From Hyphomonadaceae bacterium (GTDB lineage Bacteria; Pseudomonadota; Alphaproteobacteria; Caulobacterales; Aquidulcibacteraceae), in contig JAHDXR010000005.1 of assembly GCA_023384105.1 (NCBI GenBank), positions 124,001 to 188,000 of the forward strand: a stretch of 64,000 nucleotides of DNA, written 5' to 3'. The position numbers and the translations under genes are program-made. The notes under the pieces were generated by a model. It did not search any database and had not been told where the DNA came from. It worked only from the letters and a program-made list of their open reading frames with translations. Positions 1 to 64,000 of the stretch are shown piece by piece. Positions within the stretch are counted from its first letter, which is position 1, and every line of letters begins with the position of its first letter.

Positions 1-519
1 ACGCCGGCGATCCAGCGCTTCAACGATCTCGTCGCGCAGCAGCCGCAGTTCCGGCTCGAGGACGCGACCAACGAAGCGGTGGATTATCGCATCGCCTATG
101 CCGGGCCAGAACTCATCTCGGTGCGCTTCGACATCGCTTCGGACACGCTCGGCGCCGCGCACGGCAACGCCACATCGAAAGCCGTCACCGTGCTGATGCA
201 GGACGGCCGCGAACTGACGGCGGCCGATGTGTTCCGCGCAGGCTCGGGCTGGGAACGCTTCCTGACGCAGCGCGCCGTCGCCGAGATCGCGCGCCAGTTC
301 CGCGAAGACGGCTTCACGCCGCCCGAGCGCGACGTGCAGGAAAGCGTGACCAAGCCGCACCTTTGGCTAGTCACCGAGCAGGGCCTCACCATCCTGTTCC
401 CGCCCTATTCGTACGGCGCGCCGTACGTGATGGGCGGCACGGAGGTGACGATCCCGTGGACGGATCTGCGGCCCTATCTCAATCCCGCCGCGCCCGCGCC
501 GATCCGCCCGAGCGCGTGA
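1..519 (+). CDS. DUF3298-like domain protein (5' end missing)
   Basis: The frame is open from the first base, so the gene begins upstream; 172 codons are visible before TGA. The region around ISVRFDIAS followed by SYGAPYVMG and VTIPW near the end matches the pattern of DUF3298/RsiV-type C-terminal domains, which are usually extracytoplasmic. An in-frame GTG at 79 would cut into this domain and is unlikely to be the start. The N-terminus, where a signal or lipobox would be, is outside the window. Function is not known for this family member. Confidence 0.75.
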   Translation, partial: TPAIQRFNDLVAQQPQFRLEDATNEAVDYRIAYAGPELISVRFDIASDTLGAAHGNATSKAVTVLMQDGRELTAADVFRAGSGWERFLTQRAVAEIARQFREDGFTPPERDVQESVTKPHLWLVTEQGLTILFPPYSYGAPYVMGGTEVTIPWTDLRPYLNPAAPAPIRPSA

Positions 520-608
520 GGCGGCGAGAAAATTGCGAAGCGTTCGCAAGCATGGCCGTGAGCCCATGTCACGCTTCCCTTATCGGCGATATCGGCTAAC
601 CAGCGCGG

Positions 609-1811
609 GTGAAATCGAACTCCGCTTCGCTCGCCGCGCTGGTCGGCGTCGTGCTGATCGGCATGACGGGGTTCGGCGTCTTCCTGCCGATCTTTCCGTT
701 CCTTTCGCTCGAGATCGGGGCCACGCCCACGGCGACGACGATCGCTATGGGCGCCTATTCGTTCGGCCAGCTGATCTCCTCGCCGTTCTGGGGCCGTTTG
801 AGCGATCGCGTCGGACGCAAGCCGATCCTGATCGCCGGCCTGATCGGCGGTGTCGTCTCCTATCTGTGGATCGCCCAGGCCGCGAATGTGGTTGAGCTCG
901 GCGCCGCGCGGCTGTTCGGCGGGCTGATGGCCGGCAATGTCGGCGCCGCCTTCGCCGCCGCGGCCGATCTCGCCGACGACAAGACCCGCGCCCGCAACAT
1001 GGGCCTGCTCGGCGCCGCCGTCGGCTTCGGCTTCATCGCCGGCCCGGCGCTGGGCGCGCTGCTGATCGGCCACACGCCGACGCGCGAAGGCTTCGCGCTG
1101 GTCTGCTACGCCTCCGCCGCGCTGGGCGCGCTGGCGACGCTGACCGCGTTCGCGTTCTTCCGCGAAACGCTGGCGCCCGAATCGCGCACGCAGAAGGGCG
1201 CCGAGCGTCCGCGCCGCATGGCCCTGCTGGTGTCGCGCCCGGCGCTGGCGCGCTTCGTCGCCGTGATGTTCCTGGTCATCGCCGCCCAGGCGCTGATGGA
1301 AGTGACGTTCGGCTTGTGGGCGGATGTCGAACTGCGCTGGGGGCCGCGCGAGGTCGGCTGGACGCTCGCCGCGCTCGGCGCCGGGGCGGTGCTGCTGCAG
1401 GGCGGCGGCGCGGGCGCGGCCGCGCGCGCGCTGGGAGAACGGCTCACGCTGCTGATCGGCCTTGCGCTGTTCGCCGCCGGTTTCGGCGGCCTCGCCGTCA
1501 GCCACGCGGTCTCGACCATGGCTGCGTCGCTGGTCGCGCTCACCATCGGCCTCGGCCTCGCCACGCCCGCGCTCAATTCGCTGATCGCCGCGCAGGCCGA
1601 CGAGCGCGAACGCGGCGCGGTGATGGGCCTGTCGCAATCGGCCTCCGCGCTCGGCCGCGTCGCCGGCCCGCTCGGCGCCGGCGCGCTGTTCGATCATTTC
1701 GGCTCGGCCGCACCCTACGCCGCCGCCGCCCTGCTGATCCTGGCCGCGCTGTTCGTAGCGCTGGGAGAGCCGGCGAGGAGCAGGGATTGGGGGCTGGGGA
1801 CTGGGGATTAG
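609..1811 (+). CDS. MFS drug-efflux type transporter
   Basis: A 400-residue hydrophobic protein with about 12 predicted membrane segments. The loop between TM2 and TM3 carries GRLSDRVGRKP, the signature of the major facilitator superfamily, and the early segments resemble the TetA/multidrug H+ antiporter group. Start is GTG at 609; no strong ribosome site is visible. The last residues (SRDWGLGTGD) and the TAG stop are read from a G-rich intergenic repeat, so the original C-terminus was probably different. Substrate cannot be told from sequence. Faces the radical SAM gene tail to tail. Confidence 0.85.
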   Translation: MKSNSASLAALVGVVLIGMTGFGVFLPIFPFLSLEIGATPTATTIAMGAYSFGQLISSPFWGRLSDRVGRKPILIAGLIGGVVSYLWIAQAANVVELGAARLFGGLMAGNVGAAFAAAADLADDKTRARNMGLLGAAVGFGFIAGPALGALLIGHTPTREGFALVCYASAALGALATLTAFAFFRETLAPESRTQKGAERPRRMALLVSRPALARFVAVMFLVIAAQALMEVTFGLWADVELRWGPREVGWTLAALGAGAVLLQGGGAGAAARALGERLTLLIGLALFAAGFGGLAVSHAVSTMAASLVALTIGLGLATPALNSLIAAQADERERGAVMGLSQSASALGRVAGPLGAGALFDHFGSAAPYAAAALLILAALFVALGEPARSRDWGLGTGD

Positions 1812-1974
1812 GGACTGGGGGTTGCGTGTTGTTCTGTCATTCCGGGATCGCGGAGCGAGACCCGGAACCCAGGGCAAACGCGCGGCGCCCTGTCACCCCT
1901 GGGTTCCGGGTTCAATGCTTCGCATTGCCCCGGAATGACGGAAGCGGCCCCCTAATCCCCAATCCCTAATCCCG
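1782..1974. repeat. Nested inverted-repeat element (GGGATTGGGG / TCATTCCGG family)
   Basis: Outer arms are runs of GGGATTGGGG/GGGGATTAGGG at the left and their complement CCCTAATCCCCAATCCC at the right. Inside is a second inverted repeat, TCATTCCGG (from 1837) against CCGGAATGA (to 1938), with a further pair around CCGGAACCCAGGG and CCCTGGGTTCCGG. It fills the gap between two convergent genes and provides both of their TAG stop codons. A shorter relative of the inner palindrome is at 52648-52681. It may act as a two-way terminator (inference). Confidence 0.8.
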
Positions 1975-2994
1975 ATACGCCCGCCACGTCCCCGCGCGGT
2001 CGCGCACCTCGTAGCCGCCGTCGCTTTCGCGCACGCTGGGCGCGGCCAGCGGCGCCTTGCCGTGGCCGCCTGGAATGTCGAGCACGTAGCTCGGCTGGGC
2101 GATGCCGGAGACGCGCCGATGCAGCGTCTGCGCGAGGTCCTGACCCTTGGCGATGCTGCAGCGGAAGTGCGACGTCCCCGGCGCCTTGTCGAGATGGTGC
2201 AGGTAATACGGCTTCACCCGCGCCTCGACGAGGCTGCGCATCAGAGTCTCCAGCGTCTCGACATCGTCGTTGACGCCCTTCAGCAGCACCGTCTGCGAGA
2301 GCATCGGCACGCCGGCGTCGACGATGCGCGCGATCGCGGCGCGCGCCTGCTCCGTCAGCTCGCGCGGATGGTTGGTGTGCAGCACCACATAGGTGGTCGC
2401 GCCCGCAACGCGCAGCGCCTCGACCAGATCCGGCGTCACCCGCAGCGGGTCCACCGCCGGCACGCGCGTGTGCCAGCGGACGATCTTCACGTGTGCAATC
2501 GCCGCCAGCCGCGCGGTGATCTCGCGCACGCGGCGCGCCGACAGCAGGAACGGATCGCCGCCGGTGAGGATCACCTCCCAGATTCCCGGCTGGCTCCGAA
2601 TATAGGCGAGCGCTGCGTCCAGCTCCGCGCCGGTCAGCGTGCCGTCGCCATCGGGGCCGACCATCTCGCGCCTGAAGCAGAAGCGGCAATAGACCGGACA
2701 CACATGCACCAGCTTCAGCAGGCAGCGGTCCGGATAGCGATGCACCACGCCTTTCACCGGCGTATGCGCGTCGTCGCCGATCGGATCGCTCAGCTCGTCC
2801 GGCGCGGTCTCCAGCTCGCGCGGGTCCGGCCGGAACTGCGCGGCGATCGGGTCGTCCGGATCGGTGGGATCGATCAGCGCCTCCATCGCCGGCGTGATCG
2901 CCACGGCGTAGCGGGCGGCGACCTGCGCCAGCGGATCGTTCTGCTGTGCCGCCTTCGCCGCTGACAACGGGCTAAACTCCAAAAGCGTTCGCAT
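1966..2994 (-). CDS. Lysine-2,3-aminomutase-like radical SAM protein (EpmB/KamA family)
   Basis: A 342-residue protein with the radical SAM cluster motif CPVYCRFCF (about residue 99) and the PLP-lysine region LDKAPGTSHF near the C-terminus. The length matches EpmB, which makes (R)-beta-lysine for modification of elongation factor P, rather than the longer clostridial KamA. Without an adjacent epmA or efp, assignment to EpmB stays provisional. Its start (ATG, 2994) overlaps the end of the upstream GNAT remnant by 23 nt, suggesting cotranscription from the pirin gene. The stop is supplied by the repeat at 1782-1974. Confidence 0.8.
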   Translation of the reverse strand: MRTLLEFSPLSAAKAAQQNDPLAQVAARYAVAITPAMEALIDPTDPDDPIAAQFRPDPRELETAPDELSDPIGDDAHTPVKGVVHRYPDRCLLKLVHVCPVYCRFCFRREMVGPDGDGTLTGAELDAALAYIRSQPGIWEVILTGGDPFLLSARRVREITARLAAIAHVKIVRWHTRVPAVDPLRVTPDLVEALRVAGATTYVVLHTNHPRELTEQARAAIARIVDAGVPMLSQTVLLKGVNDDVETLETLMRSLVEARVKPYYLHHLDKAPGTSHFRCSIAKGQDLAQTLHRRVSGIAQPSYVLDIPGGHGKAPLAAPSVRESDGGYEVRDRAGTWRAYRD

Positions 2995-3247
2995 ACCGCA
3001 CGCGGCCGCCGGCTTTCAGCACGCCGGGCCGAAGCTCCAGCGCCATGAAGTGCGGACCCGAGAACGGAGCTTCCAACGATTCGGCGGCCGCCGCCGAGAA
3101 GCCGAACCGGGGATAGTAGTCCGCGTAGCCCAGCACAATGACGGCGTCGAGGCTGAGCGCAGCGCAGCGCGCGTTGCCGGCGCGGATCAGTTCGCCGATC
3201 CCGCGCGCCAGCGCTTCCTCAACACATCTGGCCGCTCTGCCGTTCAC
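2972..3247 (-). pseudogene. GNAT acetyltransferase remnant (C-terminal half only)
   Basis: About 91 codons read ARGIGELIRAG, then VLGYADYYPRFGF, then FMALELRPGVL and the terminal RYANAFG. These are typical of the acetyl-CoA site and C-terminus of YhbS-type GNAT N-acetyltransferases. The N-terminal half that forms the first strands is missing, because the pirin gene sits there. A GTG at 3247 overlaps the pirin stop (GTGA), so the fragment may still be translated by coupling. Best read as a decayed gene, though a short functional product cannot be excluded. Confidence 0.6.
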
Positions 3248-4134
3248 GACATCGGGTTCGGCGGCGCGGCGGTCTCGGGCAGCGGAATCCATTCGTCGTG
3301 GTCGAGATCGGGCAGTTTCATGCGGCCGGCGCGCCAATCGGCCTTGGCCTGCTCGATCCGTTCCTTGGACGAATGCACGAAATTCCATTCGATGAAGCGC
3401 GGCCCCAAGGGCTCGCCGCCGAGCGCCATCACGATCGCCGGCGTCTCGGCGCGGAACGTCACCGCGTCGCCCGGCGCCAGCACGATCATCTGGCCCTCGG
3501 CGAAGCGCCGACCCTCCACCTCGACTACGCCCTGCGCCACATAAAGCGCCCGCTCCGGATGCTCCGCCGGCGCGGATGCGCGCGCGCCGGGCGCGAGCGC
3601 CCAGTGCACGTAGAACATCGGCGAGTGCGTCTTCACCGGCGCGGCGAGCCCCATGCTGGCGCCGGCGATCAAGCGCCCCCATGCGCCGTCCTGCTCGAAC
3701 GTCGGCAGCTCCGCCGCGCCGTAATGAGCGAACGCGGGGTCGGTCTCTTCATCCTTCTCCGGCAGCGCCACCCAGGCCTGGATGCCGTTCATCGGCCCGC
3801 CTTCGCGCCGGCCGCGCTCGAACCGTTCGGAATGGGTGATGCCGCGCCCGGCCGTCATCCAGTTGAGTTCGCCCGGCCGGATCGGCTGTTCGGAGCCGAC
3901 GCTGTCGCGGTGCATGATCTCGCCTTCGAACAGGTAGGTGACGGTCGAGAGCCCGATATGCGGATGCGGCCGCACGTCGACGCTTCTGGGAATGCCGGGC
4001 TGAAACACGGTCGGCCCCATGTGGTCGAAGAAGGTGAACGGGCCGATCATCCGCCGCTGCGCGAACGGCAGTACGCGCCCCACCTCGAAACCGCCCAAAT
4101 CCTTGCGCCGCTGCGCGATGACAAGTTCGATCAT
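3244..4134 (-). CDS. Pirin family protein
   Basis: A 296-residue bicupin. The N-terminal cupin has the metal-binding pattern HPHIGL...EIMHRDS and, further on, TAGRGITHSER, which supply the conserved His/Glu ligands of pirins. Bacterial pirins (YhhW-like) bind Fe and can act as quercetin dioxygenases or regulatory proteins; the biological role here is unknown. ATG start at 4134. First gene of a probable minus-strand operon with the GNAT remnant and the aminomutase-like gene. Confidence 0.9.
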   Translation of the reverse strand: MIELVIAQRRKDLGGFEVGRVLPFAQRRMIGPFTFFDHMGPTVFQPGIPRSVDVRPHPHIGLSTVTYLFEGEIMHRDSVGSEQPIRPGELNWMTAGRGITHSERFERGRREGGPMNGIQAWVALPEKDEETDPAFAHYGAAELPTFEQDGAWGRLIAGASMGLAAPVKTHSPMFYVHWALAPGARASAPAEHPERALYVAQGVVEVEGRRFAEGQMIVLAPGDAVTFRAETPAIVMALGGEPLGPRFIEWNFVHSSKERIEQAKADWRAGRMKLPDLDHDEWIPLPETAAPPNPMS

Positions 4135-4267
4135 GCGTCAAGCCTACGCCCTGACGGCGCGAAAGCCCAGCACTGCTGCAAGCAACGGCAGCGGACGCTT
4201 GAAGCCGGCGCGCGCGCGCCATAGGCCTGAAGCGCGAGGACGCCTTTAAACTTCGCCCACGGAGCAG

Positions 4268-4873
4268 ATGGTTCCCGTCATTTACCGCAAACGAGCCGGC
4301 GCGATCTCGCGCGACGAGCGCGAATGGCGCGTGGAGGAGGACGCCCTGGTGTGCCGCGGCGGTTCCGGCCAGGAGCGCCGCCATTCCTGGCGCGACATCG
4401 TCAGCGTGCGCCTGTGCCATGAGCCGAGCCGGTTCCGGCCGTGGCGCTACGTGTTCGAGCTGCAGCCCAAGCACGACCGCAAGATCGAGATCGACAACGC
4501 CCATTATGTCGGCGCGCGCGCCTATGAGGATCGCAGCGAGAGCTACACCGCCTTCGTCCGCGCCGCGGTCGACCGGCTCGAGGCGCACAAGCCGGGCATG
4601 CGCGCGCTGATCGGCGAGACGCCCAAGCGCTACTTCTTCCTGCTGCTGGCCGCGCTCCTGGCGTTCTGTGCGCTGGCCTATGCGCTGATCGCCGTGCCGA
4701 CGCCGATCGACCATCTGCCCTATGTGCCGCTGGCCAAGCTGGTGATCATCCTCCTGATGCTGCCGATGCTTTGGCTCTGGGTGCTGGGGTCGCTGCCGCG
4801 CGGGGTGCCGCTGGACGCTATTCCGCCCCGCGCCTTGCCGCCGGCGGCCGAGCCCCCGGGGGAGGACGCCTGA
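4268..4873 (+). CDS. Small membrane protein with basic N-terminal domain
   Basis: A 201-residue protein. The first about 115 residues are charged (WRVEEDALVCRGG, SWRDIVSVRL, WRYVFEL) and look like a small beta-rich PH-like domain. Two hydrophobic segments follow, near residues 121-142 and 154-172, then a Pro-rich tail. An upstream GGAG close to ATG 4268 supports the start. It stands alone between the divergent pirin gene and the tRNA. I do not recognise a named family, so no function is assigned. Confidence 0.7.
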   Translation: MVPVIYRKRAGAISRDEREWRVEEDALVCRGGSGQERRHSWRDIVSVRLCHEPSRFRPWRYVFELQPKHDRKIEIDNAHYVGARAYEDRSESYTAFVRAAVDRLEAHKPGMRALIGETPKRYFFLLLAALLAFCALAYALIAVPTPIDHLPYVPLAKLVIILLMLPMLWLWVLGSLPRGVPLDAIPPRALPPAAEPPGEDA

Positions 4874-4964
4874 GGCGGCGCGCGGCCCTTGCCCTTGGGC
4901 TCCGCTCCGTCTAGGAAACCGCCCTTCCGCCGGATCGCCCTTCAGGGCCAGACCGGGCCCCGGA

Positions 4965-5040
4965 GCCGCCTTAGCTCAGCTGGTAGAGCGGCGCATTCGT
5001 AATGCGTAGGTCGCGTGTTCGAGTCACGCAGGCGGCACCA
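4965..5040 (+). tRNA. tRNA-Thr (CGT)
   Basis: A 76-nt cloverleaf. Acceptor GCCGCCT pairs with AGGCGGC and the CCA is encoded. D-arm GCTCAGCTGGTAGAGC and T-loop GTTCGAGTC are standard. The anticodon stem GCGCA/TGCGT encloses loop TTCGTAA, giving anticodon CGT, which reads ACG (Thr). The DNA downstream is visibly less GC-rich, and tRNA 3' ends are common integration sites. I see no second copy of the tRNA 3' end within the next 6 kb. Confidence 0.95.
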
Positions 5041-5128
5041 TTCCCCAATTTGATTTGAAAGGTTTTTCGCTTCATTCGGCGATGGGCGCTGTCGCATGCC
5101 GACTGAGCCCCGGAGCCTTGTTCTCAGC

Positions 5129-5142
5129 TTGACCGGGGTCAA
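5129..5142. promoter_or_regulatory. FNR/FixK-type binding site
   Basis: TTGACCGGGGTCAA is a perfect palindrome fitting TTGA-N6-TCAA, the core of FNR/FixK/Anr sites. It lies in the 192-nt gap between tRNA-Thr and the enolase-superfamily gene, centred about 97 nt before the ATG at 5233. It could put the 5.2-9.9 kb block under oxygen control. No FNR-type regulator gene is in the window, so this is inferred from the motif alone. Confidence 0.5.
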
Positions 5143-5232
5143 ATGGCGGGGGCGCCGCTGTGCTTAGGTGTTTGGGCCGCCGCAAGAAGCGCCAGCGTTT
5201 GAATCGGCGCCAAGGTTGAGGTGAGACCGCTC

Positions 5233-6414
5233 ATGCGTCTGATCAGGGCGACATCTTACGCTGTGCGCACGCCGCCGCCGCATTGGGGCGGGTACTTCTG
5301 GTATTTCGTGCGGCTGGAGACCGATTCCGGGCACGTCGGCTGGGGCGAGGCGGCGGTCCTGTTCAGCATGTACGGCTTGGAGAAGAGCTTCCATCAACTC
5401 GTGCAGGATGTGTTCGCCCGTTATCTCGACGGCCGCGACCCGATGAACCGCGAAGTGCTGAACAAGCTCATGTATGCGGGCCTCTGCTCGCAACATGCGG
5501 ACTATTTCATGGCCGGCGTGATCAGTGCGTTCGATCTCGCCATGTGGGACATCTGCGGCAAGAAACTGGGCGTTCCTGTGTGCGATCTGTTGGGCGGCCG
5601 GTTCCGCGAGCGCATTCGCTCCTACACCTATCTCTACGATCTGTCGGGCAAGGATCTCGCCGCCGCGGCCGCCGACTGGTCGAATGCGCCCAAGCGCATG
5701 GGCGAGCTTGCCGCGCGCATGGTGGATGAGGGCTTCACCGGCGTGAAGCTCGATCCGGTCCGCTACACGCCGCCCGGCTTTCCGCCGCTGACGCCGTTTG
5801 AAATCACGATGGCCGAGTACGACCAGGCGGAGCGGACCATCGAAGCCATCCGCAACGCGGTTGGAAATCGCGCGGACATCCTGATCGGCACGCACGGCCA
5901 GATCACGCCGTCGGTGTCGCGCCGACTGGCGAAGCGGTTGGAAAAGTTCGACCCGCTCTGGCTGGAGGAGCCGTGCCCGCCGGAGAACATGGAGGAAATG
6001 GCGCGCGTTGCGGCCGCCACCTCGATTCCGGTTGCGACGGGCGAACGGCTGGCGCACGTGCACGATTTCCAGCGCTTGTTCGCAGCGGGCGCCTGCGCCT
6101 ATGCGCAACCGGACCTGGGCAGTTGCGGCGGGTTCACCGCAGCCAAGGCGATCTCGTCGATGGCCGAAGCGTATTACGTGTTGATGGCCCCGCACGTATG
6201 GGGCGGGCCGGTGATCACCGCGGCGGCGATGCAGCTCGACGCGGCGATTCCGAACTTCCTCATCCAAGAGAGCATCTACAAGTCGGGCGGCTTCTTCGAT
6301 GAAATCGTCAAGGACCCGTTGAAGTGGGCGGATGGCGATCTGATTGTCGACGACCGCCCCGGGATCGGCGTCGAGCTGGACGAGACAAAGCTCGCGCTTC
6401 ACGCCGCCGTTTAG
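5233..6414 (+). CDS. Enolase-superfamily (mandelate racemase/muconate lactonizing) enzyme
   Basis: A 393-residue protein with an N-terminal capping domain (PPPHWGGYFW near residue 15) and a barrel containing VKLDP (171-175), WLEEP (243-247), ATGE (268-271) and APHVWGGP (319-326). These fit the MR/MLE branch that includes acid-sugar dehydratases and cycloisomerases. The first metal-ligand region reads IGTHGQ (218-223) where many relatives have an Asp, so metal binding may differ. ATG 5233 agrees with homologous N-termini; an in-frame GTG at 5221 is an alternative. First gene of the cluster with phenol-lyase and PabBC. Substrate unknown. Confidence 0.85.
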   Translation: MRLIRATSYAVRTPPPHWGGYFWYFVRLETDSGHVGWGEAAVLFSMYGLEKSFHQLVQDVFARYLDGRDPMNREVLNKLMYAGLCSQHADYFMAGVISAFDLAMWDICGKKLGVPVCDLLGGRFRERIRSYTYLYDLSGKDLAAAAADWSNAPKRMGELAARMVDEGFTGVKLDPVRYTPPGFPPLTPFEITMAEYDQAERTIEAIRNAVGNRADILIGTHGQITPSVSRRLAKRLEKFDPLWLEEPCPPENMEEMARVAAATSIPVATGERLAHVHDFQRLFAAGACAYAQPDLGSCGGFTAAKAISSMAEAYYVLMAPHVWGGPVITAAAMQLDAAIPNFLIQESIYKSGGFFDEIVKDPLKWADGDLIVDDRPGIGVELDETKLALHAAV

Positions 6415-6428
6415 CGGTTCAAAGCTGA

Positions 6429-7937
<1,509 letters not shown>

Positions 7938-8031
7938 GCGCGCGCCGCCGGGCGCGCCTGAAGCGCCGGATGCCGTTGCACCCGAATAATCGTTGCCGGC
8001 GCCTCCTTGCCTGCGTAGAGGGGCGGGCGAG

Positions 8032-9909
8032 ATGTCGGCGGAATCTGCAGCGGCTGGGAAGCGTCTCTTTGACGGCGGGCCTTTCGTGCTGTGCGAGGAC
8101 GCGCGCTCTCAAGACGGGCTGGCGCGCCTGTTCCGCGGACCATGCGAGACGATCGTCGCCCATCGGCTGAGCGATGTCGCCCCGGCGCTGGAGGCGCTGC
8201 GCGGGCGGATGAAGCGGGGAATGTACGCGGCGGGCTGGCTGAATTACGAGGCGGGCCTGGCGTTTGAGCCGAGGCTCATGGCGCGCGTCGGCGAGCATGC
8301 GGATGGGCGCGGCCCTTTGGCGTGGTTCGGCCTTTTCGACGGCTTTCGGAGTCTTTCGCGCGAGGAACTGGCGGACGCGCTGCCCGATCCGGCCGGCGCG
8401 TGGGTTTCGCCGCCGCGACCGCGCGTGTCGCGCGCCGATTATGGCGCAGCCTTCGCGCGCGTGCGGCAATACATCGTCGCCGGCGATATCTACCAGGTGA
8501 ACCTGAGCTATCGCGCCGATCTGACTCTGCTCGGCCACCCTTTGGCGGCCTATGCTCAGCTCCGCGACGCCGGGCGGGGCGCTTGGAGCGGCGTGGCGTT
8601 CGACGGCTCGAACTGGCTCATCTCCACGTCGCCGGAATTGTTTTTCAAACTCCGCGCGGGCGAGATCGAAGCCAAGCCCATGAAGGGCACGGCGCGCCGC
8701 CATGAGGATCCGGCGCGGGATCGCCTGGCGGCGCAAGAGTTGAGGAGCAATGAGAAGGAGCTGGCCGAGAATGTCATGATCGTCGACCTGCTGCGCAACG
8801 ACATCTCGAAATTGGCCAGGCGCGGTTCGGTGCATGTCCCGGAGCTGTTTGCACTTGAGACCTACCCGACCCTGCACACGCTGACATCGACGGTGCGCGG
8901 ACGCTTGCGGGACGAGTACGACGCTGTCGATGCGCTGCGCGCGCTGTTTCCCTGCGGGTCGGTGACGGGCGCTCCGAAGATCAGGGCGATGGAGATTATC
9001 GGCGAACTCGAAACCGATAGCCGCGGTCCCTACACAGGCGCCATCGGATGGATGTCGCCATCCGGCGATGCGGAATTCAACGTCGCGATCAGGACGATAG
9101 CGGTCTGCGGCGGCCGTGCGGAGATCGGCTTAGGGTCCGCCGTTGTGTACGACTCCGACGCTGAAAGCGAGTGGCGCGAGTGCCAGGTCAAGGGCGCCTT
9201 CGTCAGTGCGCGCGCCCCGCGCTTCGATCTCATCGAGACCATGCGGTTCGATCCTCCGAAGACCGTGCGGCATCTCAGCCTGCACTTGCAGCGGTTGTTT
9301 AAGTCCGCCGGCGTTTTCGGATTTGCGCTCGACGAGAGCGCTGTTCGCGCGCGGATCGAAGAGGCGGTCGCCGGCCGGTGCGAGTCATGCGTCGTCCGCT
9401 TGCGTCTGTCTCCGGACGGCGCCGTCGCCGTCCAGCTCAAGGACCTGCCGGCGTTTGCGGATTCGCCGGTTCAAGCCGCGCTGGCTCCGTTGCCGGCGGC
9501 GAGCGAAGATTTCCGGCTTCGGCACAAGACCACTCTGCGGGGATTCTACGATGCGCCGCGCAAGGAGGCCGATGCAGAGGAAGTGGTGTTCGTGGACGAA
9601 AGCGGTTTCGTCACTGAGGGAAGTTTCAGCAACGTGTTTGTGAGGCGAGACGGCGTGTTGTGGACGCCGCCGGCGAACAGGGGCTTGTTGCCGGGCGTAT
9701 TGCGCACGTCGCTGCTGGCGGCCGGGCAGGCGCAGGAGCGCGACCTGTGTCCCGCCGACCTGGCGGGCGGGTTCTATCTCGGCAACGCTGTGCGCGGGCT
9801 TGTGGAGGCGCAACTTCGACGTGAATCCGAAGGCGTGCTCACGGAAGGCGCGCCAACGTTCGCCCGCGGCGGTCGAGGCCCGGGCGGGAGGCCGATTACA
9901 GGCAATTGA
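8032..9909 (+). CDS. Aminodeoxychorismate synthase component I / aminodeoxychorismate lyase fusion (PabB-PabC)
   Basis: A 625-residue fusion. Residues 1-393 are a chorismate-binding PabB domain. The motif KPMKGT (215-220) carries the Lys that marks PabB and is not found in anthranilate synthases. GSVTGAPKIRAMEII (309-323) and GLGSAVVYDSD (366-376) complete the fold. Residues 395-600 are a PabC-like PLP lyase with HKTTLRGFYD (Lys499) and TEGSFSNVF (528-536). The pair would turn chorismate plus ammonia or glutamine nitrogen into 4-aminobenzoate. No glutaminase (PabA) gene is nearby. The last 25 residues are Gly-rich and extra. ATG 8032 follows a purine-rich stretch. Confidence 0.9.
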   Translation: MSAESAAAGKRLFDGGPFVLCEDARSQDGLARLFRGPCETIVAHRLSDVAPALEALRGRMKRGMYAAGWLNYEAGLAFEPRLMARVGEHADGRGPLAWFGLFDGFRSLSREELADALPDPAGAWVSPPRPRVSRADYGAAFARVRQYIVAGDIYQVNLSYRADLTLLGHPLAAYAQLRDAGRGAWSGVAFDGSNWLISTSPELFFKLRAGEIEAKPMKGTARRHEDPARDRLAAQELRSNEKELAENVMIVDLLRNDISKLARRGSVHVPELFALETYPTLHTLTSTVRGRLRDEYDAVDALRALFPCGSVTGAPKIRAMEIIGELETDSRGPYTGAIGWMSPSGDAEFNVAIRTIAVCGGRAEIGLGSAVVYDSDAESEWRECQVKGAFVSARAPRFDLIETMRFDPPKTVRHLSLHLQRLFKSAGVFGFALDESAVRARIEEAVAGRCESCVVRLRLSPDGAVAVQLKDLPAFADSPVQAALAPLPAASEDFRLRHKTTLRGFYDAPRKEADAEEVVFVDESGFVTEGSFSNVFVRRDGVLWTPPANRGLLPGVLRTSLLAAGQAQERDLCPADLAGGFYLGNAVRGLVEAQLRRESEGVLTEGAPTFARGGRGPGGRPITGN

Positions 9910-9929
9910 GCTGATGGCGATGAGCTGTC

Positions 9930-9943
9930 TTGACCCCCATCAA
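9930..9943. promoter_or_regulatory. FNR/FixK-type binding site upstream of the DGC gene
   Basis: TTGACCCCCATCAA fits TTGA-N6-TCAA and differs from TTGAT-N4-ATCAA at one position. It is in the 130-nt gap after the PabBC gene, centred about 103 nt before the ATG at 10040. An AT-rich stretch (CTGATAATTTTATC) follows and could hold the promoter. It suggests oxygen-responsive expression of the DGC gene. Confidence 0.5.
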
Positions 9944-10039
9944 GCGCCTGAGCGCTTCTGCCTGATAATTTTATCCCATCTCTTTAGCGGATCGGACCAC
10001 CCATCAGCGGGCCGACGCGACGGAGGCTGGGTGTGTTGA

Positions 10040-10429
10040 ATGAGCGCGCAAGCGACAATCGACCGGCGCAAGCTGCCGCTAGTTTATTCGTGTTCGGGGT
10101 GCTCAAGCGCCGCGCAGACGAGCAACGACGTAGCGCTTGAGTTGAACCGGCGCAACTTGGCCGAGATGTCCTGTATCGCCGGCGTCGGCGGGGACGTTCC
10201 CAAGCTGGTGAAGGTGGCCAAATCGGGGCGGCCGATCGTTGCGATCGACGGCTGCGCGCTTGCCTGTGTGAAGAACACCCTGGCCCGCCACGGCGTGGAG
10301 CCCACAGTGTGGCACAACCTTCGGCGCTACGATGTGGCGAAGATCTACAATACGGATGCTGATCCGGAAAACATCGGGCGGGTGCTGGAGATCGTCATCG
10401 CTTCGCTTCCGGAAGGCGGCGACGGTTGA
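10040..10429 (+). CDS. DGC-domain putative zinc-binding protein
   Basis: A 129-residue protein with the conserved cysteines of the DGC family: YSCSGCS (16-22), EMSCIAGVGGDV and DGCALAC, the DGC motif that names the family. Such proteins are often next to redox, sulfur or metal-resistance genes, but their biochemical role is not established. ATG 10040 has GGAGG about 14 nt upstream, a longer spacing than usual. Followed 84 nt later by the ArsR-type repressor and so may belong to the sulfide module. Confidence 0.8.
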   Translation: MSAQATIDRRKLPLVYSCSGCSSAAQTSNDVALELNRRNLAEMSCIAGVGGDVPKLVKVAKSGRPIVAIDGCALACVKNTLARHGVEPTVWHNLRRYDVAKIYNTDADPENIGRVLEIVIASLPEGGDG

Positions 10430-10485
10430 GCGGCGACGCCCGCGCCGGAGCGCTGGAGCGCGTGGTTGAAGAGATATGAGCGGTC

Positions 10486-10499
10486 GCTAATATATACGC
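10486..10499. promoter_or_regulatory. Probable ArsR/BigR-type operator upstream of the repressor gene
   Basis: GCTAATATATACGC, an AT-rich patch in GC-rich DNA, matches 13 of 14 bases with the complement of 12811-12824 (GCTAATATATATGC) in front of the sulfide:quinone oxidoreductase operon. It ends 14 nt before the proposed TTG start of the ArsR-type gene, an expected place for autorepression. The shared site at both transcription units is the main evidence. Confidence 0.65.
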
Positions 10500-10513
10500 C
10501 AGGAGATCCCGCA

Positions 10514-10837
10514 TTGGCGACCGTGACCAAGAACAACACCAAGGCGATGCGCGAGCTGGAGAGCCGCGCCGGCGAGGCCGCCGAGCTGCTCAAGCTGCTC
10601 GCCAACGATCAGCGCCTGATCATTCTTTGCCGCTTGAGCGGTGAGGAAATGTCGGTGTCCGAACTGAGCGAGTACGTGGATCTCGCGCAGTCGGCCCTGT
10701 CGCAGCATCTGGCGAAGCTGCGCGCGCAGGGGCTCGTCGCCACGCGCCGCGAGGGCCAGAACATCTATTACCGGCTGGCCAATCCCACGGCGCAGAAGCT
10801 CGTCGGCGCGCTCTGCGAGCTTTATGGCGGCAAGTGA
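10514..10837 (+). CDS. ArsR-family repressor, BigR/SqrR-like
   Basis: A 107-residue winged-helix protein with the recognition region LAQSALSQHLAKLRAQGLV and a beta-wing VATRREGQNIYYRL. TTG 10514 is chosen because AGGAG sits 8 nt upstream; the earlier ATG at 10466 would place the operator at 10486 inside the gene. Cys39 is at the position of the first conserved cysteine of the persulfide sensors BigR/SqrR. The second, Cys101, lies near but not exactly at their C-terminal cysteine. With sqr opposite, a (per)sulfide-sensing repressor is the best guess. Confidence 0.85.
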   Translation: MATVTKNNTKAMRELESRAGEAAELLKLLANDQRLIILCRLSGEEMSVSELSEYVDLAQSALSQHLAKLRAQGLVATRREGQNIYYRLANPTAQKLVGALCELYGGK

Positions 10838-10840
10838 AGC

Positions 10841-11044
10841 TTACTTGAACGCCGCGCCCGGCTTCAGCCCGAGGCGCTTGAACGCCATCGCGGCCGGGCA
10901 GAAGCCGGTGAACGCCGCCTGAAACATGTTGAGCCCGGCGAACGCCGGCAGCAGCGCCCAGTAGGGATGCACCCAGATCGCGAGGGCGAGGCCCGTCAGC
11001 ACGACGATGCCGGCGAAAGCGAAAACAGCGCGGTCGACATTCAT
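10841..11044 (-). CDS. DUF2892 (YgaP-type) small membrane protein
   Basis: A 67-residue protein with two hydrophobic segments (about 7-25 and 29-47) and the FTGFCPAAM motif seen in the membrane part of YgaP, an E. coli rhodanese. Here the rhodanese domain is absent and only the membrane domain remains, a common form in sulfur-metabolism operons. Its ATG overlaps the thioredoxin stop (ATGA), so translation is coupled. Last gene of the sqr operon, 3 nt from the convergent repressor gene. Confidence 0.8.
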   Translation of the reverse strand: MNVDRAVFAFAGIVVLTGLALAIWVHPYWALLPAFAGLNMFQAAFTGFCPAAMAFKRLGLKPGAAFK

Positions 11045-11493
11045 GATTGTGTTTCCAGTTGTTGGATGGTTTGCAGGTGTCGGGTGAGCCATTCGCCCAG
11101 CTGAGCGCTGGTCATGAGCCCGGCGTGTCGGGCGATTTCGACGCCGTCGTGAAACAGGACCAGCGCCGGGATGCCGCGTACGCCGAGCTGCGCCGGGGCG
11201 CCGGTCTCGTCGGCGTTGAGCTTGAGAAAGCGGACATTGGGTTCGAACCGGCGCGCCGCTTCGGCGAAGTGCGGGGCCATCATCCGGCACGGCCCGCACC
11301 AGGGCGCCCAGACATCGACCAGAACCGGGCCGACCGTCAGCTTCACATGCGCCGCCAGTCCGGCGTCGTCGACGTCGACAGGCGCGCCCGCGAACAGTTT
11401 CTCGCCGCAGCGGCCGCACTTTGCGGCGCCGGGATCGCGATCGCCGATGCGGTTGCCGGTTTGGCAGATGGGGCAGACAGCTTGTTTCATCAT
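11041..11493 (-). CDS. trxC: Thioredoxin 2-type protein (TrxC)
   Basis: A 150-residue protein with an N-terminal zinc ribbon (CPICQTGNR near residue 7, CGRCGEK near 35) followed by a thioredoxin fold with active site WAPWCGPCR and the cis-Pro region RGIPALVLF. This layout is that of TrxC. In this operon it could reduce persulfides or polysulfides formed by the quinone oxidoreductase (inference). Its ATG overlaps the sqr stop (ATGA), and its own stop overlaps the next start. Confidence 0.9.
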   Translation of the reverse strand: MMKQAVCPICQTGNRIGDRDPGAAKCGRCGEKLFAGAPVDVDDAGLAAHVKLTVGPVLVDVWAPWCGPCRMMAPHFAEAARRFEPNVRFLKLNADETGAPAQLGVRGIPALVLFHDGVEIARHAGLMTSAQLGEWLTRHLQTIQQLETQS

Positions 11494-12779
11494 GCGTGCG
11501 GCCGCTTGGTTTCCTTGAGTTTCGAGATGCCGAGCACTTTCAGCGCCAGGGACTCGTAGAACGGCTCGCTCTCGCCGCGGCGCAGCTTGCCGATGAAGTA
11601 GCGTTCGAACTGCTCCTTCGCGAAATGCACCCACTTGCCGTGCGCGGACCAGTTGACGTTGCGCGGCGGGATTTGCGGCTGCGCCACGAAGGCGACGCCG
11701 TCGTCGCCGAAATCGGCGAGGCAGATCGCGTTCCAGGTGGCCTGTTCGACGGCGTCGCGGCCGCGCACGAGATCGCCGATATTGCGTGCGGTCGCCGTCA
11801 CCATGGACTCGATCATGAAGCCGGTTTTCGGCACGCCGACGGGAACGGGCGTCTTGCCGGTCGGCGGGATCGCGACGGCGACGCCGATGCCGAACACGTT
11901 CGGATATTTCGGATTGCGCTGGTTCTGATCGACGATGACGAAACCGCGCGGGTTGACCAGGCCCTCGACGCCCACGATCGCCGGCACGCCGCGGAACGCC
12001 GGCAGCAGCATCGAGAACGCAAACGGCAGATCGTGGCCGGTCTTGACCGAGCCGTCTTCGTTCAATTCCTCGACCGACATCTGGCCGGCCTCGACCTTGG
12101 CGACGCGCGCATTGGTGATCCACTTGATGTGGCGCTCGCGCATTTCGCTTTCGAGCAGGCTCTTGGTGTCGCCGACGCCGTCGAGGCCGAGATGGCCGAT
12201 ATAGGGCTCGGCGGTGACGAAGGTCATCGGCACGCGGTCGCGCAGCTTGCGGCGGCGCAGCTCGGTGTCGAGGATCATGGCGAACTCGTAGGCCGGACCA
12301 TAGCAGGATGCGCCCTGAACGGCGCCGACGACGATCGGACCGGGAGCTTCGCAGAACGCCTCGAACGCGCCGGCCGCTTTCTCGGCGTGATCGATGTGGC
12401 AGATCGAATGCGTGAAGCGATCCGGACCCAGTCCCTCGATCTCGTCGAAGGCGAGATCGGGGCCGGTGGCGATGACGAGATAGTCGTAGTCGACGGCGCC
12501 GCCGGCTTCGAGCTCGACCCGGTTCTCCGCCGGATGCACGCGTTTCGCCCCGACGGAGATGAAGTCGATATGCTTGCGCTTCATCACCGGCGGAAGGTTG
12601 ACCTCGATGGTGTCGCGTCTGCGCCAGTTAACCGCGATCCAGGGGTTCGAAGGCACGAAGTGATAGGTATCGCCCTTGGAAATCAGCACGACCTTGTCTT
12701 CGGGCCGCACTTCGCTGCGAATCTCGTAGGCCGCAAGCACGCCGCCGAGCCCTGCGCCTAGAATTGCGATCGTCGCCAT
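11490..12779 (-). CDS. sqr: Sulfide:quinone oxidoreductase
   Basis: A 429-residue FAD protein with an N-terminal dinucleotide fold (ILGAGLGG, 6-13). Cysteines at 127, 159 (GASCYGP) and 353 (AICLADFG) correspond to the three cysteines of type I sulfide:quinone oxidoreductase. GIGVAVAIPPTGKTPVPVG (297-315) fits the second FAD contact. It would oxidise sulfide to sulfane sulfur at the membrane and pass electrons to ubiquinone. The start ATG 12779 has GGAGG 7 nt upstream. First gene of an overlapping operon with trxC and DUF2892, preceded by operator-like palindromes. Confidence 0.9.
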   Translation of the reverse strand: MATIAILGAGLGGVLAAYEIRSEVRPEDKVVLISKGDTYHFVPSNPWIAVNWRRRDTIEVNLPPVMKRKHIDFISVGAKRVHPAENRVELEAGGAVDYDYLVIATGPDLAFDEIEGLGPDRFTHSICHIDHAEKAAGAFEAFCEAPGPIVVGAVQGASCYGPAYEFAMILDTELRRRKLRDRVPMTFVTAEPYIGHLGLDGVGDTKSLLESEMRERHIKWITNARVAKVEAGQMSVEELNEDGSVKTGHDLPFAFSMLLPAFRGVPAIVGVEGLVNPRGFVIVDQNQRNPKYPNVFGIGVAVAIPPTGKTPVPVGVPKTGFMIESMVTATARNIGDLVRGRDAVEQATWNAICLADFGDDGVAFVAQPQIPPRNVNWSAHGKWVHFAKEQFERYFIGKLRRGESEPFYESLALKVLGISKLKETKRPHA

Positions 12780-12810
12780 ATCTGTTCCTCCCGGCGCGGG
12801 GGGCGCCATT

Positions 12811-12841
12811 GCATATATATTAGCACATGCGTATATACGCA
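12811..12841. promoter_or_regulatory. Double AT-rich operator upstream of sqr
   Basis: Two motifs lie side by side 32-62 nt before the sqr start. GCATATATATTAGC (12811-12824) is the complement of the repressor-gene operator with one difference. TGCGTATATACGCA (12828-12841) is a perfect 14-bp palindrome. The stretch also faces the RND adaptor gene at 12955, which might share the control. Assignment to the ArsR-type protein encoded at 10514 is by shared sequence. Confidence 0.65.
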
Positions 12842-12954
12842 ACTATTGGATTGGAGCGGTGACAGAACCATGCCGTTCCCGCACCGGCGGGTGTTGATCT
12901 GACGCAACGTCAATCTTGCCGCTGGCGGTGAGATGCGAGGTTAGGGAGGTGGCG

Positions 12955-13983
12955 ATGAAGAAGATCGTCCTAGTGTTGGCGGCGGCGCTTCTGGCGTCGT
13001 GCGGATCGCGGGATGCAGCCGCCCCGGCGCCGGCCGCCGCGCCCGAGGGACAGCTCGTTGTCGAGCGGACCCTCGCGCCCGACTACAAGACGGTCGCGGC
13101 TGTGCTCACCAGCCGCGATGTCGGCGACGCCCGCGCCCGCATCGGCGGAACCTTGACCCGCTTGCTGGTGCGCGAAGGCGACCAGGTGCGCCGCGGCCAG
13201 GTGGTTGCGGTCATCGCCGACCAGCGTCTGGCGCTGGAGGCGCAGGCCGGCGCGGCCGGCGTCGCCGCCGCCGAAGCCGCCGCCGAACGCGCGCGCGCGG
13301 ACCAGGCGCGGTTCCAGGTTCTGTTCGACCGTGGCTTCCTCGCGCAGGCGCGCATGGATCAGGTCAATGCGGAGACCCGCGCCGCCGAGGCGCAGTTGCG
13401 TGCGGCGCGCTCGCAGGGCGGGGCGCTGTCGGAAGCCAATGCGCAGGGCCAGGTGCTCGCGCCCGCCGACGGCCGCGTCACCCGCGCGCCGATCCCGCAG
13501 GGCGCGGTGGTGATGCCCGGCGAAGTCGTGGTCGCCATCGCCACCGGCGCCCGGGTGCTGCGGCTGGAATTGCCGGAGGCGCAGGCCGCGTTCCTGCACG
13601 AGGGGCAGGATATCCGCATCCTCGACGTCGGCGAGAGCCCGGAAGCGCGCACGGTGCGCGTCCGCCAGGTCTATCCCGCGATCGAGAACGGCCGCGTGAC
13701 CGCCGATCTCGACGCCGCCGGCCTTGACGGCGAATTCGTCGGCGCCCGCGTGCGCGTGCTGATCCCGGCGGGCGAGCGCGAAGCGGTCATCGTCCCGGTC
13801 CGCTACATCGTCACCCGCTTCGGCGTCGACTATGTGCGGCTCGTGCGCGACGGCGGCGTCATCATCGACGCGCCGGTTCAGCGCGGCGCGCCGCTGCCGA
13901 CCGACGCCATGCCGGACGGCGTCGAGATTCTCTCCGGACTCAACGCGGGCGACGCCATCGCGCCGCCGGAGGCCGGCGCATGA
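12955..13983 (+). CDS. RND efflux periplasmic adaptor lipoprotein
   Basis: A 342-residue protein with a lipoprotein signal (lipobox LLASC, Cys at residue 16), a biotinyl-lipoyl hairpin region (TRLLVREGDQVRRGQVVAVI), a long Ala/Glu-rich coiled-coil (about 85-145) and beta-barrel segments. This is the layout of AcrA/MexA-type membrane-fusion proteins. ATG 12955 has GGGAGG upstream; an earlier ATG at 12916 would hide the signal peptide. Its stop overlaps the pump gene start (ATGA). No outer-membrane channel gene follows. Confidence 0.9.
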   Translation: MKKIVLVLAAALLASCGSRDAAAPAPAAAPEGQLVVERTLAPDYKTVAAVLTSRDVGDARARIGGTLTRLLVREGDQVRRGQVVAVIADQRLALEAQAGAAGVAAAEAAAERARADQARFQVLFDRGFLAQARMDQVNAETRAAEAQLRAARSQGGALSEANAQGQVLAPADGRVTRAPIPQGAVVMPGEVVVAIATGARVLRLELPEAQAAFLHEGQDIRILDVGESPEARTVRVRQVYPAIENGRVTADLDAAGLDGEFVGARVRVLIPAGEREAVIVPVRYIVTRFGVDYVRLVRDGGVIIDAPVQRGAPLPTDAMPDGVEILSGLNAGDAIAPPEAGA

Positions 13984-16900
13984 CTCTCGGCATTTCCGGA
14001 TCGCTGACCAAAGGCACGATCCGTTCCCCGCTCACGCCGCTGTTCCTGCTGACGGCGCTGGCGCTCGGCCTGCTGGCGCTGTTCACCATCCCGCGCGAGG
14101 AAGAACCGCAAATCTCGGTGCCGCTGGTCGACATCAGCGTGCGCGCCGACGGCCTGCGCGCCCCCGACGCCGTGGAGCTGATCACCAAGCCGCTGGAGAC
14201 CATCGTCAAAGGCGTCGAGGGCGTTGAACACGTTTACAGCCAGACCGAAGACGACCGCGTGCTGGTGACGGCGCGCTTCCTCGTCGGCACCGATCCGGAC
14301 GACGCCATCGTCCGCATCCAGCAGGAAATTCGCGCCAATTACGACCGCATTCCGGTCGGCGTTCCTGAGCCGCAGATCGTGGCGCGCGGCGTCAACGACG
14401 TGCCGATCATGGTGATCACCCTGGCGCCTGGCGCCGAGGCCGCGGATCGCTGGGACGACAGCGCGCTCTATCGCGTCGCCGACGAGCTTCAGAGCGAACT
14501 GATGAAGGTGGAGAATGTCGGCCTCACCTTCATCGTCGGCGGCCGGCCGCAGGAAATTCGCGTCGCGCCCGACCCCGGTCGGCTCGCGCTCTACGGCGTG
14601 CCGCTTGGGCGCGTGATCGAAACCGTGCGCAACGCCAACCGCTCCTTTCCGGGCGGCGATCTGCGCGGGCGGGACGGCGTGTCTTCCGCCATTATCGGCC
14701 GGACGCTCGACGATCCCGGCGCGATCGGCCTGCTCACCGTGCAGGCGGCGGACGGACGCAGCGTCTATATCCGCGACGTCGCCGAAGTGACGCTCGGTCC
14801 GCGCGAGGACCAGGCGCGCGTTTGGCGGTTCACCCGAGACGGCGAAGGCCAGCGCATTGCGCCTGCGGTGAGCCTCGCCATCGCCAAGCGCGACGGCGCC
14901 AACGCCGTCGTCGTGTCGCAGGCGGTGGAGCGGCGCCTGCATGCGCTCGAAGGGTCGCTGATCCCGCATGGCGTCGACGTCGCGGTCACGCGCAACTATG
15001 GCGAGACCGCCAACGAGAAGGCCAACGAACTCCTGTTCCACCTGGGTCTGGCGACGATCTCCATCGTCGCGCTGATCTGGTTCGCCGTCGGCCGCCGCGA
15101 GGCGATGGTGACGGCGGTGGTGATCCCCACCACCATCCTGCTGACGCTGTTCGCCTCCAACCTGATGGGCTACACCATCAACCGCGTCAGCCTGTTCGCG
15201 CTGATCTTCTCGATCGGCATCCTGGTCGACGACGCCATCGTCATCATCGAGAATATCGCCCGGCACTGGGCGATGAAGGACGGCCGCTCCCGCGTCCAGG
15301 CCGCGATCGAAGCCGTGGCCGAGGTCGGCAATCCGACCATCGTCGCCACGCTCACCGTGGTCGCGGCGCTGTTGCCGATGATGTTCGTCTCCGGCCTGAT
15401 GGGCCCCTACATGGCGCCGATCCCGGCCAACGCCTCGGCGGCGATGCTGTTCTCGTTCTTCGTCGCCGTGGTGATCGCGCCGTGGCTGATGCTCAAGTTT
15501 GCGCCGAAGGCGGAAGCCGCAGGCGCGCATGGCGGCCGCGGCCATGACGAGGAAGGCTTCTTCGGCCGCCTCTACCGTCGCGTCGCCGCGCCGATCATCC
15601 GCTCGCGCAAGGGCGCGCGGAAATTCCTGGTCATTGTCGGCGTCGCCACCATCGTCGCCATGTCGCTGTTCGCCACGCGCACGGTGCGGGTGAAGCTCCT
15701 GCCGTTCGACAACAAGTCCGAACTGCAAGTGGTGATCGATCTGCCGGAAGGTTCGTCGCTGGAGGCGACCGAGCGGGTGCTGATCGAAGCCGCGGCCGTC
15801 GCCGGCACGGTGGAGGAGGTGGTCTCCGTCGACGCCTACGCCGGCACGGCCGCGCCGTTCAACTTCAACGGCCTTGTCCGCCACTATTACATGCGCCAGC
15901 GCCCCGAGCTGGGCGATCTGCAATTGACGCTCGAGCCGAAGCACGACCGCAGCCGCTCCAGCCACGCCATCGCGCTCGACCTGCGCCAGCGGCTGCAATC
16001 GCTGCACGCGCCGGACGGCACGGTGGTGCGCGTGGTGGAAGTGCCGCCCGGCCCGCCGGTGATCTCGACGCTGTTGGCGGAGATCTACGGCCCGGACGCC
16101 GAAACGCGCCGCGCCGTCGCCACCGAGATGCGCGGCATCTTCAATCAGGTGCCATACCTCGTCGACATCGACGACAGCTTCGGCGCGCAGCGGCCGCGCC
16201 TGCGGCTGACGCCCGACCGCGAGCAGATCGAGTTCTTCGGCGTCGCTGAGCGCGACATGCTCGATTCCGTCGCCGTCGCCATGGGCGGGCAGGTGGTCGG
16301 CTATTCGCATCGCGGCGAGGGGCGCAATCCGATCGAGATCAGCGTGCGCCTGCCGCAATCAGCCCGCGCCTGGAGCCAGAATCTCGCCTCGATTCCGGTG
16401 GCGGCGACGGCTGACGGCGCGCGCCTGGTTGAGCTGGGCGAACTGGTCCGCGCCGACACCGAAGCCGGCTCGTATCCGATCTTCCGCCGCAACGGCCGCT
16501 ACGCCGAAATGGTGATGGCCGAACTCGCCGGGGAATACGAAGCGCCGATCTACGGCATGCTCGACGTAGAGCGCCTGGTGCGCGAGCACGACTGGGGCGC
16601 GCTGCCGCGGCCCGAAATCATCATGTACGGCCAGCCGGAGAACGAGAGCGTTCCGTCGCTGTTGTGGGACGGCGAATGGGAGATCACCTACGTCACCTTC
16701 CGCGACATGGGCGCGGCGTTCATGGTCGCCATTCTCGGCATCTACATTCTGGTGGTGGCGCAGTTCAAAAGCTTCAAGCTGCCGCTGGTGATCCTGACGC
16801 CGATCCCGCTGACGCTGATCGGCATCGTCATCGGCCACATGCTGTTCAACGCGCCGTTCACGGCGACGTCGATGATCGGCTTTATCGCGCTTGCCGGCAT

Positions 16901-17225
16901 CATCGTCCGCAACTCGATCCTGCTGGTGGACTTCATCCGCCACGCCAAGACGCCGGAGCGCTCCTTGCGCGAGGTGCTGCTGGAGGCGGGCGCCATCCGC
17001 TTCAAGCCGATCATGCTGACGGCGCTTGCGGCGATGATCGGCGCGGGCGTCATCCTGTTCGACCCGATCTTCCAGGGTCTCGCCATTTCGCTGCTGTTCG
17101 GCCTCGCCTCGTCAACATTGCTCACCGTGCTGGTGATCCCGGCGATCTACATCGTCATGCGCGACGACGAACGGCGCGAACCGGAACCGTCCGGCCTCCA
17201 GGCGCCCCGCCTCGCGGCGGAGTAG
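13980..17225 (+). CDS. RND family efflux permease
   Basis: A 1081-residue inner-membrane pump with twelve predicted helices and two large periplasmic loops. TM4 holds the proton-relay motif GILVDDAIVIIENIAR (Asp-Asp). N-terminal KGTIRSPLTPLFLL and the IPREEEPQISVP segment are typical of the AcrB/CusA superfamily. The closest pattern is the group of multidrug or lipid-exporting pumps paired with a lipoprotein adaptor, not CusA, as no Met cluster is seen. Coupled to the adaptor by a 4-nt overlap. Confidence 0.92.
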   Translation: MTLGISGSLTKGTIRSPLTPLFLLTALALGLLALFTIPREEEPQISVPLVDISVRADGLRAPDAVELITKPLETIVKGVEGVEHVYSQTEDDRVLVTARFLVGTDPDDAIVRIQQEIRANYDRIPVGVPEPQIVARGVNDVPIMVITLAPGAEAADRWDDSALYRVADELQSELMKVENVGLTFIVGGRPQEIRVAPDPGRLALYGVPLGRVIETVRNANRSFPGGDLRGRDGVSSAIIGRTLDDPGAIGLLTVQAADGRSVYIRDVAEVTLGPREDQARVWRFTRDGEGQRIAPAVSLAIAKRDGANAVVVSQAVERRLHALEGSLIPHGVDVAVTRNYGETANEKANELLFHLGLATISIVALIWFAVGRREAMVTAVVIPTTILLTLFASNLMGYTINRVSLFALIFSIGILVDDAIVIIENIARHWAMKDGRSRVQAAIEAVAEVGNPTIVATLTVVAALLPMMFVSGLMGPYMAPIPANASAAMLFSFFVAVVIAPWLMLKFAPKAEAAGAHGGRGHDEEGFFGRLYRRVAAPIIRSRKGARKFLVIVGVATIVAMSLFATRTVRVKLLPFDNKSELQVVIDLPEGSSLEATERVLIEAAAVAGTVEEVVSVDAYAGTAAPFNFNGLVRHYYMRQRPELGDLQLTLEPKHDRSRSSHAIALDLRQRLQSLHAPDGTVVRVVEVPPGPPVISTLLAEIYGPDAETRRAVATEMRGIFNQVPYLVDIDDSFGAQRPRLRLTPDREQIEFFGVAERDMLDSVAVAMGGQVVGYSHRGEGRNPIEISVRLPQSARAWSQNLASIPVAATADGARLVELGELVRADTEAGSYPIFRRNGRYAEMVMAELAGEYEAPIYGMLDVERLVREHDWGALPRPEIIMYGQPENESVPSLLWDGEWEITYVTFRDMGAAFMVAILGIYILVVAQFKSFKLPLVILTPIPLTLIGIVIGHMLFNAPFTATSMIGFIALAGIIVRNSILLVDFIRHAKTPERSLREVLLEAGAIRFKPIMLTALAAMIGAGVILFDPIFQGLAISLLFGLASSTLLTVLVIPAIYIVMRDDERREPEPSGLQAPRLAAE

Positions 17226-17299
17226 GTCTTTGTTCCCCGCTTGACCTCGCGCAAGGGCGGGAGGCGCCGGGCGTGCGAGCAAGGCGGCGGAGAAGGAAC

Positions 17300-19684
17300 A
17301 TGGCCGGCGCCGAAGAGTACGTAGTCTGGTTCGAGCAGCTTGGGCGCGGCGATGTCGCCAAGGTCGGCGGCAAGAACGCCTCGATCGGCGAAATGGTGGT
17401 TAATCTGGGCGCCAAGGGCGTGCGCACGCCGGGCGGCTTCGCCACCACGACCGACGCCTATTGGGCCTTCATCGATGCGAACCATCTGCGCCCGGTGCTG
17501 GAGGCGCGGCTCAACGAACTCGCGGCTGGCAAAGCCTCGCTGCAGCAGACCGGCGAGCGGATTCGCACGGCGATTGCGGGCGGGACATGGCCGCCCGCAA
17601 TAGCCGCGGCGATTGCGGCGTCCTATCGCGCGCTGTGCGAACGCATGGGGCGCGCGGACGTGGACGTGGCCGTGCGGTCCTCGGCGACGGCCGAAGATTT
17701 GCCGACCGCCAGCTTCGCCGGCCAGCTTGAGACCTTCCTCAACGTGCGCGGCGAGGCGCAGCTGCTCGAAGCCTGCAGGAAGTGTCTCGCCTCGCTCTTC
17801 ACCGACCGCGCCATCAGCTATCGCATCGCCAACGGCTTCGAGCACATGAAAGTCGCGCTGTCGGTCGGCGTGCAGGCCATGGTCCGCTCCGATCTCGCCG
17901 GCTCGGGCGTGATGTTCTCGCTGGATACCGAAACCGGGTTCGACAAGGTTGTGATCATCGACGCCGCCTGGGGGCTGGGCGAGAACGTCGTGCAGGGCGC
18001 GGTCGATCCCGATTCCTATCAGGTGTTCAAGCCGCTGCTCGGCGATGCAAGTCTGACTCCGATCGTCGAAAAGAAGTGCGGCGCCAAGACGATCAAGATG
18101 ATCTACGCCGAAGCCGGCGCCGCGCCTACGGTGAATGTCGACACGAGCGCCGCCGAACGCGGTGCGTTCGTCTTGACCGACCGGGAGATTCTCACCTTGG
18201 CGCGCTGGGCCTGCGCGATCGAGCAGCACTACGGCCAGGCGATGGACATGGAATGGGCCAAGGACGGCCGCTCCGGCGAGCTGTTCATCGTGCAGGCGCG
18301 TCCCGAGACGGTGCAGTCGCGCCGGCAAGCCAATGTCTTCAAGAGTTATCGCATCCGCTCCAAGGGCAAGATGCTGGTCAAGGGGCTCAGCATCGGCGAT
18401 TCGATCGCCTTCGGCCCGGTTTGCCGGATCGACAGCGCCCGCGACATCGGCCGCTTCGTCGACGGCGCCGTTCTCGTCACGACGACGACCGATCCCGATT
18501 GGGTGCCGATCATGAAGCGCGCCTCGGCCATCGTCACCGACTATGGCGGCCGCACCTCGCACGCCGCCATCGTCAGCCGCGAACTCGGTCTGCCGGCCAT
18601 CGTCGGCGCCGGCGGAGCCACCAAACTGCTCAAGGACGGGCAGGAGGTAACGGTCTCGTGCGCCGAAGGGGCCGAGGGTTTCGTCTATGAGGGCATGGCC
18701 GAGGTGGAGGAGCACGAGGCCGATCTCACGGCCGCGCCCGATACGCGCACGCAGGTGATGCTGAACCTCGCCAATCCGGCTGCGGCGTTCCGCTGGTGGC
18801 GCATTCCTGCGGATGGCGTGGGGCTCGCCAGGATGGAGTTCGTGGTCAGCAACCACATCAAGATCCACCCGATGGCGCTGCTGAAGTTCGACCAGCTCGC
18901 CGACGCCGCCGCCAAGGCCGAGATCGAGCGGCTCACGCAAGGCTATGCCGACAAGGCCGAGTATTTCGTCGACCGCCTCGCACGCGGGCTGGCGCGGATC
19001 GCGGCGGTGATGTGGCCGAAGCCGGTGATCATCCGCACCAGCGATTTCAAGACCAACGAATACGCACACCTGATCGGCGGCGATGCGTTCGAGCCGAAGG
19101 AAGAGAACCCGATGCTCGGCTTCCGCGGCGCCTCGCGCTATTACGCGCCGCAGTACCGCGAGGGCTTCGCGCTTGAGTGCCGGGCGCTGAAGCGCCTGCG
19201 CGACGAGTACGGGTTCAGGAACGTCGTCGTCATGATCCCATTTTGCCGCTCGCCGAAGGAAGCGGATCTCGTTCTCGACGTGATGGCGCAGAACGGGCTC
19301 AGCCGCGGCGAACAGGGCCTTGAAATCTACGTCATGTGCGAGATTCCGTCGAACGTCATCCTCGCCGATGCGTTCGCGCAGCGCTTCGACGGTTTCTCGA
19401 TCGGCAGCAACGACCTCACGCAACTGACGCTGGGCGTCGACCGCGACTCCGCCGAACTCGCGGCGATGTTCGATGAGCGGGACGAGGCGGTGAAGTGGAT
19501 GATCCGCGCCGTCATCCAGGCGGCCAACACGGTCGGCGTCAAGGTTGGCCTGTGCGGCCAGGCGCCCAGCGATCATCCGGAGTTCGCGCGTTTTCTGGTC
19601 GAGTGCGGCATCGACTCGATGTCGGTCAGCCCGGACAGTTTCCTGGCCGTGAAGGCCCATGTCGCGGCCGCGGAGCGCGGCTGA
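17300..19684 (+). CDS. ppsA: Phosphoenolpyruvate synthase
   Basis: A 794-residue protein, the usual length. The N-terminal ATP-grasp domain begins with VGGKNASIGEM. The central phosphohistidine domain has GGRTSHAAIVSRELGLPA (catalytic His). The C-terminal PEP/pyruvate barrel ends with SNDLTQLTLGVDRDS and GLCGQAPSDHPEFA. It converts pyruvate plus ATP to PEP, AMP and phosphate for gluconeogenesis. ATG 17300 has a GGAGAAGGA ribosome site. It ends 12 nt before a large palindromic repeat. Confidence 0.96.
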   Translation: MAGAEEYVVWFEQLGRGDVAKVGGKNASIGEMVVNLGAKGVRTPGGFATTTDAYWAFIDANHLRPVLEARLNELAAGKASLQQTGERIRTAIAGGTWPPAIAAAIAASYRALCERMGRADVDVAVRSSATAEDLPTASFAGQLETFLNVRGEAQLLEACRKCLASLFTDRAISYRIANGFEHMKVALSVGVQAMVRSDLAGSGVMFSLDTETGFDKVVIIDAAWGLGENVVQGAVDPDSYQVFKPLLGDASLTPIVEKKCGAKTIKMIYAEAGAAPTVNVDTSAAERGAFVLTDREILTLARWACAIEQHYGQAMDMEWAKDGRSGELFIVQARPETVQSRRQANVFKSYRIRSKGKMLVKGLSIGDSIAFGPVCRIDSARDIGRFVDGAVLVTTTTDPDWVPIMKRASAIVTDYGGRTSHAAIVSRELGLPAIVGAGGATKLLKDGQEVTVSCAEGAEGFVYEGMAEVEEHEADLTAAPDTRTQVMLNLANPAAAFRWWRIPADGVGLARMEFVVSNHIKIHPMALLKFDQLADAAAKAEIERLTQGYADKAEYFVDRLARGLARIAAVMWPKPVIIRTSDFKTNEYAHLIGGDAFEPKEENPMLGFRGASRYYAPQYREGFALECRALKRLRDEYGFRNVVVMIPFCRSPKEADLVLDVMAQNGLSRGEQGLEIYVMCEIPSNVILADAFAQRFDGFSIGSNDLTQLTLGVDRDSAELAAMFDERDEAVKWMIRAVIQAANTVGVKVGLCGQAPSDHPEFARFLVECGIDSMSVSPDSFLAVKAHVAAAERG

Positions 19685-19696
19685 AGCCGCCGCCTC

Positions 19697-19826
19697 TATG
19701 GACCGCCGGCGTCCCGCCGGCATGCGCGAACCTACGAAAGCGGAGCGAACGGTTTCGCCGCACACACGATGCGGGGCGCTCCCTTTCAAAAGTACGCGCA
19801 TGCCGGCGGGACGCCGGCGGTCCATA
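19697..19826. repeat. TATGGACC palindromic repeat, copy A
   Basis: A 130-bp element with perfect 31-bp inverted arms (left arm begins TATGGACCGCCGGCG, right arm ends CGCCGGCGGTCCATA) and a 68-nt unique middle containing GGAGCG and CGCTCC. It fills the gap between convergent ppsA and pfkB, 12 nt after one stop and 5 nt before the other. The RNA of either strand would fold into a long hairpin, so it may end transcription both ways (inference). Confidence 0.92.
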
Positions 19827-19831
19827 GCATA

Positions 19832-20767
19832 TTAAAGCCGCCGCACCGCCGCGGTCTGCGCCAGCCGTTCGACGTCGGCCTTGCTGCACAGGCTCGTGCC
19901 CGCCGCCATCAGCGAGGCCGCTCCGCCCGCCAGCGCGTAGCGGAACGCCGTCTCCAGATCGTCGCCGCGGCCGAGCGACCAGATCAGCGCCGCCAGGAAG
20001 CTGTCGCCGGCGCCGACAGAGCTTACGATCGGCGCCTGAATGGCGTCGGCCGTCCAGGTCTCGTCCGCCGTCACCAGAAGCGCGCCTTGCGCGCCGCGCG
20101 AGACCGCGACCACCTCGGCGCGCCCCCCGCGCGTCAATTCGCGCGCGGCGGCGGCGAGGCTCGCCTCATCCTCAAGCGCGGCGCCGATAAGCTCGCGGAG
20201 TTCGCGCTGGTTGGGTTTCGCCAGATACACGCCTTCGTTCAGCGCGCGCCGCAGCGCTTCGCCCGAAGCGTCGACCACGAACCGCGCGCCGCAGGCGCGC
20301 GCCCGCGCTGCGAGCTGCGCATAGGCGTCCGCCGGCGCGCCCGGCGGCAAGCTGCCGCTCGCGACCACGAAGGGCGGGCAGCCCATCTGTGCGATTGCGT
20401 TCAGGCACGCTGCGAACTCCTCCGCTTCGAGCCCGGGCCCGGGCAGTACGAAGCGATACTCGTCGCCGCTTTGCTGTTCGACCACGGTGAAACTTTCGCG
20501 CGTCACGCCGTGAATCGGCACGACGCGGCTTTCGACGCCTTCTTCCCGCAGCAGGCGCTGCAGATAGTCGCCGATGGGTCCGCCGGCCGGATAGATCGCC
20601 GTGGCGGTCCCGCCGAGCCGGCTGATCACCCGGGCGACATTGACGCCGCCGCCGCCCGGATCGCGCCGCTCAGCCGCGCAGCGCAGCTTGTGCACCGGAA
20701 CGATCCGCTCGACGGATGTCGAAACATCGAGCGCGGGATTGAGCGTTATGGTGACGATGTTGGACAT
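19832..20767 (-). CDS. pfkB: PfkB-family phosphofructokinase
   Basis: A 311-residue ribokinase-fold sugar kinase. TLNPALDVST (8-17) and GGGGVNVAR (38-46) form the sugar-phosphate site and GAGDSFLAAL carries the catalytic Asp. This is the pattern of 6-phosphofructokinase II or 1-phosphofructokinase. No fructose PTS gene is nearby, which favours Pfk-2. It follows the HlyD-like gene by 4 nt, so it appears to end the ABC-exporter operon. Confidence 0.88.
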   Translation of the reverse strand: MSNIVTITLNPALDVSTSVERIVPVHKLRCAAERRDPGGGGVNVARVISRLGGTATAIYPAGGPIGDYLQRLLREEGVESRVVPIHGVTRESFTVVEQQSGDEYRFVLPGPGLEAEEFAACLNAIAQMGCPPFVVASGSLPPGAPADAYAQLAARARACGARFVVDASGEALRRALNEGVYLAKPNQRELRELIGAALEDEASLAAAARELTRGGRAEVVAVSRGAQGALLVTADETWTADAIQAPIVSSVGAGDSFLAALIWSLGRGDDLETAFRYALAGGAASLMAAGTSLCSKADVERLAQTAAVRRL

Positions 20768-20771
20768 GGGT

Positions 20772-21974
20772 TCATCGCGCCCTTACACGCGCGCCGTCTT
20801 TGAGGTCGTCGCCCGGAAACAGTACGACGCGCTGTCCGTCACGCAACCCGCTGGCGACGGCGCGGAAGTCGTCGCCGCCTTGACCGATCGTGATCGGCGT
20901 CAGCCGTGCGCGCCCGCGCTCGATCACGAACACGGCCCAGCCGCGCCCGTCGCGCACCAGCGCGCCGGTCGGCACGCGTAGCGCGTCCGCTTGCTCGGAA
21001 ACGATCACGCGCACGTCCACCCGATAGCCGTGCCCCAGCGGCGGCGCTTCCTCCGGGTGATCCAGGTGCAGGATCACGTTCACCCGCTGCTCCTCGACGC
21101 CGAGCGCCGAGATCTTGGTTCGCGCATAGGGTTCGATCCGGAACACGCGCGCGGGAATGGGCGTGTCGCCGCCCCAGTTTTCGATCTCGGCCGCGGCGCC
21201 GGCCTGCATCTGCACCGCGTCCTGCGACAGGAACTCGGCGACGATCTCGAGCTGGCGCGGATCGCCGACCTCCAGCAGCGCCGACCCCGCCGGCGAGATG
21301 GTCTCGCTCTGCTGCAGCAGCCGCAGCACGCGGCCGGAGGCCGGGCTGCGCACCGGCGTGGGCGCGCGCGCGCGGGCGGATGGCGCGCCGGCCGCGGCCT
21401 GCGCCCGCGACAAGTCGGCGCGCCGCGCACTGACGGCGGCGCGCGCGGCGCGCAATGCGGCATTGGCGGAATCGAGCGCGGCCTGCGAGGCGAAGTCGCG
21501 CGCGCGTAGCGTCGCCACGCGCTCCTGCTCGCTCTGCGCCAGCTGCAGATCGGCCTGCGCCGCAGCCAAGGCCGCGCGCGCGGCTGCGACGGCGGCGCTC
21601 GCCTCGGCGGCGACGCGCGCGTCGAGCAGAACCGGATCGGCGGGCAGGATGGTGGCGACGACCTGCCCGCGCTCCACCGTGTCGCCAGGCTCCAGCTCCA
21701 GTCGCTGCAGCTCGCCGCCGACGGGCGTGGCGATGACGAACACGTCATGGATGCGCGTGCGTCCTTCATCCACGACTTCGCTCCGCACCATGCCGCGATC
21801 CACCGCCGCCGCTTCGACCGGCAGCGGCCGCGGCCACGCCAGCCAGATCAGCACCAGCGCGAGCGCCGCGCCGGTGCCGAGCCAAATCCATTGCGCCAAG
21901 CCGAGCTTGGGCGCCTGTTTCGGCATCCGCTCGCGCACCAGCGCCACGAACTCGTTAGGGGAAGGCATGCGCAT
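20772..21974 (-). CDS. HlyD-family membrane-fusion subunit of an ABC exporter
   Basis: A 400-residue protein with a single N-terminal membrane anchor (about 28-49), a lipoyl-like segment (GGELQRLELEPGDTVERGQVV), an Ala-rich coiled-coil hairpin (about 130-210) and a C-terminal barrel. It would connect the FtsX-type permease to the outer membrane. The start is ATG 21974, two bases after the permease stop; ATG 21968 is also possible. Confidence 0.88.
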   Translation of the reverse strand: MRMPSPNEFVALVRERMPKQAPKLGLAQWIWLGTGAALALVLIWLAWPRPLPVEAAAVDRGMVRSEVVDEGRTRIHDVFVIATPVGGELQRLELEPGDTVERGQVVATILPADPVLLDARVAAEASAAVAAARAALAAAQADLQLAQSEQERVATLRARDFASQAALDSANAALRAARAAVSARRADLSRAQAAAGAPSARARAPTPVRSPASGRVLRLLQQSETISPAGSALLEVGDPRQLEIVAEFLSQDAVQMQAGAAAEIENWGGDTPIPARVFRIEPYARTKISALGVEEQRVNVILHLDHPEEAPPLGHGYRVDVRVIVSEQADALRVPTGALVRDGRGWAVFVIERGRARLTPITIGQGGDDFRAVASGLRDGQRVVLFPGDDLKDGARVRAR

Positions 21975-21976
21975 CG

Positions 21977-24349
21977 CTAATCCCTGGCCTTCAGAACACC
22001 GATCATATCCAGCTTGTCTATGCCAGCCCGAACAACCAGCGCCGCCGTCAGCACGCAAGCCAGCGTAAACGCGACCGCAAAGGCGTAGCCGGGCGGATGG
22101 AACACGAACGGAAAGGAATACATGTCGGTCTGGAACAGCTTCATCAGCCAGATCGCCAGCACCGTTCCGAGCGCGATGCCCGCGGGCACGGCCAGCAGCG
22201 CGAGCGCCATCAGCTCGCCGATCAGCACGTAAGAGACTTCCAGCCGTGTGAAGCCGAGCACCCGCAGCGTGGCCAGATCGCGCTCCTGTTCGGCCAGGGT
22301 GATGCGCGCCGCCGAGAAGGCGACGCCGCCGGCCATCACGGCGGCGAAGGCGGCGTAGATGAAGTTCATCATGCCAACACCCTGGTCGAACTCCTCCCGC
22401 ATCGAGTGTTCCGCCTGTGCGACGTAGCTCGCGCCGGCGATGCCGGGCGTCTCCTTGATACGCTGATTGAAAGCGCCGTAGTCGGACGCATCCATCAGCA
22501 GATGCGCGCCGCTGATGCGGCCGGGTTCGCGCATCAGCCGCGCCAGCGCGCCGAGTTCCATGTACGCAGAGGAGCCGAGCATCGGCTCGACGATGGCGGT
22601 GACGCGCACATGGGCGCCGATGCGCCGCCCGCGCGTCTGCTCCAGGTAGATTTCGTCGCCGACGCGCGCGTCGAGCTTCTCCGCCAGCGCGCGGGCCAGA
22701 GCGATGCCGGCGACGGGCGGGGAGAGAGGCGCTTGCGCCGCGCCGATCACGCGGCTGAGCCTAGCCTCGGCGGGAACCCCGAACACCGCCTCGTGCACGG
22801 TGCGCCCGTTATGGTGCAGCACGATGTCGTCGATGCGGAACGGCTCGGCGTAGATGACTCCGGGCAGCCGGCCCACCTCGTGCAGAACGCCCACGTCGCG
22901 CGCCTCGGCGAACGTGAGCGTCACGTCCTGGCGGTTGGCGACGCCGAAGTTCACGTCGAGCAGGTAGTTCATCTCCGCCGGCATCGTGCGCGCCACCACC
23001 AGCAGCGCGATCGCGAAGGCGACGCCGAGCGCCGTCGTGCTGGCGCGCCGGGGGAAGCGCACGATGCGGCGAAGAATGATCCGCGACTTCGCATCCAGGC
23101 GCGCGGCGAAGGCGGCCAGCCCCTTGCCGGCGGTGTTGAACGCGGTCGGCCGCGGCGGCGTCAGCGCTTCCGCGGGCGCCAGGCGCGCGGCGCGCAGCAC
23201 CGAAAACAGGCAGCCGGCGATCGCCGACGCAAAGCCGGCCGCCCACGCCCCCGCGAACGTCGCCGGCGAGGCGACGAAATCGAGCCGCGGGAAGTGGTAA
23301 TAGTCGCGATAGAGATCGGCCACCATCCGCCCGAACGCGACGCCGGCAAACGACCCCAGCAGCGCGCCGATCGCTGCGAAGATCAGCGCGCTCTTGGCGT
23401 AGTGCCAGGCGACCGCCGCATTGCTGTAGCCGAACGCCTTCAGCAGGCCGATGTTCGAGCGCTCGGTGGCGATCACGCGCCCCAGGGCTATGTTCACCAG
23501 GAACGCGGCGATGATCAGGAAGAACGCCGGCAGGAACGTCGCCATGGTCGAGAGCTGGCGCAGCTCCTCGCTGAGGAAGCGGTCCGACATCATCCGGTCG
23601 CGGCCATAGGCGCCGGCGCCGCCATAGGGATCGAGCACCCGGTCGATGGCGCGGATGGTCTCGACCTGATTGGCGTTGCGGCCCAGCATGAAGACCGCGT
23701 CGTTGAAGGCGCCGTCGAGATCGTAGGCGCGCGCCAGCGCGTCGCGGCCCATCCAGATCACGCCGAACCGCTCTGCCTGGCGGAACAGCTCGCCCGGCCC
23801 CGAGACGAAGACGAACTCCGGAGAATTGGCGATGCCGACGATGCGCAGGGTTTGCCGCCGGCCGTACAGCGTGGCGGCGAGCGTGTCGCCGATGTCGAGC
23901 GCGTGCGCGTTGGCGAAGGCTTGGCTGAGCAGGATTTCGTCGGCATGCGTCGGATCGGGCAGCCGGCCGCGGGTGATGACGACGTCGTTCACGCGCGGCC
24001 GCCCTTGCGCCGGCAGCGAAACCAGGCGCGCCGACGGCGGCTCCTCCACGCCGGGAAGGTCCAGCAGCGCATAGCCGGCGATGCGCGTCTCCACGGTCTG
24101 CACGCCGGGGGCCTCCGCAAGCGCGCGCGCCACGCGGTCCGGCGCCCGTACGAGCGAGACGGCGATGTCGGCCATGCGCCGCTCGGCGTAATAATCCGCG
24201 CGCGTGCGCTCCATCGAGCCGCGCATGCCCACGGCCATCACGAACACCGAGAGTCCGCACGCCAGCACCAGCGCCACGCCGGCCGCGTGCAGCCGCATGC
24301 GCCAGACGTCGCGGAACAGCTTCTTGTCCAGCGCCCGCATCGTCACCAC
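21977..24349 (-). CDS. FtsX/MacB-type ABC exporter permease (duplicated)
   Basis: A 790-residue protein with one N-terminal helix (about 25-45), a large periplasmic region, and two FtsX modules: helices around 270-400 and again 670-780. It fits permeases of the lipoprotein or macrolide-type exporters (YbbP/DevC-like) that work with a MacA-type adaptor. Substrate unknown. The start overlaps the ATPase stop by 7 nt; ATG 24340 is an alternative start. Confidence 0.87.
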
Positions 24350-25077
24350 ACCAGCTCTGAGGGCGGCACGCGTTCCGTGTTCACCTCGACGCTGCGCACA
24401 TGGCCGTCGCCGAAGCGCACCACGCGCTGAGCCATGCGCGCCACGTCGGCGTTATGGGTGACGATCATGGTCGTCGAACCGTAGCGCTCGTTGACTTCCT
24501 GCAGCGCCTCCAGCACGCGCACGCCGGTCTTGACGTCGAGCGCGCCGGTCGGCTCGTCGCACAACAGCACGGCGGGCCGCTTGGCGATGGCGCGCGCCAC
24601 CGCCACGCGCTGCTGTTCGCCGCCGGAGAGTTGCGATGGGAAGTGATCGATCCGCTTGCCCAGGCCGACCAGCTCCAGCGCTTCGACCGCGCTCAACGGA
24701 TCGTCGGCGATTTCGCCCACCAGCTCCACGTTCTCGCGCGCCGTGAGGCTCGGGATCAGATTGTAGAATTGGAAGATGAAGCCGACATGCCTGCGCCGGA
24801 ACAATGTCAGCGCGTGCTCGCTGAGCGCCGTGAGCAACTCGCCTTCGAACCGCACCTGGCCCGAGGTGGCGCGGTCCAGCCCGCCGAGAATGTTGAGCAG
24901 CGTCGACTTGCCGGAGCCGGACGGCCCCAGCAGCACCATCAGCTCGCCTTTGGTTATGTCGAGATCGACATCCACCAGCGCCCGCACGGCGGTCTCGCCC
25001 TGACCATAGGTCTTGCACACGCCCCGCAGAGCGAAGAGCGGTTCCGCGGCGGCGTCCGGGGGCGCGAAGCTCATCAT
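24343..25077 (-). CDS. ABC exporter ATP-binding protein (LolD/MacB type)
   Basis: A 244-residue ATPase with Walker [13 protein letters not shown]-loop [12 protein letters not shown], signature [14 protein letters not shown], Walker [13 protein letters not shown] and H-loop VTHN. Two adjacent ATGs (25077, 25074) follow AAGAG; the second has the better spacing of 7 nt. An ATG further up (25176) would add an unlikely 33-residue basic extension. First gene of the operon ATPase, permease, HlyD, pfkB. Confidence 0.93.
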
Positions 25078-25258
25078 CAAACTCTTGTGCGCGATCGGCG
25101 TCTGCGTCCCCTTGATTGGGCTCAAACGACGAACGGCGGCCACAATGGCCGCTTTCAGCCGCGTTGGCGCGCGCATTCGCCTGCTGGGCCGGTCGTCTTG
25201 ATTTAACGCAACACGGCCGAGGAGCTATATTCGATGGTGACGCAGACAGAGGGGTTCC

Positions 25259-25681
25259 ATGATGATGCGTTTCGTGATTGCCGCCGCCGCCGTGGTTTCC
25301 TTGACGGCTTGCAGCCAGCCGCGCTCCGATCTCGCCGGCCGCTGGGAGGTGCAACAGATCGCGGGCGCGTCTCTCGGCGACGGCGTCGACATCTGGATCG
25401 AGTTCGACGAGGCCGGCGACACCGTGCGCGGCTTCACCGGCTGCCGCGCCTTCACCGGCGACGCCGAAGTGTTCGGCGCCATGCTCACGCTTGCACCGGT
25501 GGTGGAAGAGCAGGGCGAGTGCCCCAGCGAAGCGGCGGCGACCGATGAAGCGCGTTTCCTGGGGGTTCTGCCTTCGGTGCAGCGCTACATTCGCAACGGC
25601 CGCTCGCTGGAGCTGTTGCCGGCGGCGAGAGGCAGTGAGACGCTGGTCAGGCTCCGTCTGACGGATGAGAACGCGAACTGA
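25259..25681 (+). CDS. META/HslJ-domain lipoprotein
   Basis: A 140-residue protein with a lipoprotein signal (lipobox LTAC, Cys18). The mature part WEVQQIAG...FTGCRAFTG...LTLAPVV is the pattern of META domains, found in HslJ-type heat-inducible and secreted proteins. Start is the first of three in-frame ATGs (25259-25267); which is used is uncertain. Function in the envelope is not established. Confidence 0.8.
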   Translation: MMMRFVIAAAAVVSLTACSQPRSDLAGRWEVQQIAGASLGDGVDIWIEFDEAGDTVRGFTGCRAFTGDAEVFGAMLTLAPVVEEQGECPSEAAATDEARFLGVLPSVQRYIRNGRSLELLPAARGSETLVRLRLTDENAN

Positions 25682-25705
25682 CGATCGGCGGCTGGAGGCT
25701 GGTTT

Positions 25706-27277
25706 TTGAGCGTAGGCCTGAGCTTTTTCGGCGCCGCCGGCTGCGTGACCGGCTCGTGCATGCTGCTGCAAACGCCCACCGCCAAAGTGCTGATCGAGTG
25801 CGGCCTGTTTCAGGGGCCGAAGACGCTGAAAGCGCTCAATTACGGCGATTTTCCGTTCGACGCAGCCGAGCTTGACGCCGTGCTGCTGACGCATGCGCAC
25901 GTCGATCACAGCGGGCTTCTGCCCAAGCTCATGCTCGCGGGATTCGACAAGCGCATCTATGCGACGCGCGGCACGCGCGATCTGTGCGGCGTGCTGCTGC
26001 CCGATGCGGGCGCGATCCAGGAAATGGAGGTCGAAGCGCTGAACATGCGCAATCGGCGTCACGGCAAGCCGGAAGTGACGCCGATCTACACGGCGCGCGA
26101 CGCCGAGGCGTGCGCGGAATTGTTCGAGCCGGTCGCGCTCGAGACCTGGGAAGACGTGGCGGCGGGCGTCCGCGCCCGCTGGTGGAACGCCGGCCATATT
26201 CTGGGCTCGGCCTCGATCGAAGTCGAAGTCGCGAACGGCGGCCAAACCCAGACGATCCTGTTCTCCGGCGATATCGGCCCCGGCGGCCGCAGCTTCTCCG
26301 AAGATCCGACCGGCCCCGGCGGGGTCGATCATCTGGTGATCGAGAGCACGTACGGCGACCGCGAACGGCCCCCGGTCGGCGATGACGAGCGCAAGCGGCT
26401 GCTGGCGGAGCAGATCGTCGCCGCCCACGTCGCGGGCGGACCGCTGCTGATCCCCGCCTTCGCCGTCGAACGCACCCAGGAACTCATCGTCGATCTCATC
26501 GAGCTGATGGAGACCGCCCGCGCGCCGCCCGCGCCGATCTTTCTCGATTCGCCGCTCGCCATCCGCGCCAGCGATGTGTTCCTGCGCCACGACGGCGAGA
26601 ACGCGCCGTTCGAGCGGCTGCGCGAGTCGCGTTGGCTGAAGTTCACGGAAGAGACCCGGGAGAGCCGCGCCATCGAGCGCGTGCAAGGCTGGCACGTCAT
26701 CGTCGCGGCCAGCGGCATGTGCGACGCCGGCCGCGTGCGGCACCACTTGAAGCGTCTGTTGTGGCGTCCGGAAGCCACGGTGCTGCTGACCGGTTTTCAG
26801 GCCGTCGGCACGCTTGGCCGGCTGCTGCAGGACGGCCGCCGCGCCGTCCGCATCCAGGGCGACGACGTCAAGGTGGCGGCGCGCGTCCAGTCGCTTGACA
26901 TCTATTCCGGCCACGCCGACGCGAGCGGCCTCGTCAGCTGGGCGCAGGCGCGCGGGCCTGTGCGCGGCGCGGTGTTCATGACGCACGGCGAGCCGGAAGG
27001 CGTGGAAGGGCTGGAACGCAGGCTCAAGGCCGCCGGCGTCGCGGGCGGGCGCGTGCTGGCGGCCGAGCTGGACCAGACGTACCGGCTTGAGCCCCAGGGC
27101 GCCGCACCCGAGGCGCGGCGCAAGCCCCGCCTGAGGACAGGCGCCGCCGCAAAGCTCGATTGGCACAACGCACGGTCCGAGTTTCTCGCGCAATTGCACG
27201 AAAAGCTCGACGCTGCGTCCGATGACGCCGCCCGCGAAGCCATCATCGCCGATCTGGCGCAGCGGCTGCGGCGCTGA
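25706..27277 (+). CDS. Metallo-beta-lactamase / beta-CASP RNA-processing-type exonuclease
   Basis: A 523-residue protein. THAHVDHSG (about 61-69) gives the zinc-binding HxHxDH motif, GHILGSAS the next ligand and FSGDIG the bridging Asp. [23 protein letters not shown] and [11 protein letters not shown] are motifs of the beta-CASP and RMMBL domains. It belongs to the Ysh1/CPSF73-like bacterial group, probably an RNase. Start TTG 25706 has GGAGG 7 nt upstream. The C-terminal about 50 residues are charged and helical. Confidence 0.9.
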
Positions 27278-27298
27278 TGAGCCTGCTGGAAGGTCGTT

Positions 27299-28285
27299 AT
27301 GCGCGCAATGCAGCTGATCAAGCCTGGCGAGCCGCTGCAGTTGGCGGAGCTGCCGGATGCCGAGCCCGGCGCCGGCGAAGTTCGCATCAAGGTCAGCGCT
27401 TGCGGCGTTTGCCGCACGGATCTGCACGTGGTCGACGGCGAACTCGCGCCGCGGCGTTCGCCCATCATTCCCGGTCACGAAATCGTCGGCGCGGTCGACG
27501 CGATCGGCGCCGGCGTGACCGGCCTGCGCCTCGGCCAGCGCGTCGGCGTCGGCTGGCTCGGCGGCGTCTGCGGCGCGTGCCGCTATTGCGCCGCCGACAG
27601 GGAAAATCTCTGCGATGCGCCGAGCTTCACCGGCTACACGCGCCACGGCGGTTTTGCGTCGCACACCATCGCCGATGCGCGCTTCGCCTATCCGCTGCCG
27701 GACGCCTTCGCGGACGACGCAGCCGCGGCGCCGCTCTTGTGCGCCGGCCTGATCGGGTGGCGTTCGCTGGTCGCGGCGGGAGCGGGCGCGGCGCTTGGCC
27801 TTTATGGCTTCGGCGCGGCGGCGCACATCATCTTGCAGGCGGCGAAATGGCAGGGCCGCCGCGTGTTCGTGTTCACCCGTCCGCAGGACCGGGACAGCCA
27901 GGCTTTCGCGCGCACGCTCGGCGCCGATTGGGCCGGCGGCTCGGACGACGCGCCGCCCGAACCGCTCGACGCCGCGATCATCTACGCGCCGGCGGGTCCG
28001 CTCGTGCCGGCCGCGCTCAGGGCCGTGTGCAAGGGCGGCCGCGTCGTCTGCGCCGGCATTCACATGAGCGATATTCCGTCCTTTCCCTATGACATCCTGT
28101 GGGGCGAGCGCGAAATCGTCTCCGTCGCCAATCTGACGCGGAAGGATGCGCGGGATTTTCTCGCGCTTGCACCGCGTATTGGGTTGAAGACGCATATCGC
28201 CCGCTACCCGCTGGAGCAGGCGAACCGGGCCCTGGCCGATCTCCGCGCCGGCCGTTTCCAGGGCGCGGCGGTGCTGATCCCCTAG
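27299..28285 (+). CDS. Zinc-dependent alcohol dehydrogenase
   Basis: A 328-residue medium-chain dehydrogenase. [14 protein letters not shown] (catalytic zinc Cys), [12 protein letters not shown] (His) and the structural zinc lobe [15 protein letters not shown] are all present. The Rossmann region reads [11 protein letters not shown]; this resembles the AdhA/YogA-like branch, which uses alcohols or aldehydes. The gene starts 22 nt after the nuclease gene and is likely cotranscribed with it. Confidence 0.9.
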
Positions 28286-28359
28286 CGCCCCTGCGTTTGA
28301 TCGAGGGCAAGGGCTGGACCGGCCGTTCCGATAGAAGGAGGATAGCGGCGGAGTTCGTT

Positions 28360-28641
28360 ATGGTGCTTGGCAGAGTGTTTGGAACGGCCCTGGTCATCGG
28401 CGCCGGCGTATTGGCGGTGACGGCGATCGTCGCGGCGCCGACCATCTTGCGCACGGCCCGGCCGTGGGTTCGCGAAGGCCTCAAGCGCGGGATGAGCTTC
28501 TACGAAGAAGCGCGCGCGGCCGCCGCCGAATTTGCCGAGGATGTCGAGGATCTCGTCGCCGAAGTGAAATCCGATCTCTCTACGGAGCGGGCGGCGCAGC
28601 AGCCGGCTGAGGCGAAGCTGGCGCAGAACGACGCGCCATGA
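28360..28641 (+). CDS. DUF5132-like small membrane protein
   Basis: A 93-residue protein with one long hydrophobic segment (about 6-28), then RTARPWVREGLKRGMSFYEEAR and an acidic helical tail. This resembles DUF5132 proteins, which are often next to HMA/P-type ATPase genes, as here. GGAG lies 7 nt before ATG 28360. Its last 62 nt overlap the 3' end of the convergent P-type ATPase gene. Confidence 0.65.
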   Translation: MVLGRVFGTALVIGAGVLAVTAIVAAPTILRTARPWVREGLKRGMSFYEEARAAAAEFAEDVEDLVAEVKSDLSTERAAQQPAEAKLAQNDAP

Positions 28642-31528
28642 GCTGCAGCGCAACCGGCGCGAGCGAGAGGCCTACGATCATGGCCGCTTCCGTCACGCGC
28701 GGCGGTGAAATCCGCAGCATGTTGCGCAAAGGCCTGATCGCGAACGGGGCGGCGAGCAGCACATAGGCCGTCGCCACCCCCAGTTCGATCGGCCGGTCGA
28801 GCAGATCGCTGGCGGGCCGTCCCGGGCGCAGCCGGAGCGCATGCGCCAGCTGATGGCTGGCCAGCGAGAGGAATGTCAGCCCCCGCGTGCGCGGGCCTGA
28901 ACCATGCCGCGCCGTGCCGATCGTGTGCGTGATCATCGCCGGGATCGCCATGCGCACGGAATCGAGCGCGATCGAGCGCAGCTCGTCGCGGCCGAAGGCG
29001 TCCTGCATGGCGCCGCGCGGCGGCCGCTCCAGGATGTCCGAGGCCGGGCGCGCCATCGCCAGGCCGAGCGCCGGGAAGACGTCCGTCATCAGGTTGAGCC
29101 AGAACAGCTGCGCCGGCGTTTCCAGCGCGTCGGGCCCGTGCAGGCCTTCCGCCAGCAACAGCGCCACTTCGCTGCCATTGGTCGCGAGCAGGAAGCGCAC
29201 GGCGCGGCGCAGGTTCTCGTCGGCGGTGCGGCCGCGGGCGATCGCGCGCGCGAGCGAGGTCAGATCGTCGTCGGCGATGACGATGTCGGCGATGTCGCGC
29301 GCCACGTCCGCGCCGGACTTGCCCATGGCGATGCCGATGTCCGCCGCGCGCAGCGCCGGGCCGTCGTTCACGCCGTCTCCCGTCATCGCCACGATGCGTC
29401 CATCCGCCTGCAGAGCGCGGATGATCGCCAGCTTGTCGCTCGGGCTGACGCGGGCGAACACCTCGGTGGTGCGCACCACTTGCGCCAGCTCCTCCGCCGA
29501 CATGGAGCGCAGCTCGCTCGCATCGACGACGTCGAGCGAGCCGTCGTTGGAGAAGCCCAGGTCCTCCGCCAGCCGCCGCGCGGTGCCGGCCTGATCGCCG
29601 GTGAGGATGAGCGTCCGAAGGCCTGCGCGCTGCAGCGTCTGCACGGTGCTGGCGGCGCCGGGGCGCAGCGGATCGTGCAGGCCGACGAGTCCCAGCCATT
29701 CAAGCTCTCGCGGCTCGCCGTCCCGCAGGCTGCGCCCTTCGCCGCGCGCAACGCCCAGCACGCGCAGCCCTTCCAGCGCCAGCGCCTCGTTCTGAGCCTG
29801 GATCGCGGCGCGGTCCTTGTCGGTCAGCGGGCGCGCGCTGTTCGTCAGACGCACTGCGCCGCAGAGGCCGAGCACCTGATGCGGCGCGCCCTTGACCGCG
29901 AGCAGCGTCGTTTCGCCGGCTTGATGCTCGGTCGCCATGTAGAGGCGCTGCTCGGAGCGCAGCAGCACGTCCAGGCGCGGATTCGTCTCGCGCAGCTCGG
30001 CGAGGCCGAGGCCCATGCCCGCCGCCATGTGCAGCAGCGCCAGCTCGGTGCCCGAGCCCGCGGACTGCGTTTCCGAATCCGAAAGCGCGGCGTCGTTGCA
30101 GAGCGCGACGATCTTGGCCACGAGCCGCGCTCCAGCCGGCGCCCGTGCGCCGGTGCGCGCGTCGTAGCGGGTGGAGATCGTCTGCACCACCGCCGCCTGC
30201 ATGCGGTTCTGCGTCAGCGTGCCGGTCTTGTCGAGACACAGCACGTCGATGTTCGCCGCCGCTTCGAGCACGTTGACATTGCGCACATAGGCGCCTTCGC
30301 GCGACATGGCCCGCGCCGCGATCGCCTTGGTGGAAGCGGCCAGGGCGGGCAGTCCCTCCGGAATGGCCGAAACCGCCAGCGCAACCGCGCTCCGGCCGAC
30401 CGCCGCAAGCGGCGCGCCGCGCGCCGTCAGCATCAGCGCCAGCAGCGACGACGCGCCGAGGCAGGCGAAGGTGATGCGCAGCCCGAGCCGGTCGAGCGCG
30501 CGCTCCATCGGCGGCTTTGGCGGGTGGGCGGAGTGCAGGAGGCCGCGCACGCGGCCGATCTCGGTCGCGGCGCCGGTGGCGGTGACGACCGCGATTCCCG
30601 AGCCGTTGGTGACGACGCCGCCGCGATGCACCATGGTCCGCCGCGCCGCGAGCGGCGCGTCCTCCAAAACGATCGCATCGGCGAATTTCTCGACCGGAAA
30701 GCTCTCCCCCGTCAGCGACGATTCATCGACCAGCAGCGCTTCCGACTGCAGCAGCCGCGCGTCCGCAGGCGCCGCCGCGCCGGTCTTCAGCACGATCCAG
30801 TCGCCCGGCGCCACCCGCGATGTCGGCACGTGCGTTTCGACGCCGTCGCGCAGCACGATGGCGTCGGGGTCGGTCTGGCGTGCGAGCCGGCGGATCAGGT
30901 TCGCGGTCCAGCTCTCGGTGGAGGCGCCGATGCCGGCGTTGAGGCCGATCACGCCCAGCGTCAGCACCGCGTCGAGGACGCCGCCCGTCAGCAGCGAGAG
31001 CACGGCCGAACCGCCCAGCAACGCGATCGGCACGGATTTGAACTGCTCGGCGAACACTAGGAGCGGCGAGGGCGGCGGCTGCTCCGCCAGGCGGTTCTCA
31101 CCGATGCGATCGAGCCGCTCGCGCGCGTCGCGGTCGGTCAGCCCGTTCTTGCTGGCGAAGGCCGAGGCGACCGTCGGCGCGGGCATGGCGTGCCAGGGCC
31201 GCGCAACTTCGTCGGGCTCGGCCGGGGGCGCCGGCGCCGTCAGCCCGCCGCGCCAGATCAGCCGCACCATGCCGGCGATGGCTTCGGCGGTGATGTCCGG
31301 GGCGTGCTCGACCAGCAGCGCGCCCGACCACGGGCTTTCGCGCACGTCGGTCACGCCTTCACGCGCGGCGACGCGGCGCGCCAGCGCGCCCAGCAGGTCC
31401 GGACGATTGCGCAGCGGGTCCAGCCGCAGCCGCGTACGCCCCGGGATGGCGTGATGCACCCGGACGTGTGGCTCCAGTCGATGGTCGTAGGCGATCTCGG
31501 CGCGGCCGAGCGCCTGGCTCGTCGTCAT
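28580..31528 (-). CDS. P-type cation-transporting ATPase with N-terminal HMA-like domain
   Basis: A 982-residue pump. Residues 20-85 form an HMA_2-like domain lacking a CxxC metal site. The actuator loop has LTGESFPVEK, the phosphorylation site is DKTGTLTQNRM, and the hinge is MTGDGVNDGPALRAADIG. The membrane motifs SAIPEGLPA and WLNLMTDVFPALGLA are like those of P2-type (Ca2+-type) pumps, not heavy-metal CPx pumps. The ion is therefore uncertain. Starts 4 nt after the phasin stop. The 3' end overlaps the DUF5132-like gene. Confidence 0.9.
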   Translation of the reverse strand: MTTSQALGRAEIAYDHRLEPHVRVHHAIPGRTRLRLDPLRNRPDLLGALARRVAAREGVTDVRESPWSGALLVEHAPDITAEAIAGMVRLIWRGGLTAPAPPAEPDEVARPWHAMPAPTVASAFASKNGLTDRDARERLDRIGENRLAEQPPPSPLLVFAEQFKSVPIALLGGSAVLSLLTGGVLDAVLTLGVIGLNAGIGASTESWTANLIRRLARQTDPDAIVLRDGVETHVPTSRVAPGDWIVLKTGAAAPADARLLQSEALLVDESSLTGESFPVEKFADAIVLEDAPLAARRTMVHRGGVVTNGSGIAVVTATGAATEIGRVRGLLHSAHPPKPPMERALDRLGLRITFACLGASSLLALMLTARGAPLAAVGRSAVALAVSAIPEGLPALAASTKAIAARAMSREGAYVRNVNVLEAAANIDVLCLDKTGTLTQNRMQAAVVQTISTRYDARTGARAPAGARLVAKIVALCNDAALSDSETQSAGSGTELALLHMAAGMGLGLAELRETNPRLDVLLRSEQRLYMATEHQAGETTLLAVKGAPHQVLGLCGAVRLTNSARPLTDKDRAAIQAQNEALALEGLRVLGVARGEGRSLRDGEPRELEWLGLVGLHDPLRPGAASTVQTLQRAGLRTLILTGDQAGTARRLAEDLGFSNDGSLDVVDASELRSMSAEELAQVVRTTEVFARVSPSDKLAIIRALQADGRIVAMTGDGVNDGPALRAADIGIAMGKSGADVARDIADIVIADDDLTSLARAIARGRTADENLRRAVRFLLATNGSEVALLLAEGLHGPDALETPAQLFWLNLMTDVFPALGLAMARPASDILERPPRGAMQDAFGRDELRSIALDSVRMAIPAMITHTIGTARHGSGPRTRGLTFLSLASHQLAHALRLRPGRPASDLLDRPIELGVATAYVLLAAPFAIRPLRNMLRISPPRVTEAAMIVGLSLAPVALQLMARRSAPASPQPAAAPPAP

Positions 31529-31532
31529 ATGG

Positions 31533-31946
31533 TCAGGAAGCCGGTTTCTCTGGCTCGGGCGCGGTCACCGCGGTTTCGTGGCGCAGGTTCTCCGCCACAC
31601 GCTGCGCCGACTTCGCCCCCGCCTCAAGCGCCTGGGCCGTATTCTCGGCGAGAAACACGACGGCGTGGCGCATCGCCACCTGCGCCTCCTGGCCGAACGT
31701 CTTCAGCTTTTCCTTCGCCGTCTCGGTCTGATGCGGCAGGTCGGCTTTGATGGCTTCGGCCATGACGCCCGCGTGCGCGCGGAACTTCGCCAGCTGTTCC
31801 GTCGCCTCGTCGAGGTGCTTTCTGGCCTCGCCGCGCGCCTCGGCGGCGCCGGTTTCCAGGCTGTTCTTGGCCTGCGCGAGCCGGTCTTCGATCGCCAGCA
31901 GCGTTGTCTTCAAGCCTTCACAAAAATCGATCACCGCTTGGCTCAT
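31533..31946 (-). CDS. Phasin-like coiled-coil protein
   Basis: A 137-residue helical protein without cysteine repeats or signal, with long Ala/Glu/Lys amphipathic helices (VMAEAIKADLPHQTETAKEK and following). This fits the phasin family that coats polyhydroxyalkanoate granules. The ATG at 31946 has AAGGAG 8 nt upstream; a start at 31979 is less likely. It lies upstream of the P-type ATPase in one operon. A 3-hydroxybutyrate dehydrogenase gene elsewhere in the window supports PHA metabolism. Confidence 0.7.
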   Translation of the reverse strand: MSQAVIDFCEGLKTTLLAIEDRLAQAKNSLETGAAEARGEARKHLDEATEQLAKFRAHAGVMAEAIKADLPHQTETAKEKLKTFGQEAQVAMRHAVVFLAENTAQALEAGAKSAQRVAENLRHETAVTAPEPEKPAS

Positions 31947-32056
31947 GGACCCACTCCTTTGGCCGACAGCATCCATCATGAACGGGGGGATGCTTTGCGG
32001 CTAATCAAAACCTAGCTTACGGAAAACGGGTGCACTCTCCGTCTGGAGATCATGTC

Positions 32057-32875
32057 ATGACGTCCATGGATATTCTTGCCGTCGTCGCCTCGCCCGAACA
32101 GGAGAGCGTGTTCCTCGCCGCCGAGGCGTTGGCGAAACGCTGGAAGGGGCGCGTGAGCGTGCTCTATCTGGCGCGCGAGGCCGAGCCGATCACAGGCGAT
32201 CCGTTCTATACCGCCTCGCTCTGGGCCGAGCTGGTGAAGGAAGCGCGGGTGACGGCGCAGAAGGAGTTCGCCGCCGTCCGCGCCCGCGCCGAGCGGATCG
32301 ACGCCTCGGTCGAGGTGCGCTCGGAGCCGGTCTATATCAGCACCGCCGAGGATGTCGCCGGCCGCCACGCGCTGCACGCTGATCTCGCCATCATGCAGAC
32401 GCCGAAGGCGGACCACGAAGAGCGCGCGTTCGAAGGGGCGCTGTTCCGGTCCGGGCGTCCCGTGCTGCTGCTGCCGCCGGACTGGCGTGGCGGCGCCATC
32501 GGCAAGCATGTCCTGGTCGCCTGGAAAGCCAAGCGCGAAGCGGCCCGCGCCCTCGCCGACGCCGCGCCCTTCCTCGCCGGGTCGGAGCACACGGTCGTCG
32601 CCACCGTGGATGCGCAGCCCGAGGGCGACGGCGCCCGCCCCGGCCAGGGCGTCACCATGCACCTGGCGCGCAAAGGCGTGAAGGTCGAGCTGCGCAACAT
32701 TGACGGCCTGGGCCGCACGGCCGAAGCCGCCTTGATCGACGAGGCCAAGACCATCGGCGCGGACTTGCTGGTCATGGGCGGCTATGGTCATTCGCGGCTG
32801 CGCGAGTTCGTGTTTGGCGGCGTAACGCGCGCCATCTCGCGCGCCTGCCCCATTCCAGTTCTGATGTCCCACTGA
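32057..32875 (+). CDS. Tandem universal stress protein (UspA family)
   Basis: A 272-residue protein with two Usp folds. The second ends in the ATP-binding pattern MGGYGHSRLREFVFGGVTR (Gly-2-Gly-9-Gly/Thr), while the first lacks it. ATG 32057 has GGAG upstream. The neighbours are a phasin, a P-type ATPase and a host-attachment protein, a grouping often seen in stress or low-oxygen regulons. It is divergent from the phasin operon with a 110-nt gap. Confidence 0.88.
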   Translation: MTSMDILAVVASPEQESVFLAAEALAKRWKGRVSVLYLAREAEPITGDPFYTASLWAELVKEARVTAQKEFAAVRARAERIDASVEVRSEPVYISTAEDVAGRHALHADLAIMQTPKADHEERAFEGALFRSGRPVLLLPPDWRGGAIGKHVLVAWKAKREAARALADAAPFLAGSEHTVVATVDAQPEGDGARPGQGVTMHLARKGVKVELRNIDGLGRTAEAALIDEAKTIGADLLVMGGYGHSRLREFVFGGVTRAISRACPIPVLMSH

Positions 32876-32888
32876 GAGGAGGGGCGCG

Positions 32889-33326
32889 ATGCCCGGCAGA
32901 AGCAAACGCATCCTTGTCGTGATCGCCGACGGCGGCGCGGCCCGGTTCTTCGAGTGCGCGCGCATCGGCGGCCCGGTGACCGAGTTCGAAAGCCGGCGTC
33001 TCGAAGCCGGCCCGCCGCCGGAAGTGACGTCGCGGCTGCCGCGCGTGCAGGACAGCTTCGGACCGGCCCGCCACGCCATCGAACCGCGCCAGTTCCCGCG
33101 CGACGCCGGCGAGGAGCGCTTCCTCAAGCAGGTCGCCGAAGCGGCGGGCGAAGGCGTCGATCAGTTCGACGAAGTGGTCGTGTGCGCCGCTCCGCGCGCG
33201 CTCGGCGTGCTGCGCGAACACCTTCCCGCGAGCGTGCGGCAGCGCTTGAAGGCGGAGTTCGCCAAGGATTTCGTGAAGCACGCGCCGAACGAACTCAGCG
33301 CCGCGCTCGAAGCGGCCGCGCCCTAG
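32889..33326 (+). CDS. Host attachment protein family (Host_attach)
   Basis: A 145-residue soluble protein. The opening ILVVIADGGAARFFE, the central RFLKQVAEA and the VVCAAPRALGVLREHL segment are typical of this family, related to archaeal-type release-factor (eRF1-like) domains. The name comes from Agrobacterium attachment mutants, and the molecular role is unclear. It starts 13 nt after the Usp gene, and its stop overlaps the ribosome site of the next gene. Confidence 0.8.
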   Translation: MPGRSKRILVVIADGGAARFFECARIGGPVTEFESRRLEAGPPPEVTSRLPRVQDSFGPARHAIEPRQFPRDAGEERFLKQVAEAAGEGVDQFDEVVVCAAPRALGVLREHLPASVRQRLKAEFAKDFVKHAPNELSAALEAAAP

Positions 33327-33337
33327 GAGCGAACGTC

Positions 33338-33793
33338 ATGAGCCAGGCCGATCTCGCCACGGCGACGGCGGAGCAGCCGCGCAGAGCAGGCTTGGCGGCG
33401 AACCTCGTCGCCGCGCCGTTCATCTATGCGGTGCTGGCGCCGCTCATGGCGCTCGACGCCTTCGTCAGCCTCTATCAGGCGATCTGCTTCCGGCTCTGGT
33501 CCATTCCCCAGGTTCGCCGCGCGCCGCACATGCGTTTCGACCGCGCCAAGCTGCCGTACCTGAACGCGCTGCAGCGCCTGAACTGCCGCTACTGCAGCTA
33601 CGCCAACGGCGTGCTCGCCTACGCCATGGAGATCGCCGCCAAGACCGAGCAGTATTGGTGCCCGATCCAGCACGAGACCGACCCGGACACGCCGCACAGC
33701 CGCTACAAGGCGTTCATCGCCTATGGCGACTCCCACGACCTCAAGCGGCGCTGGAGCGAACTGCGCGCCAAGCTCGAACGCGAAGACGATTGA
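33338..33793 (+). CDS. Conserved membrane-associated protein with CxxC
   Basis: A 151-residue protein with a hydrophobic segment (about 21-46), then FDRAKLPYLNALQRLNCRYC, SYANG and EQYWCPIQH. The arrangement of three cysteines and a histidine suggests a metal or redox site next to the membrane. I recognise the pattern from other proteobacterial genomes but know no function. AGGAG lies 8 nt before ATG 33338, overlapping the previous stop, so it is the third gene of the Usp operon. Confidence 0.75.
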   Translation: MSQADLATATAEQPRRAGLAANLVAAPFIYAVLAPLMALDAFVSLYQAICFRLWSIPQVRRAPHMRFDRAKLPYLNALQRLNCRYCSYANGVLAYAMEIAAKTEQYWCPIQHETDPDTPHSRYKAFIAYGDSHDLKRRWSELRAKLEREDD

Positions 33794-33797
33794 AAAA

Positions 33798-33902
33798 TAT
33801 GGACCGCCGGCGTCCCGCCGGCTTGCGCGAGCTTTAAAGGGGGAGCGCGTCGCTCCGGCCTTCATAGGTTTGTGCAAGCCGGCGGGACGCCGGCGGTCCA
33901 TA
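33798..33902. repeat. TATGGACC palindromic repeat, copy B
   Basis: A 105-bp element whose 31-bp arms match at 30 positions. The middle holds GGAGCGCGTCGCTCC. It begins 4 nt after the stop of the CxxC-protein gene, in the gap before the convergent hemY. The right flank ATTAAAGC resembles the flank of copy A. Confidence 0.92.
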
Positions 33903-33931
33903 TTAAAGCGTCGCGCCGGACGCAACGCCAC

Positions 33932-33953
33932 TATGGAGCGCCGGCGCTCCATA
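33932..33953. repeat. 22-bp perfect palindrome related to the TATGGACC repeats
   Basis: Each half reads TATGGAGCGCC. It sits in the same convergent gap as copy B, 29 nt beyond it. The end CGCTCCATA is the same as the right end of degenerate copy F (near 61030-61039), so a sub-family with TATGGAGCG ends seems to exist. Confidence 0.75.
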
Positions 33954-33984
33954 GGGTGCTTGCATCGGATTTAGCGCGCGGCGC

Positions 33985-35403
33985 TCAGCGCACTTCCTCG
34001 ACTTCCACTTCGTCCGGCGCATCTGTGCGTTCATCCGCCCGCGGCGGCGTGAGCGCCGCTGTCGGCAGCGCCAGCACCGGCCCGAGTGCGTCGACGCCGC
34101 CACGCTCCATGCGCGGGTGGATCAGCTGGCCGCCGTCGCCGAACACATAGACGAGCCGCGCCCAGTCGCTGTCGTCGTAAAGAAACGCCGGCCCTTCCGG
34201 ATCGAGGTCCGACCAGTCGGGTTCGCGCGGCGCCGCCGCCGCCTGCGCGAGCCAGGTGCGCGCCGCGTTTTCGTCGCCGCGGCCGCGCGCCACCTGCGCG
34301 AACAGGATGCAGATGCGCGAGGAGGGGTTCTCGCGGTAGGCGTCTTCGAGCGCCGCCTGCGCGCCGCCCCAATCGCCGCGCTCCATCGCTAGCTCCGCCA
34401 GCACGATCCTCGACTCGCGGTGATCGCGCCGCTTTTCCGCCAGCGTGCGCATGCGTTCGGCGCGCGCTTCGCGCGTTTCGCCGGGCGCGATGTCGCGATA
34501 GGCGTGCGCCAGCGCCGGATGCGGGCCGTTCTCCCACGCTTCTTCCAGGATCGCCGCCGCGCGTTCGCCGCGGCCCTCCGCCACCATCAGGCGCGCCGTC
34601 AGCGCCGCCGCCGGCGCGAACGCCGGCGCCATCCGGAACGCCTTCTGCGCCATCTCGCCGGCCTTGCCGCCGCGCCGCTCGCGCTCGAACTTCGCGGCCA
34701 GCGCGCACATCAGCACCGCGCGCCGCCGCTTGGCGACCTTGTCGTCGATCTGCTTGCGCTTGTCGCCGAGATCGAGCGCTTCGATCGCGTTCTCCCAGTC
34801 CGCCGCCTGCACGGCGAGATCGAACGCGTACTGGAACGGCCACGTCGCCGTTTTCGACGCTTTCAGCGCCGCTTCGGCATGCGCGCGCGCGGCGGTGCGG
34901 TCGCCGCGCTTTAGCGCCGCCGCCATCAGGCCCTTGCGGCCGAGAACTTCGGTGTCCTCGTTCTGCAGCATGCCGGAATAGGCGCGCTCCGCCGCCGCCG
35001 TATCGCCCGCGACTTCCGCCGCGCGCGCCTGCAGCAGCAGCGCCAGCCGCGGCTCGTCGATCAAATCCTCGGCTTTGTCGGCGTGCCGGCGCGCGTCCTC
35101 GAACTCGCCCGCTTCCGCCGCGATCAGGCCGAGCGCCAGCGCTTCCTGCCCGCGCCGCACCCGCGCGCGCTGGTTCGCCTTGCCGATACGGCTCGGCGCA
35201 TCCATCAGGAACATGATCAGCCTGAGCAGCGGCAGCGCGACGGCGATGATCGCCACCAGGATCAGCAGGCCGAACAGCGCCGACGTCGACACCTGCGTGC
35301 CGAACCATTCCACCTCCACCGTCCCCGGATCGGTGGTGACGATCTGCCACGAGGCCAGCATCGCGACGACCGCGATGATCAGCAGGAGGGCGACACGCAA
35401 CAT
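33985..35403 (-). CDS. hemY: HemY-like tetratricopeptide membrane protein
   Basis: A 472-residue protein with two N-terminal membrane helices (about 3-22 and 42-64) and TPR-type helical repeats after residue 95. It matches the HemY_N family encoded after hemD in many proteobacteria. The role is structural or regulatory in haem synthesis and is not firmly known. Start ATG 35403 is 5 nt past the mitofilin-like stop. Last gene of the hemC-hemD-mitofilin-hemY operon. Confidence 0.87.
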   Translation of the reverse strand: MLRVALLLIIAVVAMLASWQIVTTDPGTVEVEWFGTQVSTSALFGLLILVAIIAVALPLLRLIMFLMDAPSRIGKANQRARVRRGQEALALGLIAAEAGEFEDARRHADKAEDLIDEPRLALLLQARAAEVAGDTAAAERAYSGMLQNEDTEVLGRKGLMAAALKRGDRTAARAHAEAALKASKTATWPFQYAFDLAVQAADWENAIEALDLGDKRKQIDDKVAKRRRAVLMCALAAKFERERRGGKAGEMAQKAFRMAPAFAPAAALTARLMVAEGRGERAAAILEEAWENGPHPALAHAYRDIAPGETREARAERMRTLAEKRRDHRESRIVLAELAMERGDWGGAQAALEDAYRENPSSRICILFAQVARGRGDENAARTWLAQAAAAPREPDWSDLDPEGPAFLYDDSDWARLVYVFGDGGQLIHPRMERGGVDALGPVLALPTAALTPPRADERTDAPDEVEVEEVR

Positions 35404-35408
35404 CGGGT

Positions 35409-36404
35409 TCAGCTCCGCGACAATTCTTGTCGGATCGCCGCGATGCGCCGGTCGATTTCGAGCCGGCGCTGGGCGTCGTTGATCCATGGCTGCGCGACGC
35501 GCTTCGGCGCGGCCGGCAGGCTGTTGAGTTCCTGGATGGCGACATCGAGCCTGTCGCCGGCGAGCGCTTGCTCGGCGCGCGCGACGATGCCTTCCGGCGT
35601 GTCGCCGCCGTCGGCGCGGCGGATCACGATCCATTGCGCCAGCGCCGCCTGGATGCGGCCCCAGAAGCCGGCGCCGGCCTGGCTTTGCCGCGCGGCGCGG
35701 ATGATCTCGTTGTCGAGCCGTTCGAAGCGATCCTGCAATTCCGAGCGCGTCGGCGCGCCGGTGCGCGCCAGCGGTTCGAGCGCGGCGACGTTCTCGTCGT
35801 TCGGCAGCAGCGCCGCGAGCTGCGCATGCGCCTGCTCGAACGGGCCGGACGAGCGCGATGCTTCCGACGCCGCCACGATCGCATACGAAGCCCGCGCCGC
35901 CGTCGCCGCCGCGCGCGCTTCCTGCGCCACCGCCGGCAGCTCCTCCTGCAGCCGCCGCACCTCCGTCACCAGCGCCGACACTTCCGCGCTCGACGGCATC
36001 TGCGTCAGCTGCTGCTCCACCTCGCGCAGGCCCGCCTGCAATGCGAGCACGCGGGCGGCTGTGCTTTCTTCGCCCGCTTCGCCGCTCGCGGCCTGCGCCA
36101 GCGGCGTGTTCAGCAGCGCTTCGATCTGGTCGAGCCGCGCGTCGAGCGCCGCCGCGCTATTGTCCGGCGTTTCGCCCGCGGCCTGCGGTTGCGCCGGCGC
36201 GACAGTGTCGAGCGCCGCGCTCAGCGCCGGCACGCGCGGCGCGATCGCGCCGCCCGCAGCGCCGACGCCGGCCGCCGCCACCGCGAGCACCAGGGCCGTC
36301 CCCATGCCGACGCCTCGTCCTTCGCGAGGCTCCTCGCGATAGGGCTCGTACTCAACGTCGATCGGCTCGGCGCGTCCGCGCTCTGCGTCGTCGTCTCTGC
36401 TCAT
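35409..36404 (-). CDS. Mitofilin (Mic60)-like membrane protein
   Basis: A 331-residue protein with one membrane helix (about 34-55), a coiled-coil stretch (about 85-170) and a C-terminal domain containing FWGRIQAALAQWIVIRR. This is the alphaproteobacterial homologue of Mic60, linked with intracytoplasmic membrane shape. Its place beside haem genes is the usual alphaproteobacterial context. ATG 36404. Confidence 0.83.
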   Translation of the reverse strand: MSRDDDAERGRAEPIDVEYEPYREEPREGRGVGMGTALVLAVAAAGVGAAGGAIAPRVPALSAALDTVAPAQPQAAGETPDNSAAALDARLDQIEALLNTPLAQAASGEAGEESTAARVLALQAGLREVEQQLTQMPSSAEVSALVTEVRRLQEELPAVAQEARAAATAARASYAIVAASEASRSSGPFEQAHAQLAALLPNDENVAALEPLARTGAPTRSELQDRFERLDNEIIRAARQSQAGAGFWGRIQAALAQWIVIRRADGGDTPEGIVARAEQALAGDRLDVAIQELNSLPAAPKRVAQPWINDAQRRLEIDRRIAAIRQELSRS

Positions 36405-36522
36405 TGGGACTCCCCAGTCTTCCGCGCCTTTCCGCATTTCGCGCGGGAAACGAGTCGCGGCCGTGGCCCGAATCTAGGCTTCGGCCGGAGGCCGCTCAAG
36501 CGATTGCGCCAGCGGGGATGCC

Positions 36523-37197
36523 TCAGCCCCGGAGTAAAGCGGCCAGGAGCGCGTCTTCGCGTGGCGCGGGCGCCACGATCACGCGTTTCCAGGCGGCTTT
36601 GCGCGCAGCCCCGGCCACCGCATCGCTGATGCACGCGGCGAGGAGGCCTTGCGCCTGCGGCGCGCCCAGCGCCGCAAACGTCTCCGCCGCCCGCGCGCTG
36701 TGGAAGAGCACCGCATCGAGCGGGGTCGCAAAACTGTCGGGAAGGGCGCGCGCCGCCACGGCCTCGTAAGCGATCCGCCGTTCGACCGCGAAACCGTGAG
36801 CGCCCAATTCGCCGGCCAGATCGCCGGCAAGGTGCGCGCCGCCGATGTGCACGATTTTGCCCTTCGCCGGATCGAGTGCGCGCTTGGCCAGCGCCGCGAG
36901 GTCGGAGACGGCGCCGTCGGCCGAGCGCACGTCGGCGAAGCCCGCCTCGCGCGCCGCCGCCGCCGTCGCATCGCCCACCGTCAGCACCGGACAACCGCGC
37001 GCCGCGCTTGCTTCGGCGAACGCGCGCACGCCGTTGGTGCTCGTGAAGATCAGCGCTTGTGCGCCCTCGATACTGGCGTCGAACGGCCGCGGTTCGATCG
37101 TCAGCAACGGCGCCAGCACCGGCGTTGCGCCAAGCGCCCGCAAGCGCTCCGCTGTCCGCTCCGCCTCCGGCAGCGCGCGTGTGACCGCAACGCGCAT
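36523..37197 (-). CDS. hemD: Uroporphyrinogen-III synthase
   Basis: A 224-residue protein beginning MRVAVTRALPEAERTAERL. IFTSTNGVRAFA and VLFHSARAAETFA are typical positions of this weakly conserved family, which closes hydroxymethylbilane into uroporphyrinogen III. The start may be ATG 37197 or 37203. Placed just after hemC. Confidence 0.9.
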   Translation of the reverse strand: MRVAVTRALPEAERTAERLRALGATPVLAPLLTIEPRPFDASIEGAQALIFTSTNGVRAFAEASAARGCPVLTVGDATAAAAREAGFADVRSADGAVSDLAALAKRALDPAKGKIVHIGGAHLAGDLAGELGAHGFAVERRIAYEAVAARALPDSFATPLDAVLFHSARAAETFAALGAPQAQGLLAACISDAVAGAARKAAWKRVIVAPAPREDALLAALLRG

Positions 37198-37252
37198 CAC
37201 CACTCGCCCTTTTCCCTCAAGGGGAGGAGAGAAGCGCAGGCGAGCAACGTTC

Positions 37253-38200
37253 TCATTCCTCGTCGTCCATCAGGATCGCGTCGCCGGCTTCGTCGCGAAT
37301 GTCGCCGCCCAGCTGCGCGCCGAGGTCTTGCGCCTGCTTCACCGCGTTCGCGCCAAGCGCGACGCGTTCGCGGCGCCGCCAGCGCGCGCCGCCGTCCGGC
37401 CGCAGCGTTTCGCCGAGCAGCGAGAGCGCGCCCGCGTCCACCCGCGCCAGCGCCGCGATCGGCGTACGGCACGAGCCGTCGAGCGCCGCCAGGAACGCGC
37501 GCTCCGCTTCGATCTCGATGCGCGCCTGCGCGTCCTCCAGCGCCACCAGCGCGTCGCGCACGCGCGCATCGTCGGCGCGCGCCGTGATCGCGAGCGCGCC
37601 CTGGCACGCCGCCGGCGGCATCGCCTGCGGATCGACCAGGCTTGCCGCCCGCGCCTGCAGGCCTAGGCGCTTCAGTCCGGCCAGCGCCAGGAACGTCGCG
37701 TCGGCGTCGCCCGCTTCGAGCTTGGCCAGACGCGTGTCGACATTGCCGCGCAGCGTCGACACGCGCACGTCGTTGCGCGCGAACAGCACTTGCGCCTGGC
37801 GCCGCAGGCTCGCCGTGCCGATGATCGAGTTCGACTCCAGGTCGTCCAGCGTCTTCGCTTTCAGGCTTACGAACGCGTCGCGCGGATCTTCGCGCTCCGG
37901 CACGCAGGCGAGCGCGATTCCCTCCGGCAGCTGCGTCGGCAGATCCTTCAGCGAGTGCACGGCGATGTCGATGCGCCCGTCGAGCAGCGCCTCGTCCAGC
38001 TCCTTCGTGAACAGCCCCTTGCCGCCGGCTTCGATCAGCCGCCGATCCTGGATGCGGTCGCCGCTGGTGGTGATCGGCGCGATCTCGAGCGCCGTCGTAT
38101 CCACGCCCAGAAGCGCGGCCCAGCGCGCCCGGGTCTGCTCAGTCTGCGCCAGCGAAAGCTTCGAGCCGCGCGCGCCGATGCGGAAGAGGGGAGACGTCAT
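37253..38200 (-). CDS. hemC: Hydroxymethylbilane synthase (porphobilinogen deaminase)
   Basis: A 315-residue protein. [13 protein letters not shown] at the start, [11 protein letters not shown] (catalytic Asp) and [10 protein letters not shown] (the Cys that carries the dipyrromethane cofactor) are all present. First gene of the haem operon. It diverges from tsaD across 99 nt that hold repeated GGCAATAGG motifs. Confidence 0.96.
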
Positions 38201-38201
38201 C

Positions 38202-38276
38202 GCAGCCAAGGCAATAGGGCAGTAGAGCGGCAGGGCAATAGGCAGCGCCGTCACACGCCCCTTATTGCCTTGCTGC
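38202..38276. repeat. Short inverted and direct repeats in the hemC/tsaD divergent gap
   Basis: GCAGCCAAGGCAATAGGGC (38202-38220) faces CCCCTTATTGCCTTGCTGC (38258-38276) as an imperfect inverted repeat. A third copy, GGGCAATAGGCAGC, is at 38233-38246. They occupy almost the whole divergent promoter region, so they may affect both genes or be a small mobile repeat. Confidence 0.6.
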
Positions 38277-38299
38277 GCCATTGCCATATTGGCCTCTGT

Positions 38300-39391
38300 A
38301 TGAAGCCGCTCACCGTCCTCGGCATCGAGACCAGCTGCGACGAAACCGCGGCCGCGGTGCTGCGCCTGGACGAAGCCGGGCCGCACGTCCTGTCGGACAT
38401 CGTTCTCGGCCAGGCCGCGCACCATGCGCCCTACAAGGGCGTGGTCCCGGAGATCGCCGCGCGCGCTCACGTCGAAGGGCTCGACGGAGCTGTCGCCGCC
38501 GCCATGCGCGACGCCGGCGTTTCCTATGCCGAACTCGACGGCGTCGCTGCGACGGCCGGACCCGGCCTGATCGGCGGCGTCATGGTCGGGCTGATGGCCG
38601 GCAAGGCGATTGCCCTGGCCCACGACAAGCCCTTGCTCGCCGTCAACCACCTCGAAGGCCACGCGCTTTCGCCGCGCCTGGCCGAAGGCGGCGCGACTTT
38701 CCCGTATCTCCTGCTGCTGGTCAGCGGCGGCCATTGCCAGTTCATCGCCGTGCTCGATGTCGGCGTGTACCGCCGGCTCGGCTCGACCCTGGACGATGCG
38801 CTGGGCGAAGCCTTCGACAAGCTCGCGAAGCTCCTGGATCTCGGCTTTCCGGGCGGCCCGCTGGTGGAAAAAGCGGCCAAAACCGGCGATCCGAAGCGGT
38901 TTGCGCTGCCGCGGCCGCTGCTCGGCCGCGAAGGCTGCGACTTTTCCTTCGCCGGCCTCAAGACCGCCTGCGCGCGCGAGGTCGAGCGCCTGGGCCAGCT
39001 CTCCGCGCAGGACAAGGCCGACCTCTGCGCCAGTTTCCAGGCGGCGGTCTGCGATATCGTGGCGGACCGCACCCGCAACGCGATGCGGCAGTTCGACGGG
39101 TTCTGGGGGGCGCGCGGGCGGCTGGTGGCGGCCGGGGGAGTGGCGGCGAACCAGACGATCCGAAGCCTCTTGGAGGCTCTTGGCGAGGACCGCGGCTACG
39201 ATTTCATAGCCCCGCCGCTGCGCTGGTGCACCGACAACGCAGCGATGATCGCGCTCGCCGGTGCTGAAAGATTGCGGCTCGGATTCAGTGACGACCTGTC
39301 ATTTCCAGCGCGGGCGCGTTGGCCGCTGGACGACGAGGCCGCCCGTCTGCGCCCCAGCCACAAGCCGGGGCGCAAGGGAGCGAAGGCCTGA
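38300..39391 (+). CDS. tsaD: tRNA N6-threonylcarbamoyladenosine transferase
   Basis: A 363-residue ASKHA-fold protein. [13 protein letters not shown] (8-20), the metal-binding [17 protein letters not shown] and [15 protein letters not shown] are diagnostic. It makes the t6A base at position 37 of ANN-reading tRNAs with TsaB, TsaE and TsaC. ATG 38300. A possible minus 10, CATATT, lies 10 nt before the start, implying a very short leader. Confidence 0.97.
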
Positions 39392-39399
39392 CGGCCCGA

Positions 39400-39516
39400 T
39401 CAGGCGACGACGCGCGCGGCCGCCATCAGCAATGGCGCGAACGCGGTCGCAACCAGAGCCACGGCGACGACCAGGGCCATCGCCTTAGCGGTGGACGGCA
39501 GGTCTTGAGCGTACAT
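39400..39516 (-). CDS. 38-residue single-span membrane microprotein 1
   Basis: The frame ATG 39516 to TGA 39400 encodes MYAQDLPSTAKAMALV, a hydrophobic stretch (about 13-32) and the end AAARVVA. GGGAG is 8 nt before the ATG, a good ribosome site. It has the same length as the second microprotein at 39750-39866. The two align without gaps, sharing Ala27-Pro28 and Ala33-Ala34-Arg35-Val36. It lies 8 nt from the convergent tsaD stop. Function unknown. Confidence 0.6.
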   Translation of the reverse strand: MYAQDLPSTAKAMALVVAVALVATAFAPLLMAAARVVA

Positions 39517-39539
39517 TCGAATATCTCCCACAAAAAGGT

Positions 39540-39582
39540 TCGATGTTGCAGCTGCGAACATCGATGAGGGTCAGATGGACCC
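39540..39582 (-). promoter_or_regulatory. Two hairpins in the leader of microprotein 1
   Basis: TCGATGTT and AACATCGA (39540-39564, 9-nt loop) form one stem, and GGGTC/GACCC (39568-39582, 5-nt loop) a second. Both are 24-66 nt upstream of the microprotein 1 start. They may be operator or attenuator structures. No clear promoter is seen further upstream. Confidence 0.4.
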
Positions 39583-39679
39583 TTTCTCTATGCTTTTGTA
39601 GGGCGGATTTTCTAGTCCAGCCATGCAATTATGCAAGCCAAACATTAACATCCACCCCAGAATTGCAGACAAAAGGAAG

Positions 39680-39707
39680 GCGCGAAGGACTTTGCCTTCG
39701 CGCCTGC
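39680..39707 (-). terminator. Rho-independent terminator after microprotein 2
   Basis: Perfect 11-bp arms AGGCGCGAAGG and CCTTCGCGCCT with a 6-nt loop. Read on the minus strand the stem is followed by TCCTTTTGTCT. It is 43 nt beyond the stop of microprotein 2 and separates that gene from microprotein 1. Confidence 0.7.
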
Positions 39708-39749
39708 AAAGAACCTTAGGCGCGCTGGGAGTCGCGCCTCAGGCAGAAG

Positions 39750-39866
39750 CTAGAGCGCCACTCGCGCGGCGATCTGCACCACCGGCGCGGCGGCGGCTGC
39801 GAACAGGCCGGCGGCGGCCAGAACGAAGGCGGTCATCAGCAGAAGGGAGGGGCGGGAGGTCGTCAT
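39750..39866 (-). CDS. 38-residue single-span membrane microprotein 2
   Basis: ATG 39866 to TAG 39750 encodes MTTSRPSLLLMTAFVL, a continuous hydrophobic span (about 8-30) and the end QIAARVAL. GGAG lies 7 nt before the ATG, a promoter with a 17-nt spacer lies 39-67 nt upstream, and a terminator follows. It thus has its own complete transcription unit. It is similar in length and end motif to microprotein 1. No known family recognised. Confidence 0.65.
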   Translation of the reverse strand: MTTSRPSLLLMTAFVLAAAGLFAAAAAPVVQIAARVAL

Positions 39867-39904
39867 CTTGGGGCTCCAGGGCTCGTGGGGCGGCGATGAC
39901 GTTT

Positions 39905-39933
39905 TCTATACTGAGCCTGTGGCGATTGATCAA
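39905..39933 (-). promoter_or_regulatory. Sigma-70-type promoter of microprotein 2
   Basis: On the minus strand TTGATC (39933-39928), a 17-nt spacer and TATAGA (39910-39905). The predicted start of transcription is near 39898, giving a leader of about 32 nt before the ATG at 39866. The surrounding DNA is unusually AT-rich for this genome. Confidence 0.55.
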
Positions 39934-39970
39934 TGAATAAAATAGATTTTGTTCATCGTGTTGGGCAGAA

Positions 39971-40606
39971 TTACGTAGCGCTTGTTACGCCGACTTTCTC
40001 CGCGGCAGCGGCGCGGGCGCGGTCGGTATAGAGCCCGTTCAGCAGCAGCGTCAGCACGCCTTCGAGCTCCCGCTCCAGCTTCGGCAGCGTCAGCTTCGAG
40101 AACAGCTGCGGCACCCCGAACTTCATCGTCGCCGTCTGCATCATCTCGGCCGTCAGCATATGGTCGCCGGGCTGGAACAGGCCGGCCTTCTCGCCGTCTT
40201 CCAGCACCGCGGTCAGGAACACGCGCTCCAGCGCCAGCTGCTCGTTGGCGAACATCGGCCGTTCTCGGTGCAACACCTCCGCGACCTCGATAATTTTGGC
40301 GTTATCTTCAAGCAGGCAGTACGAATCCCGCAGCCGCTTGAAGAAAATCTCGCGCAGCCGCTTATCCGCCGGCCAGTCCTTCTTGCGCGCGATCGCGGCC
40401 AGCTCCGCCTGCTCCTCGGCGTAGTGCTTGCGCGCCATCGCCTCGGCGATGTCGATTTTGGCCTCGAAGAAGCGATAGATGTTGCCGGGCGACATGTCGC
40501 AATCGGCGGCGATCTCGGCCATGGTTGTCTTGCCGTAGCCATAGTGCTTGATGCGGTTCATGGCCGCTTCGAGGATGCGGTCCCGGGTGGCGGTTTTTTC
40601 GTCCAT
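39971..40606 (-). CDS. TetR-family transcriptional regulator
   Basis: A 211-residue protein. The N-terminal helix-turn-helix reads GYGKTTMAEIAADCDMSPGNIYRFFEAK, split here as GYGKTTMAEIAA and MSPGNIYRFF. The ligand-binding domain has RDSYCLLEDNAKII. A near-perfect 20-bp palindrome lies between it and gpsA, so it probably represses itself and perhaps gpsA. Ligand unknown. Confidence 0.9.
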   Translation of the reverse strand: MDEKTATRDRILEAAMNRIKHYGYGKTTMAEIAADCDMSPGNIYRFFEAKIDIAEAMARKHYAEEQAELAAIARKKDWPADKRLREIFFKRLRDSYCLLEDNAKIIEVAEVLHRERPMFANEQLALERVFLTAVLEDGEKAGLFQPGDHMLTAEMMQTATMKFGVPQLFSKLTLPKLERELEGVLTLLLNGLYTDRARAAAAEKVGVTSAT

Positions 40607-40625
40607 GCATGCAAGTTACGCGGTT

Positions 40626-40645
40626 TTCACTGAACGTTCAATGAA
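40626..40645. promoter_or_regulatory. TetR-type operator between tetR and gpsA
   Basis: TTCACTGAACGTTCAATGAA has a perfect 10-bp centre (TGAACGTTCA) and matches its own complement at 18 of 20 positions. It is 20 nt from the regulator start and 13 nt from the gpsA start, where it would block both promoters. Confidence 0.65.
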
Positions 40646-40657
40646 GGATTCAGCCGC

Positions 40658-41662
40658 TTGAGCCAGCCATATGATCGCGTCGCTATTCTCGGGGCGGGCG
40701 CCTGGGGCACGGCGCTGGCCCAGGTGGCGGCCGCCGCCGGCCGGCGGGTCATCCTCTGGGCGCGCGAGCGGGAGGTGATCGAGGGCGTCAATTACCGCCA
40801 GGAGAACCCGCTCTTCCTGCCGGGCGTCAGCCTTAACCAAGCCGTCCGCGCCACCGCCGACCTGGAAGACGTCGCCAAGGCGGATCTGATCCTCGCCGTG
40901 ACGCCGGCCCAGCACATGCGCGGCGTTCTCCGCCAGCTGCGCCCGTTCCTGAACCCGCGCACGCCGGTCGTGCTGTGCGCCAAGGGCGTCGAGCGCGGCA
41001 CGCTGGCGCTGATGACGGACGTGCTGAAGGAAGAGATTCCCGAGATCGCGCCGGCCGTGCTCTCCGGTCCCGGCTTCGCCAAGGACGTCGCCCGCGGCCT
41101 GCCGACCGCCACCACCATCGCCAGCCCCGACCAGGAGCTGGCCCGGCGCATCGTCGCCACCATCGGCCTGCCGACCTTCCGCCCCTACGTGGCCGACGAT
41201 CTGATCGGCGCCGAGATCGGCGGCGCGGTGAAGAACGTCATCGCCATCGCCTGCGGCGTCGCCGAGGGCCGCAGGCTGGGCGACGGCGCGCGCGCGGCGC
41301 TCATCACCCGCGGCTTCGCCGAACTCACCCGCCTCGGCCTTGCCATGGGCGCCAGGGCGGAGACGCTCTCCGGCCTCTGCGGCCTGGGCGATCTCGTGCT
41401 CACCTGCGCCTCGATGACCTCGCGCAATACCTCGCTCGGCGCCGCCCTCGGGGAGGGCCGCGCGCTGAAGGATGTCCTGGCCGAGCGCCGCTCCGTCGCC
41501 GAGGGCGCCGAAAGCGCGCCGGCCGTGGTGGCGCTCGCGGCGAAGCACAAGGTCGAGATGCCGATCTCCGCCGCGGTCGACGCCATTGTCGCCGAACGCA
41601 TCAGCATCGACGAAGCCATCGCCGCGCTGCTCTCGCGTCCGTTCAAAGCGGAAGGCGTGTGA
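40658..41662 (+). CDS. gpsA: Glycerol-3-phosphate dehydrogenase [NAD(P)+]
   Basis: A 334-residue protein. ILGAGAWGTALAQVAA binds NAD(P), LSGPGFAKDVARGLPTA and GAVKNVIAIACGVAEG hold the catalytic Lys region, and TSRNTSLG is a conserved C-terminal motif. It reduces dihydroxyacetone phosphate for phospholipid synthesis. The start is TTG 40658 with AAGGA about 9 nt upstream. Its promoter region contains the TetR-type palindrome. Confidence 0.96.
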   Translation: MSQPYDRVAILGAGAWGTALAQVAAAAGRRVILWAREREVIEGVNYRQENPLFLPGVSLNQAVRATADLEDVAKADLILAVTPAQHMRGVLRQLRPFLNPRTPVVLCAKGVERGTLALMTDVLKEEIPEIAPAVLSGPGFAKDVARGLPTATTIASPDQELARRIVATIGLPTFRPYVADDLIGAEIGGAVKNVIAIACGVAEGRRLGDGARAALITRGFAELTRLGLAMGARAETLSGLCGLGDLVLTCASMTSRNTSLGAALGEGRALKDVLAERRSVAEGAESAPAVVALAAKHKVEMPISAAVDAIVAERISIDEAIAALLSRPFKAEGV

Positions 41663-41988
41663 CGCCGCTCGCGCGCCTCGACGCGCTGCCCGATCCCGGC
41701 GCGATCGTGGTTGAGGTGGAGCAGGACGGCGCGCGCCTTTCGCTGATCCTCACGCGCAGCGGCGATCGCGTGAGCGCGTTTCGCAACAAGTGCCCGCACG
41801 CCGGCTATCCGCTGCAGCGCGCCGACGGGCGCCTTGTGGTGCAGGAAAGCCGCTATCTCGTCTGCGCCGCCCACGGCGCGAGCTTCACGCTGACAGACGG
41901 CGCCTGCGCCGGCGGGCCATGCAACGGCGACCCGCTCGAGCGCGTCTTCGTGGACGTGCGTGAAGGCGTGGTTCTGCTGCCGCGCTAG
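41659..41988 (+). CDS. Rieske-type [2Fe-2S] protein
   Basis: A 109-residue protein with the cluster ligands CPHAGYPL and CAAHGASF, in the two Cys-His loops of Rieske ferredoxins (nitrite reductase small-subunit type). GTG 41659 overlaps the gpsA stop (GTGTGA), so translation is coupled. Partner enzyme not identified. A repeat begins 5 nt after its stop. Confidence 0.88.
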   Translation: MTPLARLDALPDPGAIVVEVEQDGARLSLILTRSGDRVSAFRNKCPHAGYPLQRADGRLVVQESRYLVCAAHGASFTLTDGACAGGPCNGDPLERVFVDVREGVVLLPR

Positions 41989-41993
41989 CGCCT

Positions 41994-42109
41994 TATGGAC
42001 CGCCGGCGTCCCGCCGGCCTGCGCCACCTTTTAGAGGGAGGGCGCGGCGGAGCTGCGCGGTCCAACCTTCATACGTTGGCGCGTGCCGGCGTCCCGCCGG
42101 CGGTCCATA
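41994..42109. repeat. TATGGACC palindromic repeat, copy C (inverted core in right arm)
   Basis: A 116-bp element between convergent Rieske and DUF2167 genes, 5 nt after one stop and 3 nt before the other. The left arm is standard. The right arm has GGCGTCCCGCC where the other copies have GGCGGGACGCC, so the core of that arm is itself flipped. Ends TATGGACC and GGTCCATA are kept. Confidence 0.9.
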
Positions 42110-42112
42110 TAT

Positions 42113-43051
42113 TTAGGCGTCCTCGATTTCCTCGTCCCCGCGCCGGCGCCGCATCAGCACGAAGCCCGCGATCGCCAGCACGATCACGCCCAACGCCACC
42201 CACGGAAACCAGCCGGCGAGGCCGCCGAAGTTCATCTGCGTTTCGCCTTCGGCCGCGGCCGTTTCCGCCGCCGCCGCCGCGTTCGGCACGCCCGTCACCA
42301 AGCCTGGCACGGAATAGGTCGACACCGCGTCGCCCGCCGCCTGGAATTCCGCGTGCGTGCGTCCCGGCGGAAAGCTCAGCATGCCGCGCAGCGCCGCCGC
42401 GGCCGCCTCGATCTCCGGCATCTGATCCAGGCTGCCGATCGAGGTCAGCCCGGCCACGCCGTAGCGGCCCAGCGCTTTCTGTTCGTAGCGCAAATCCTTG
42501 CCCTGCGAGCCCGGCGCCAAGACGCGCTCCGCCCAGACGATGTGCGGCGCCGCCGCATCGAACGCCGGCGTGGCGGCGAAGCCTTCGAACAGCCTGCCCT
42601 GGCTCGCGCGCGCGTCGCGCACGCTCGTCTCGAAGCTCGCGTCGCTGAGGCCCGCGGCGGTTTCCGGCTGCACATAGCCGATGGCGTCATAGCTGACGAT
42701 CGTCGCCCACGTTCCCGGCGCGCGGACATCGTCGCCGGCGCGCGCGATCATGCCGAGCACCGAGCCGCCCGGCGCCGGCGCGTTGGCGCGCTGCAGATAT
42801 GTGCGCGCCTCGTCGGCCGAGTAGAAGCGATAGCCGTCGGGCACATTGAGCGCGACGTCGCCGCTCTGCAGCGAAATGGCGCCGCTTTGTCCCTGCGGCG
42901 CGCTCGCAGGCTCGGCGGCGGGCGCTGACGGCGCGGCTTGCACCGGCGGCGCAGCCACATTCGGCCCCGCGCTGCCTGGGCCGTCCGCATACGCGGCGGG
43001 CGCCGCGAGCAAAGCCAGTGCAAACAGGGCGCGCGTCAAATTCTTGCGCAT
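42113..43051 (-). CDS. DUF2167 family membrane protein
   Basis: A 312-residue protein with a signal peptide (cleavage likely after PAAYA, residue 22), a Pro/Ala-rich spacer, then LNVPDGYRFYSADEARTYL and VRAPGTWATIVSYDAIGYV, which are DUF2167 motifs. One C-terminal helix (about 280-300) is followed by RRRRGDEE. GGAG is 7 nt before ATG 43051. The family is found in many proteobacteria without a known role. Confidence 0.85.
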   Translation of the reverse strand: MRKNLTRALFALALLAAPAAYADGPGSAGPNVAAPPVQAAPSAPAAEPASAPQGQSGAISLQSGDVALNVPDGYRFYSADEARTYLQRANAPAPGGSVLGMIARAGDDVRAPGTWATIVSYDAIGYVQPETAAGLSDASFETSVRDARASQGRLFEGFAATPAFDAAAPHIVWAERVLAPGSQGKDLRYEQKALGRYGVAGLTSIGSLDQMPEIEAAAAALRGMLSFPPGRTHAEFQAAGDAVSTYSVPGLVTGVPNAAAAAETAAAEGETQMNFGGLAGWFPWVALGVIVLAIAGFVLMRRRRGDEEIEDA

Positions 43052-43132
43052 GGGTGGTCTCCCTCGCTCGCCCGTTTTGGGCCGCATCCCCGAATCGCAG
43101 CATTAGCGAAAAACGCCGCGCTTGTCGCCCAA

Positions 43133-44032
43133 TCAGCGGGCGCAGGCTGTGCGCAGTTCTTCCGCCGCCGCGCGCATCGCATCGTCGACGGCGGCGCGCC
43201 ATTCGCTCATGTTTTTCGCAGCTTGCGCCGCCGGCGGGTAGGTGACGCCGCGCGAGCTGTTCACAATGCCGCCTTCCAGACCTTGCGCCGTTGCAACAAA
43301 TCCGGCGACCGCGTCTGCGGCGCTTGCGCCTTGCGCGCCATAGCCCGGCACCAGGAACAGCGCGTGCGGCATCGCCTCGCGCAAGGTTCGCGCTTCCTCT
43401 GGATAAGTGGCGCCCGCCACCGCCATCAGCCCGGACCAGCCGCTTGCGCCCATCAGCGCTTGCGTTTCCGGCGCCAGCATTTCCGCCACGCGCCGCCACA
43501 CCGGCGCGCCGCCGACCTGCAGATCCTGGAAATCGCCCGCGCCCGGATTGGAGGTGCGCACCAGCACGGCGACGCCTTTGCCGTGCGCTTTCGCCATGTC
43601 CACGAACGGCGCCAGCGTGTCCTTGCCCATGTACGGATTGACCGTCACGCAATCGGCATCGAAGCCGGGCGCCGGGCCCAGCGTCGCGCGCGCATAGCCT
43701 TCCGCCGTCGTGCCGATGTCGCCGCGCTTGGCGTCGAGCAGCACGATCATGCCGGCGTTGCGGCCGTATTCGCACAGCATCCGCGCCGCCGCGTAGCCCA
43801 TTTCGCCGAACTGCTCGAACAGCCCGAGCTGCGGCTTGAGCACGGCTGCGTGCTTGGCCGCAACGTCGATCACGCTTGTGCCGAACTTCACCAGCGCCGC
43901 CGCCGGATCGCGCGCGGGATCGCCGAACAGCGCCGCCGGCATCTTGTCCGCGAACGGATCGAGGCCCACGCACAGCGGCGTGCGCTTGGCGCGCACTTTC
44001 TCGATCAGCCGGTCGGCGTATGCGGCGGCCAT
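43133..44032 (-). CDS. pyrF: Orotidine 5'-phosphate decarboxylase (type 2)
   Basis: A 299-residue protein. CVGLDPFADKMP at the start, LDAKRGDIGTTAEGYA with the catalytic Asp/Lys/Asp, and VPGYGAQGASAADA near the phosphate site mark the longer type-2 OMP decarboxylase of pyrimidine synthesis. The ATG overlaps the protease stop by one base (TGATG), so it is translated by coupling. Confidence 0.95.
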   Translation of the reverse strand: MAAAYADRLIEKVRAKRTPLCVGLDPFADKMPAALFGDPARDPAAALVKFGTSVIDVAAKHAAVLKPQLGLFEQFGEMGYAAARMLCEYGRNAGMIVLLDAKRGDIGTTAEGYARATLGPAPGFDADCVTVNPYMGKDTLAPFVDMAKAHGKGVAVLVRTSNPGAGDFQDLQVGGAPVWRRVAEMLAPETQALMGASGWSGLMAVAGATYPEEARTLREAMPHALFLVPGYGAQGASAADAVAGFVATAQGLEGGIVNSSRGVTYPPAAQAAKNMSEWRAAVDDAMRAAAEELRTACAR

Positions 44033-44877
44033 CACAGCCGCCCGTCGCCGGGCGCGACGCACACGACCTGCGCCACCGCGAGGCCGCGGCGCAGATCGTC
44101 CGACTCCTGGCCGTAATTGTCCGCCGTCAGCTGCGGCGCCGGCGCGCCGACCGCCTGCACCTGTTCGAGCCGCAGCAGCCGCGTGATCGAGGAGGGCGAG
44201 GCCGTGTAGATGCGCCCGCGCCGCGCCGATTCAGCGATCGTCACGCCGATCACTTGTCCGTTCGACGCAAACGCGGGCCCGCCGCTGATGCCGGCGAGCG
44301 AGCCGCGCAGCCCCGACGTGCGGCCAAGCTCCGCCCACGCCAGCACCGGTTCTTCCGCATTATAGCGTCCGCGCGCCACCAGCGTTTCACGCCCGATCAG
44401 CCGCGAATACGCTTCGCCCGGGCGGCCCTGCGGGAAGCCGACGTGAAACGCGCGCTGTCCGATCTGGAACTGCCGCTCGGAGGTGTCGAGCGCCAGCGCC
44501 GCCGGCGCGCGCTCGGTGCGCAGCAGCGCCAGGTCGGCGAACAGCGCCGGCTTCACCTCTTTCACCGGCACCGCGGCGCCGCGCGAGACGATCAGGCCGA
44601 CGTGCTCGCAGCCGTCGACCACGTGGCGCGCCGTCAGCCACCAGCCGTCTTGCGAAATCGCGAACGCCGAGCCCATGCCCGAAGCGACCGGCCCGACTTC
44701 CACCAGCACTTCCGGATCGTACATCGACGGCGGTGGCAGGAACGAGCCCGCCTCCGGCACGACCGCGTCCGGCAGCGCTTCCGGCGCATCGGCGCGCTGG
44801 TCCACCCGGAACAGCACGAACACCACCGCCGCGATGACGATGATGTAGAGCAGCCAGTCGGGGACTATCCGAAGCAC
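44032..44877 (-). CDS. Membrane-anchored trypsin-like serine protease
   Basis: A 281-residue protein with an N-terminal membrane helix (about 8-25). LTARHVVDGCEH supplies His, FADLALLR supplies Asp, and AGISGGPAF contains the serine of the GxSGGP motif. The arrangement is that of DegP/HtrA-like trypsin folds without a PDZ domain. It lies between DUF350 and pyrF with gaps of 3 nt and minus 1 nt. Substrate unknown. Confidence 0.88.
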   Translation of the reverse strand: MLRIVPDWLLYIIVIAAVVFVLFRVDQRADAPEALPDAVVPEAGSFLPPPSMYDPEVLVEVGPVASGMGSAFAISQDGWWLTARHVVDGCEHVGLIVSRGAAVPVKEVKPALFADLALLRTERAPAALALDTSERQFQIGQRAFHVGFPQGRPGEAYSRLIGRETLVARGRYNAEEPVLAWAELGRTSGLRGSLAGISGGPAFASNGQVIGVTIAESARRGRIYTASPSSITRLLRLEQVQAVGAPAPQLTADNYGQESDDLRRGLAVAQVVCVAPGDGRL

Positions 44878-44880
44878 GTC

Positions 44881-45327
44881 TCAGCCGCCTCGCATGATAG
44901 CGACATTTGGGTCCGCCACCGCGCCGGACAAGATAAGCGCAAGCCCGATCTTCACGCTCATCAGGAACACCGCCGCCGCCACATCGCCTTCGGCGATCCG
45001 CCGCGGCAGCCCGCGCAGGAACATGTCGGCGAAGCGGAAGGCGATGAGTTGCAGCAGCAGCGTCACTACGCCCCAGATCAGCAGGTCCAAAACGCCGAAC
45101 GAATGTGCAAGACAGCTGCCCAGCGGAATGGCGAGCCCGACCACGACGCCGCCGAACGCGAGCGATGCGGACGGATTGCCGGCGCGGATCAGGGCCAGCT
45201 CCTTGTGCGGCGTCATCAGCACGTAAATGATCAGCGAGGCGACAAACAGGCCGAGCGCCACGCCGAGCTGGATGATGAAGTCGGGAAAGCCCGCCACAAA
45301 CGCATTGATGGGCGCGGTAAAGTCCAT
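44881..45327 (-). CDS. DUF350 membrane protein
   Basis: A 148-residue protein with four predicted helices and the typical GNPSASLAFGGVVVGLAIPL segment of DUF350, found in paired-helix inner-membrane proteins of unknown role. First gene of the operon DUF350, protease, pyrF. It diverges from bdhA over about 104 nt. Confidence 0.87.
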   Translation of the reverse strand: MDFTAPINAFVAGFPDFIIQLGVALGLFVASLIIYVLMTPHKELALIRAGNPSASLAFGGVVVGLAIPLGSCLAHSFGVLDLLIWGVVTLLLQLIAFRFADMFLRGLPRRIAEGDVAAAVFLMSVKIGLALILSGAVADPNVAIMRGG

Positions 45328-45431
45328 GTCGGGTCCCTCGCTAGCCGCCGATGGCCTATATTGGCTTTGCGCTAGCGGTTCCGGGCTGGGGGCGCAAGCC
45401 GAGCCGCCGCAAGACGAAGGGTGAGCAGCAG

Positions 45432-46214
45432 ATGAGCGAACGCAAAGCGGCTTTGGTCACAGGTTCAACCAGCGGCATCGGCTTGGCCGTCGCCGCCGCC
45501 TTCGCCAGGGCGGGCCTGAACGTGACCCTCAACGGCCTCGGCGATCCGGCCGAGATCGAACGCATCCGGTCGGACCTCGAACGGGAAACCGGCGTTTCGG
45601 TCCGTTACGACGGGGCGAACCTGATGCAGGCGGAGGCCTGCGCCGGCATGGTCGAGGCTGCGATCGCCGCGCACGGCCGGCTCGACGTGCTCGTCAACAA
45701 CGCCGGCATCCAGTTCGTTTCGCCGATCGAGGATTTCCCGGTCGACAAGTACGACGCCATCATCGCGCTCAACCTCTCGGCGGCGTTCCACACCATCCGT
45801 GCGGCGATGCGCACGATGAAGGCGCAGCGCTACGGCCGCATCATCAACATCGCCTCGGCCCATGCGCACGTCGCCTCGCCGTTCAAGTCGGCCTATGTGG
45901 CGGCCAAGCACGGCCTGCTCGGCATCACCAAGACGGTGGCGCTCGAAGGGGCGGCGTTCAACGTCCGCTGCAACGCGATCTCGCCGGGCTACGTGTTCAC
46001 GCCGCTGGTCGAAAACCAGATCCCCGACACGATGAAGGCGCGCGGCCTCACCCGCGAGCAGGTGATCAGCGACGTGCTGCTCGCTGCGCAGCCGACCAAG
46101 GAGTTCGTCAAGGTCGAGGACGTCGCCGGGCTGGCGCTGTTCCTGATCTCGGACGCCGCCAACCAGATCAACGGCGCCGCGCTCAATATCGACGGCGGCT
46201 GGACGGCGCAGTGA
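45432..46214 (+). CDS. bdhA: 3-Hydroxybutyrate dehydrogenase (SDR)
   Basis: A 260-residue short-chain dehydrogenase. TGSTSGIGLAVA binds NAD, NNAGIQFVSPIEDFP and the active site Ser (IASAHAHVASPFK), Tyr (SAYVAAKHG) are present. SAHAHVASPFKSAYVAAKHG with QPTKEFVKVEDVA is the 3-hydroxybutyrate dehydrogenase pattern. It links to the phasin-like gene in PHA use. ATG 45432 is preferred; an upstream frame-in ATG at 45351 would add an atypical 27 residues that overlap a likely promoter (CCTATATTGG). Confidence 0.92.
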   Translation: MSERKAALVTGSTSGIGLAVAAAFARAGLNVTLNGLGDPAEIERIRSDLERETGVSVRYDGANLMQAEACAGMVEAAIAAHGRLDVLVNNAGIQFVSPIEDFPVDKYDAIIALNLSAAFHTIRAAMRTMKAQRYGRIINIASAHAHVASPFKSAYVAAKHGLLGITKTVALEGAAFNVRCNAISPGYVFTPLVENQIPDTMKARGLTREQVISDVLLAAQPTKEFVKVEDVAGLALFLISDAANQINGAALNIDGGWTAQ

Positions 46215-46245
46215 TGAGTCCTGTTTGGCGCGGGCGTTCCGCGGG

Positions 46246-46281
46246 TTGACCAACTTGACCAAACATCCTATCTTGGCGGCA
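46246..46281 (+). promoter_or_regulatory. Promoter of the toxin-antitoxin operon, probably leaderless
   Basis: TTGACC (46246-46251), a 17-nt spacer and TATCTT (46269-46274). The ATG of the antitoxin begins 7 nt after the minus 10, which is where transcription should start, so the mRNA would be leaderless. TTGACCAA occurs twice, 10 bp apart, in the minus 35/spacer region and could be the antitoxin operator. Confidence 0.6.
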
Positions 46282-46541
46282 TGACGCAGGTCAATCTCTA
46301 CGAGGCAAAGACGCAGCTTTCAAAGCTCGTGGACCGCGCAGCCAAGGGCGAGGACATCGTCATTGCGAAGAACGGCGAACCTGTCGCCGTGCTTGTGGCG
46401 CCGGCGAAGGTGAGCAAGCCCAAGCGGGAATTTGGTTTCCTCAAGGGGGAGATGGACGAGGCGCTGTCTGACAAGGCGTGGAAAGAGTCGGACGAAGAGG
46501 TGCGTAAGCTTTTCGACAAGAGCGTGCGCGAAGAGCTTTGA
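46281..46541 (+). CDS. Phd/YefM-family antitoxin
   Basis: An 86-residue protein. The N-terminus VNLYEAKTQLSKLVDRAAKG and IVIAKNGEPVAVLVA are typical of the Phd/YefM DNA-binding fold, and the C-terminal half is acidic and would wrap the toxin. The stop overlaps the toxin start by one base (TGATG). Confidence 0.92.
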   Translation: MTQVNLYEAKTQLSKLVDRAAKGEDIVIAKNGEPVAVLVAPAKVSKPKREFGFLKGEMDEALSDKAWKESDEEVRKLFDKSVREEL

Positions 46542-46939
46542 TGCTGCTCGATACCAATGCGTTTATCTGGTTCGTCCGAGGCGATGCGCGCCTCAAAAAG
46601 CCGCTGCGTCATGCGATTGCGGATTCGAGCGCTTCCATAAAGCTCAGTGTCGCCAGCTTCTGGGAGATGACGCTCAAACACCGGATCGGGAAGCTGCCGC
46701 TTCCCGCGCCCTTTTCCACCGATCCGACGCACGCAATCGAAGCTTGGTGCGCGCGCGCCGCGATCGATCTTCTGCCGATAACGCCGCAGCATGTGGGCCA
46801 TGCAATGAATCTTTCATTCGCCCAGAACGATCCGTTCGACCGCCTCATCGCGGCGACCGCTTTGGTTGAGAAGCTCGAACTTGTAACCAGCGACCGCCGC
46901 TTTCTGAACTGTTCGGGCCTCCGCGTGACGCAGGTTTGA
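46541..46939 (+). CDS. VapC-like PIN-domain toxin
   Basis: A 132-residue protein with the acidic residues of PIN-domain RNases: LLDTNAFIWF (Asp4), SFWEMTLKH (Glu) and NDPFDRLIAATA with ERxxx-like Asp. It pairs with the Phd-type antitoxin, an arrangement known for type II systems in alphaproteobacteria. ATG 46541 is overlapped by the antitoxin stop. Its target RNA cannot be told. Confidence 0.92.
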   Translation: MLLDTNAFIWFVRGDARLKKPLRHAIADSSASIKLSVASFWEMTLKHRIGKLPLPAPFSTDPTHAIEAWCARAAIDLLPITPQHVGHAMNLSFAQNDPFDRLIAATALVEKLELVTSDRRFLNCSGLRVTQV

Positions 46940-46946
46940 AGTGAAG

Positions 46947-48005
46947 ATGACAAGCCGCAAGCCCATCTCGCTCGCCCTGCAGGGCGGCGGCGCGCTGGGC
47001 GCCTACACCTGGGGCGCGCTCGACCGGCTGCTGGAAGACGACCGTCTCGACATCAAGGCGATCTCCGGCTCCTCCGCCGGCGCGATGTGCGCCGTCGTGC
47101 TGGCTGACGGCATCGGCGACGGCCCCGACGCCGCGCGCGCGAAGCTGCGCCAGTTCTGGGAAGGCGTAGCGCAGGCGGGCCGCTCCAATCCCTATCGCCG
47201 CACGCCTCTGATGGCGTTCCTGCACGCGTTCCAGCCCGCCTGGCTGCAGCAGAACTACGCCGCGCTCTGGGCCGACGTCGCCAGCCGCTTCGCCTCGCCC
47301 TACGACCTGAACCCGCTCAACCTCAATCCGCTCAAGGACATCCTGAACGAGCTGGTCGATTTCGAGCGCGTGCGGAGGTGCGACCGCATCGAACTCTTTA
47401 TCGGCGCCACCAACGCCGAAACCGGCCGTATCCGCGTTTTCCGCAACGCCGAGCTGAGCGCCGATCACGTGATGGCCTCGGCCTGTCTGCCGCAGCTGTT
47501 CCAAGCGGTGGAGATCGACGGCGCGCCGTACTGGGACGGCGGCTATACCGGCAATCCCGCGCTGTTTCCGCTGTTCGACGTGCAGGAGACGCGCGACATC
47601 GTCATCGTCCAGATTCATCCGCTTGAGCGCGAAGGCGCCCCGCGCAGCGCCGCCGAGATCGCCGCGCGCGAAACCGAGATCACCTTCAACGCCAGCCTGC
47701 TGAGCGAGTTGCGCGCCATCGATTTCGTCGCCCGGCTGCTCGACCAGCACAAGCTGCCGGAAGGGCGCTACCGCAAGATGCTGATCCACAATGTCAGCGA
47801 GGGCACGGCGCTGACGCCTCTCGGCGCCGGCGGCGATCTCAACACGGACCTGGCGTTCTTCAACCGGCTGTTCGCGGTCGGCCGCGCCGCGGCTGAGGCT
47901 TGGCTCGCGCGGAATTACGACGCGCTCGGCCGGCGTTCCACGGTCGATCTCGCAGCCATGTTCCGCGCCGCGCCGTCGCCGGACGCCGCCAAACCGCTGC
48001 GGTAA
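46947..48005 (+). CDS. Patatin-like phospholipase
   Basis: A 352-residue protein. LALQGGGALGAYTWGAL provides the oxyanion hole, SGSSAGAM holds the GxSxG nucleophile, and WDGGYTGNPAL the catalytic Asp (DGG). No signal peptide or membrane helix, so it is cytoplasmic or peripheral. It starts 8 nt after the toxin stop; a GTG at 46941 is an alternative start. Confidence 0.92.
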   Translation: MTSRKPISLALQGGGALGAYTWGALDRLLEDDRLDIKAISGSSAGAMCAVVLADGIGDGPDAARAKLRQFWEGVAQAGRSNPYRRTPLMAFLHAFQPAWLQQNYAALWADVASRFASPYDLNPLNLNPLKDILNELVDFERVRRCDRIELFIGATNAETGRIRVFRNAELSADHVMASACLPQLFQAVEIDGAPYWDGGYTGNPALFPLFDVQETRDIVIVQIHPLEREGAPRSAAEIAARETEITFNASLLSELRAIDFVARLLDQHKLPEGRYRKMLIHNVSEGTALTPLGAGGDLNTDLAFFNRLFAVGRAAAEAWLARNYDALGRRSTVDLAAMFRAAPSPDAAKPLR

Positions 48006-48041
48006 CTTTTCCTTAGCCAACACAAGCCAAGCGTCGGCTCC

Positions 48042-48500
48042 ATGCGGTTGCGCGCGCAAGTCCTGGCCATGGCCATGCTCGCGGCCCTCGCTGGGCCGGC
48101 CGCCGCCGCTGGCGGCGGTTCGAGCGGCGGCGCTGCGCCGCAGCAAGCGCCGGCGAGCCGTCAGGACCGGCTCACCTCGGCCGACACCTACATGCCGTTG
48201 CCGACGCTGTCGTCCAGCGTGCTGCAGCGCATGTCGGCGCGCGGCACTTTGGTCGTCGACATGGGGCTCGATATTCCCGATGCGGATCTGCGCCGCCGCG
48301 CCCAGCTCAACAGGCCGCGCCTGCGCGACGCGCTCCGCACCGCGCTCGCCACCTACGCCACGACGTATTACCGCGACCGCACCGCGCCCGATCCCGCCCA
48401 GCTCACGCGCCTGATGCAGCAGGCCGTCGACCGCACGCTCGGCGACGAGGGCGCGCGCGTGCTGCTCGTCAACATCATCTACCAGCGTTCGCAGCTATAG
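48042..48500 (+). CDS. Secreted hypothetical protein, weakly FliL-like
   Basis: A 152-residue protein with a signal peptide (cleavage likely near AAAAGG, residue 22). The mature domain LVVDMGLDIPDADLRRRA, then RLRDALRTALATYATTYY and VLLVNIIYQRSQ has the strand-helix order of the FliL C-terminal domain. No flagellar gene is near, so the name is a weak suggestion. It ends 8 nt before a repeat. Confidence 0.6.
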   Translation: MRLRAQVLAMAMLAALAGPAAAAGGGSSGGAAPQQAPASRQDRLTSADTYMPLPTLSSSVLQRMSARGTLVVDMGLDIPDADLRRRAQLNRPRLRDALRTALATYATTYYRDRTAPDPAQLTRLMQQAVDRTLGDEGARVLLVNIIYQRSQL

Positions 48501-48508
48501 CGTTCATC

Positions 48509-48556
48509 TATGGACCGCCGGCGTCCCGCCGGCCGGCGGGACGCCGGCGGTCCATA
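48509..48556. repeat. TATGGACC palindromic repeat, copy D (minimal, no middle)
   Basis: A 48-bp perfect palindrome with zero loop: the left 24 bp (TATGGACCGCCGGCG...) meets its complement directly. It shows that the arms alone form a complete unit, and that the variable middles in the other copies are insertions or spacers. Lies between convergent genes. Confidence 0.93.
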
Positions 48557-48577
48557 GTCCGCGACGCACACTGCGTT

Positions 48578-49123
48578 TTAGCCGCCGCGGCAAGCGATCG
48601 GCATCACCACCGCCGTGATCGAGCCGGCCACCGGCGCGCGGTACACTTGCGTCGGTTCGTCCCGCGCCACCACGACCTCGCCGGCGCCCATGATCTGCCG
48701 CTCGGCCACGACGAACTTCTGCTCCGCGCAGTTGAAGCGGTAGTGCAGGCGCTGGGTGGTGTAGCGGATCGTCGTCTCGGTGGAGGCGTCCTCGACATGG
48801 TAAATCTGCGGCCGGCCGTGGCGCACCTGGATCCAGATGTCGGCCGTCGCGCCGTCGGCGCTGCGGGTGATGGTGCGCTGGTTGAAATGCACCTCGCCGA
48901 GACACTGGCGGTCGTCCGCCGGCGTTTCGCCGCGGCAGTCGCGCTGGCGCGCCACCAGAAGCCAGTCCGGCAGGTTCTGGGTGCTGCCGAGGATGACGGA
49001 ATCCCGTTCGGCCGGCGCTTGCGCCTGGCCGCCCTGCGGCGCGGCGGCCTGCTGCGGCTGGCCGCACGCGGCCAGCGTGAAGATCGCGAACAAGGCGGCA
49101 AGCTTGCGCATCAGAGCTTTCAT
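48578..49123 (-). CDS. Hypothetical lipoprotein (surface-adhesin E-like fold)
   Basis: A 181-residue protein with a lipobox TLAAC (Cys20). The mature region has LLVARQRDCRGE, RTTTIRYTTQRLHYRFNC-like alternation (TIRYTTQRLHYRFNCAEQ) and a final PIACRGG. The strands and paired cysteines resemble the surface-adhesin protein E type domain. Start ATG 49123 places the signal correctly. Role unknown. Confidence 0.7.
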   Translation of the reverse strand: MKALMRKLAALFAIFTLAACGQPQQAAAPQGGQAQAPAERDSVILGSTQNLPDWLLVARQRDCRGETPADDRQCLGEVHFNQRTITRSADGATADIWIQVRHGRPQIYHVEDASTETTIRYTTQRLHYRFNCAEQKFVVAERQIMGAGEVVVARDEPTQVYRAPVAGSITAVVMPIACRGG

Positions 49124-49158
49124 CCTGTCATCATGAAGCGGGAACACGCCCCGGCAAA

Positions 49159-49938
49159 TCACATAGCCGAGATGCCGCCATCTACTTTCAGCTCGGCGCC
49201 GGTCACGAACCGGCTTTCGTCCGACAGGAGATAAAGCCCCGCCAGGGCGATGTCGTCAGGCTTGCCGATCCGCCCGAGCGGCACTTGCCGGGCCAGCTTC
49301 GCCTCGGCCTCGTCCTTGCCGAACATGCCGCGCAGCGGGTCGAGGATGGGAGTGTCGATGAAGGTCGGGTGGATCGAGTTGGAGCGCACGTCGAGGCCCT
49401 TCTTGGCGCAATAGAGGGCGATGTTCTTGGACAGAAGCCACACCGCCGCCTTGGAGGCGTTGTAGGCAGGCGTGTTCCAGCTCGCGATCAGCCCGGCGAT
49501 CGAGCTGATATTGACGATCGAGCCCGGCTGGTTCTGCGCCAGATATTTGATCGCGTGCTTGGCGCCCAGGAACACGGAATCGACGTTCACGCTCATCACT
49601 TTGCGGAACGTTTCGAGTTCCATCTCCTCGACGCCGCCTTTGCCGCCGGCGACGCCGGCGTTGTTCACCAGCCCCGAAATGCCGCCCATCGCCGCATTGG
49701 CCGCTTCGAGCGTCGCGATCCACTGCTCTTCCCTGGTCACGTCGAGCGCGTAGGCGAACGCCGCGCCGGCGCCGTGCTGCGTGTTGAGATCGCGCGCCAG
49801 AGCTTCGACGCCGCCCTGGTTGATGTCCGCCAGCGCCACCTTGGCGCCTTCGGCCGCGACGACGCGCGCGATCGCCGCACCCAGGCCCTGCGCGGCGCCG
49901 GTGACGAAAATCTTCTTGCCCGCAACGCGTCCGGCCAT
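49159..49938 (-). CDS. Short-chain dehydrogenase/reductase
   Basis: A 259-residue SDR. TGAAQGLGAAIA, NNAGVAGGKGG and the Ser/Tyr/Lys triad in NISSIAG and AYNASKAAVW are all present. The C-terminal PTFIDTPILDPLRGMFG and ELKVDGGISAM resemble cyclopentanol or 3-alpha-hydroxysteroid type dehydrogenases. Substrate unknown. It is divergent from cydA with a 145-nt gap. Confidence 0.9.
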   Translation of the reverse strand: MAGRVAGKKIFVTGAAQGLGAAIARVVAAEGAKVALADINQGGVEALARDLNTQHGAGAAFAYALDVTREEQWIATLEAANAAMGGISGLVNNAGVAGGKGGVEEMELETFRKVMSVNVDSVFLGAKHAIKYLAQNQPGSIVNISSIAGLIASWNTPAYNASKAAVWLLSKNIALYCAKKGLDVRSNSIHPTFIDTPILDPLRGMFGKDEAEAKLARQVPLGRIGKPDDIALAGLYLLSDESRFVTGAELKVDGGISAM

Positions 49939-50029
49939 ATCTCTCTCCCTCGTCGGCGGCGCAGCATGGACCGACTTTGCTCAGGCTCCAAGACGCCGCG
50001 CCTTCGAATCTGCGCCGACAGGCCGCAGG

Positions 50030-50061
50030 ATTTGAAAATTAGAAAGCACTAATATTCAAAT
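50030..50061. promoter_or_regulatory. Operator-like inverted repeat upstream of cydA
   Basis: ATTTGAAAATTAG (50030-50042) and CTAATATTCAAAT (50049-50061) are complementary at 12 of 13 positions around a 6-nt spacer. It ends 22 nt before the cydA ATG, in an AT-rich patch. The arms share CTAATAT with the sulfide operators at 10486 and 12811. No terminator-like T run follows, so a protein binding site is likely. Confidence 0.6.
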
Positions 50062-50083
50062 ATAGAAGCGCACGAGGCTGCCG

Positions 50084-51484
50084 ATGGAATGGGACGCGCT
50101 GCTGCTGTCGCGGCTGCAATTCGCCTTCACGATCGGGTTTCACATCATCTTCCCGGCCTTCACCATCGGCCTGGCGTCGTTTCTCGCCGTGCTCGAAGGC
50201 TTGTGGCTGTTCACCAGGAAGCCGCTCTACAAGAATCTCTACCTGTTCTGGGTGAAGATTTTCGCGCTGTCGTTCGGCATGGGCGTCGTCTCCGGCGTCG
50301 TCATGTCCTACCAGTTCGGCACCAATTGGAGCGTGTTCTCGGCGCTGGCCGGCAGCGTCATCGGCCCGCTGCTGGCCTACGAGGTGCTGACCGCGTTTTT
50401 CCTCGAAGCCTCGTTCCTCGGCATCATGCTGTTCGGCTGGAAGCGGGTGGGGCCGGGCCTGCATTTCTTTTCCACCATCATGGTCGCGCTCGGCACCTTG
50501 ACCAGCGCGTTCTGGATTCTCGCCGCCAATTCCTGGATGCAGACGCCGCAGGGCTTCGCCGTCGCCGAAGACGGCGTGATGGTCGCCACCAGCTTCGCCG
50601 AGGTCATCTTCAATCCGTCGCTGCCGTCGCGCTTCGCCCACATGGTGCTCGCCGCCTATCTGACCACGGCCATGGCGGTCGCCGGCGCCTCGGCGTTCGC
50701 GCTGTTGAAGAACAGGGCGCTGCCCGAGAGCCGCACCGCCATCCGCATGGCGATCCTGATGATGGCCGTCGTCGCGCCGCTGCAGGTGCTCGTCGGCCAC
50801 GAGAGCGGCGTCGTCGCGCACGAGCATCAGCCGGCGAAGATCGCCGCCATGGAAGGCTGGTGGACCACGCGGGCGCAGCAGCCGACCCTGCTGTTCGCCT
50901 GGCCCGACCAACAGGCCGAGCGCAATTACGCCGAGATCGGCGTCCCCGGCATGGGCTCGTGGTTCGTCGCCGGCGACGCCGACGCCGAACTGCAAGGCCT
51001 CGACGCCTTCGCCGCCGAAGACCGCCCGCCGGTCTGGATCACGTTCTGGTCCTTCCGCATCATGGTCGCGATGGGCCTGATCATGGTCGCGCTGGGGCTC
51101 TGGGGCGCGCTGTGGTGGCTGCTGAAGCGGCTCGACGGCGCCCGCTGGTATCAGCGTTTCCTGGTGCTGGCGGCGCCGTCGGGCTTCATCGCCGTGCTCG
51201 CCGGCTGGATCGCCGCCGAGGTCGGCCGCCAGCCTTACGTCGTCTATGGCGTGTTGCGCACCGCCGACGCCGTCTCTCCGGTGGGCGCGGCTTCGGTCGC
51301 GGCGTCGCTGCTGTTCTTCATCGTCGTCTACGCCGTCGTCTTCACCGCCGGCGCGTTCTACATCCTGCGCCTGATCGGCGAAGGCCCCGACACTGTCGAG
51401 CCCGAGCCCACATCCGTGGAGCCGCCCGGAACCCCGCTCGGCGTTGGCGGCGAACCCCGCCCGCTCGCAGGGGAGGCGCGCTGA
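50084..51484 (+). CDS. cydA: Cytochrome bd oxidase subunit I (short Q-loop, CIO type)
   Basis: A 466-residue membrane protein. LQFAFTIGFHIIFPAFTIG carries the haem b595/d His, FAHMV the b558 His, and HEHQPAKIAAMEGWW the Q-loop Glu region. The Q-loop is short, as in CioA-type oxidases that tolerate cyanide and sulfide. It reduces O2 with ubiquinol at high affinity. ATG 50084 has GAGG upstream. The stop overlaps cydB by one base. Confidence 0.95.
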   Translation: MEWDALLLSRLQFAFTIGFHIIFPAFTIGLASFLAVLEGLWLFTRKPLYKNLYLFWVKIFALSFGMGVVSGVVMSYQFGTNWSVFSALAGSVIGPLLAYEVLTAFFLEASFLGIMLFGWKRVGPGLHFFSTIMVALGTLTSAFWILAANSWMQTPQGFAVAEDGVMVATSFAEVIFNPSLPSRFAHMVLAAYLTTAMAVAGASAFALLKNRALPESRTAIRMAILMMAVVAPLQVLVGHESGVVAHEHQPAKIAAMEGWWTTRAQQPTLLFAWPDQQAERNYAEIGVPGMGSWFVAGDADAELQGLDAFAAEDRPPVWITFWSFRIMVAMGLIMVALGLWGALWWLLKRLDGARWYQRFLVLAAPSGFIAVLAGWIAAEVGRQPYVVYGVLRTADAVSPVGAASVAASLLFFIVVYAVVFTAGAFYILRLIGEGPDTVEPEPTSVEPPGTPLGVGGEPRPLAGEAR

Positions 51485-52512
51485 TGTTCGGGCTTGAACT
51501 GTCGATGATCTGGGCGGTGCTGATCGCCGTCGCCGTCTTCCTCTATGTCGCGCTCGACGGCTTCGACCTCGGCGTCGGCATCCTCTTTCCGTTCGCGAAG
51601 GACGCGCGCGAGCGCGACCAGATGCAGGCCGCGATCGCGCCGGTGTGGGACGGCAACGAAACCTGGCTCGTGCTCGGCGGCGGCGGCTTGTTCGCCGCTT
51701 TCCCCGCCGCCTACGCCGCGCTCATGCCGGCGCTCTACCTCCCGATCATCCTGATGCTCCTGGCGCTGATCTTCCGCGGCGTTGCGTTCGAGTTCCGCCA
51801 TCACGCGCGCGATCGCGGCAAGACGTGGTGGACCGCGGCCTTCGCCGGCGGTTCGATCGTCGCCACGCTGGCGCAAGGCCTGGTGCTCGGCGGATTCATC
51901 CAGGGCGTCGCCCTGGAGGACGGCGCCTTCGCCGGCGGCCCGCTCGACTGGCTGACGCCGTTCTCGCTGCTCGTCGCCGTTGCGCTGGTCGCCGGCTACG
52001 CGCTGCTCGGCGCGGCGTGGCTCGTGTTCAAGACGCAAGGCGAGCTGTTCCAGCGCGCCCGCGCCTGGGTGAAGCAGCTCGCCGTCCTCGTCGCGCTCGC
52101 CATGGGCGCGGTCAGCCTCGCCACGCTCGGCGTCGACCCCCGCGTCACCGAGCGCTGGGGCCTCACCATGACCAGCATCGACTGGCCCGCATTCGTCCGC
52201 GTCGCGCCGTTGCCGCTGCTGGCGGGCATGCTCTGCTTCCTGCTCTGGCGCGGCGCCGACGACCGCCGCCACCTTGCGCCCTATCTCTACACGGTCGGCC
52301 TGTTCCTGATCGGCTATGTCGGCCTCGCCGTCAGCCTGTGGCCCTACATCATCCCGTTCGCGATGACGCCGGCCGACGCGGCGGCCGCCGACAACGCGCT
52401 CGCGCTCATGCTCTACGGCGCGCTGCCGCTTCTGCCGCTTATTCTCGGTTACACCGGCTACGTGTACTGGGTGTTCCGCGCCAAGGTCGACGCCGATGCC
52501 GCCTATCATTGA
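51484..52512 (+). CDS. cydB: Cytochrome bd oxidase subunit II
   Basis: A 342-residue protein beginning with LYVALDGFDLGVGILFPF, then PVWDGNETWLVLGGG and FRGVAFEFRHH, all diagnostic of CydB/CioB. About nine helices. Coupled to cydA by TGATG overlap. Its last 17 nt overlap the small DUF2474 gene. Confidence 0.95.
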   Translation: MFGLELSMIWAVLIAVAVFLYVALDGFDLGVGILFPFAKDARERDQMQAAIAPVWDGNETWLVLGGGGLFAAFPAAYAALMPALYLPIILMLLALIFRGVAFEFRHHARDRGKTWWTAAFAGGSIVATLAQGLVLGGFIQGVALEDGAFAGGPLDWLTPFSLLVAVALVAGYALLGAAWLVFKTQGELFQRARAWVKQLAVLVALAMGAVSLATLGVDPRVTERWGLTMTSIDWPAFVRVAPLPLLAGMLCFLLWRGADDRRHLAPYLYTVGLFLIGYVGLAVSLWPYIIPFAMTPADAAAADNALALMLYGALPLLPLILGYTGYVYWVFRAKVDADAAYH

Positions 52513-52642
52513 AGGCCCGCCGGAGGCGGGCGAAGCGCGCCGTCCGCTGGGCAAGCGGCTCCTGTGGTTCGCCGCGCTCTGGCTGGGCAGCCTGCTCGCC
52601 GTCGCCGCCGTGGCGTACGCGCTGCGGGCGTTAATTCTATAA
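52496..52642 (+). CDS. DUF2474 small subunit-like protein of bd oxidase
   Basis: A 48-residue protein, MPPIIEGPPEAGEARRPLG followed by RLLWFAALWLGSLLAVAA, a single membrane helix (about 21-44). Small DUF2474 proteins are usual after cioAB and are the counterpart of CydX. It overlaps the end of cydB by 17 nt in another frame. Stop TAA at 52642. Confidence 0.82.
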   Translation: MPPIIEGPPEAGEARRPLGKRLLWFAALWLGSLLAVAAVAYALRALIL

Positions 52643-52647
52643 CTGCG

Positions 52648-52681
52648 TCATTCCGGACGCGCGAAGCGCGATCCGGAATGA
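52648..52681. repeat. TCATTCCGG palindrome (short), likely terminator of the cyd operon
   Basis: A 34-bp inverted repeat starting TCATTCCGGACGCGC and ending GCGCGATCCGGAATGA. It begins 5 nt after the DUF2474 stop and ends 4 nt before the convergent phhB stop. Same family as the inner palindrome at 1837-1938. Probably ends transcription in both directions. Confidence 0.75.
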
Positions 52682-52685
52682 CAGC

Positions 52686-52982
52686 TTAGTCGCGGTAATC
52701 CTCCGCCGCGCGATCCATGAAATGCGCCAGCATCACGTCCTTGTCGGTGACGCCGCCGGCATCGTGCGTCGCCAGCGTCGCTTCGACGCGATTATAGACG
52801 TTGGTCCATTCCGGATGGTGGTCGTGCTTCTCGGCGAACAGCGCGACGCGCGTCATGAACGCGAACGCGGCGTTGAAATCCTTGAAGCGGAACTCCTTGC
52901 GGATCGCGTCGCGGCCTTCGGCGGCGCGCCAGCCGTTGAGGCGCGCGAGCGCGGCCTGAGCGCCGATCTTGGATGCAGGCAT
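52686..52982 (-). CDS. phhB: Pterin-4a-carbinolamine dehydratase
   Basis: A 98-residue protein. [16 protein letters not shown] is the family motif with the three active-site histidines, and [17 protein letters not shown] precedes it. It recycles the tetrahydrobiopterin-type cofactor or acts as a pterin stabiliser. No phenylalanine hydroxylase is nearby. Confidence 0.95.
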
Positions 52983-53264
52983 GGAGGGCTCCTTTGTCCA
53001 ACTATGGACCGCCGCACCACCGCAGGCAAAGCAAGAAGCGAGCGCGCGACCCGTCGCACAAGCCCGCTCCCCGGACGCAGCCTCGGCGAAAGCCGGGGTG
53101 CGAGCGGGGGTCTAGGAGTTGAAGCGCGCCCGCGGTCGCCCCTGGGTCCCGGCTCTTCGCTGCGCTGCGGCCGGGAAGCGGGAGAGCCGGCGATGCGCCT
53201 GCGCGCGCAAACAAAAGCGCCGCCGTCGCGAGACGGCGGCGCTGATGTGCGTTGGTTCGAGGAT
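52983..53264. other. Non-coding gap between phhB and the APC permease, with repeat fragments
   Basis: 282 nt without a credible gene. It holds a broken left arm of the TATGGACC repeat (53004-53017, TATGGACCGCCGCA) and a stretch like the TCATTCCGG element (CCTGGGTCCCGG near 53140-53160). The permease terminator is at its right end. No promoter stands out. Confidence 0.6.
53206..53243 (-). terminator. Rho-independent terminator of the APC permease gene
   Basis: Perfect 12-bp arms AGCGCCGCCGTC and GACGGCGGCGCT (53216-53243) with a 4-nt loop. Read on the minus strand the stem is followed by TTTGTTTG after the closing CGCT, a good T tract. It is 21 nt beyond the permease stop. Confidence 0.85.
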
Positions 53265-55151
53265 TTATTCCTTGTGCGGCAGGTCCATCGGCGGCGGCTC
53301 GTGGCCGGTCACGGTCACGCCGCGGCCCAGCTTCGAGTTCCAGATGCCGTACAGGAAGTACAGCACCACGGCGCCGATCAGGAAGTAGAAGAAGAACACC
53401 TGCACGCGCGCTTCCACGCGGGTGATGAGGAAGGCGCACGACAGGATGCCGAGGATCGGCGTGATCGGATAGAACGGCACGGTGAAGCCGCGCTTCAGAT
53501 CGGGGCGCGTGCGCCGGAGCCAGATCACCGCCAGGCAGACGATGGCGAAGGCCGCGAGCGTGCCGACGCTGGTCAGATCGCCCAGCGTGTTGATGTCGAA
53601 GAAGGCCGCGGCCGCAGCAACGACGATGCCGGTGATGATGGTGTTGATCCACGGCGTCTTGAACGACTTGTGCACGTTCGCGAGCACGTTCGGCAGCAGG
53701 CCGTCCTTCGACATCGTGTAGAAGATGCGGGTCTGGCCGAACATCAGCACGAGGATGACCGAGGTCAGGCCGGCGATCGCGCCGATCTTGATCGAATAGG
53801 CGAGCCAGCCCCATTCCGGGCCGAACGCGTTCACCGCGGTCGCGACCGGGGCGGCGACGTTCAGCTTGGTGAAGGGGATGACGCCCGTCAGCACGGCCGA
53901 GGTCGCCATGTAGAGCACGGTGCAGATCACGAGCGAGCCGAGGATGCCGAACGGCATGTCCTTTTGCGGGTTCTTCGCTTCGCCGGCGGCGGTCGAGACC
54001 GCTTCGAAGCCGATATAGGCGAAGAACACGATGGTCGCCGCGCGCATCACGCCGTCCCAGCCGAATACGCCGGGTTCGCCGGTCGGCTCGGGGATGAAGG
54101 GCTGCCAGTTGGCCGGGTTCACATATTGGGCGCCGACGACGCAGAACGCCACGATCACCGCCACCTTGATGGCGACGATGATGTTGTTGACGGTCGCGGA
54201 TTCGGAGACGCCGACGACGAGCAGCAGCATCATCGCCAGAACCACGACCACGGCGGGCAGGTTGGCGATCGACGGTACGACCAGCTCGGCCGGGATCGGC
54301 AGCGCGGTGGCGGCGGGCAGCTGCACTGTCGAACCGGCCGGCACGATTACGGTCGAACCCGCGGCGACTTCGCGCAGCGCTCCGCCCGGGCCGAGCACTT
54401 CGGTCGCGCCGGCGAGCGTGGCCTGGATGTCGGCGTTGATGGTGATGTCGGCGGCGTTGGTCAGCGCGTAGCCGCCGCTGGCCTGATTGACGACGTCATA
54501 TTGCGCCAAGCTGGCTTCGTGCAGGCCCGGGATCGTCGCCACCGACGACGACAGGAACTGCGCCTGACTGCCGTCCGCGAGCGTGCCGGTGACGGCGTTG
54601 AGGCTCACGGTCGGATCGGCGACCTGGAACGTCGCCGCTTGCGTGACGACGAACTTGCCGGCCGCCTGTGTGAATTCGGCCGGTATCAATAGTCCTAGAT
54701 CGTGCAGCAAACTCACGGCGTATCCGGACCAGCCGACCGCCACGACCGAGGCCGCAAGACCGTATTCGAGCAGCAGCAGCGCGCCCATGATCCAGGCGCC
54801 GAACTCGCCAATGGTGGCGTAGCTGTAGGTGTAGGCCGAGCCGGAGACGGGCAGCACCGAGGCCAGCTCGGCGTAGCAGAGGCCGGCGAAGGCGCAGACG
54901 ATTCCGGCGATGACGAACGAGATCATCACCGCGGGGCCTGCGTGCAGGGCCGCTGCGTTGCCGGTGCGGACGAAGATGCCCGCGCCGATGATGCAGCCGA
55001 TGCCGAGCAGAACGAGGTTGATGGGGCCGAGCGAGCGCTTCAGCTCGCCATGCGCGTACTCGGATTGAATCTGGTCGACGGTCTTTCGCTGAAACAGACG
55101 GTTGAGCGGCGAACTTGCCGGCTTGCCAGCCGGCGCACTTGTATTGGCCAC
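53265..55151 (-). CDS. APC-family amino acid permease with large insertion
   Basis: A 628-residue transporter with a cationic amino acid transporter-like core: GIGCIIGAGIFVRTG (50-64), YAELASVLPVSGSAYTYSY and GFEAVSTAAGEAKNP. About 130 extra residues (157-290) lie between two helices; they are rich in Thr, Ser, Val and Gly without charged helices, unlike the core. Start GTG 55151 has GGAGG about 8 nt upstream. A terminator follows. The insertion is probably outside the cytoplasm; its job is unknown. Confidence 0.88.
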   Translation of the reverse strand: MANTSAPAGKPASSPLNRLFQRKTVDQIQSEYAHGELKRSLGPINLVLLGIGCIIGAGIFVRTGNAAALHAGPAVMISFVIAGIVCAFAGLCYAELASVLPVSGSAYTYSYATIGEFGAWIMGALLLLEYGLAASVVAVGWSGYAVSLLHDLGLLIPAEFTQAAGKFVVTQAATFQVADPTVSLNAVTGTLADGSQAQFLSSSVATIPGLHEASLAQYDVVNQASGGYALTNAADITINADIQATLAGATEVLGPGGALREVAAGSTVIVPAGSTVQLPAATALPIPAELVVPSIANLPAVVVVLAMMLLLVVGVSESATVNNIIVAIKVAVIVAFCVVGAQYVNPANWQPFIPEPTGEPGVFGWDGVMRAATIVFFAYIGFEAVSTAAGEAKNPQKDMPFGILGSLVICTVLYMATSAVLTGVIPFTKLNVAAPVATAVNAFGPEWGWLAYSIKIGAIAGLTSVILVLMFGQTRIFYTMSKDGLLPNVLANVHKSFKTPWINTIITGIVVAAAAAFFDINTLGDLTSVGTLAAFAIVCLAVIWLRRTRPDLKRGFTVPFYPITPILGILSCAFLITRVEARVQVFFFYFLIGAVVLYFLYGIWNSKLGRGVTVTGHEPPPMDLPHKE

Positions 55152-55231
55152 GTTGGATCCCCTCCCTGGGTTCGCTGTGGGCGGGGAAGCTAGACGAGGG
55201 CGCCGGTGCTCACAAGCGCCGGGGGTCGCAT

Positions 55232-56125
55232 TTAACCCGCCGCGAGCGCCGTAGGCACGGTCCAGCCCCTGCGTGCGCATGCCGCGAGCACGGTATTGCG
55301 CAGCAGGCAGGCGATCGTCATCGGCCCGACGCCGCCGGGCGAGGGCGTTATCGCCGCTGCGACCTCTATCGCCTCGGCGAAATGCACGTCGCCGACGAGC
55401 TTGGTCTTGCCTTCGCCCTTTTCAGGCGCAGGCACGCGGTTCGTTCCGACGTCGATCACGATCGCGCCCGGCCTGATCCAGTCGCTGCGCACCATCTCGG
55501 GCCGGCCCACCGCCGCCACGAGAATGTCGGCGCCGCGGCAGACCATTTTCAGATCGCGCGTCTTCGAGTGCGCGATCGTCACCGTTGCGTTCTGTTCGAG
55601 AAACAGCAGCGCCGCCGGCTTGCCCACCAGGATCGAGCGGCCGATCACCACCACGTTTGCGCCTGCGAGATCGGGCCGTTCCGTCTTCGCCAGGATTACG
55701 CAGCCCACCGGCGTGCAGGGCCTGAGGCCGGGCTTGCCCAGCACCAGTTTGCCCGCGCTCGCTTCGGTCAGCCCGTCGACGTCCTTCAGCGGATCGATCG
55801 CCGCCAGCACAGCGGGCTCCGAGATGTGTTTCGGCAGCGGCAGCTGCACGAGAATGCCGTCCACTTCCGGGTCCGCCGACAGCGCCGCCACCCGCGCGAG
55901 CAGATCGTCCTGCGTCGTCTCCGCCGGCAGTCTGATCTCCACCGAGCGCATGCCGACTTCGTTGGTCGTCTTCACCTTGGAGGCGACATAGACATGGCTC
56001 GCCGGATCGTCGCCCACCAGCACGACCGCCAGCGTCGGCTGCGCCGGCAGCGCGTTCACCGCCGCCGCCACGTCCGCCCGCACGCCCGCGGCGATGGCTT
56101 TCCCGTCGATGATGCGCCCGCTCAT
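55232..56125 (-). CDS. folD: Methylenetetrahydrofolate dehydrogenase/cyclohydrolase
   Basis: A 297-residue protein. [20 protein letters not shown] holds the catalytic Lys, [24 protein letters not shown] and [13 protein letters not shown] are classical. It interconverts 5,10-methylene- and 10-formyl-tetrahydrofolate. Its ATG overlaps the DUF167 stop (ATGA). Last gene of yggT-DUF167-folD. Confidence 0.97.
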
Positions 56126-56412
56126 GGTTTCTCCTCGAACTTGGCGATGAACGCGGCGATCTCGGCGTCGCTCGCGCCGTCAATGTCCAACTGCTTCATC
56201 CGCGCGGTCTGTCCGCGCACGACCTTTACTTTGCCTTTGGCCACGCCGAACGCCTTGGCGATCAGCTTCTCCAGCGCCTGGTTGGCTTCGTTGTTCTCGG
56301 GCGCCGCCCGCACCCGGGCCTTGAGGAACGCCTGCCCCTCGGCGTCGGTGGCGCGGCCGTCGATCCGGTCGGCGCCGCCCGAGGGCGTCAGCCGGACCCG
56401 CAGCCGGCTCAG
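56122..56412 (-). CDS. DUF167 (YggU-type) protein with non-standard start
   Basis: The frame encodes [52 protein letters not shown] and IDG, the complete YggU/DUF167 fold of about 96 residues. No ATG, GTG or TTG exists in frame before residue 34, and a GTG there would cut off the first strands. CTG 56412 overlaps the yggT stop (CTGA) and fits the expected N-terminus, so a CTG start by coupling is proposed. A second CTG is at 56403. Confidence 0.75.
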
Positions 56413-56735
56413 AGCACCGGCCCCGTTCCGGTCAGCACCCCGTGCAGCCAGGGCAGCAGCTGACGGATCAGCTGGATGCCCAGGAGCAGCACCAGCACCG
56501 AGAGGTCGACCCCCGCGATCGGCGGGATCAGGCGGCGCAGGGGCCGGAGCACCGGGTCGGTCAGCCGCCGGCAGAACTCATAGACCGCGTTGACGAAGCC
56601 ATTGCGCCGGCTGACCACGTCGAAGGCGTAAAGCCAGGAAATCACGACATAGACGATCAGCACCACGATCACGAGCGCCAGGATCGTGTCGATCAGGCTG
56701 AACAGGATGGCCAGAAGCCCTGGGGATGAATTCAT
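56409..56735 (-). CDS. YggT family membrane protein
   Basis: A 108-residue protein with two membrane helix pairs. [21 protein letters not shown] and [21 protein letters not shown] are the YggT motifs. It is the first gene of the overlapping trio with DUF167 and folD, a common order in proteobacteria. Proposed to act in membrane or cell-division protein assembly, not proven. Confidence 0.9.
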
Positions 56736-56836
56736 GCCTGGGCTCTAAACCGCGCCGGCCCCCTTCGGCAACCGCTGGTCAGCGGGCCAGTTGACGCCCT
56801 CGCCGGCCCAGCCCTATATCCGCGCTTCCTCGAAAG

Positions 56837-56912
<76 letters not shown>

Positions 56913-57005
56913 GCCTTCGCGCCTCGGGCGACGGCTCGGTAGACCAGCTTCGAACATTCCGGCGTGTAAAGCCCTCGCCAGGCGTGGCTTACGCCTATAT
57001 TGGCC

Positions 57006-57668
57006 ATGACGCCCTACAAGCTTGCCATCTTCGATTTTGACGGCACGCTCGCCGACAGCTCCGCCTGGATGCTCGTCGCGTTCACTGCGTGCGCCGACAA
57101 GTTCGGCTTCCGCAAGCTGAGCCGCGACGAGATCGAAGCCCTGCGCGGGCAGGATAACCGCGCCATTCTGTGCGCGCTCGAACTGCCGATGTGGAAGCTG
57201 CCGGCGATCGCCAAGCATGTGCGCGCGATGGCCGCTGAGGCCGAGCCGCCGCCCTTGTTCGCCGGCGCGCCGGACGCGCTACGCGCGCTCAAGGCGTCCG
57301 GCCTCACGCTCGGCGTTGTCAGTTCGAACAGCGAGTACGCCATCCGCCGCGCGTTGGGCCCGGAACTCGCGGCGCTGATCGACCACTACGCCTGCGACGC
57401 TTCGATCTTCGGCAAGCCGGGGAAGTTCAGGCAGCTGATCAAGGCCGCGCGCGTCAAGCGGGCGGAGGTGGTCGCCGTGGGCGACGAGACGCGCGACATC
57501 GAAGCGGCGCGCAAGGCCGGCGTCGCCTGCGCCGCGGTGACGTGGGGCTATGCGACCGAGCGCGTGCTCCGGGACTTTGCGCCGGATTTCGTCTTCGCCA
57601 GCATGGAAGACATGGCGGCGCAGCTCGGCGCGATGGCGGACGCGGGGCGGGCGGGCGCCGAATCGTAG
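57006..57668 (+). CDS. HAD-family phosphatase (phosphoglycolate phosphatase-like)
   Basis: A 220-residue protein. [12 protein letters not shown] holds motif I with the nucleophile Asp, VVSSNS motif II and [14 protein letters not shown] motif IV. The cap domain between 20 and 90 resembles Gph/PGP. ATG 57006 comes 4 nt after TATATT (56996-57001), which suggests a leaderless mRNA; an in-frame TTG at 57000 is inside the minus 10. Confidence 0.88.
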
Positions 57669-57725
57669 CGGCTGCGCTGCACATTTGCGCTTCCTCTCGC
57701 CGCGCCGTCCGGGCATGAGGCGCGC

Positions 57726-59612
57726 GTGCTTGAAATTACCGATCTCACCTACCGCATCGGCGCGCGGCCGCTGTTCGAGAACGCCAATGCGTTCATCGCC
57801 GAGGGCTGGAAGGTCGGCCTCGTCGGCCGCAACGGCTCGGGCAAGTCGACGCTGCTCCGGCTGATCCGCGAGGAGGCGAACAGGCCGAACAGCGCCATCC
57901 GCACGCGCCGCGGCGCGCGCATGGGCTTCGTCGCCCAGGAAGCGCCGCAGGTGGATACTCCGCTCCTCGATCTGGTGATGGCGGCCGACGAAGAACTCAC
58001 TGCGCTGCTGGCGGACTCGGAGACCGCGACCGATCCGCAGCGCATCGCCGACATCCACACCCGCCTTGCCGAGATCGACGGCTACAGCGCCGAAGCGCGC
58101 GCATCCGCGATCATGGCGGGCCTGGGCTTCGAGCCGGAGGAGCTGCGCCGCCCCGCGCGCGAATTCTCCGGCGGCTGGCGCATGCGCGCCGCGCTCGCGG
58201 GCGTGCTGTTCTCGCAGCCCGATCTGCTGATCCTGGACGAGCCGACCAACTATCTCGACCTCGAAGGCGCGGCATGGCTCGAGGACTATCTGCGCGATTA
58301 TCCGTACACGGTGGTTTGCGTCAGCCACGACCGCGAGATGCTGAACCGCTCGGTCACGCACATTCTGGCGCTGGACGAGCGCAAGCTGGAGGTCTTCGTC
58401 GGCGGCTACGACGCCTATCTGAAGAAGAAGGCCGAACGTTTCGCGCTGGCGCAGGGGATGAAGGCCAAGCAGGATGCGCAGCGCGCGCACCTGCAGAAGT
58501 TCATCGACCGCTTCCGCGCCAAGGCCTCGAAGGCGCGGCAGGCGCAAAGCCGCATCAAGCAGCTCGAAAAGATGCAGGAGATCGCCGTTCCCCTGGAGGA
58601 ACGGACGATCCCGTTCCATTTCGAGGACCCGACCGAGCTGGCCTCGCCGCTCGTCGTGCTCGACGAGGCCGATCTCGGCTATGTCGAAGGCAAGCCGGTG
58701 CTGAAGAAGGTGTCGCTCCGGCTCGATCACGACGACCGCATCGTCGTCATCGGCCCGAACGGGCAGGGCAAGACGACGCTGGTGAAGTCGATCGCGGCGC
58801 GGCTGCCGCTGCTCGCCGGCAAGCGCGTGGCGTCGGGCAAGTGCGTGATGGGCTATTTCAGCCAAGATCAGCTCGACGAACTGCGCGAAGGCGAAACCGT
58901 GATGGAGCACGTGCGCGACCTGGAGCCGGACTGGGCGCCGCCGAAGCTCAGGTCGCTGGCGGCGCGGATGGGCTTCGGCGCCGAGAAGATCGACACCAAG
59001 GTGCAGAACCTCTCGGGCGGCGAGAAGGTGCGGCTGCTCCTGGGCCTGATGGCGCATCAGCAGCCGCACATGCTGATCCTGGACGAGCCGACCTCGCACC
59101 TGGATATCGACAGCCGCGAAGCGCTGATCCACGCGATCAACGACTATGCAGGCGCGGTGCTGCTGATCACGCACGACATCTACCTGGCGGAAGCGTGCGC
59201 GGACCGGCTGTGGCTCGTCTATCACGGCCGCGCGCGCCAGTATGACGGCGACCTCGAAGACTATCGCAAGCTCGTCGCGGCGGCGGACCGGCCGGGAGAA
59301 AATGCTGTGAAGCCGAGCGCGATTTCGCCCGGACAATCGCAGGAGATGGGCGCGACTTCGGGCGGGACGGCGAAGCCGAAAAGCTCGAAATACACGCTAC
59401 AGCGTCGACTCGAAGCCGCCGAGACGGAGATGGAGCAAGCCCAGGCCGCGCTCACGCGCATCGACGCCGCGCTCGCCGATCCGGACCTGTTCGCCCGCGA
59501 CCCCAAGCGCGGCGAGTCGCTCTTGAAGGAGCGCGCGCACGCCGCAACGGCGCTTGCGAAGGCGGAGGCTGCATGGCTGGAGGCGAGCGAGGCGCTGGAG
59601 CGCGCGCCCTAA
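57726..59612 (+). CDS. ABC-F family ATP-binding protein
   Basis: A 628-residue cytoplasmic protein with two ABC domains: Walker [12 protein letters not shown] and GPNGQGKTTL, signatures FSGGWRMRAALA and LSGGEKVRLLLG, and Walker B LILDEPTNYLDLEG and LILDEPTSHLDID. Between them is the linker that contacts the ribosome. The C-terminal coiled-coil (about 560-625) resembles the YheS/Uup group of translation factors. Start GTG 57726. A repeat begins 10 nt after the stop. Confidence 0.92.
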   Translation: MLEITDLTYRIGARPLFENANAFIAEGWKVGLVGRNGSGKSTLLRLIREEANRPNSAIRTRRGARMGFVAQEAPQVDTPLLDLVMAADEELTALLADSETATDPQRIADIHTRLAEIDGYSAEARASAIMAGLGFEPEELRRPAREFSGGWRMRAALAGVLFSQPDLLILDEPTNYLDLEGAAWLEDYLRDYPYTVVCVSHDREMLNRSVTHILALDERKLEVFVGGYDAYLKKKAERFALAQGMKAKQDAQRAHLQKFIDRFRAKASKARQAQSRIKQLEKMQEIAVPLEERTIPFHFEDPTELASPLVVLDEADLGYVEGKPVLKKVSLRLDHDDRIVVIGPNGQGKTTLVKSIAARLPLLAGKRVASGKCVMGYFSQDQLDELREGETVMEHVRDLEPDWAPPKLRSLAARMGFGAEKIDTKVQNLSGGEKVRLLLGLMAHQQPHMLILDEPTSHLDIDSREALIHAINDYAGAVLLITHDIYLAEACADRLWLVYHGRARQYDGDLEDYRKLVAAADRPGENAVKPSAISPGQSQEMGATSGGTAKPKSSKYTLQRRLEAAETEMEQAQAALTRIDAALADPDLFARDPKRGESLLKERAHAATALAKAEAAWLEASEALERAP

Positions 59613-59622
59613 AGCGCCGCCC

Positions 59623-59750
59623 TATGGACCGCCGGCGTCCCGCCGGCCTGCGCGAATTTCTAAAAGGGAAGCGCCGCGCCGCATGGCGGCGAAGCTGCGC
59701 GCTCCACCTTGGATATGTTGCGCAGGCCGGCGGGACGCCGGCGGTCCATA
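59623..59750. repeat. TATGGACC palindromic repeat, copy E
   Basis: A 128-bp element with standard arms, here between two genes on the same strand (ABC-F and the TDT transporter), the only full copy not between convergent genes. The middle has GAAGCGCCGCGC and GAAGCTGCGCGCTCC, as in copies A and C. Confidence 0.92.
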
Positions 59751-59857
59751 GGGGGCGCGGAATGCGCGTGCGGCAGCTTTTGCTTGCCGAATGTCAATCT
59801 GGATCGGGCGGAACGCTGCTAGCTTGGCCCGCCAGCGTCAAGGGGAGAGAACGCCGC

Positions 59858-60928
59858 GTGAGCGAACTCGCCAACACGTCTGCCAAAGCTGCAGCGGTCT
59901 CCCTGGCGGCGCGGTTGCGCACGGCGATAGAGACGCTCTATCCGGGTTACTTCGCCTTCGTGATGGCCACCGGCATCATCTCGAACGCGCTGTTTTTCGA
60001 ACATCAGCGCGAGCTGGCGGACGTGCTGTTCTTCGTCAATCTGGCGGCCTATCCGATCCTCTGGCTGCTGACCGCGCTGCGCGTTGTCTGGGCGCGCGCT
60101 GCGCTCTGGGCCGATCTGACCAGTCCCAAGCTGGTGTTCGCCTTCTTCACGGTCGTGGCCGCGACCGACGTGCTCGGCGTCGGCGTCAATCTGCGCGGCT
60201 GGACGCACGCCGCGACGGGAATGTGGCTGTTTGCGCTGATCTTGTGGGTGGTGCTGATCTATTGGTCGTTCGGCGTGCTGACCTTCCTCAACACCGCGCA
60301 GGGCGCAAAGGTCGTGCATGGCGGCTGGCTCATCGCCATTGTCGGCACGGAATCGCTGGTGATTCTCGGCGCGGCGATCGCGCCCAATCTCGGGGACCAG
60401 CAGCAAAGCGTGCTGGTGCTGATCCACATGCTCTGGGGCGTGGGGCTCGCCCTCTATGGCATTTTCGTCACGCTGTTCGCCTACCGCATCTTCTTCTTCG
60501 ACATCGCGCCGGAGGACATGACGCCGCTCCTGTGGGTGGTGATGGGCGCGGCCGCGATCAGCACCAACGCGGGATCGGTGCTGATCCTGACCGACACCGG
60601 CATCGCCTTCCTCGACTCGATGCGGCCTTTCATCGACGGCGTCACGCTCATCATGTGGGCCTGGGCGACATGGTGGATTCCGCTGCTGCTGCTGTTCGGC
60701 GCCTGGAAGCACGGCGTGCGGCGAACGCCGATCGTTTATACGCCGATGCTGTGGAGTCTCGTGTTTCCGCTGGGCATGTATGCGCTGGCGAGCCTGAGGC
60801 TGTCCCTGGCCGCCGATTTCGCGCCGCTGCGCGCGGTTTCAGGCGCGATGGTCTGGATCGCGCTGGCGGCGTGGATCATGACCGCGGCGGGGATGCTGCT
60901 CTCGTTCCGCACGAGCGCCGCGCGCTAA
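59858..60928 (+). CDS. TDT-family (TehA/SLAC1-like) transporter
   Basis: A 356-residue protein with ten predicted helices. YPGYFAFVMATGIISNALFF is the conserved opening of the tellurite-resistance/dicarboxylate transporter family. PLLWVVMGAAAISTNAGS and MWAWATWWIPLLLL are other family segments. Start GTG 59858 with GGGGAGAG upstream. The substrate could be an anion or a dicarboxylate. A degenerate repeat follows. Confidence 0.85.
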   Translation: MSELANTSAKAAAVSLAARLRTAIETLYPGYFAFVMATGIISNALFFEHQRELADVLFFVNLAAYPILWLLTALRVVWARAALWADLTSPKLVFAFFTVVAATDVLGVGVNLRGWTHAATGMWLFALILWVVLIYWSFGVLTFLNTAQGAKVVHGGWLIAIVGTESLVILGAAIAPNLGDQQQSVLVLIHMLWGVGLALYGIFVTLFAYRIFFFDIAPEDMTPLLWVVMGAAAISTNAGSVLILTDTGIAFLDSMRPFIDGVTLIMWAWATWWIPLLLLFGAWKHGVRRTPIVYTPMLWSLVFPLGMYALASLRLSLAADFAPLRAVSGAMVWIALAAWIMTAAGMLLSFRTSAAR

Positions 60929-60944
60929 ATCGGACGCAAGCACA

Positions 60945-61040
60945 CTAGGACCGCGGGCGTCCTCGCCCGCCTGCGCCCTATCGAACGAGCGCCGATGCTT
61001 GTCGGTAGCTGTCGCGCCGCGCCGGCGAGGCGCTCCATAG
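60945..61040. repeat. TATGGACC-type repeat, degenerate copy F
   Basis: The left side CTAGGACCGCGGGCGTCC is close to the usual left arm, and the right side GCGAGGCGCTCCATAG ends like the 22-bp palindrome at 33932. Arms are not perfectly complementary. Between convergent TDT and KTSC genes. The remaining 56 nt before the KTSC stop show no gene. Confidence 0.6.
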
Positions 61041-61096
61041 GCGGCGCGTCCGATATTTGGCGCGGCGCTTTTTGGATATGCGGCGCGCGCCGGGCT

Positions 61097-61303
61097 TCAG
61101 CGCACTTCCAGATACTCATAGCGGTTGCGGATGTTCGCGTTGAAGTGCCTGCCCCAGGAGTCCGCGTCGTAGAACGCCTGGTATTCGCCTGGAAGCACGT
61201 CCAGATAGTCGTAGACGCGGCCGGAGCGGAAGGTCACGCGCATGCGCCGGCGCGCTTCGTCGTAGGAGATGTCTTCGATCGCCTCCGACTCGCGGTGCGG
61301 CAT
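61097..61303 (-). CDS. KTSC-domain protein
   Basis: A 68-residue protein. YDEARRRMRVTFRSGRVYDY and DVLPGEYQAFYDADSWGRHF match KTSC, a small domain of the ends of lysyl-tRNA synthetases and of separate proteins. ATG 61303 is 2 nt after the stop of the upstream aminotransferase gene, so both are probably translated from one mRNA. Biological role unknown. Confidence 0.82.
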   Translation of the reverse strand: MPHRESEAIEDISYDEARRRMRVTFRSGRVYDYLDVLPGEYQAFYDADSWGRHFNANIRNRYEYLEVR

Positions 61304-61305
61304 CG

Positions 61306-62631
61306 CTACGCGATCTGCCGGAGCGCCGCGCGCACGGTCTCGACGATCCGGTCGATCTGCGCCTTTTCGACGATAAGCGGAGGCGAAAACGCGATGATGT
61401 CGCCCGTCACGCGCACCAGCACGCCGGCGTCGAAGCACTTGCGGAACGCTTCGAGCGCGCGCTGCGTCGCCGCGCCGGGGCGCGGTTCGAGTTCGATGCC
61501 GCCGATCAGGCCCAGATTGCGGATGTCGATCACATGCGGCGCGTCCCGCAGCGCGTGGATCGCGTCTTCCCAGTACGGCGCAAGCTCGGCGGCGCGTTCG
61601 AACAGCTTTTCGTCGCGATAGGTGTCGAGCGCGGCGAGGCCGGCGGCGCAGGCGAGCGGGTGGCCGCTGGTGGTGTAGCCGTGGAACAGCTCGATCGGCG
61701 TGTCGGCGTTGGCCAGGATCGTGTCGTAGATTTCGCGCGAGCAGGCGACGGCGCCCATCGGCACGGCGGCGTTGGTGATCGCCTTGGCCATGGTGATGAG
61801 GTCGGGCGTCACGTCGAAATACTGCGCGGCGAACGGCGCGCCGAGCCGGCCGAAGCCGGTGATGACTTCATCGAAGATGAGCAGGATGTCGTGCCTGGTG
61901 CAGAGTTCGCGCAGCCGCTTCAGATAGCCTTTCGGCGGCACGATCACGCCGGTGGAGCCGGCGACCGGCTCGACGATCACGGCGGCGATGGTGCTGGCGT
62001 CGTGCAGCGCGACGATGCGTTCGAGCGCGTCGGCGAACTCTGCGCCGCCATGCTCCGGCTCGCCGCGCGAGAAGGCGTTGCGCGCGATATCCAATGTGTG
62101 CGGCAGGTGATCGACGCCAGCCACCATGGGCCCATAGGTCATCCGGTTGCGGACGATGCCGCCGACGCTGATGCCGCCGAAATTGGTTCCATGGTAGCCG
62201 CGTTCGCGGCCGATCAGCCGGTACTTGCCCGGCTTGCCGCGGGCGCGATGATAGGCGAGCGCGATCTTCAGCGCCGTGTCGGCGCTCTCGCTGCCGCTGT
62301 TGGTGAAGAAGATGCGGTCGATCCCGTCCGGCGTGATCTCGCCCAGGCGGTTGGCGAACTCGAACGCACTTGGATGGCCGAGATTGAACGTCGTCGCGTA
62401 GTCGAGTTCGGCGGCGGCGCGTTGGATCGCTTCGACGATGCGCTTGCGCCCGTGGCCGGCCGCGCAGCACCACAGCCCGGACGTGGCGTCGAGGATCGCG
62501 CGGCCGTCGGACGTATAATAATGCACGCCCTCGGCGCGCACGACCATGCGCGGGTCGGCCTTGAACGCCCGGTTGGGCGTGAACGGCATCCAGAAGGCGT
62601 CAAGCGAATTGGGGCGCAGCGTATCGGGCAT
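61306..62631 (-). CDS. Class III aminotransferase, omega-amino acid:pyruvate type
   Basis: A 441-residue PLP enzyme. FWMPFTPNRAFKADPRMVV at the N-terminus, LIFDEVITGFGRLG (PLP-binding Asp) and MAKAITNAAVPMGAV (PLP Lys) are seen. The N-terminal FWMPFT pattern is that of beta-alanine:pyruvate or omega transaminases. Start ATG 62631; an earlier ATG at 62667 is less likely. First gene of an operon with KTSC. Confidence 0.92.
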   Translation of the reverse strand: MPDTLRPNSLDAFWMPFTPNRAFKADPRMVVRAEGVHYYTSDGRAILDATSGLWCCAAGHGRKRIVEAIQRAAAELDYATTFNLGHPSAFEFANRLGEITPDGIDRIFFTNSGSESADTALKIALAYHRARGKPGKYRLIGRERGYHGTNFGGISVGGIVRNRMTYGPMVAGVDHLPHTLDIARNAFSRGEPEHGGAEFADALERIVALHDASTIAAVIVEPVAGSTGVIVPPKGYLKRLRELCTRHDILLIFDEVITGFGRLGAPFAAQYFDVTPDLITMAKAITNAAVPMGAVACSREIYDTILANADTPIELFHGYTTSGHPLACAAGLAALDTYRDEKLFERAAELAPYWEDAIHALRDAPHVIDIRNLGLIGGIELEPRPGAATQRALEAFRKCFDAGVLVRVTGDIIAFSPPLIVEKAQIDRIVETVRAALRQIA

Positions 62632-62682
62632 GCACCCATTCTGCGCCTGCGGCGGGAGCGCCGGCAAGGCGCCCGCTATGGC

Positions 62683-62934
62683 TCAGGCCTTGGCCTTGGC
62701 GATCAGCATCGCGATCTCGTCCAGGATTTTCAGCCGCTGCTTTTCCAGCGTCTCCAGATGGGTGTCGGACGCCGGGTGCGTGCCGTTCTGGATGCCCTGG
62801 ATTTCTTCCCACAGCTTGTGATTCAGCTCCATCAAGCTCTTGAAGTGCGGGCTGGCCACCTTGAGCTGGTGGATGATTTCGCCATGGCCGGCGAATTCTT
62901 CGGCGAGGGCGCGGTCAAGCTGTTCGTTATGCAT
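62683..62934 (-). CDS. DUF465 (YdcH-type) small protein
   Basis: An 83-residue, wholly helical protein. FAGHGEIIHQLKVASPHFKS and LETLEKQRLKILDEIAMLI are like YdcH/DUF465 proteins, common in proteobacteria and often stress- or oxygen-regulated. ATG 62934. An FNR-like box lies 35 nt upstream. It ends 51 nt before the aminotransferase start. Confidence 0.85.
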   Translation of the reverse strand: MHNEQLDRALAEEFAGHGEIIHQLKVASPHFKSLMELNHKLWEEIQGIQNGTHPASDTHLETLEKQRLKILDEIAMLIAKAKA

Positions 62935-62968
62935 GCCGGTTGCATAAGCCGCTTTTGGAGGGGCGGCT

Positions 62969-62982
62969 TTGATCCAGATCAG
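62969..62982. promoter_or_regulatory. FNR/FixK-like site between DUF465 and the aminotransferase
   Basis: TTGATCCAGATCAG matches TTGAT-N4-ATCAA with a single change in the last base. It is 35 nt from the DUF465 start and 37 nt from the divergent aminotransferase start, so it could control either gene. Confidence 0.45.
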
Positions 62983-63018
62983 GCTGGCGTTTTCGCCGGG
63001 GCCGGAGGAGAAGGCCGC

Positions 63019-64000
63019 ATGACGCTCGCCAACCTTATCGCGCGCGAGACGCAGACGTTTCTGGACGCCCATCCCGGGAGCGCGGCGCGGGCCGGCGCGC
63101 TCAAGGCGCACTGGCTGTTCGGCGCGCCGTTCCACTGGATGAACGACTGGGCCGCGCCCGCCGCGATCGTCGCCGGAGACGGCGACGGCGCGGTGCTGAC
63201 CGATATCGACGGCAACGCCTACGATGATTTTTGCCTCGGCGACACGCCCGGCATGTTCGGCCATGCGCGCCCGGAGATCGCGCGGGCGGTGGCGGCGCAG
63301 GCGCAGCGCGGGACGACCTTCATGCTGCCGACCGAGGAGGCGGCAGGCGTCGGCGCGCTGCTGGCGGAGCGGTTCGGCCTGCCGCTGTGGCAGACGGCGC
63401 TCTCGGCGTCGGACGCGAACCGCGCCGCGATCCGCTGGGCGCGGGCGGTGACCGGCAAGCCGGTGATCGTCGTGTTCGACGGCTGCTATCACGGCATGGT
63501 CGAGGATTGCTTCGTCGAGATCCGCCACGGCCGCACGCGCCCCGATCCCGGCCTGATCGGCCAGGTGTTCGACATGACGCGCACGACGCGCGCCGTGCCG
63601 TTCAACGATCTGGGCGCGCTCGAAGCGGTGCTGGCCCAAGGCGATGTTGCGGCGGTGCTGGCCGAGCCGGCGATGACCAATTGCGGTATGATCCTGCCCG
63701 AGGAGAATTTCCATAAGCGCCTGCGCGCGCTGACCGGGAAAGCGGGGGCGCTGCTGATCCTGGACGAGACGCACACGCTCTCGACCGGTCCGGGCGGGGC
63801 GACCGGAGCTTGGCGGCTGGCGCCTGATGCGCTGGTGATCGGCAAGGCCATCGCCGGCGGCTTTCCGGCGGCGGTCTGGGGCGTGAGCGCCGAACTGGGC
63901 GGGAAGATTCAATCCTGGACCGGCGGGGACGCCGGCGGTCCAAGGACCGGCCGCTCCGGCATCGGCACGACGCTGGCCGGCAATGCGATGGGAATCGCGG
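63019..64000 (+). CDS. Class III aminotransferase (glutamate-1-semialdehyde-type fold), 3' end missing
   Basis: About 327 codons are visible; the gene continues past the window. LILDETHTLSTGPGG carries the PLP Asp and VIGKAIAGGFPAAVWG the PLP Lys. The best similarity is to the glutamate-1-semialdehyde aminomutase/aspartate aminotransferase family branch. Near residues 300-309 the coding sequence contains WTGGDAGGP, read from DNA that matches the palindromic repeat arm. ATG 63019. Confidence 0.87.
   Translation, partial: MTLANLIARETQTFLDAHPGSAARAGALKAHWLFGAPFHWMNDWAAPAAIVAGDGDGAVLTDIDGNAYDDFCLGDTPGMFGHARPEIARAVAAQAQRGTTFMLPTEEAAGVGALLAERFGLPLWQTALSASDANRAAIRWARAVTGKPVIVVFDGCYHGMVEDCFVEIRHGRTRPDPGLIGQVFDMTRTTRAVPFNDLGALEAVLAQGDVAAVLAEPAMTNCGMILPEENFHKRLRALTGKAGALLILDETHTLSTGPGGATGAWRLAPDALVIGKAIAGGFPAAVWGVSAELGGKIQSWTGGDAGGPRTGRSGIGTTLAGNAMGIA

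Follow-up and report, generated by a model that had tools for sequence, protein, structure and literature searches.

A tyrosine phenol-lyase gene next to tRNA-Thr in a Hyphomonadaceae genome and its possible place in a dispersed low-oxygen module

The window, a 64,000-nt stretch of a Hyphomonadaceae genome, carries a row of three genes on the same strand, starting 192 nt past the end of tRNA-Thr with the ATG at 5233. They encode an enolase-superfamily enzyme, a tyrosine phenol-lyase (TPL) and a PabB-PabC fusion (PabBC), separated by 125 nt and 94 nt. Both the row and the three gene identities given by an earlier sequence-only reading are upheld, the identities by profile scores. The features are as follows:

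4965..5040, + strand, tRNA-Thr (CGT), found by ARAGORN
5129..5142, candidate FNR/FixK-type palindrome TTGACCGGGGTCAA upstream of the enolase-superfamily gene, a perfect match to TTGAY-N4-RTCAA
5233..6414, + strand, enolase-superfamily (MR/MLE) gene of the GTHGQ subgroup, from domain profiles and solved-structure matches
6441..6454, candidate FNR-type box TTGATAAGGGTCAT, 86-99 nt before the TPL start, one mismatch
6540..7937, + strand, TPL gene of an environmental clade with Leu-His-Thr at 288-290, from TIGR02618
8032..9909, + strand, PabB-PabC fusion gene (aminodeoxychorismate synthase I / lyase), from TIGR00553 and Aminotran_4
9930..9943, candidate FNR-type palindrome TTGACCCCCATCAA, perfect, ahead of the gene for the DGC-domain protein
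10040..10429, + strand, DGC-domain protein gene, from PF08859
10466..12842, ArsR-family regulator, DUF2892, thioredoxin and sulfide:quinone reductase-like flavoprotein genes, from profile matches; the DUF2892 and thioredoxin names are our assumption
59784, candidate FNR-type box with one mismatch near the TDT/SLAC1-family permease gene
59924..60925, + strand, TDT/SLAC1-family permease gene, whose relatives adjoin TPL in genomes G003 and G005

The DNA behind tRNA-Thr is poorer in GC than its surroundings, as had been suspected: the GC fraction is 0.647 at 5041-9942 and 0.683 in the window, only 0.2% of the 4.9 kb sliding windows within the 64 kb are lower, and 6781-6840 is indeed 50% GC. The dip runs past the three genes (0.646 at 5041-12860). 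No shift in codon usage goes with it. The distances of the enolase-superfamily gene (0.20), TPL (0.21) and pabBC (0.30) lie inside the range of 0.11-0.33 set by 20 other genes of the window, and codon usage thus adds no support for recent acquisition. The 3' side of tRNA-Thr is a variable junction: within the 1.5 kb examined in the 24 relatives with DNA there, the sequence is unique in 15, four small groups make up the other nine, and the enolase-superfamily gene is found in none. On the upstream side, pirin and a 201-aa gene stand in the window's order in G008 and G018. Integration mediated by the tRNA with an attachment repeat was considered and rejected, as the 3' end of the tRNA does not recur in the 64 kb window; no integrase was recognised by eye among the open reading frames of 1-14000.

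TPL scores 747.2 bits against TIGR02618, above the curated cut-off of 720.7, and fails the tryptophanase models (498 of 825.8 bits for TIGR02617 and 544 of 750 for NF053783). Tryptophanase (TnaA) belongs to the same fold family, and the E. coli enzyme is 43% identical to the window TPL, but has D124, I381 and H448 in place of T124, R381 and F448. Applying the catalytic and phenol-pocket positions and roles that we take to be those of Citrobacter freundii TPL, the alignment retains T124, N185, D214, R217, K257, M379, R381 and F448; the claim that every catalytic residue is in place holds for all the sites so assumed except M288, which is Leu. Positions 288-290 read Met-Pro-Ser in the two canonical TPLs aligned and Leu-His-Thr in the clade of the window protein, where Leu288 and Thr290 occur in 84/84 rows and His289 in 83/84 (82 distinct loci); the tyrosine-type M379 and R381 are kept in all 84 of these rows. 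The protein has the curated score and active-site residues in common with canonical TPL (TIGR02618, EC 4.1.99.2; PDB 9j3u, 1c7g, 1tpl), is 60.3% identical to the Pantoea and 61.7% to the Fusobacterium enzyme, and falls in a separate starred clade. The supposition that TPL is rare outside enterobacteria is contradicted by at least 586 relatives in genome contigs (586 of the 592 pattern matches listed there encode one), and the 80 closest of these, our comparison set, are spread over many phyla.

The enolase-superfamily protein passes the gathering score of the MR_MLE domains (215.7 bits for MR_MLE_C, and 43.6 bits) and fails as D-galactonate dehydratase (240.2 of 311 bits for NF010624). Where DgoD has what is presumably its first metal-ligand Asp, the window protein has Gly, as do 10/10 non-DgoD rows aligned. 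Its top solved-structure matches are GTHGQ-type MR-subgroup enolases (PDB 4e4u, 4e5t, 3t4w), labelled in the PDB table simply as mandelate racemase/muconate lactonizing family; it is 44-50% identical to the nine other members of the class found and 72-73% to G198. Two rhizobial plasmids, read out of 55 matching records, carry a run of LysR, aldehyde dehydrogenase, enolase-superfamily and GMC oxidoreductase genes, a context that suggests sugar-acid or alcohol catabolism.

The PabB-PabC fusion is assigned by its profile score (363.3 bits against a cut-off of 328.4 for TIGR00553, with an Aminotran_4 domain). The sequence-only reading placed it in a joint pathway with TPL and the enolase-type enzyme, as the common strand and the gaps of 125 and 94 nt might encourage. 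We find this reading very improbable. PabBC gives no match in two of the four TPL genomes of the genus (G003 and G013, both incomplete, at 82% and 79%); it is present in G005 as two copies on contigs other than that of TPL, is missing from the flanks of all 80 other loci (the closest 80 of at least 586), and has no FNR-type box in the gap before it. The three-gene order does not persist either: the genes are scattered in relatives, and the enolase-superfamily gene adjoins TPL in the window and G013 only, the G013 contig ending within the enolase-superfamily gene. The cluster including PabBC was therefore rejected, PabBC being unlinked to TPL elsewhere; PabBC is probably a neighbour standing outside the low-oxygen module that we propose below.

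A different association emerges among 30 genomes of the genus. TPL, the enolase-superfamily gene and UbiU occupy an identical set of four (the window genome, G003, G005 and G013), and the chance of two four-genome sets coinciding is 3.6e-5 when phylogeny is ignored; PabB-PabC shows no such joint occurrence. The four do not form one clade in a tree built from the GuaA of 26 genomes, where four label changes are needed, at least three of them forced by starred branches. UbiU and UbiV adjoin TPL in G005, UbiT-UbiU-UbiV precede the enolase-superfamily gene in G003, and Ubi genes lie near one or the other in three of the four (G003, G005, G013). The UbiUVT ubiquinone pathway offers an O2-free route alongside an O2-dependent one, a logic common with TPL, but it hydroxylates, whereas TPL is catabolic (PMC6747719, PMC10470549). 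The respiratory nitrate reductase gene narG exceeds its cut-off in 20/30 genomes, including 4/4 with TPL and all eight with a tryptophanase-like (TnaA) gene; by itself it predicts TPL poorly (4/20). The TnaA gene lies 7-16 kb from narG in five of the eight genomes and on a separate contig in three. 4-Hydroxyphenylpyruvate dioxygenase (HPD) is matched in 29/30 genomes, 27 over the cut-off, and the window genome is among the carriers.

We then consider the sulfide genes. TPL can eliminate S-substituted cysteines, and the run from ArsR to the sulfide:quinone reductase (SQR)-like flavoprotein, whose best NCBIfam model is far under its cut-off, is found in the window 2.5-4.9 kb downstream of TPL; in G005, SQR is 4 kb from TPL. 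It could thus be argued that TPL is mainly a cysteine or S-alkylcysteine lyase supplying H2S or thiols to the SQR/thioredoxin/ArsR module. This is distinctly unlikely: nine of the 12 SQR genomes among the 30 lack TPL, G027 carries this ArsR-SQR-RND run and has no TPL, SQR appears in the flanks of one of the closest 80 TPL loci, namely G005, and the tyrosine-type M379 and R381 do not vary in the clade. Since the module is present in genomes without TPL, it was rejected as a partner; like PabBC, it is probably a neighbour of the low-oxygen genes.

The candidate boxes were scored against TTGAY-N4-RTCAA, which we take to be the FNR/FixK consensus, and are predicted sites. The 64 kb window holds two perfect boxes, both inside the tRNA-adjacent block. 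The form TTGAY-N4-RTCAW gives six both-strand matches at four places, three of these inside the block, against 0.34 expected, a count equalled in 0/100 shuffles; the looser TTGAT-N4-ATCAA (two mismatches) gives 17 against 6.8 over the whole window, only four of them inside the region. A TTGAY-N4-RTCAT box also precedes TPL in G003 and G005 and is absent in G013, so that three of the four TPL genes have a box, each with one mismatch. A box with at most one mismatch lies upstream of TnaA in 7/8 genus genomes (five perfect), compared with 30/292 control genes (14 perfect; targets left in). As a positive control, the gap that separates narK from a Crp/FNR-family gene in G029 holds two perfect boxes, and hemN has one ahead of it in G029 and in G009; nirK and UbiU of G000 have none. 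There are 5 boxes against 3.1 by shuffling before TPL (77 usable of the closest 80 of at least 586 loci, two in the genus), no clear excess by either of the two scores applied, and the 1/10 before TnaA-type genes outside the genus is no real excess either.

The variable 3' side of the tRNA, the low GC, the loose gene order and the unlinked PabBC would suit a chance gathering, an acquired catabolic pair beside an acquired pabBC with no common role. Considering that TPL, the enolase-superfamily gene and UbiU keep to the same genomes despite differing gene orders and contigs, and that FNR-type boxes stand ahead of two of the three genes, we regard this as unlikely. Instead, we propose, with a probability of about 0.6, that TPL and the enolase-superfamily gene are part of a dispersed low-oxygen module in which nitrate-respiring cells use TPL to split tyrosine with no need of O2, avoiding HPD. 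What the genes encode, the residues of the active site, the pattern of shared occurrence, the gene neighbourhoods and the boxes are observed; the regulation, the substrate in vivo and the benefit we infer. Upon oxygen limitation, an FNR/FixK-type regulator would switch on O2-free enzymes, with UbiUVT serving ubiquinone synthesis, HemN that of haem, and tryptophanase and TPL the use of tryptophan and tyrosine; respiratory nitrate reductase (Nar) would act as the electron sink. By its PLP chemistry TPL would yield phenol, pyruvate and ammonium from L-tyrosine, sidestepping the O2-requiring HPD, and the enolase-superfamily enzyme may work on an acid in the same condition.

Other lineages offer a partial parallel within 3 kb of TPL at the closest 80 of at least 586 loci. 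NorC and NorB are found at 13/80, all in Bacteroidota, and a tryptophanase-like lyase lies within 500 nt at 20/80; NadA and NadB occur at six each, Rrf2 at seven, Ric at four and NosZ at one. At 62/80 there is no sought respiration, NO or Ubi gene, and at 48/80 none of these nor TnaA, NadA/B or Rrf2. Among the matches listed, 13/14 NOR-linked rows belong to one starred set of 20 TPL rows, seven of which lack NOR; the link, confined to Bacteroidota and mostly to this set, may therefore be one old event. The Bacteroidota NorB query, run without a positive control, gave no match in the genus, and our search, with most subscription journals outside its coverage, found no literature linking TPL with nitric oxide reductase. 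The NorC/NorB, Ric and Rrf2 neighbours, together with a Leu-His-Thr near the ring pocket that would fit, could also mean that the clade clears nitrosative damage, lysing 3-nitrotyrosine, S-nitrosocysteine or similar when NO builds up. A tryptophanase-like gene accompanies TPL, however, and NadAB, UbiUV and HemN indicate O2 replacement, not damage repair; this explanation is quite improbable.

Tentatively, at somewhat less than even odds, the low-oxygen reading may extend to the whole clade: TPL of environmental bacteria from many phyla would serve tyrosine use in anaerobic respiration, having joined O2-replacing modules in at least two lineages: in Hyphomonadaceae one with UbiUVT, whose regulon would also include HemN and tryptophanase, and in Bacteroidota one with NadAB, tryptophanase and NOR; Hyphomonadaceae would have added the enolase-superfamily enzyme. 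If so, TPL could no longer be viewed as an oddity of enterobacteria, and many nitrate- and NO-respiring bacteria could use tyrosine and tryptophan once the dioxygenases cease to work, with phenol and indole given off into denitrifying waters and sludge. This would provide a testable regulon, and a condition under which to look for the reaction carried out by an uncharacterised branch of the enolase superfamily. In Rhodobacter capsulatus, the redox regulator RegA is reported to activate tpl, an effect observed in aerobic minimal medium (PMC5359404). At the Pantoea locus, the sole canonical one read with its annotation, an aromatic amino acid transporter gene adjoins TPL.

The tyrosine phenol-lyase (TPL) of the window most likely lets the cell use tyrosine without oxygen while it respires nitrate, as one member of a regulated set of oxygen-free substitutes; we give this reading a probability of about 0.6. 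The joint occurrence of the genes and the boxes described below are observed, and their regulation and function are inferred. In the source genome (G000; 3.67 Mb, 28 contigs; the window is C4:124001-188000) the gene lies in the following order:

tRNA-Thr, 3' end at 5040
Enolase-superfamily gene, ATG at 5233, same strand as TPL and PabB-PabC, 192 nt past tRNA-Thr
TPL, ATG at 6540, same strand as the enolase gene and PabB-PabC, after a 125-nt gap
PabB-PabC fusion (PabBC), ATG at 8032, same strand as the enolase gene and TPL, 94 nt after TPL

The sequence-only reading saw here a low-GC, possibly acquired cluster. The dip is confirmed, and it extends past the three genes, to about 12.86 kb; codon usage of the block is unremarkable.

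Against the equivalog model for TPL the lyase reaches 747.2 bits, above the cut-off of 720.7, and it stays under the tryptophanase equivalog cut-offs. It was aligned within 84 clade rows (82 distinct, as L002 equals L072 and L003 equals L073), with two canonical TPLs, E. coli tryptophanase (TnaA) and 36 tryptophanase-type rows; the TPL-type residues checked are kept throughout the clade, save for one row at F123 and one at F448. At 288-290 the clade reads L-H-T (84, 83 and 84 of 84 rows), whereas canonical TPL reads M-P-S, and in an 89-row tree the canonical enzymes of Pantoea and Fusobacterium fall outside the starred clade that contains the Hyphomonadaceae enzymes. The four Hyphomonadaceae TPLs group together in this tree, adjoining gammaproteobacterial enzymes, and the nearest named relatives, among the matches listed, are Hyphomonadaceae and Caulobacterales metagenome-assembled genomes. 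TPL had been called rare outside enterobacteria and their relatives; at least 586 of at least 592 stretches in a contig scan are relatives, and TPL of the window kind is therefore common.

Among 30 genomes of the genus, TPL orthologues (84-90%) occur in four, G000, G003, G005 and G013, and exactly these four carry the enolase gene (E up to 1e-60) and UbiU of oxygen-independent ubiquinone synthesis (E up to 1e-40). They are scattered on a GuaA tree of 26 genomes (GuaA was detected in 27), with four changes, at least three of them forced, and 10 of 23 inner branches open. In G000 the enolase gene is directly beside TPL and UbiU on a different contig; G003 has UbiT-UbiU-UbiV followed by the enolase gene; in G005 UbiU-UbiV adjoin TPL, and 13 kb separate them from the enolase gene; in G013 TPL precedes an enolase gene truncated at the contig end, and the remainder of an enolase gene adjoins UbiTUV on another contig. 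The closest partner of the window's TPL is in G003 (90%) and that of its enolase gene in G005 (86%); therefore, this is not a single cassette copied whole. A TDT/SLAC1-family permease lies at 59924-60925; its relatives adjoin TPL in G003 and G005, share the TPL/TnaA contig in G013 and lie near TnaA in G029. By eye, a candidate sul2-like sulfonamide-resistant dihydropteroate synthase with an adjoining IS91/ISCR-like transposase (10569-13442 of L057, from G005) lies beside UbiV and guaA.

The enolase protein belongs to the GTHGQ subgroup, whose solved structures are named by family alone. The first metal-ligand Asp of D-galactonate dehydratase (DgoD) is Gly in all 10 non-DgoD rows aligned, which retain the two Glu ligands and two His.

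PabBC, once proposed as a partner of the other two genes, is a neighbour. It was not found in the TPL genomes G003 and G013, and the gap before it holds no FNR-type box. Eight copies occur in six of the 30 genomes (two each in G000 and G005, one each in G015, G016, G021 and G025), 52-69% identical except for an identical pair (G000:C24, G005:C32), outside which no gene order is shared (five of eight copies compared, besides the window's own). Of the other genomes, 21 have partial matches alone (37-50%), probably TrpE, and three have none. The 12.3 kb around the identical pair agree at 97.7% in DNA, GuaA of the two genomes being 93% identical in protein; this stretch reflects recent transfer or a misbinned contig.

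For the boxes we assumed an FNR/FixK consensus of TTGAY-N4-RTCAA. The window holds two perfect palindromes, at 5129 ahead of the enolase gene and at 9930 ahead of the DGC gene. A predicted FNR-type box, TTGATAAGGGTCAT, lies at 6441 upstream of TPL, where G003 and G005 also have TTGAY-N4-RTCAT; TTGAY-N4-RTCAW recurs at 46281, and looser matches are in general excess across the window. TnaA has an upstream box with at most one mismatch in seven of eight genus genomes, five perfect, against 30 of 292 control genes (14 perfect), targets being left in the control set. G029 has two perfect boxes between narK and a Crp/FNR-family regulator gene, and hemN one each in G029 and G009. No box was found at nirK or upstream of UbiU in G000, nor in the 1.5 kb flanks of narG loci, which stop short of narK; TPL loci of other phyla show no clear excess, and TnaA-type genes outside the genus have a box at 1 of 10.

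NarG exceeds its cut-off in 20 of the 30 genomes, including all four with TPL (chance 0.18) and all eight with a tryptophanase-like gene (chance 0.02). By coordinates tnaA lies 7.1 kb (G000), 12.6 kb (G007), 15.8 kb (G009), 8.9 kb (G024) and 16.2 kb (G029) from narG, and on separate contigs in G003, G013 and G014. NirK exceeds its cut-off in G000 alone. 4-Hydroxyphenylpyruvate dioxygenase (HPD), the oxygen-dependent tyrosine route, has a match in 29 genomes, above cut-off in 27.

Neighbours were counted at the best 80 of at least 586 TPL loci, in flanks of up to 10 kb per side, many shorter. NorC and NorB, called from best PDB matches 3o0r and 4xyd, flank 14 loci, and in 13 of these neither gene is more than 3 kb from TPL; all 14 are Bacteroidota, and 13 fall in a starred 20-row set of the 89-row tree, seven rows of which lack the link (L102 lies outside). 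The pattern looks more like a link that was retained than one gained many times. In 20 loci a TnaA-like lyase is no more than 500 nt from TPL, and within 3 kb are NadA (6), NadB (6), an Rrf2 regulator (7), Ric (4), NosZ (1; L140, Planctomycetota), an Lrp-type regulator (5) and HPD (2). L114, L116 and L130 each combine NadA or NadB with TnaA, TPL and NorC. Examples of NadA, NadB, Ric, NosZ (L091), UbiU, UbiV and UbiT exceed curated cut-offs. Of the respiration, NO and Ubi genes looked for, not one lies within 3 kb in 62 of the 80, and in 48 TnaA, NadA/B and Rrf2 are missing as well. A protein of about 600 aa without a Pfam match (for example L107, 8171-9982) flanks nine loci, several having NadA/NadB and NorCB. 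In the gammaproteobacterial L079, L080, L081, L083 and L090 the gene for an RND pump, which matches that of the window at 43-49%, lies about 2.3 kb from TPL, and in L075 and L076 HPD directly adjoins TPL with a divergent Lrp/AsnC regulator, placing both tyrosine routes together.
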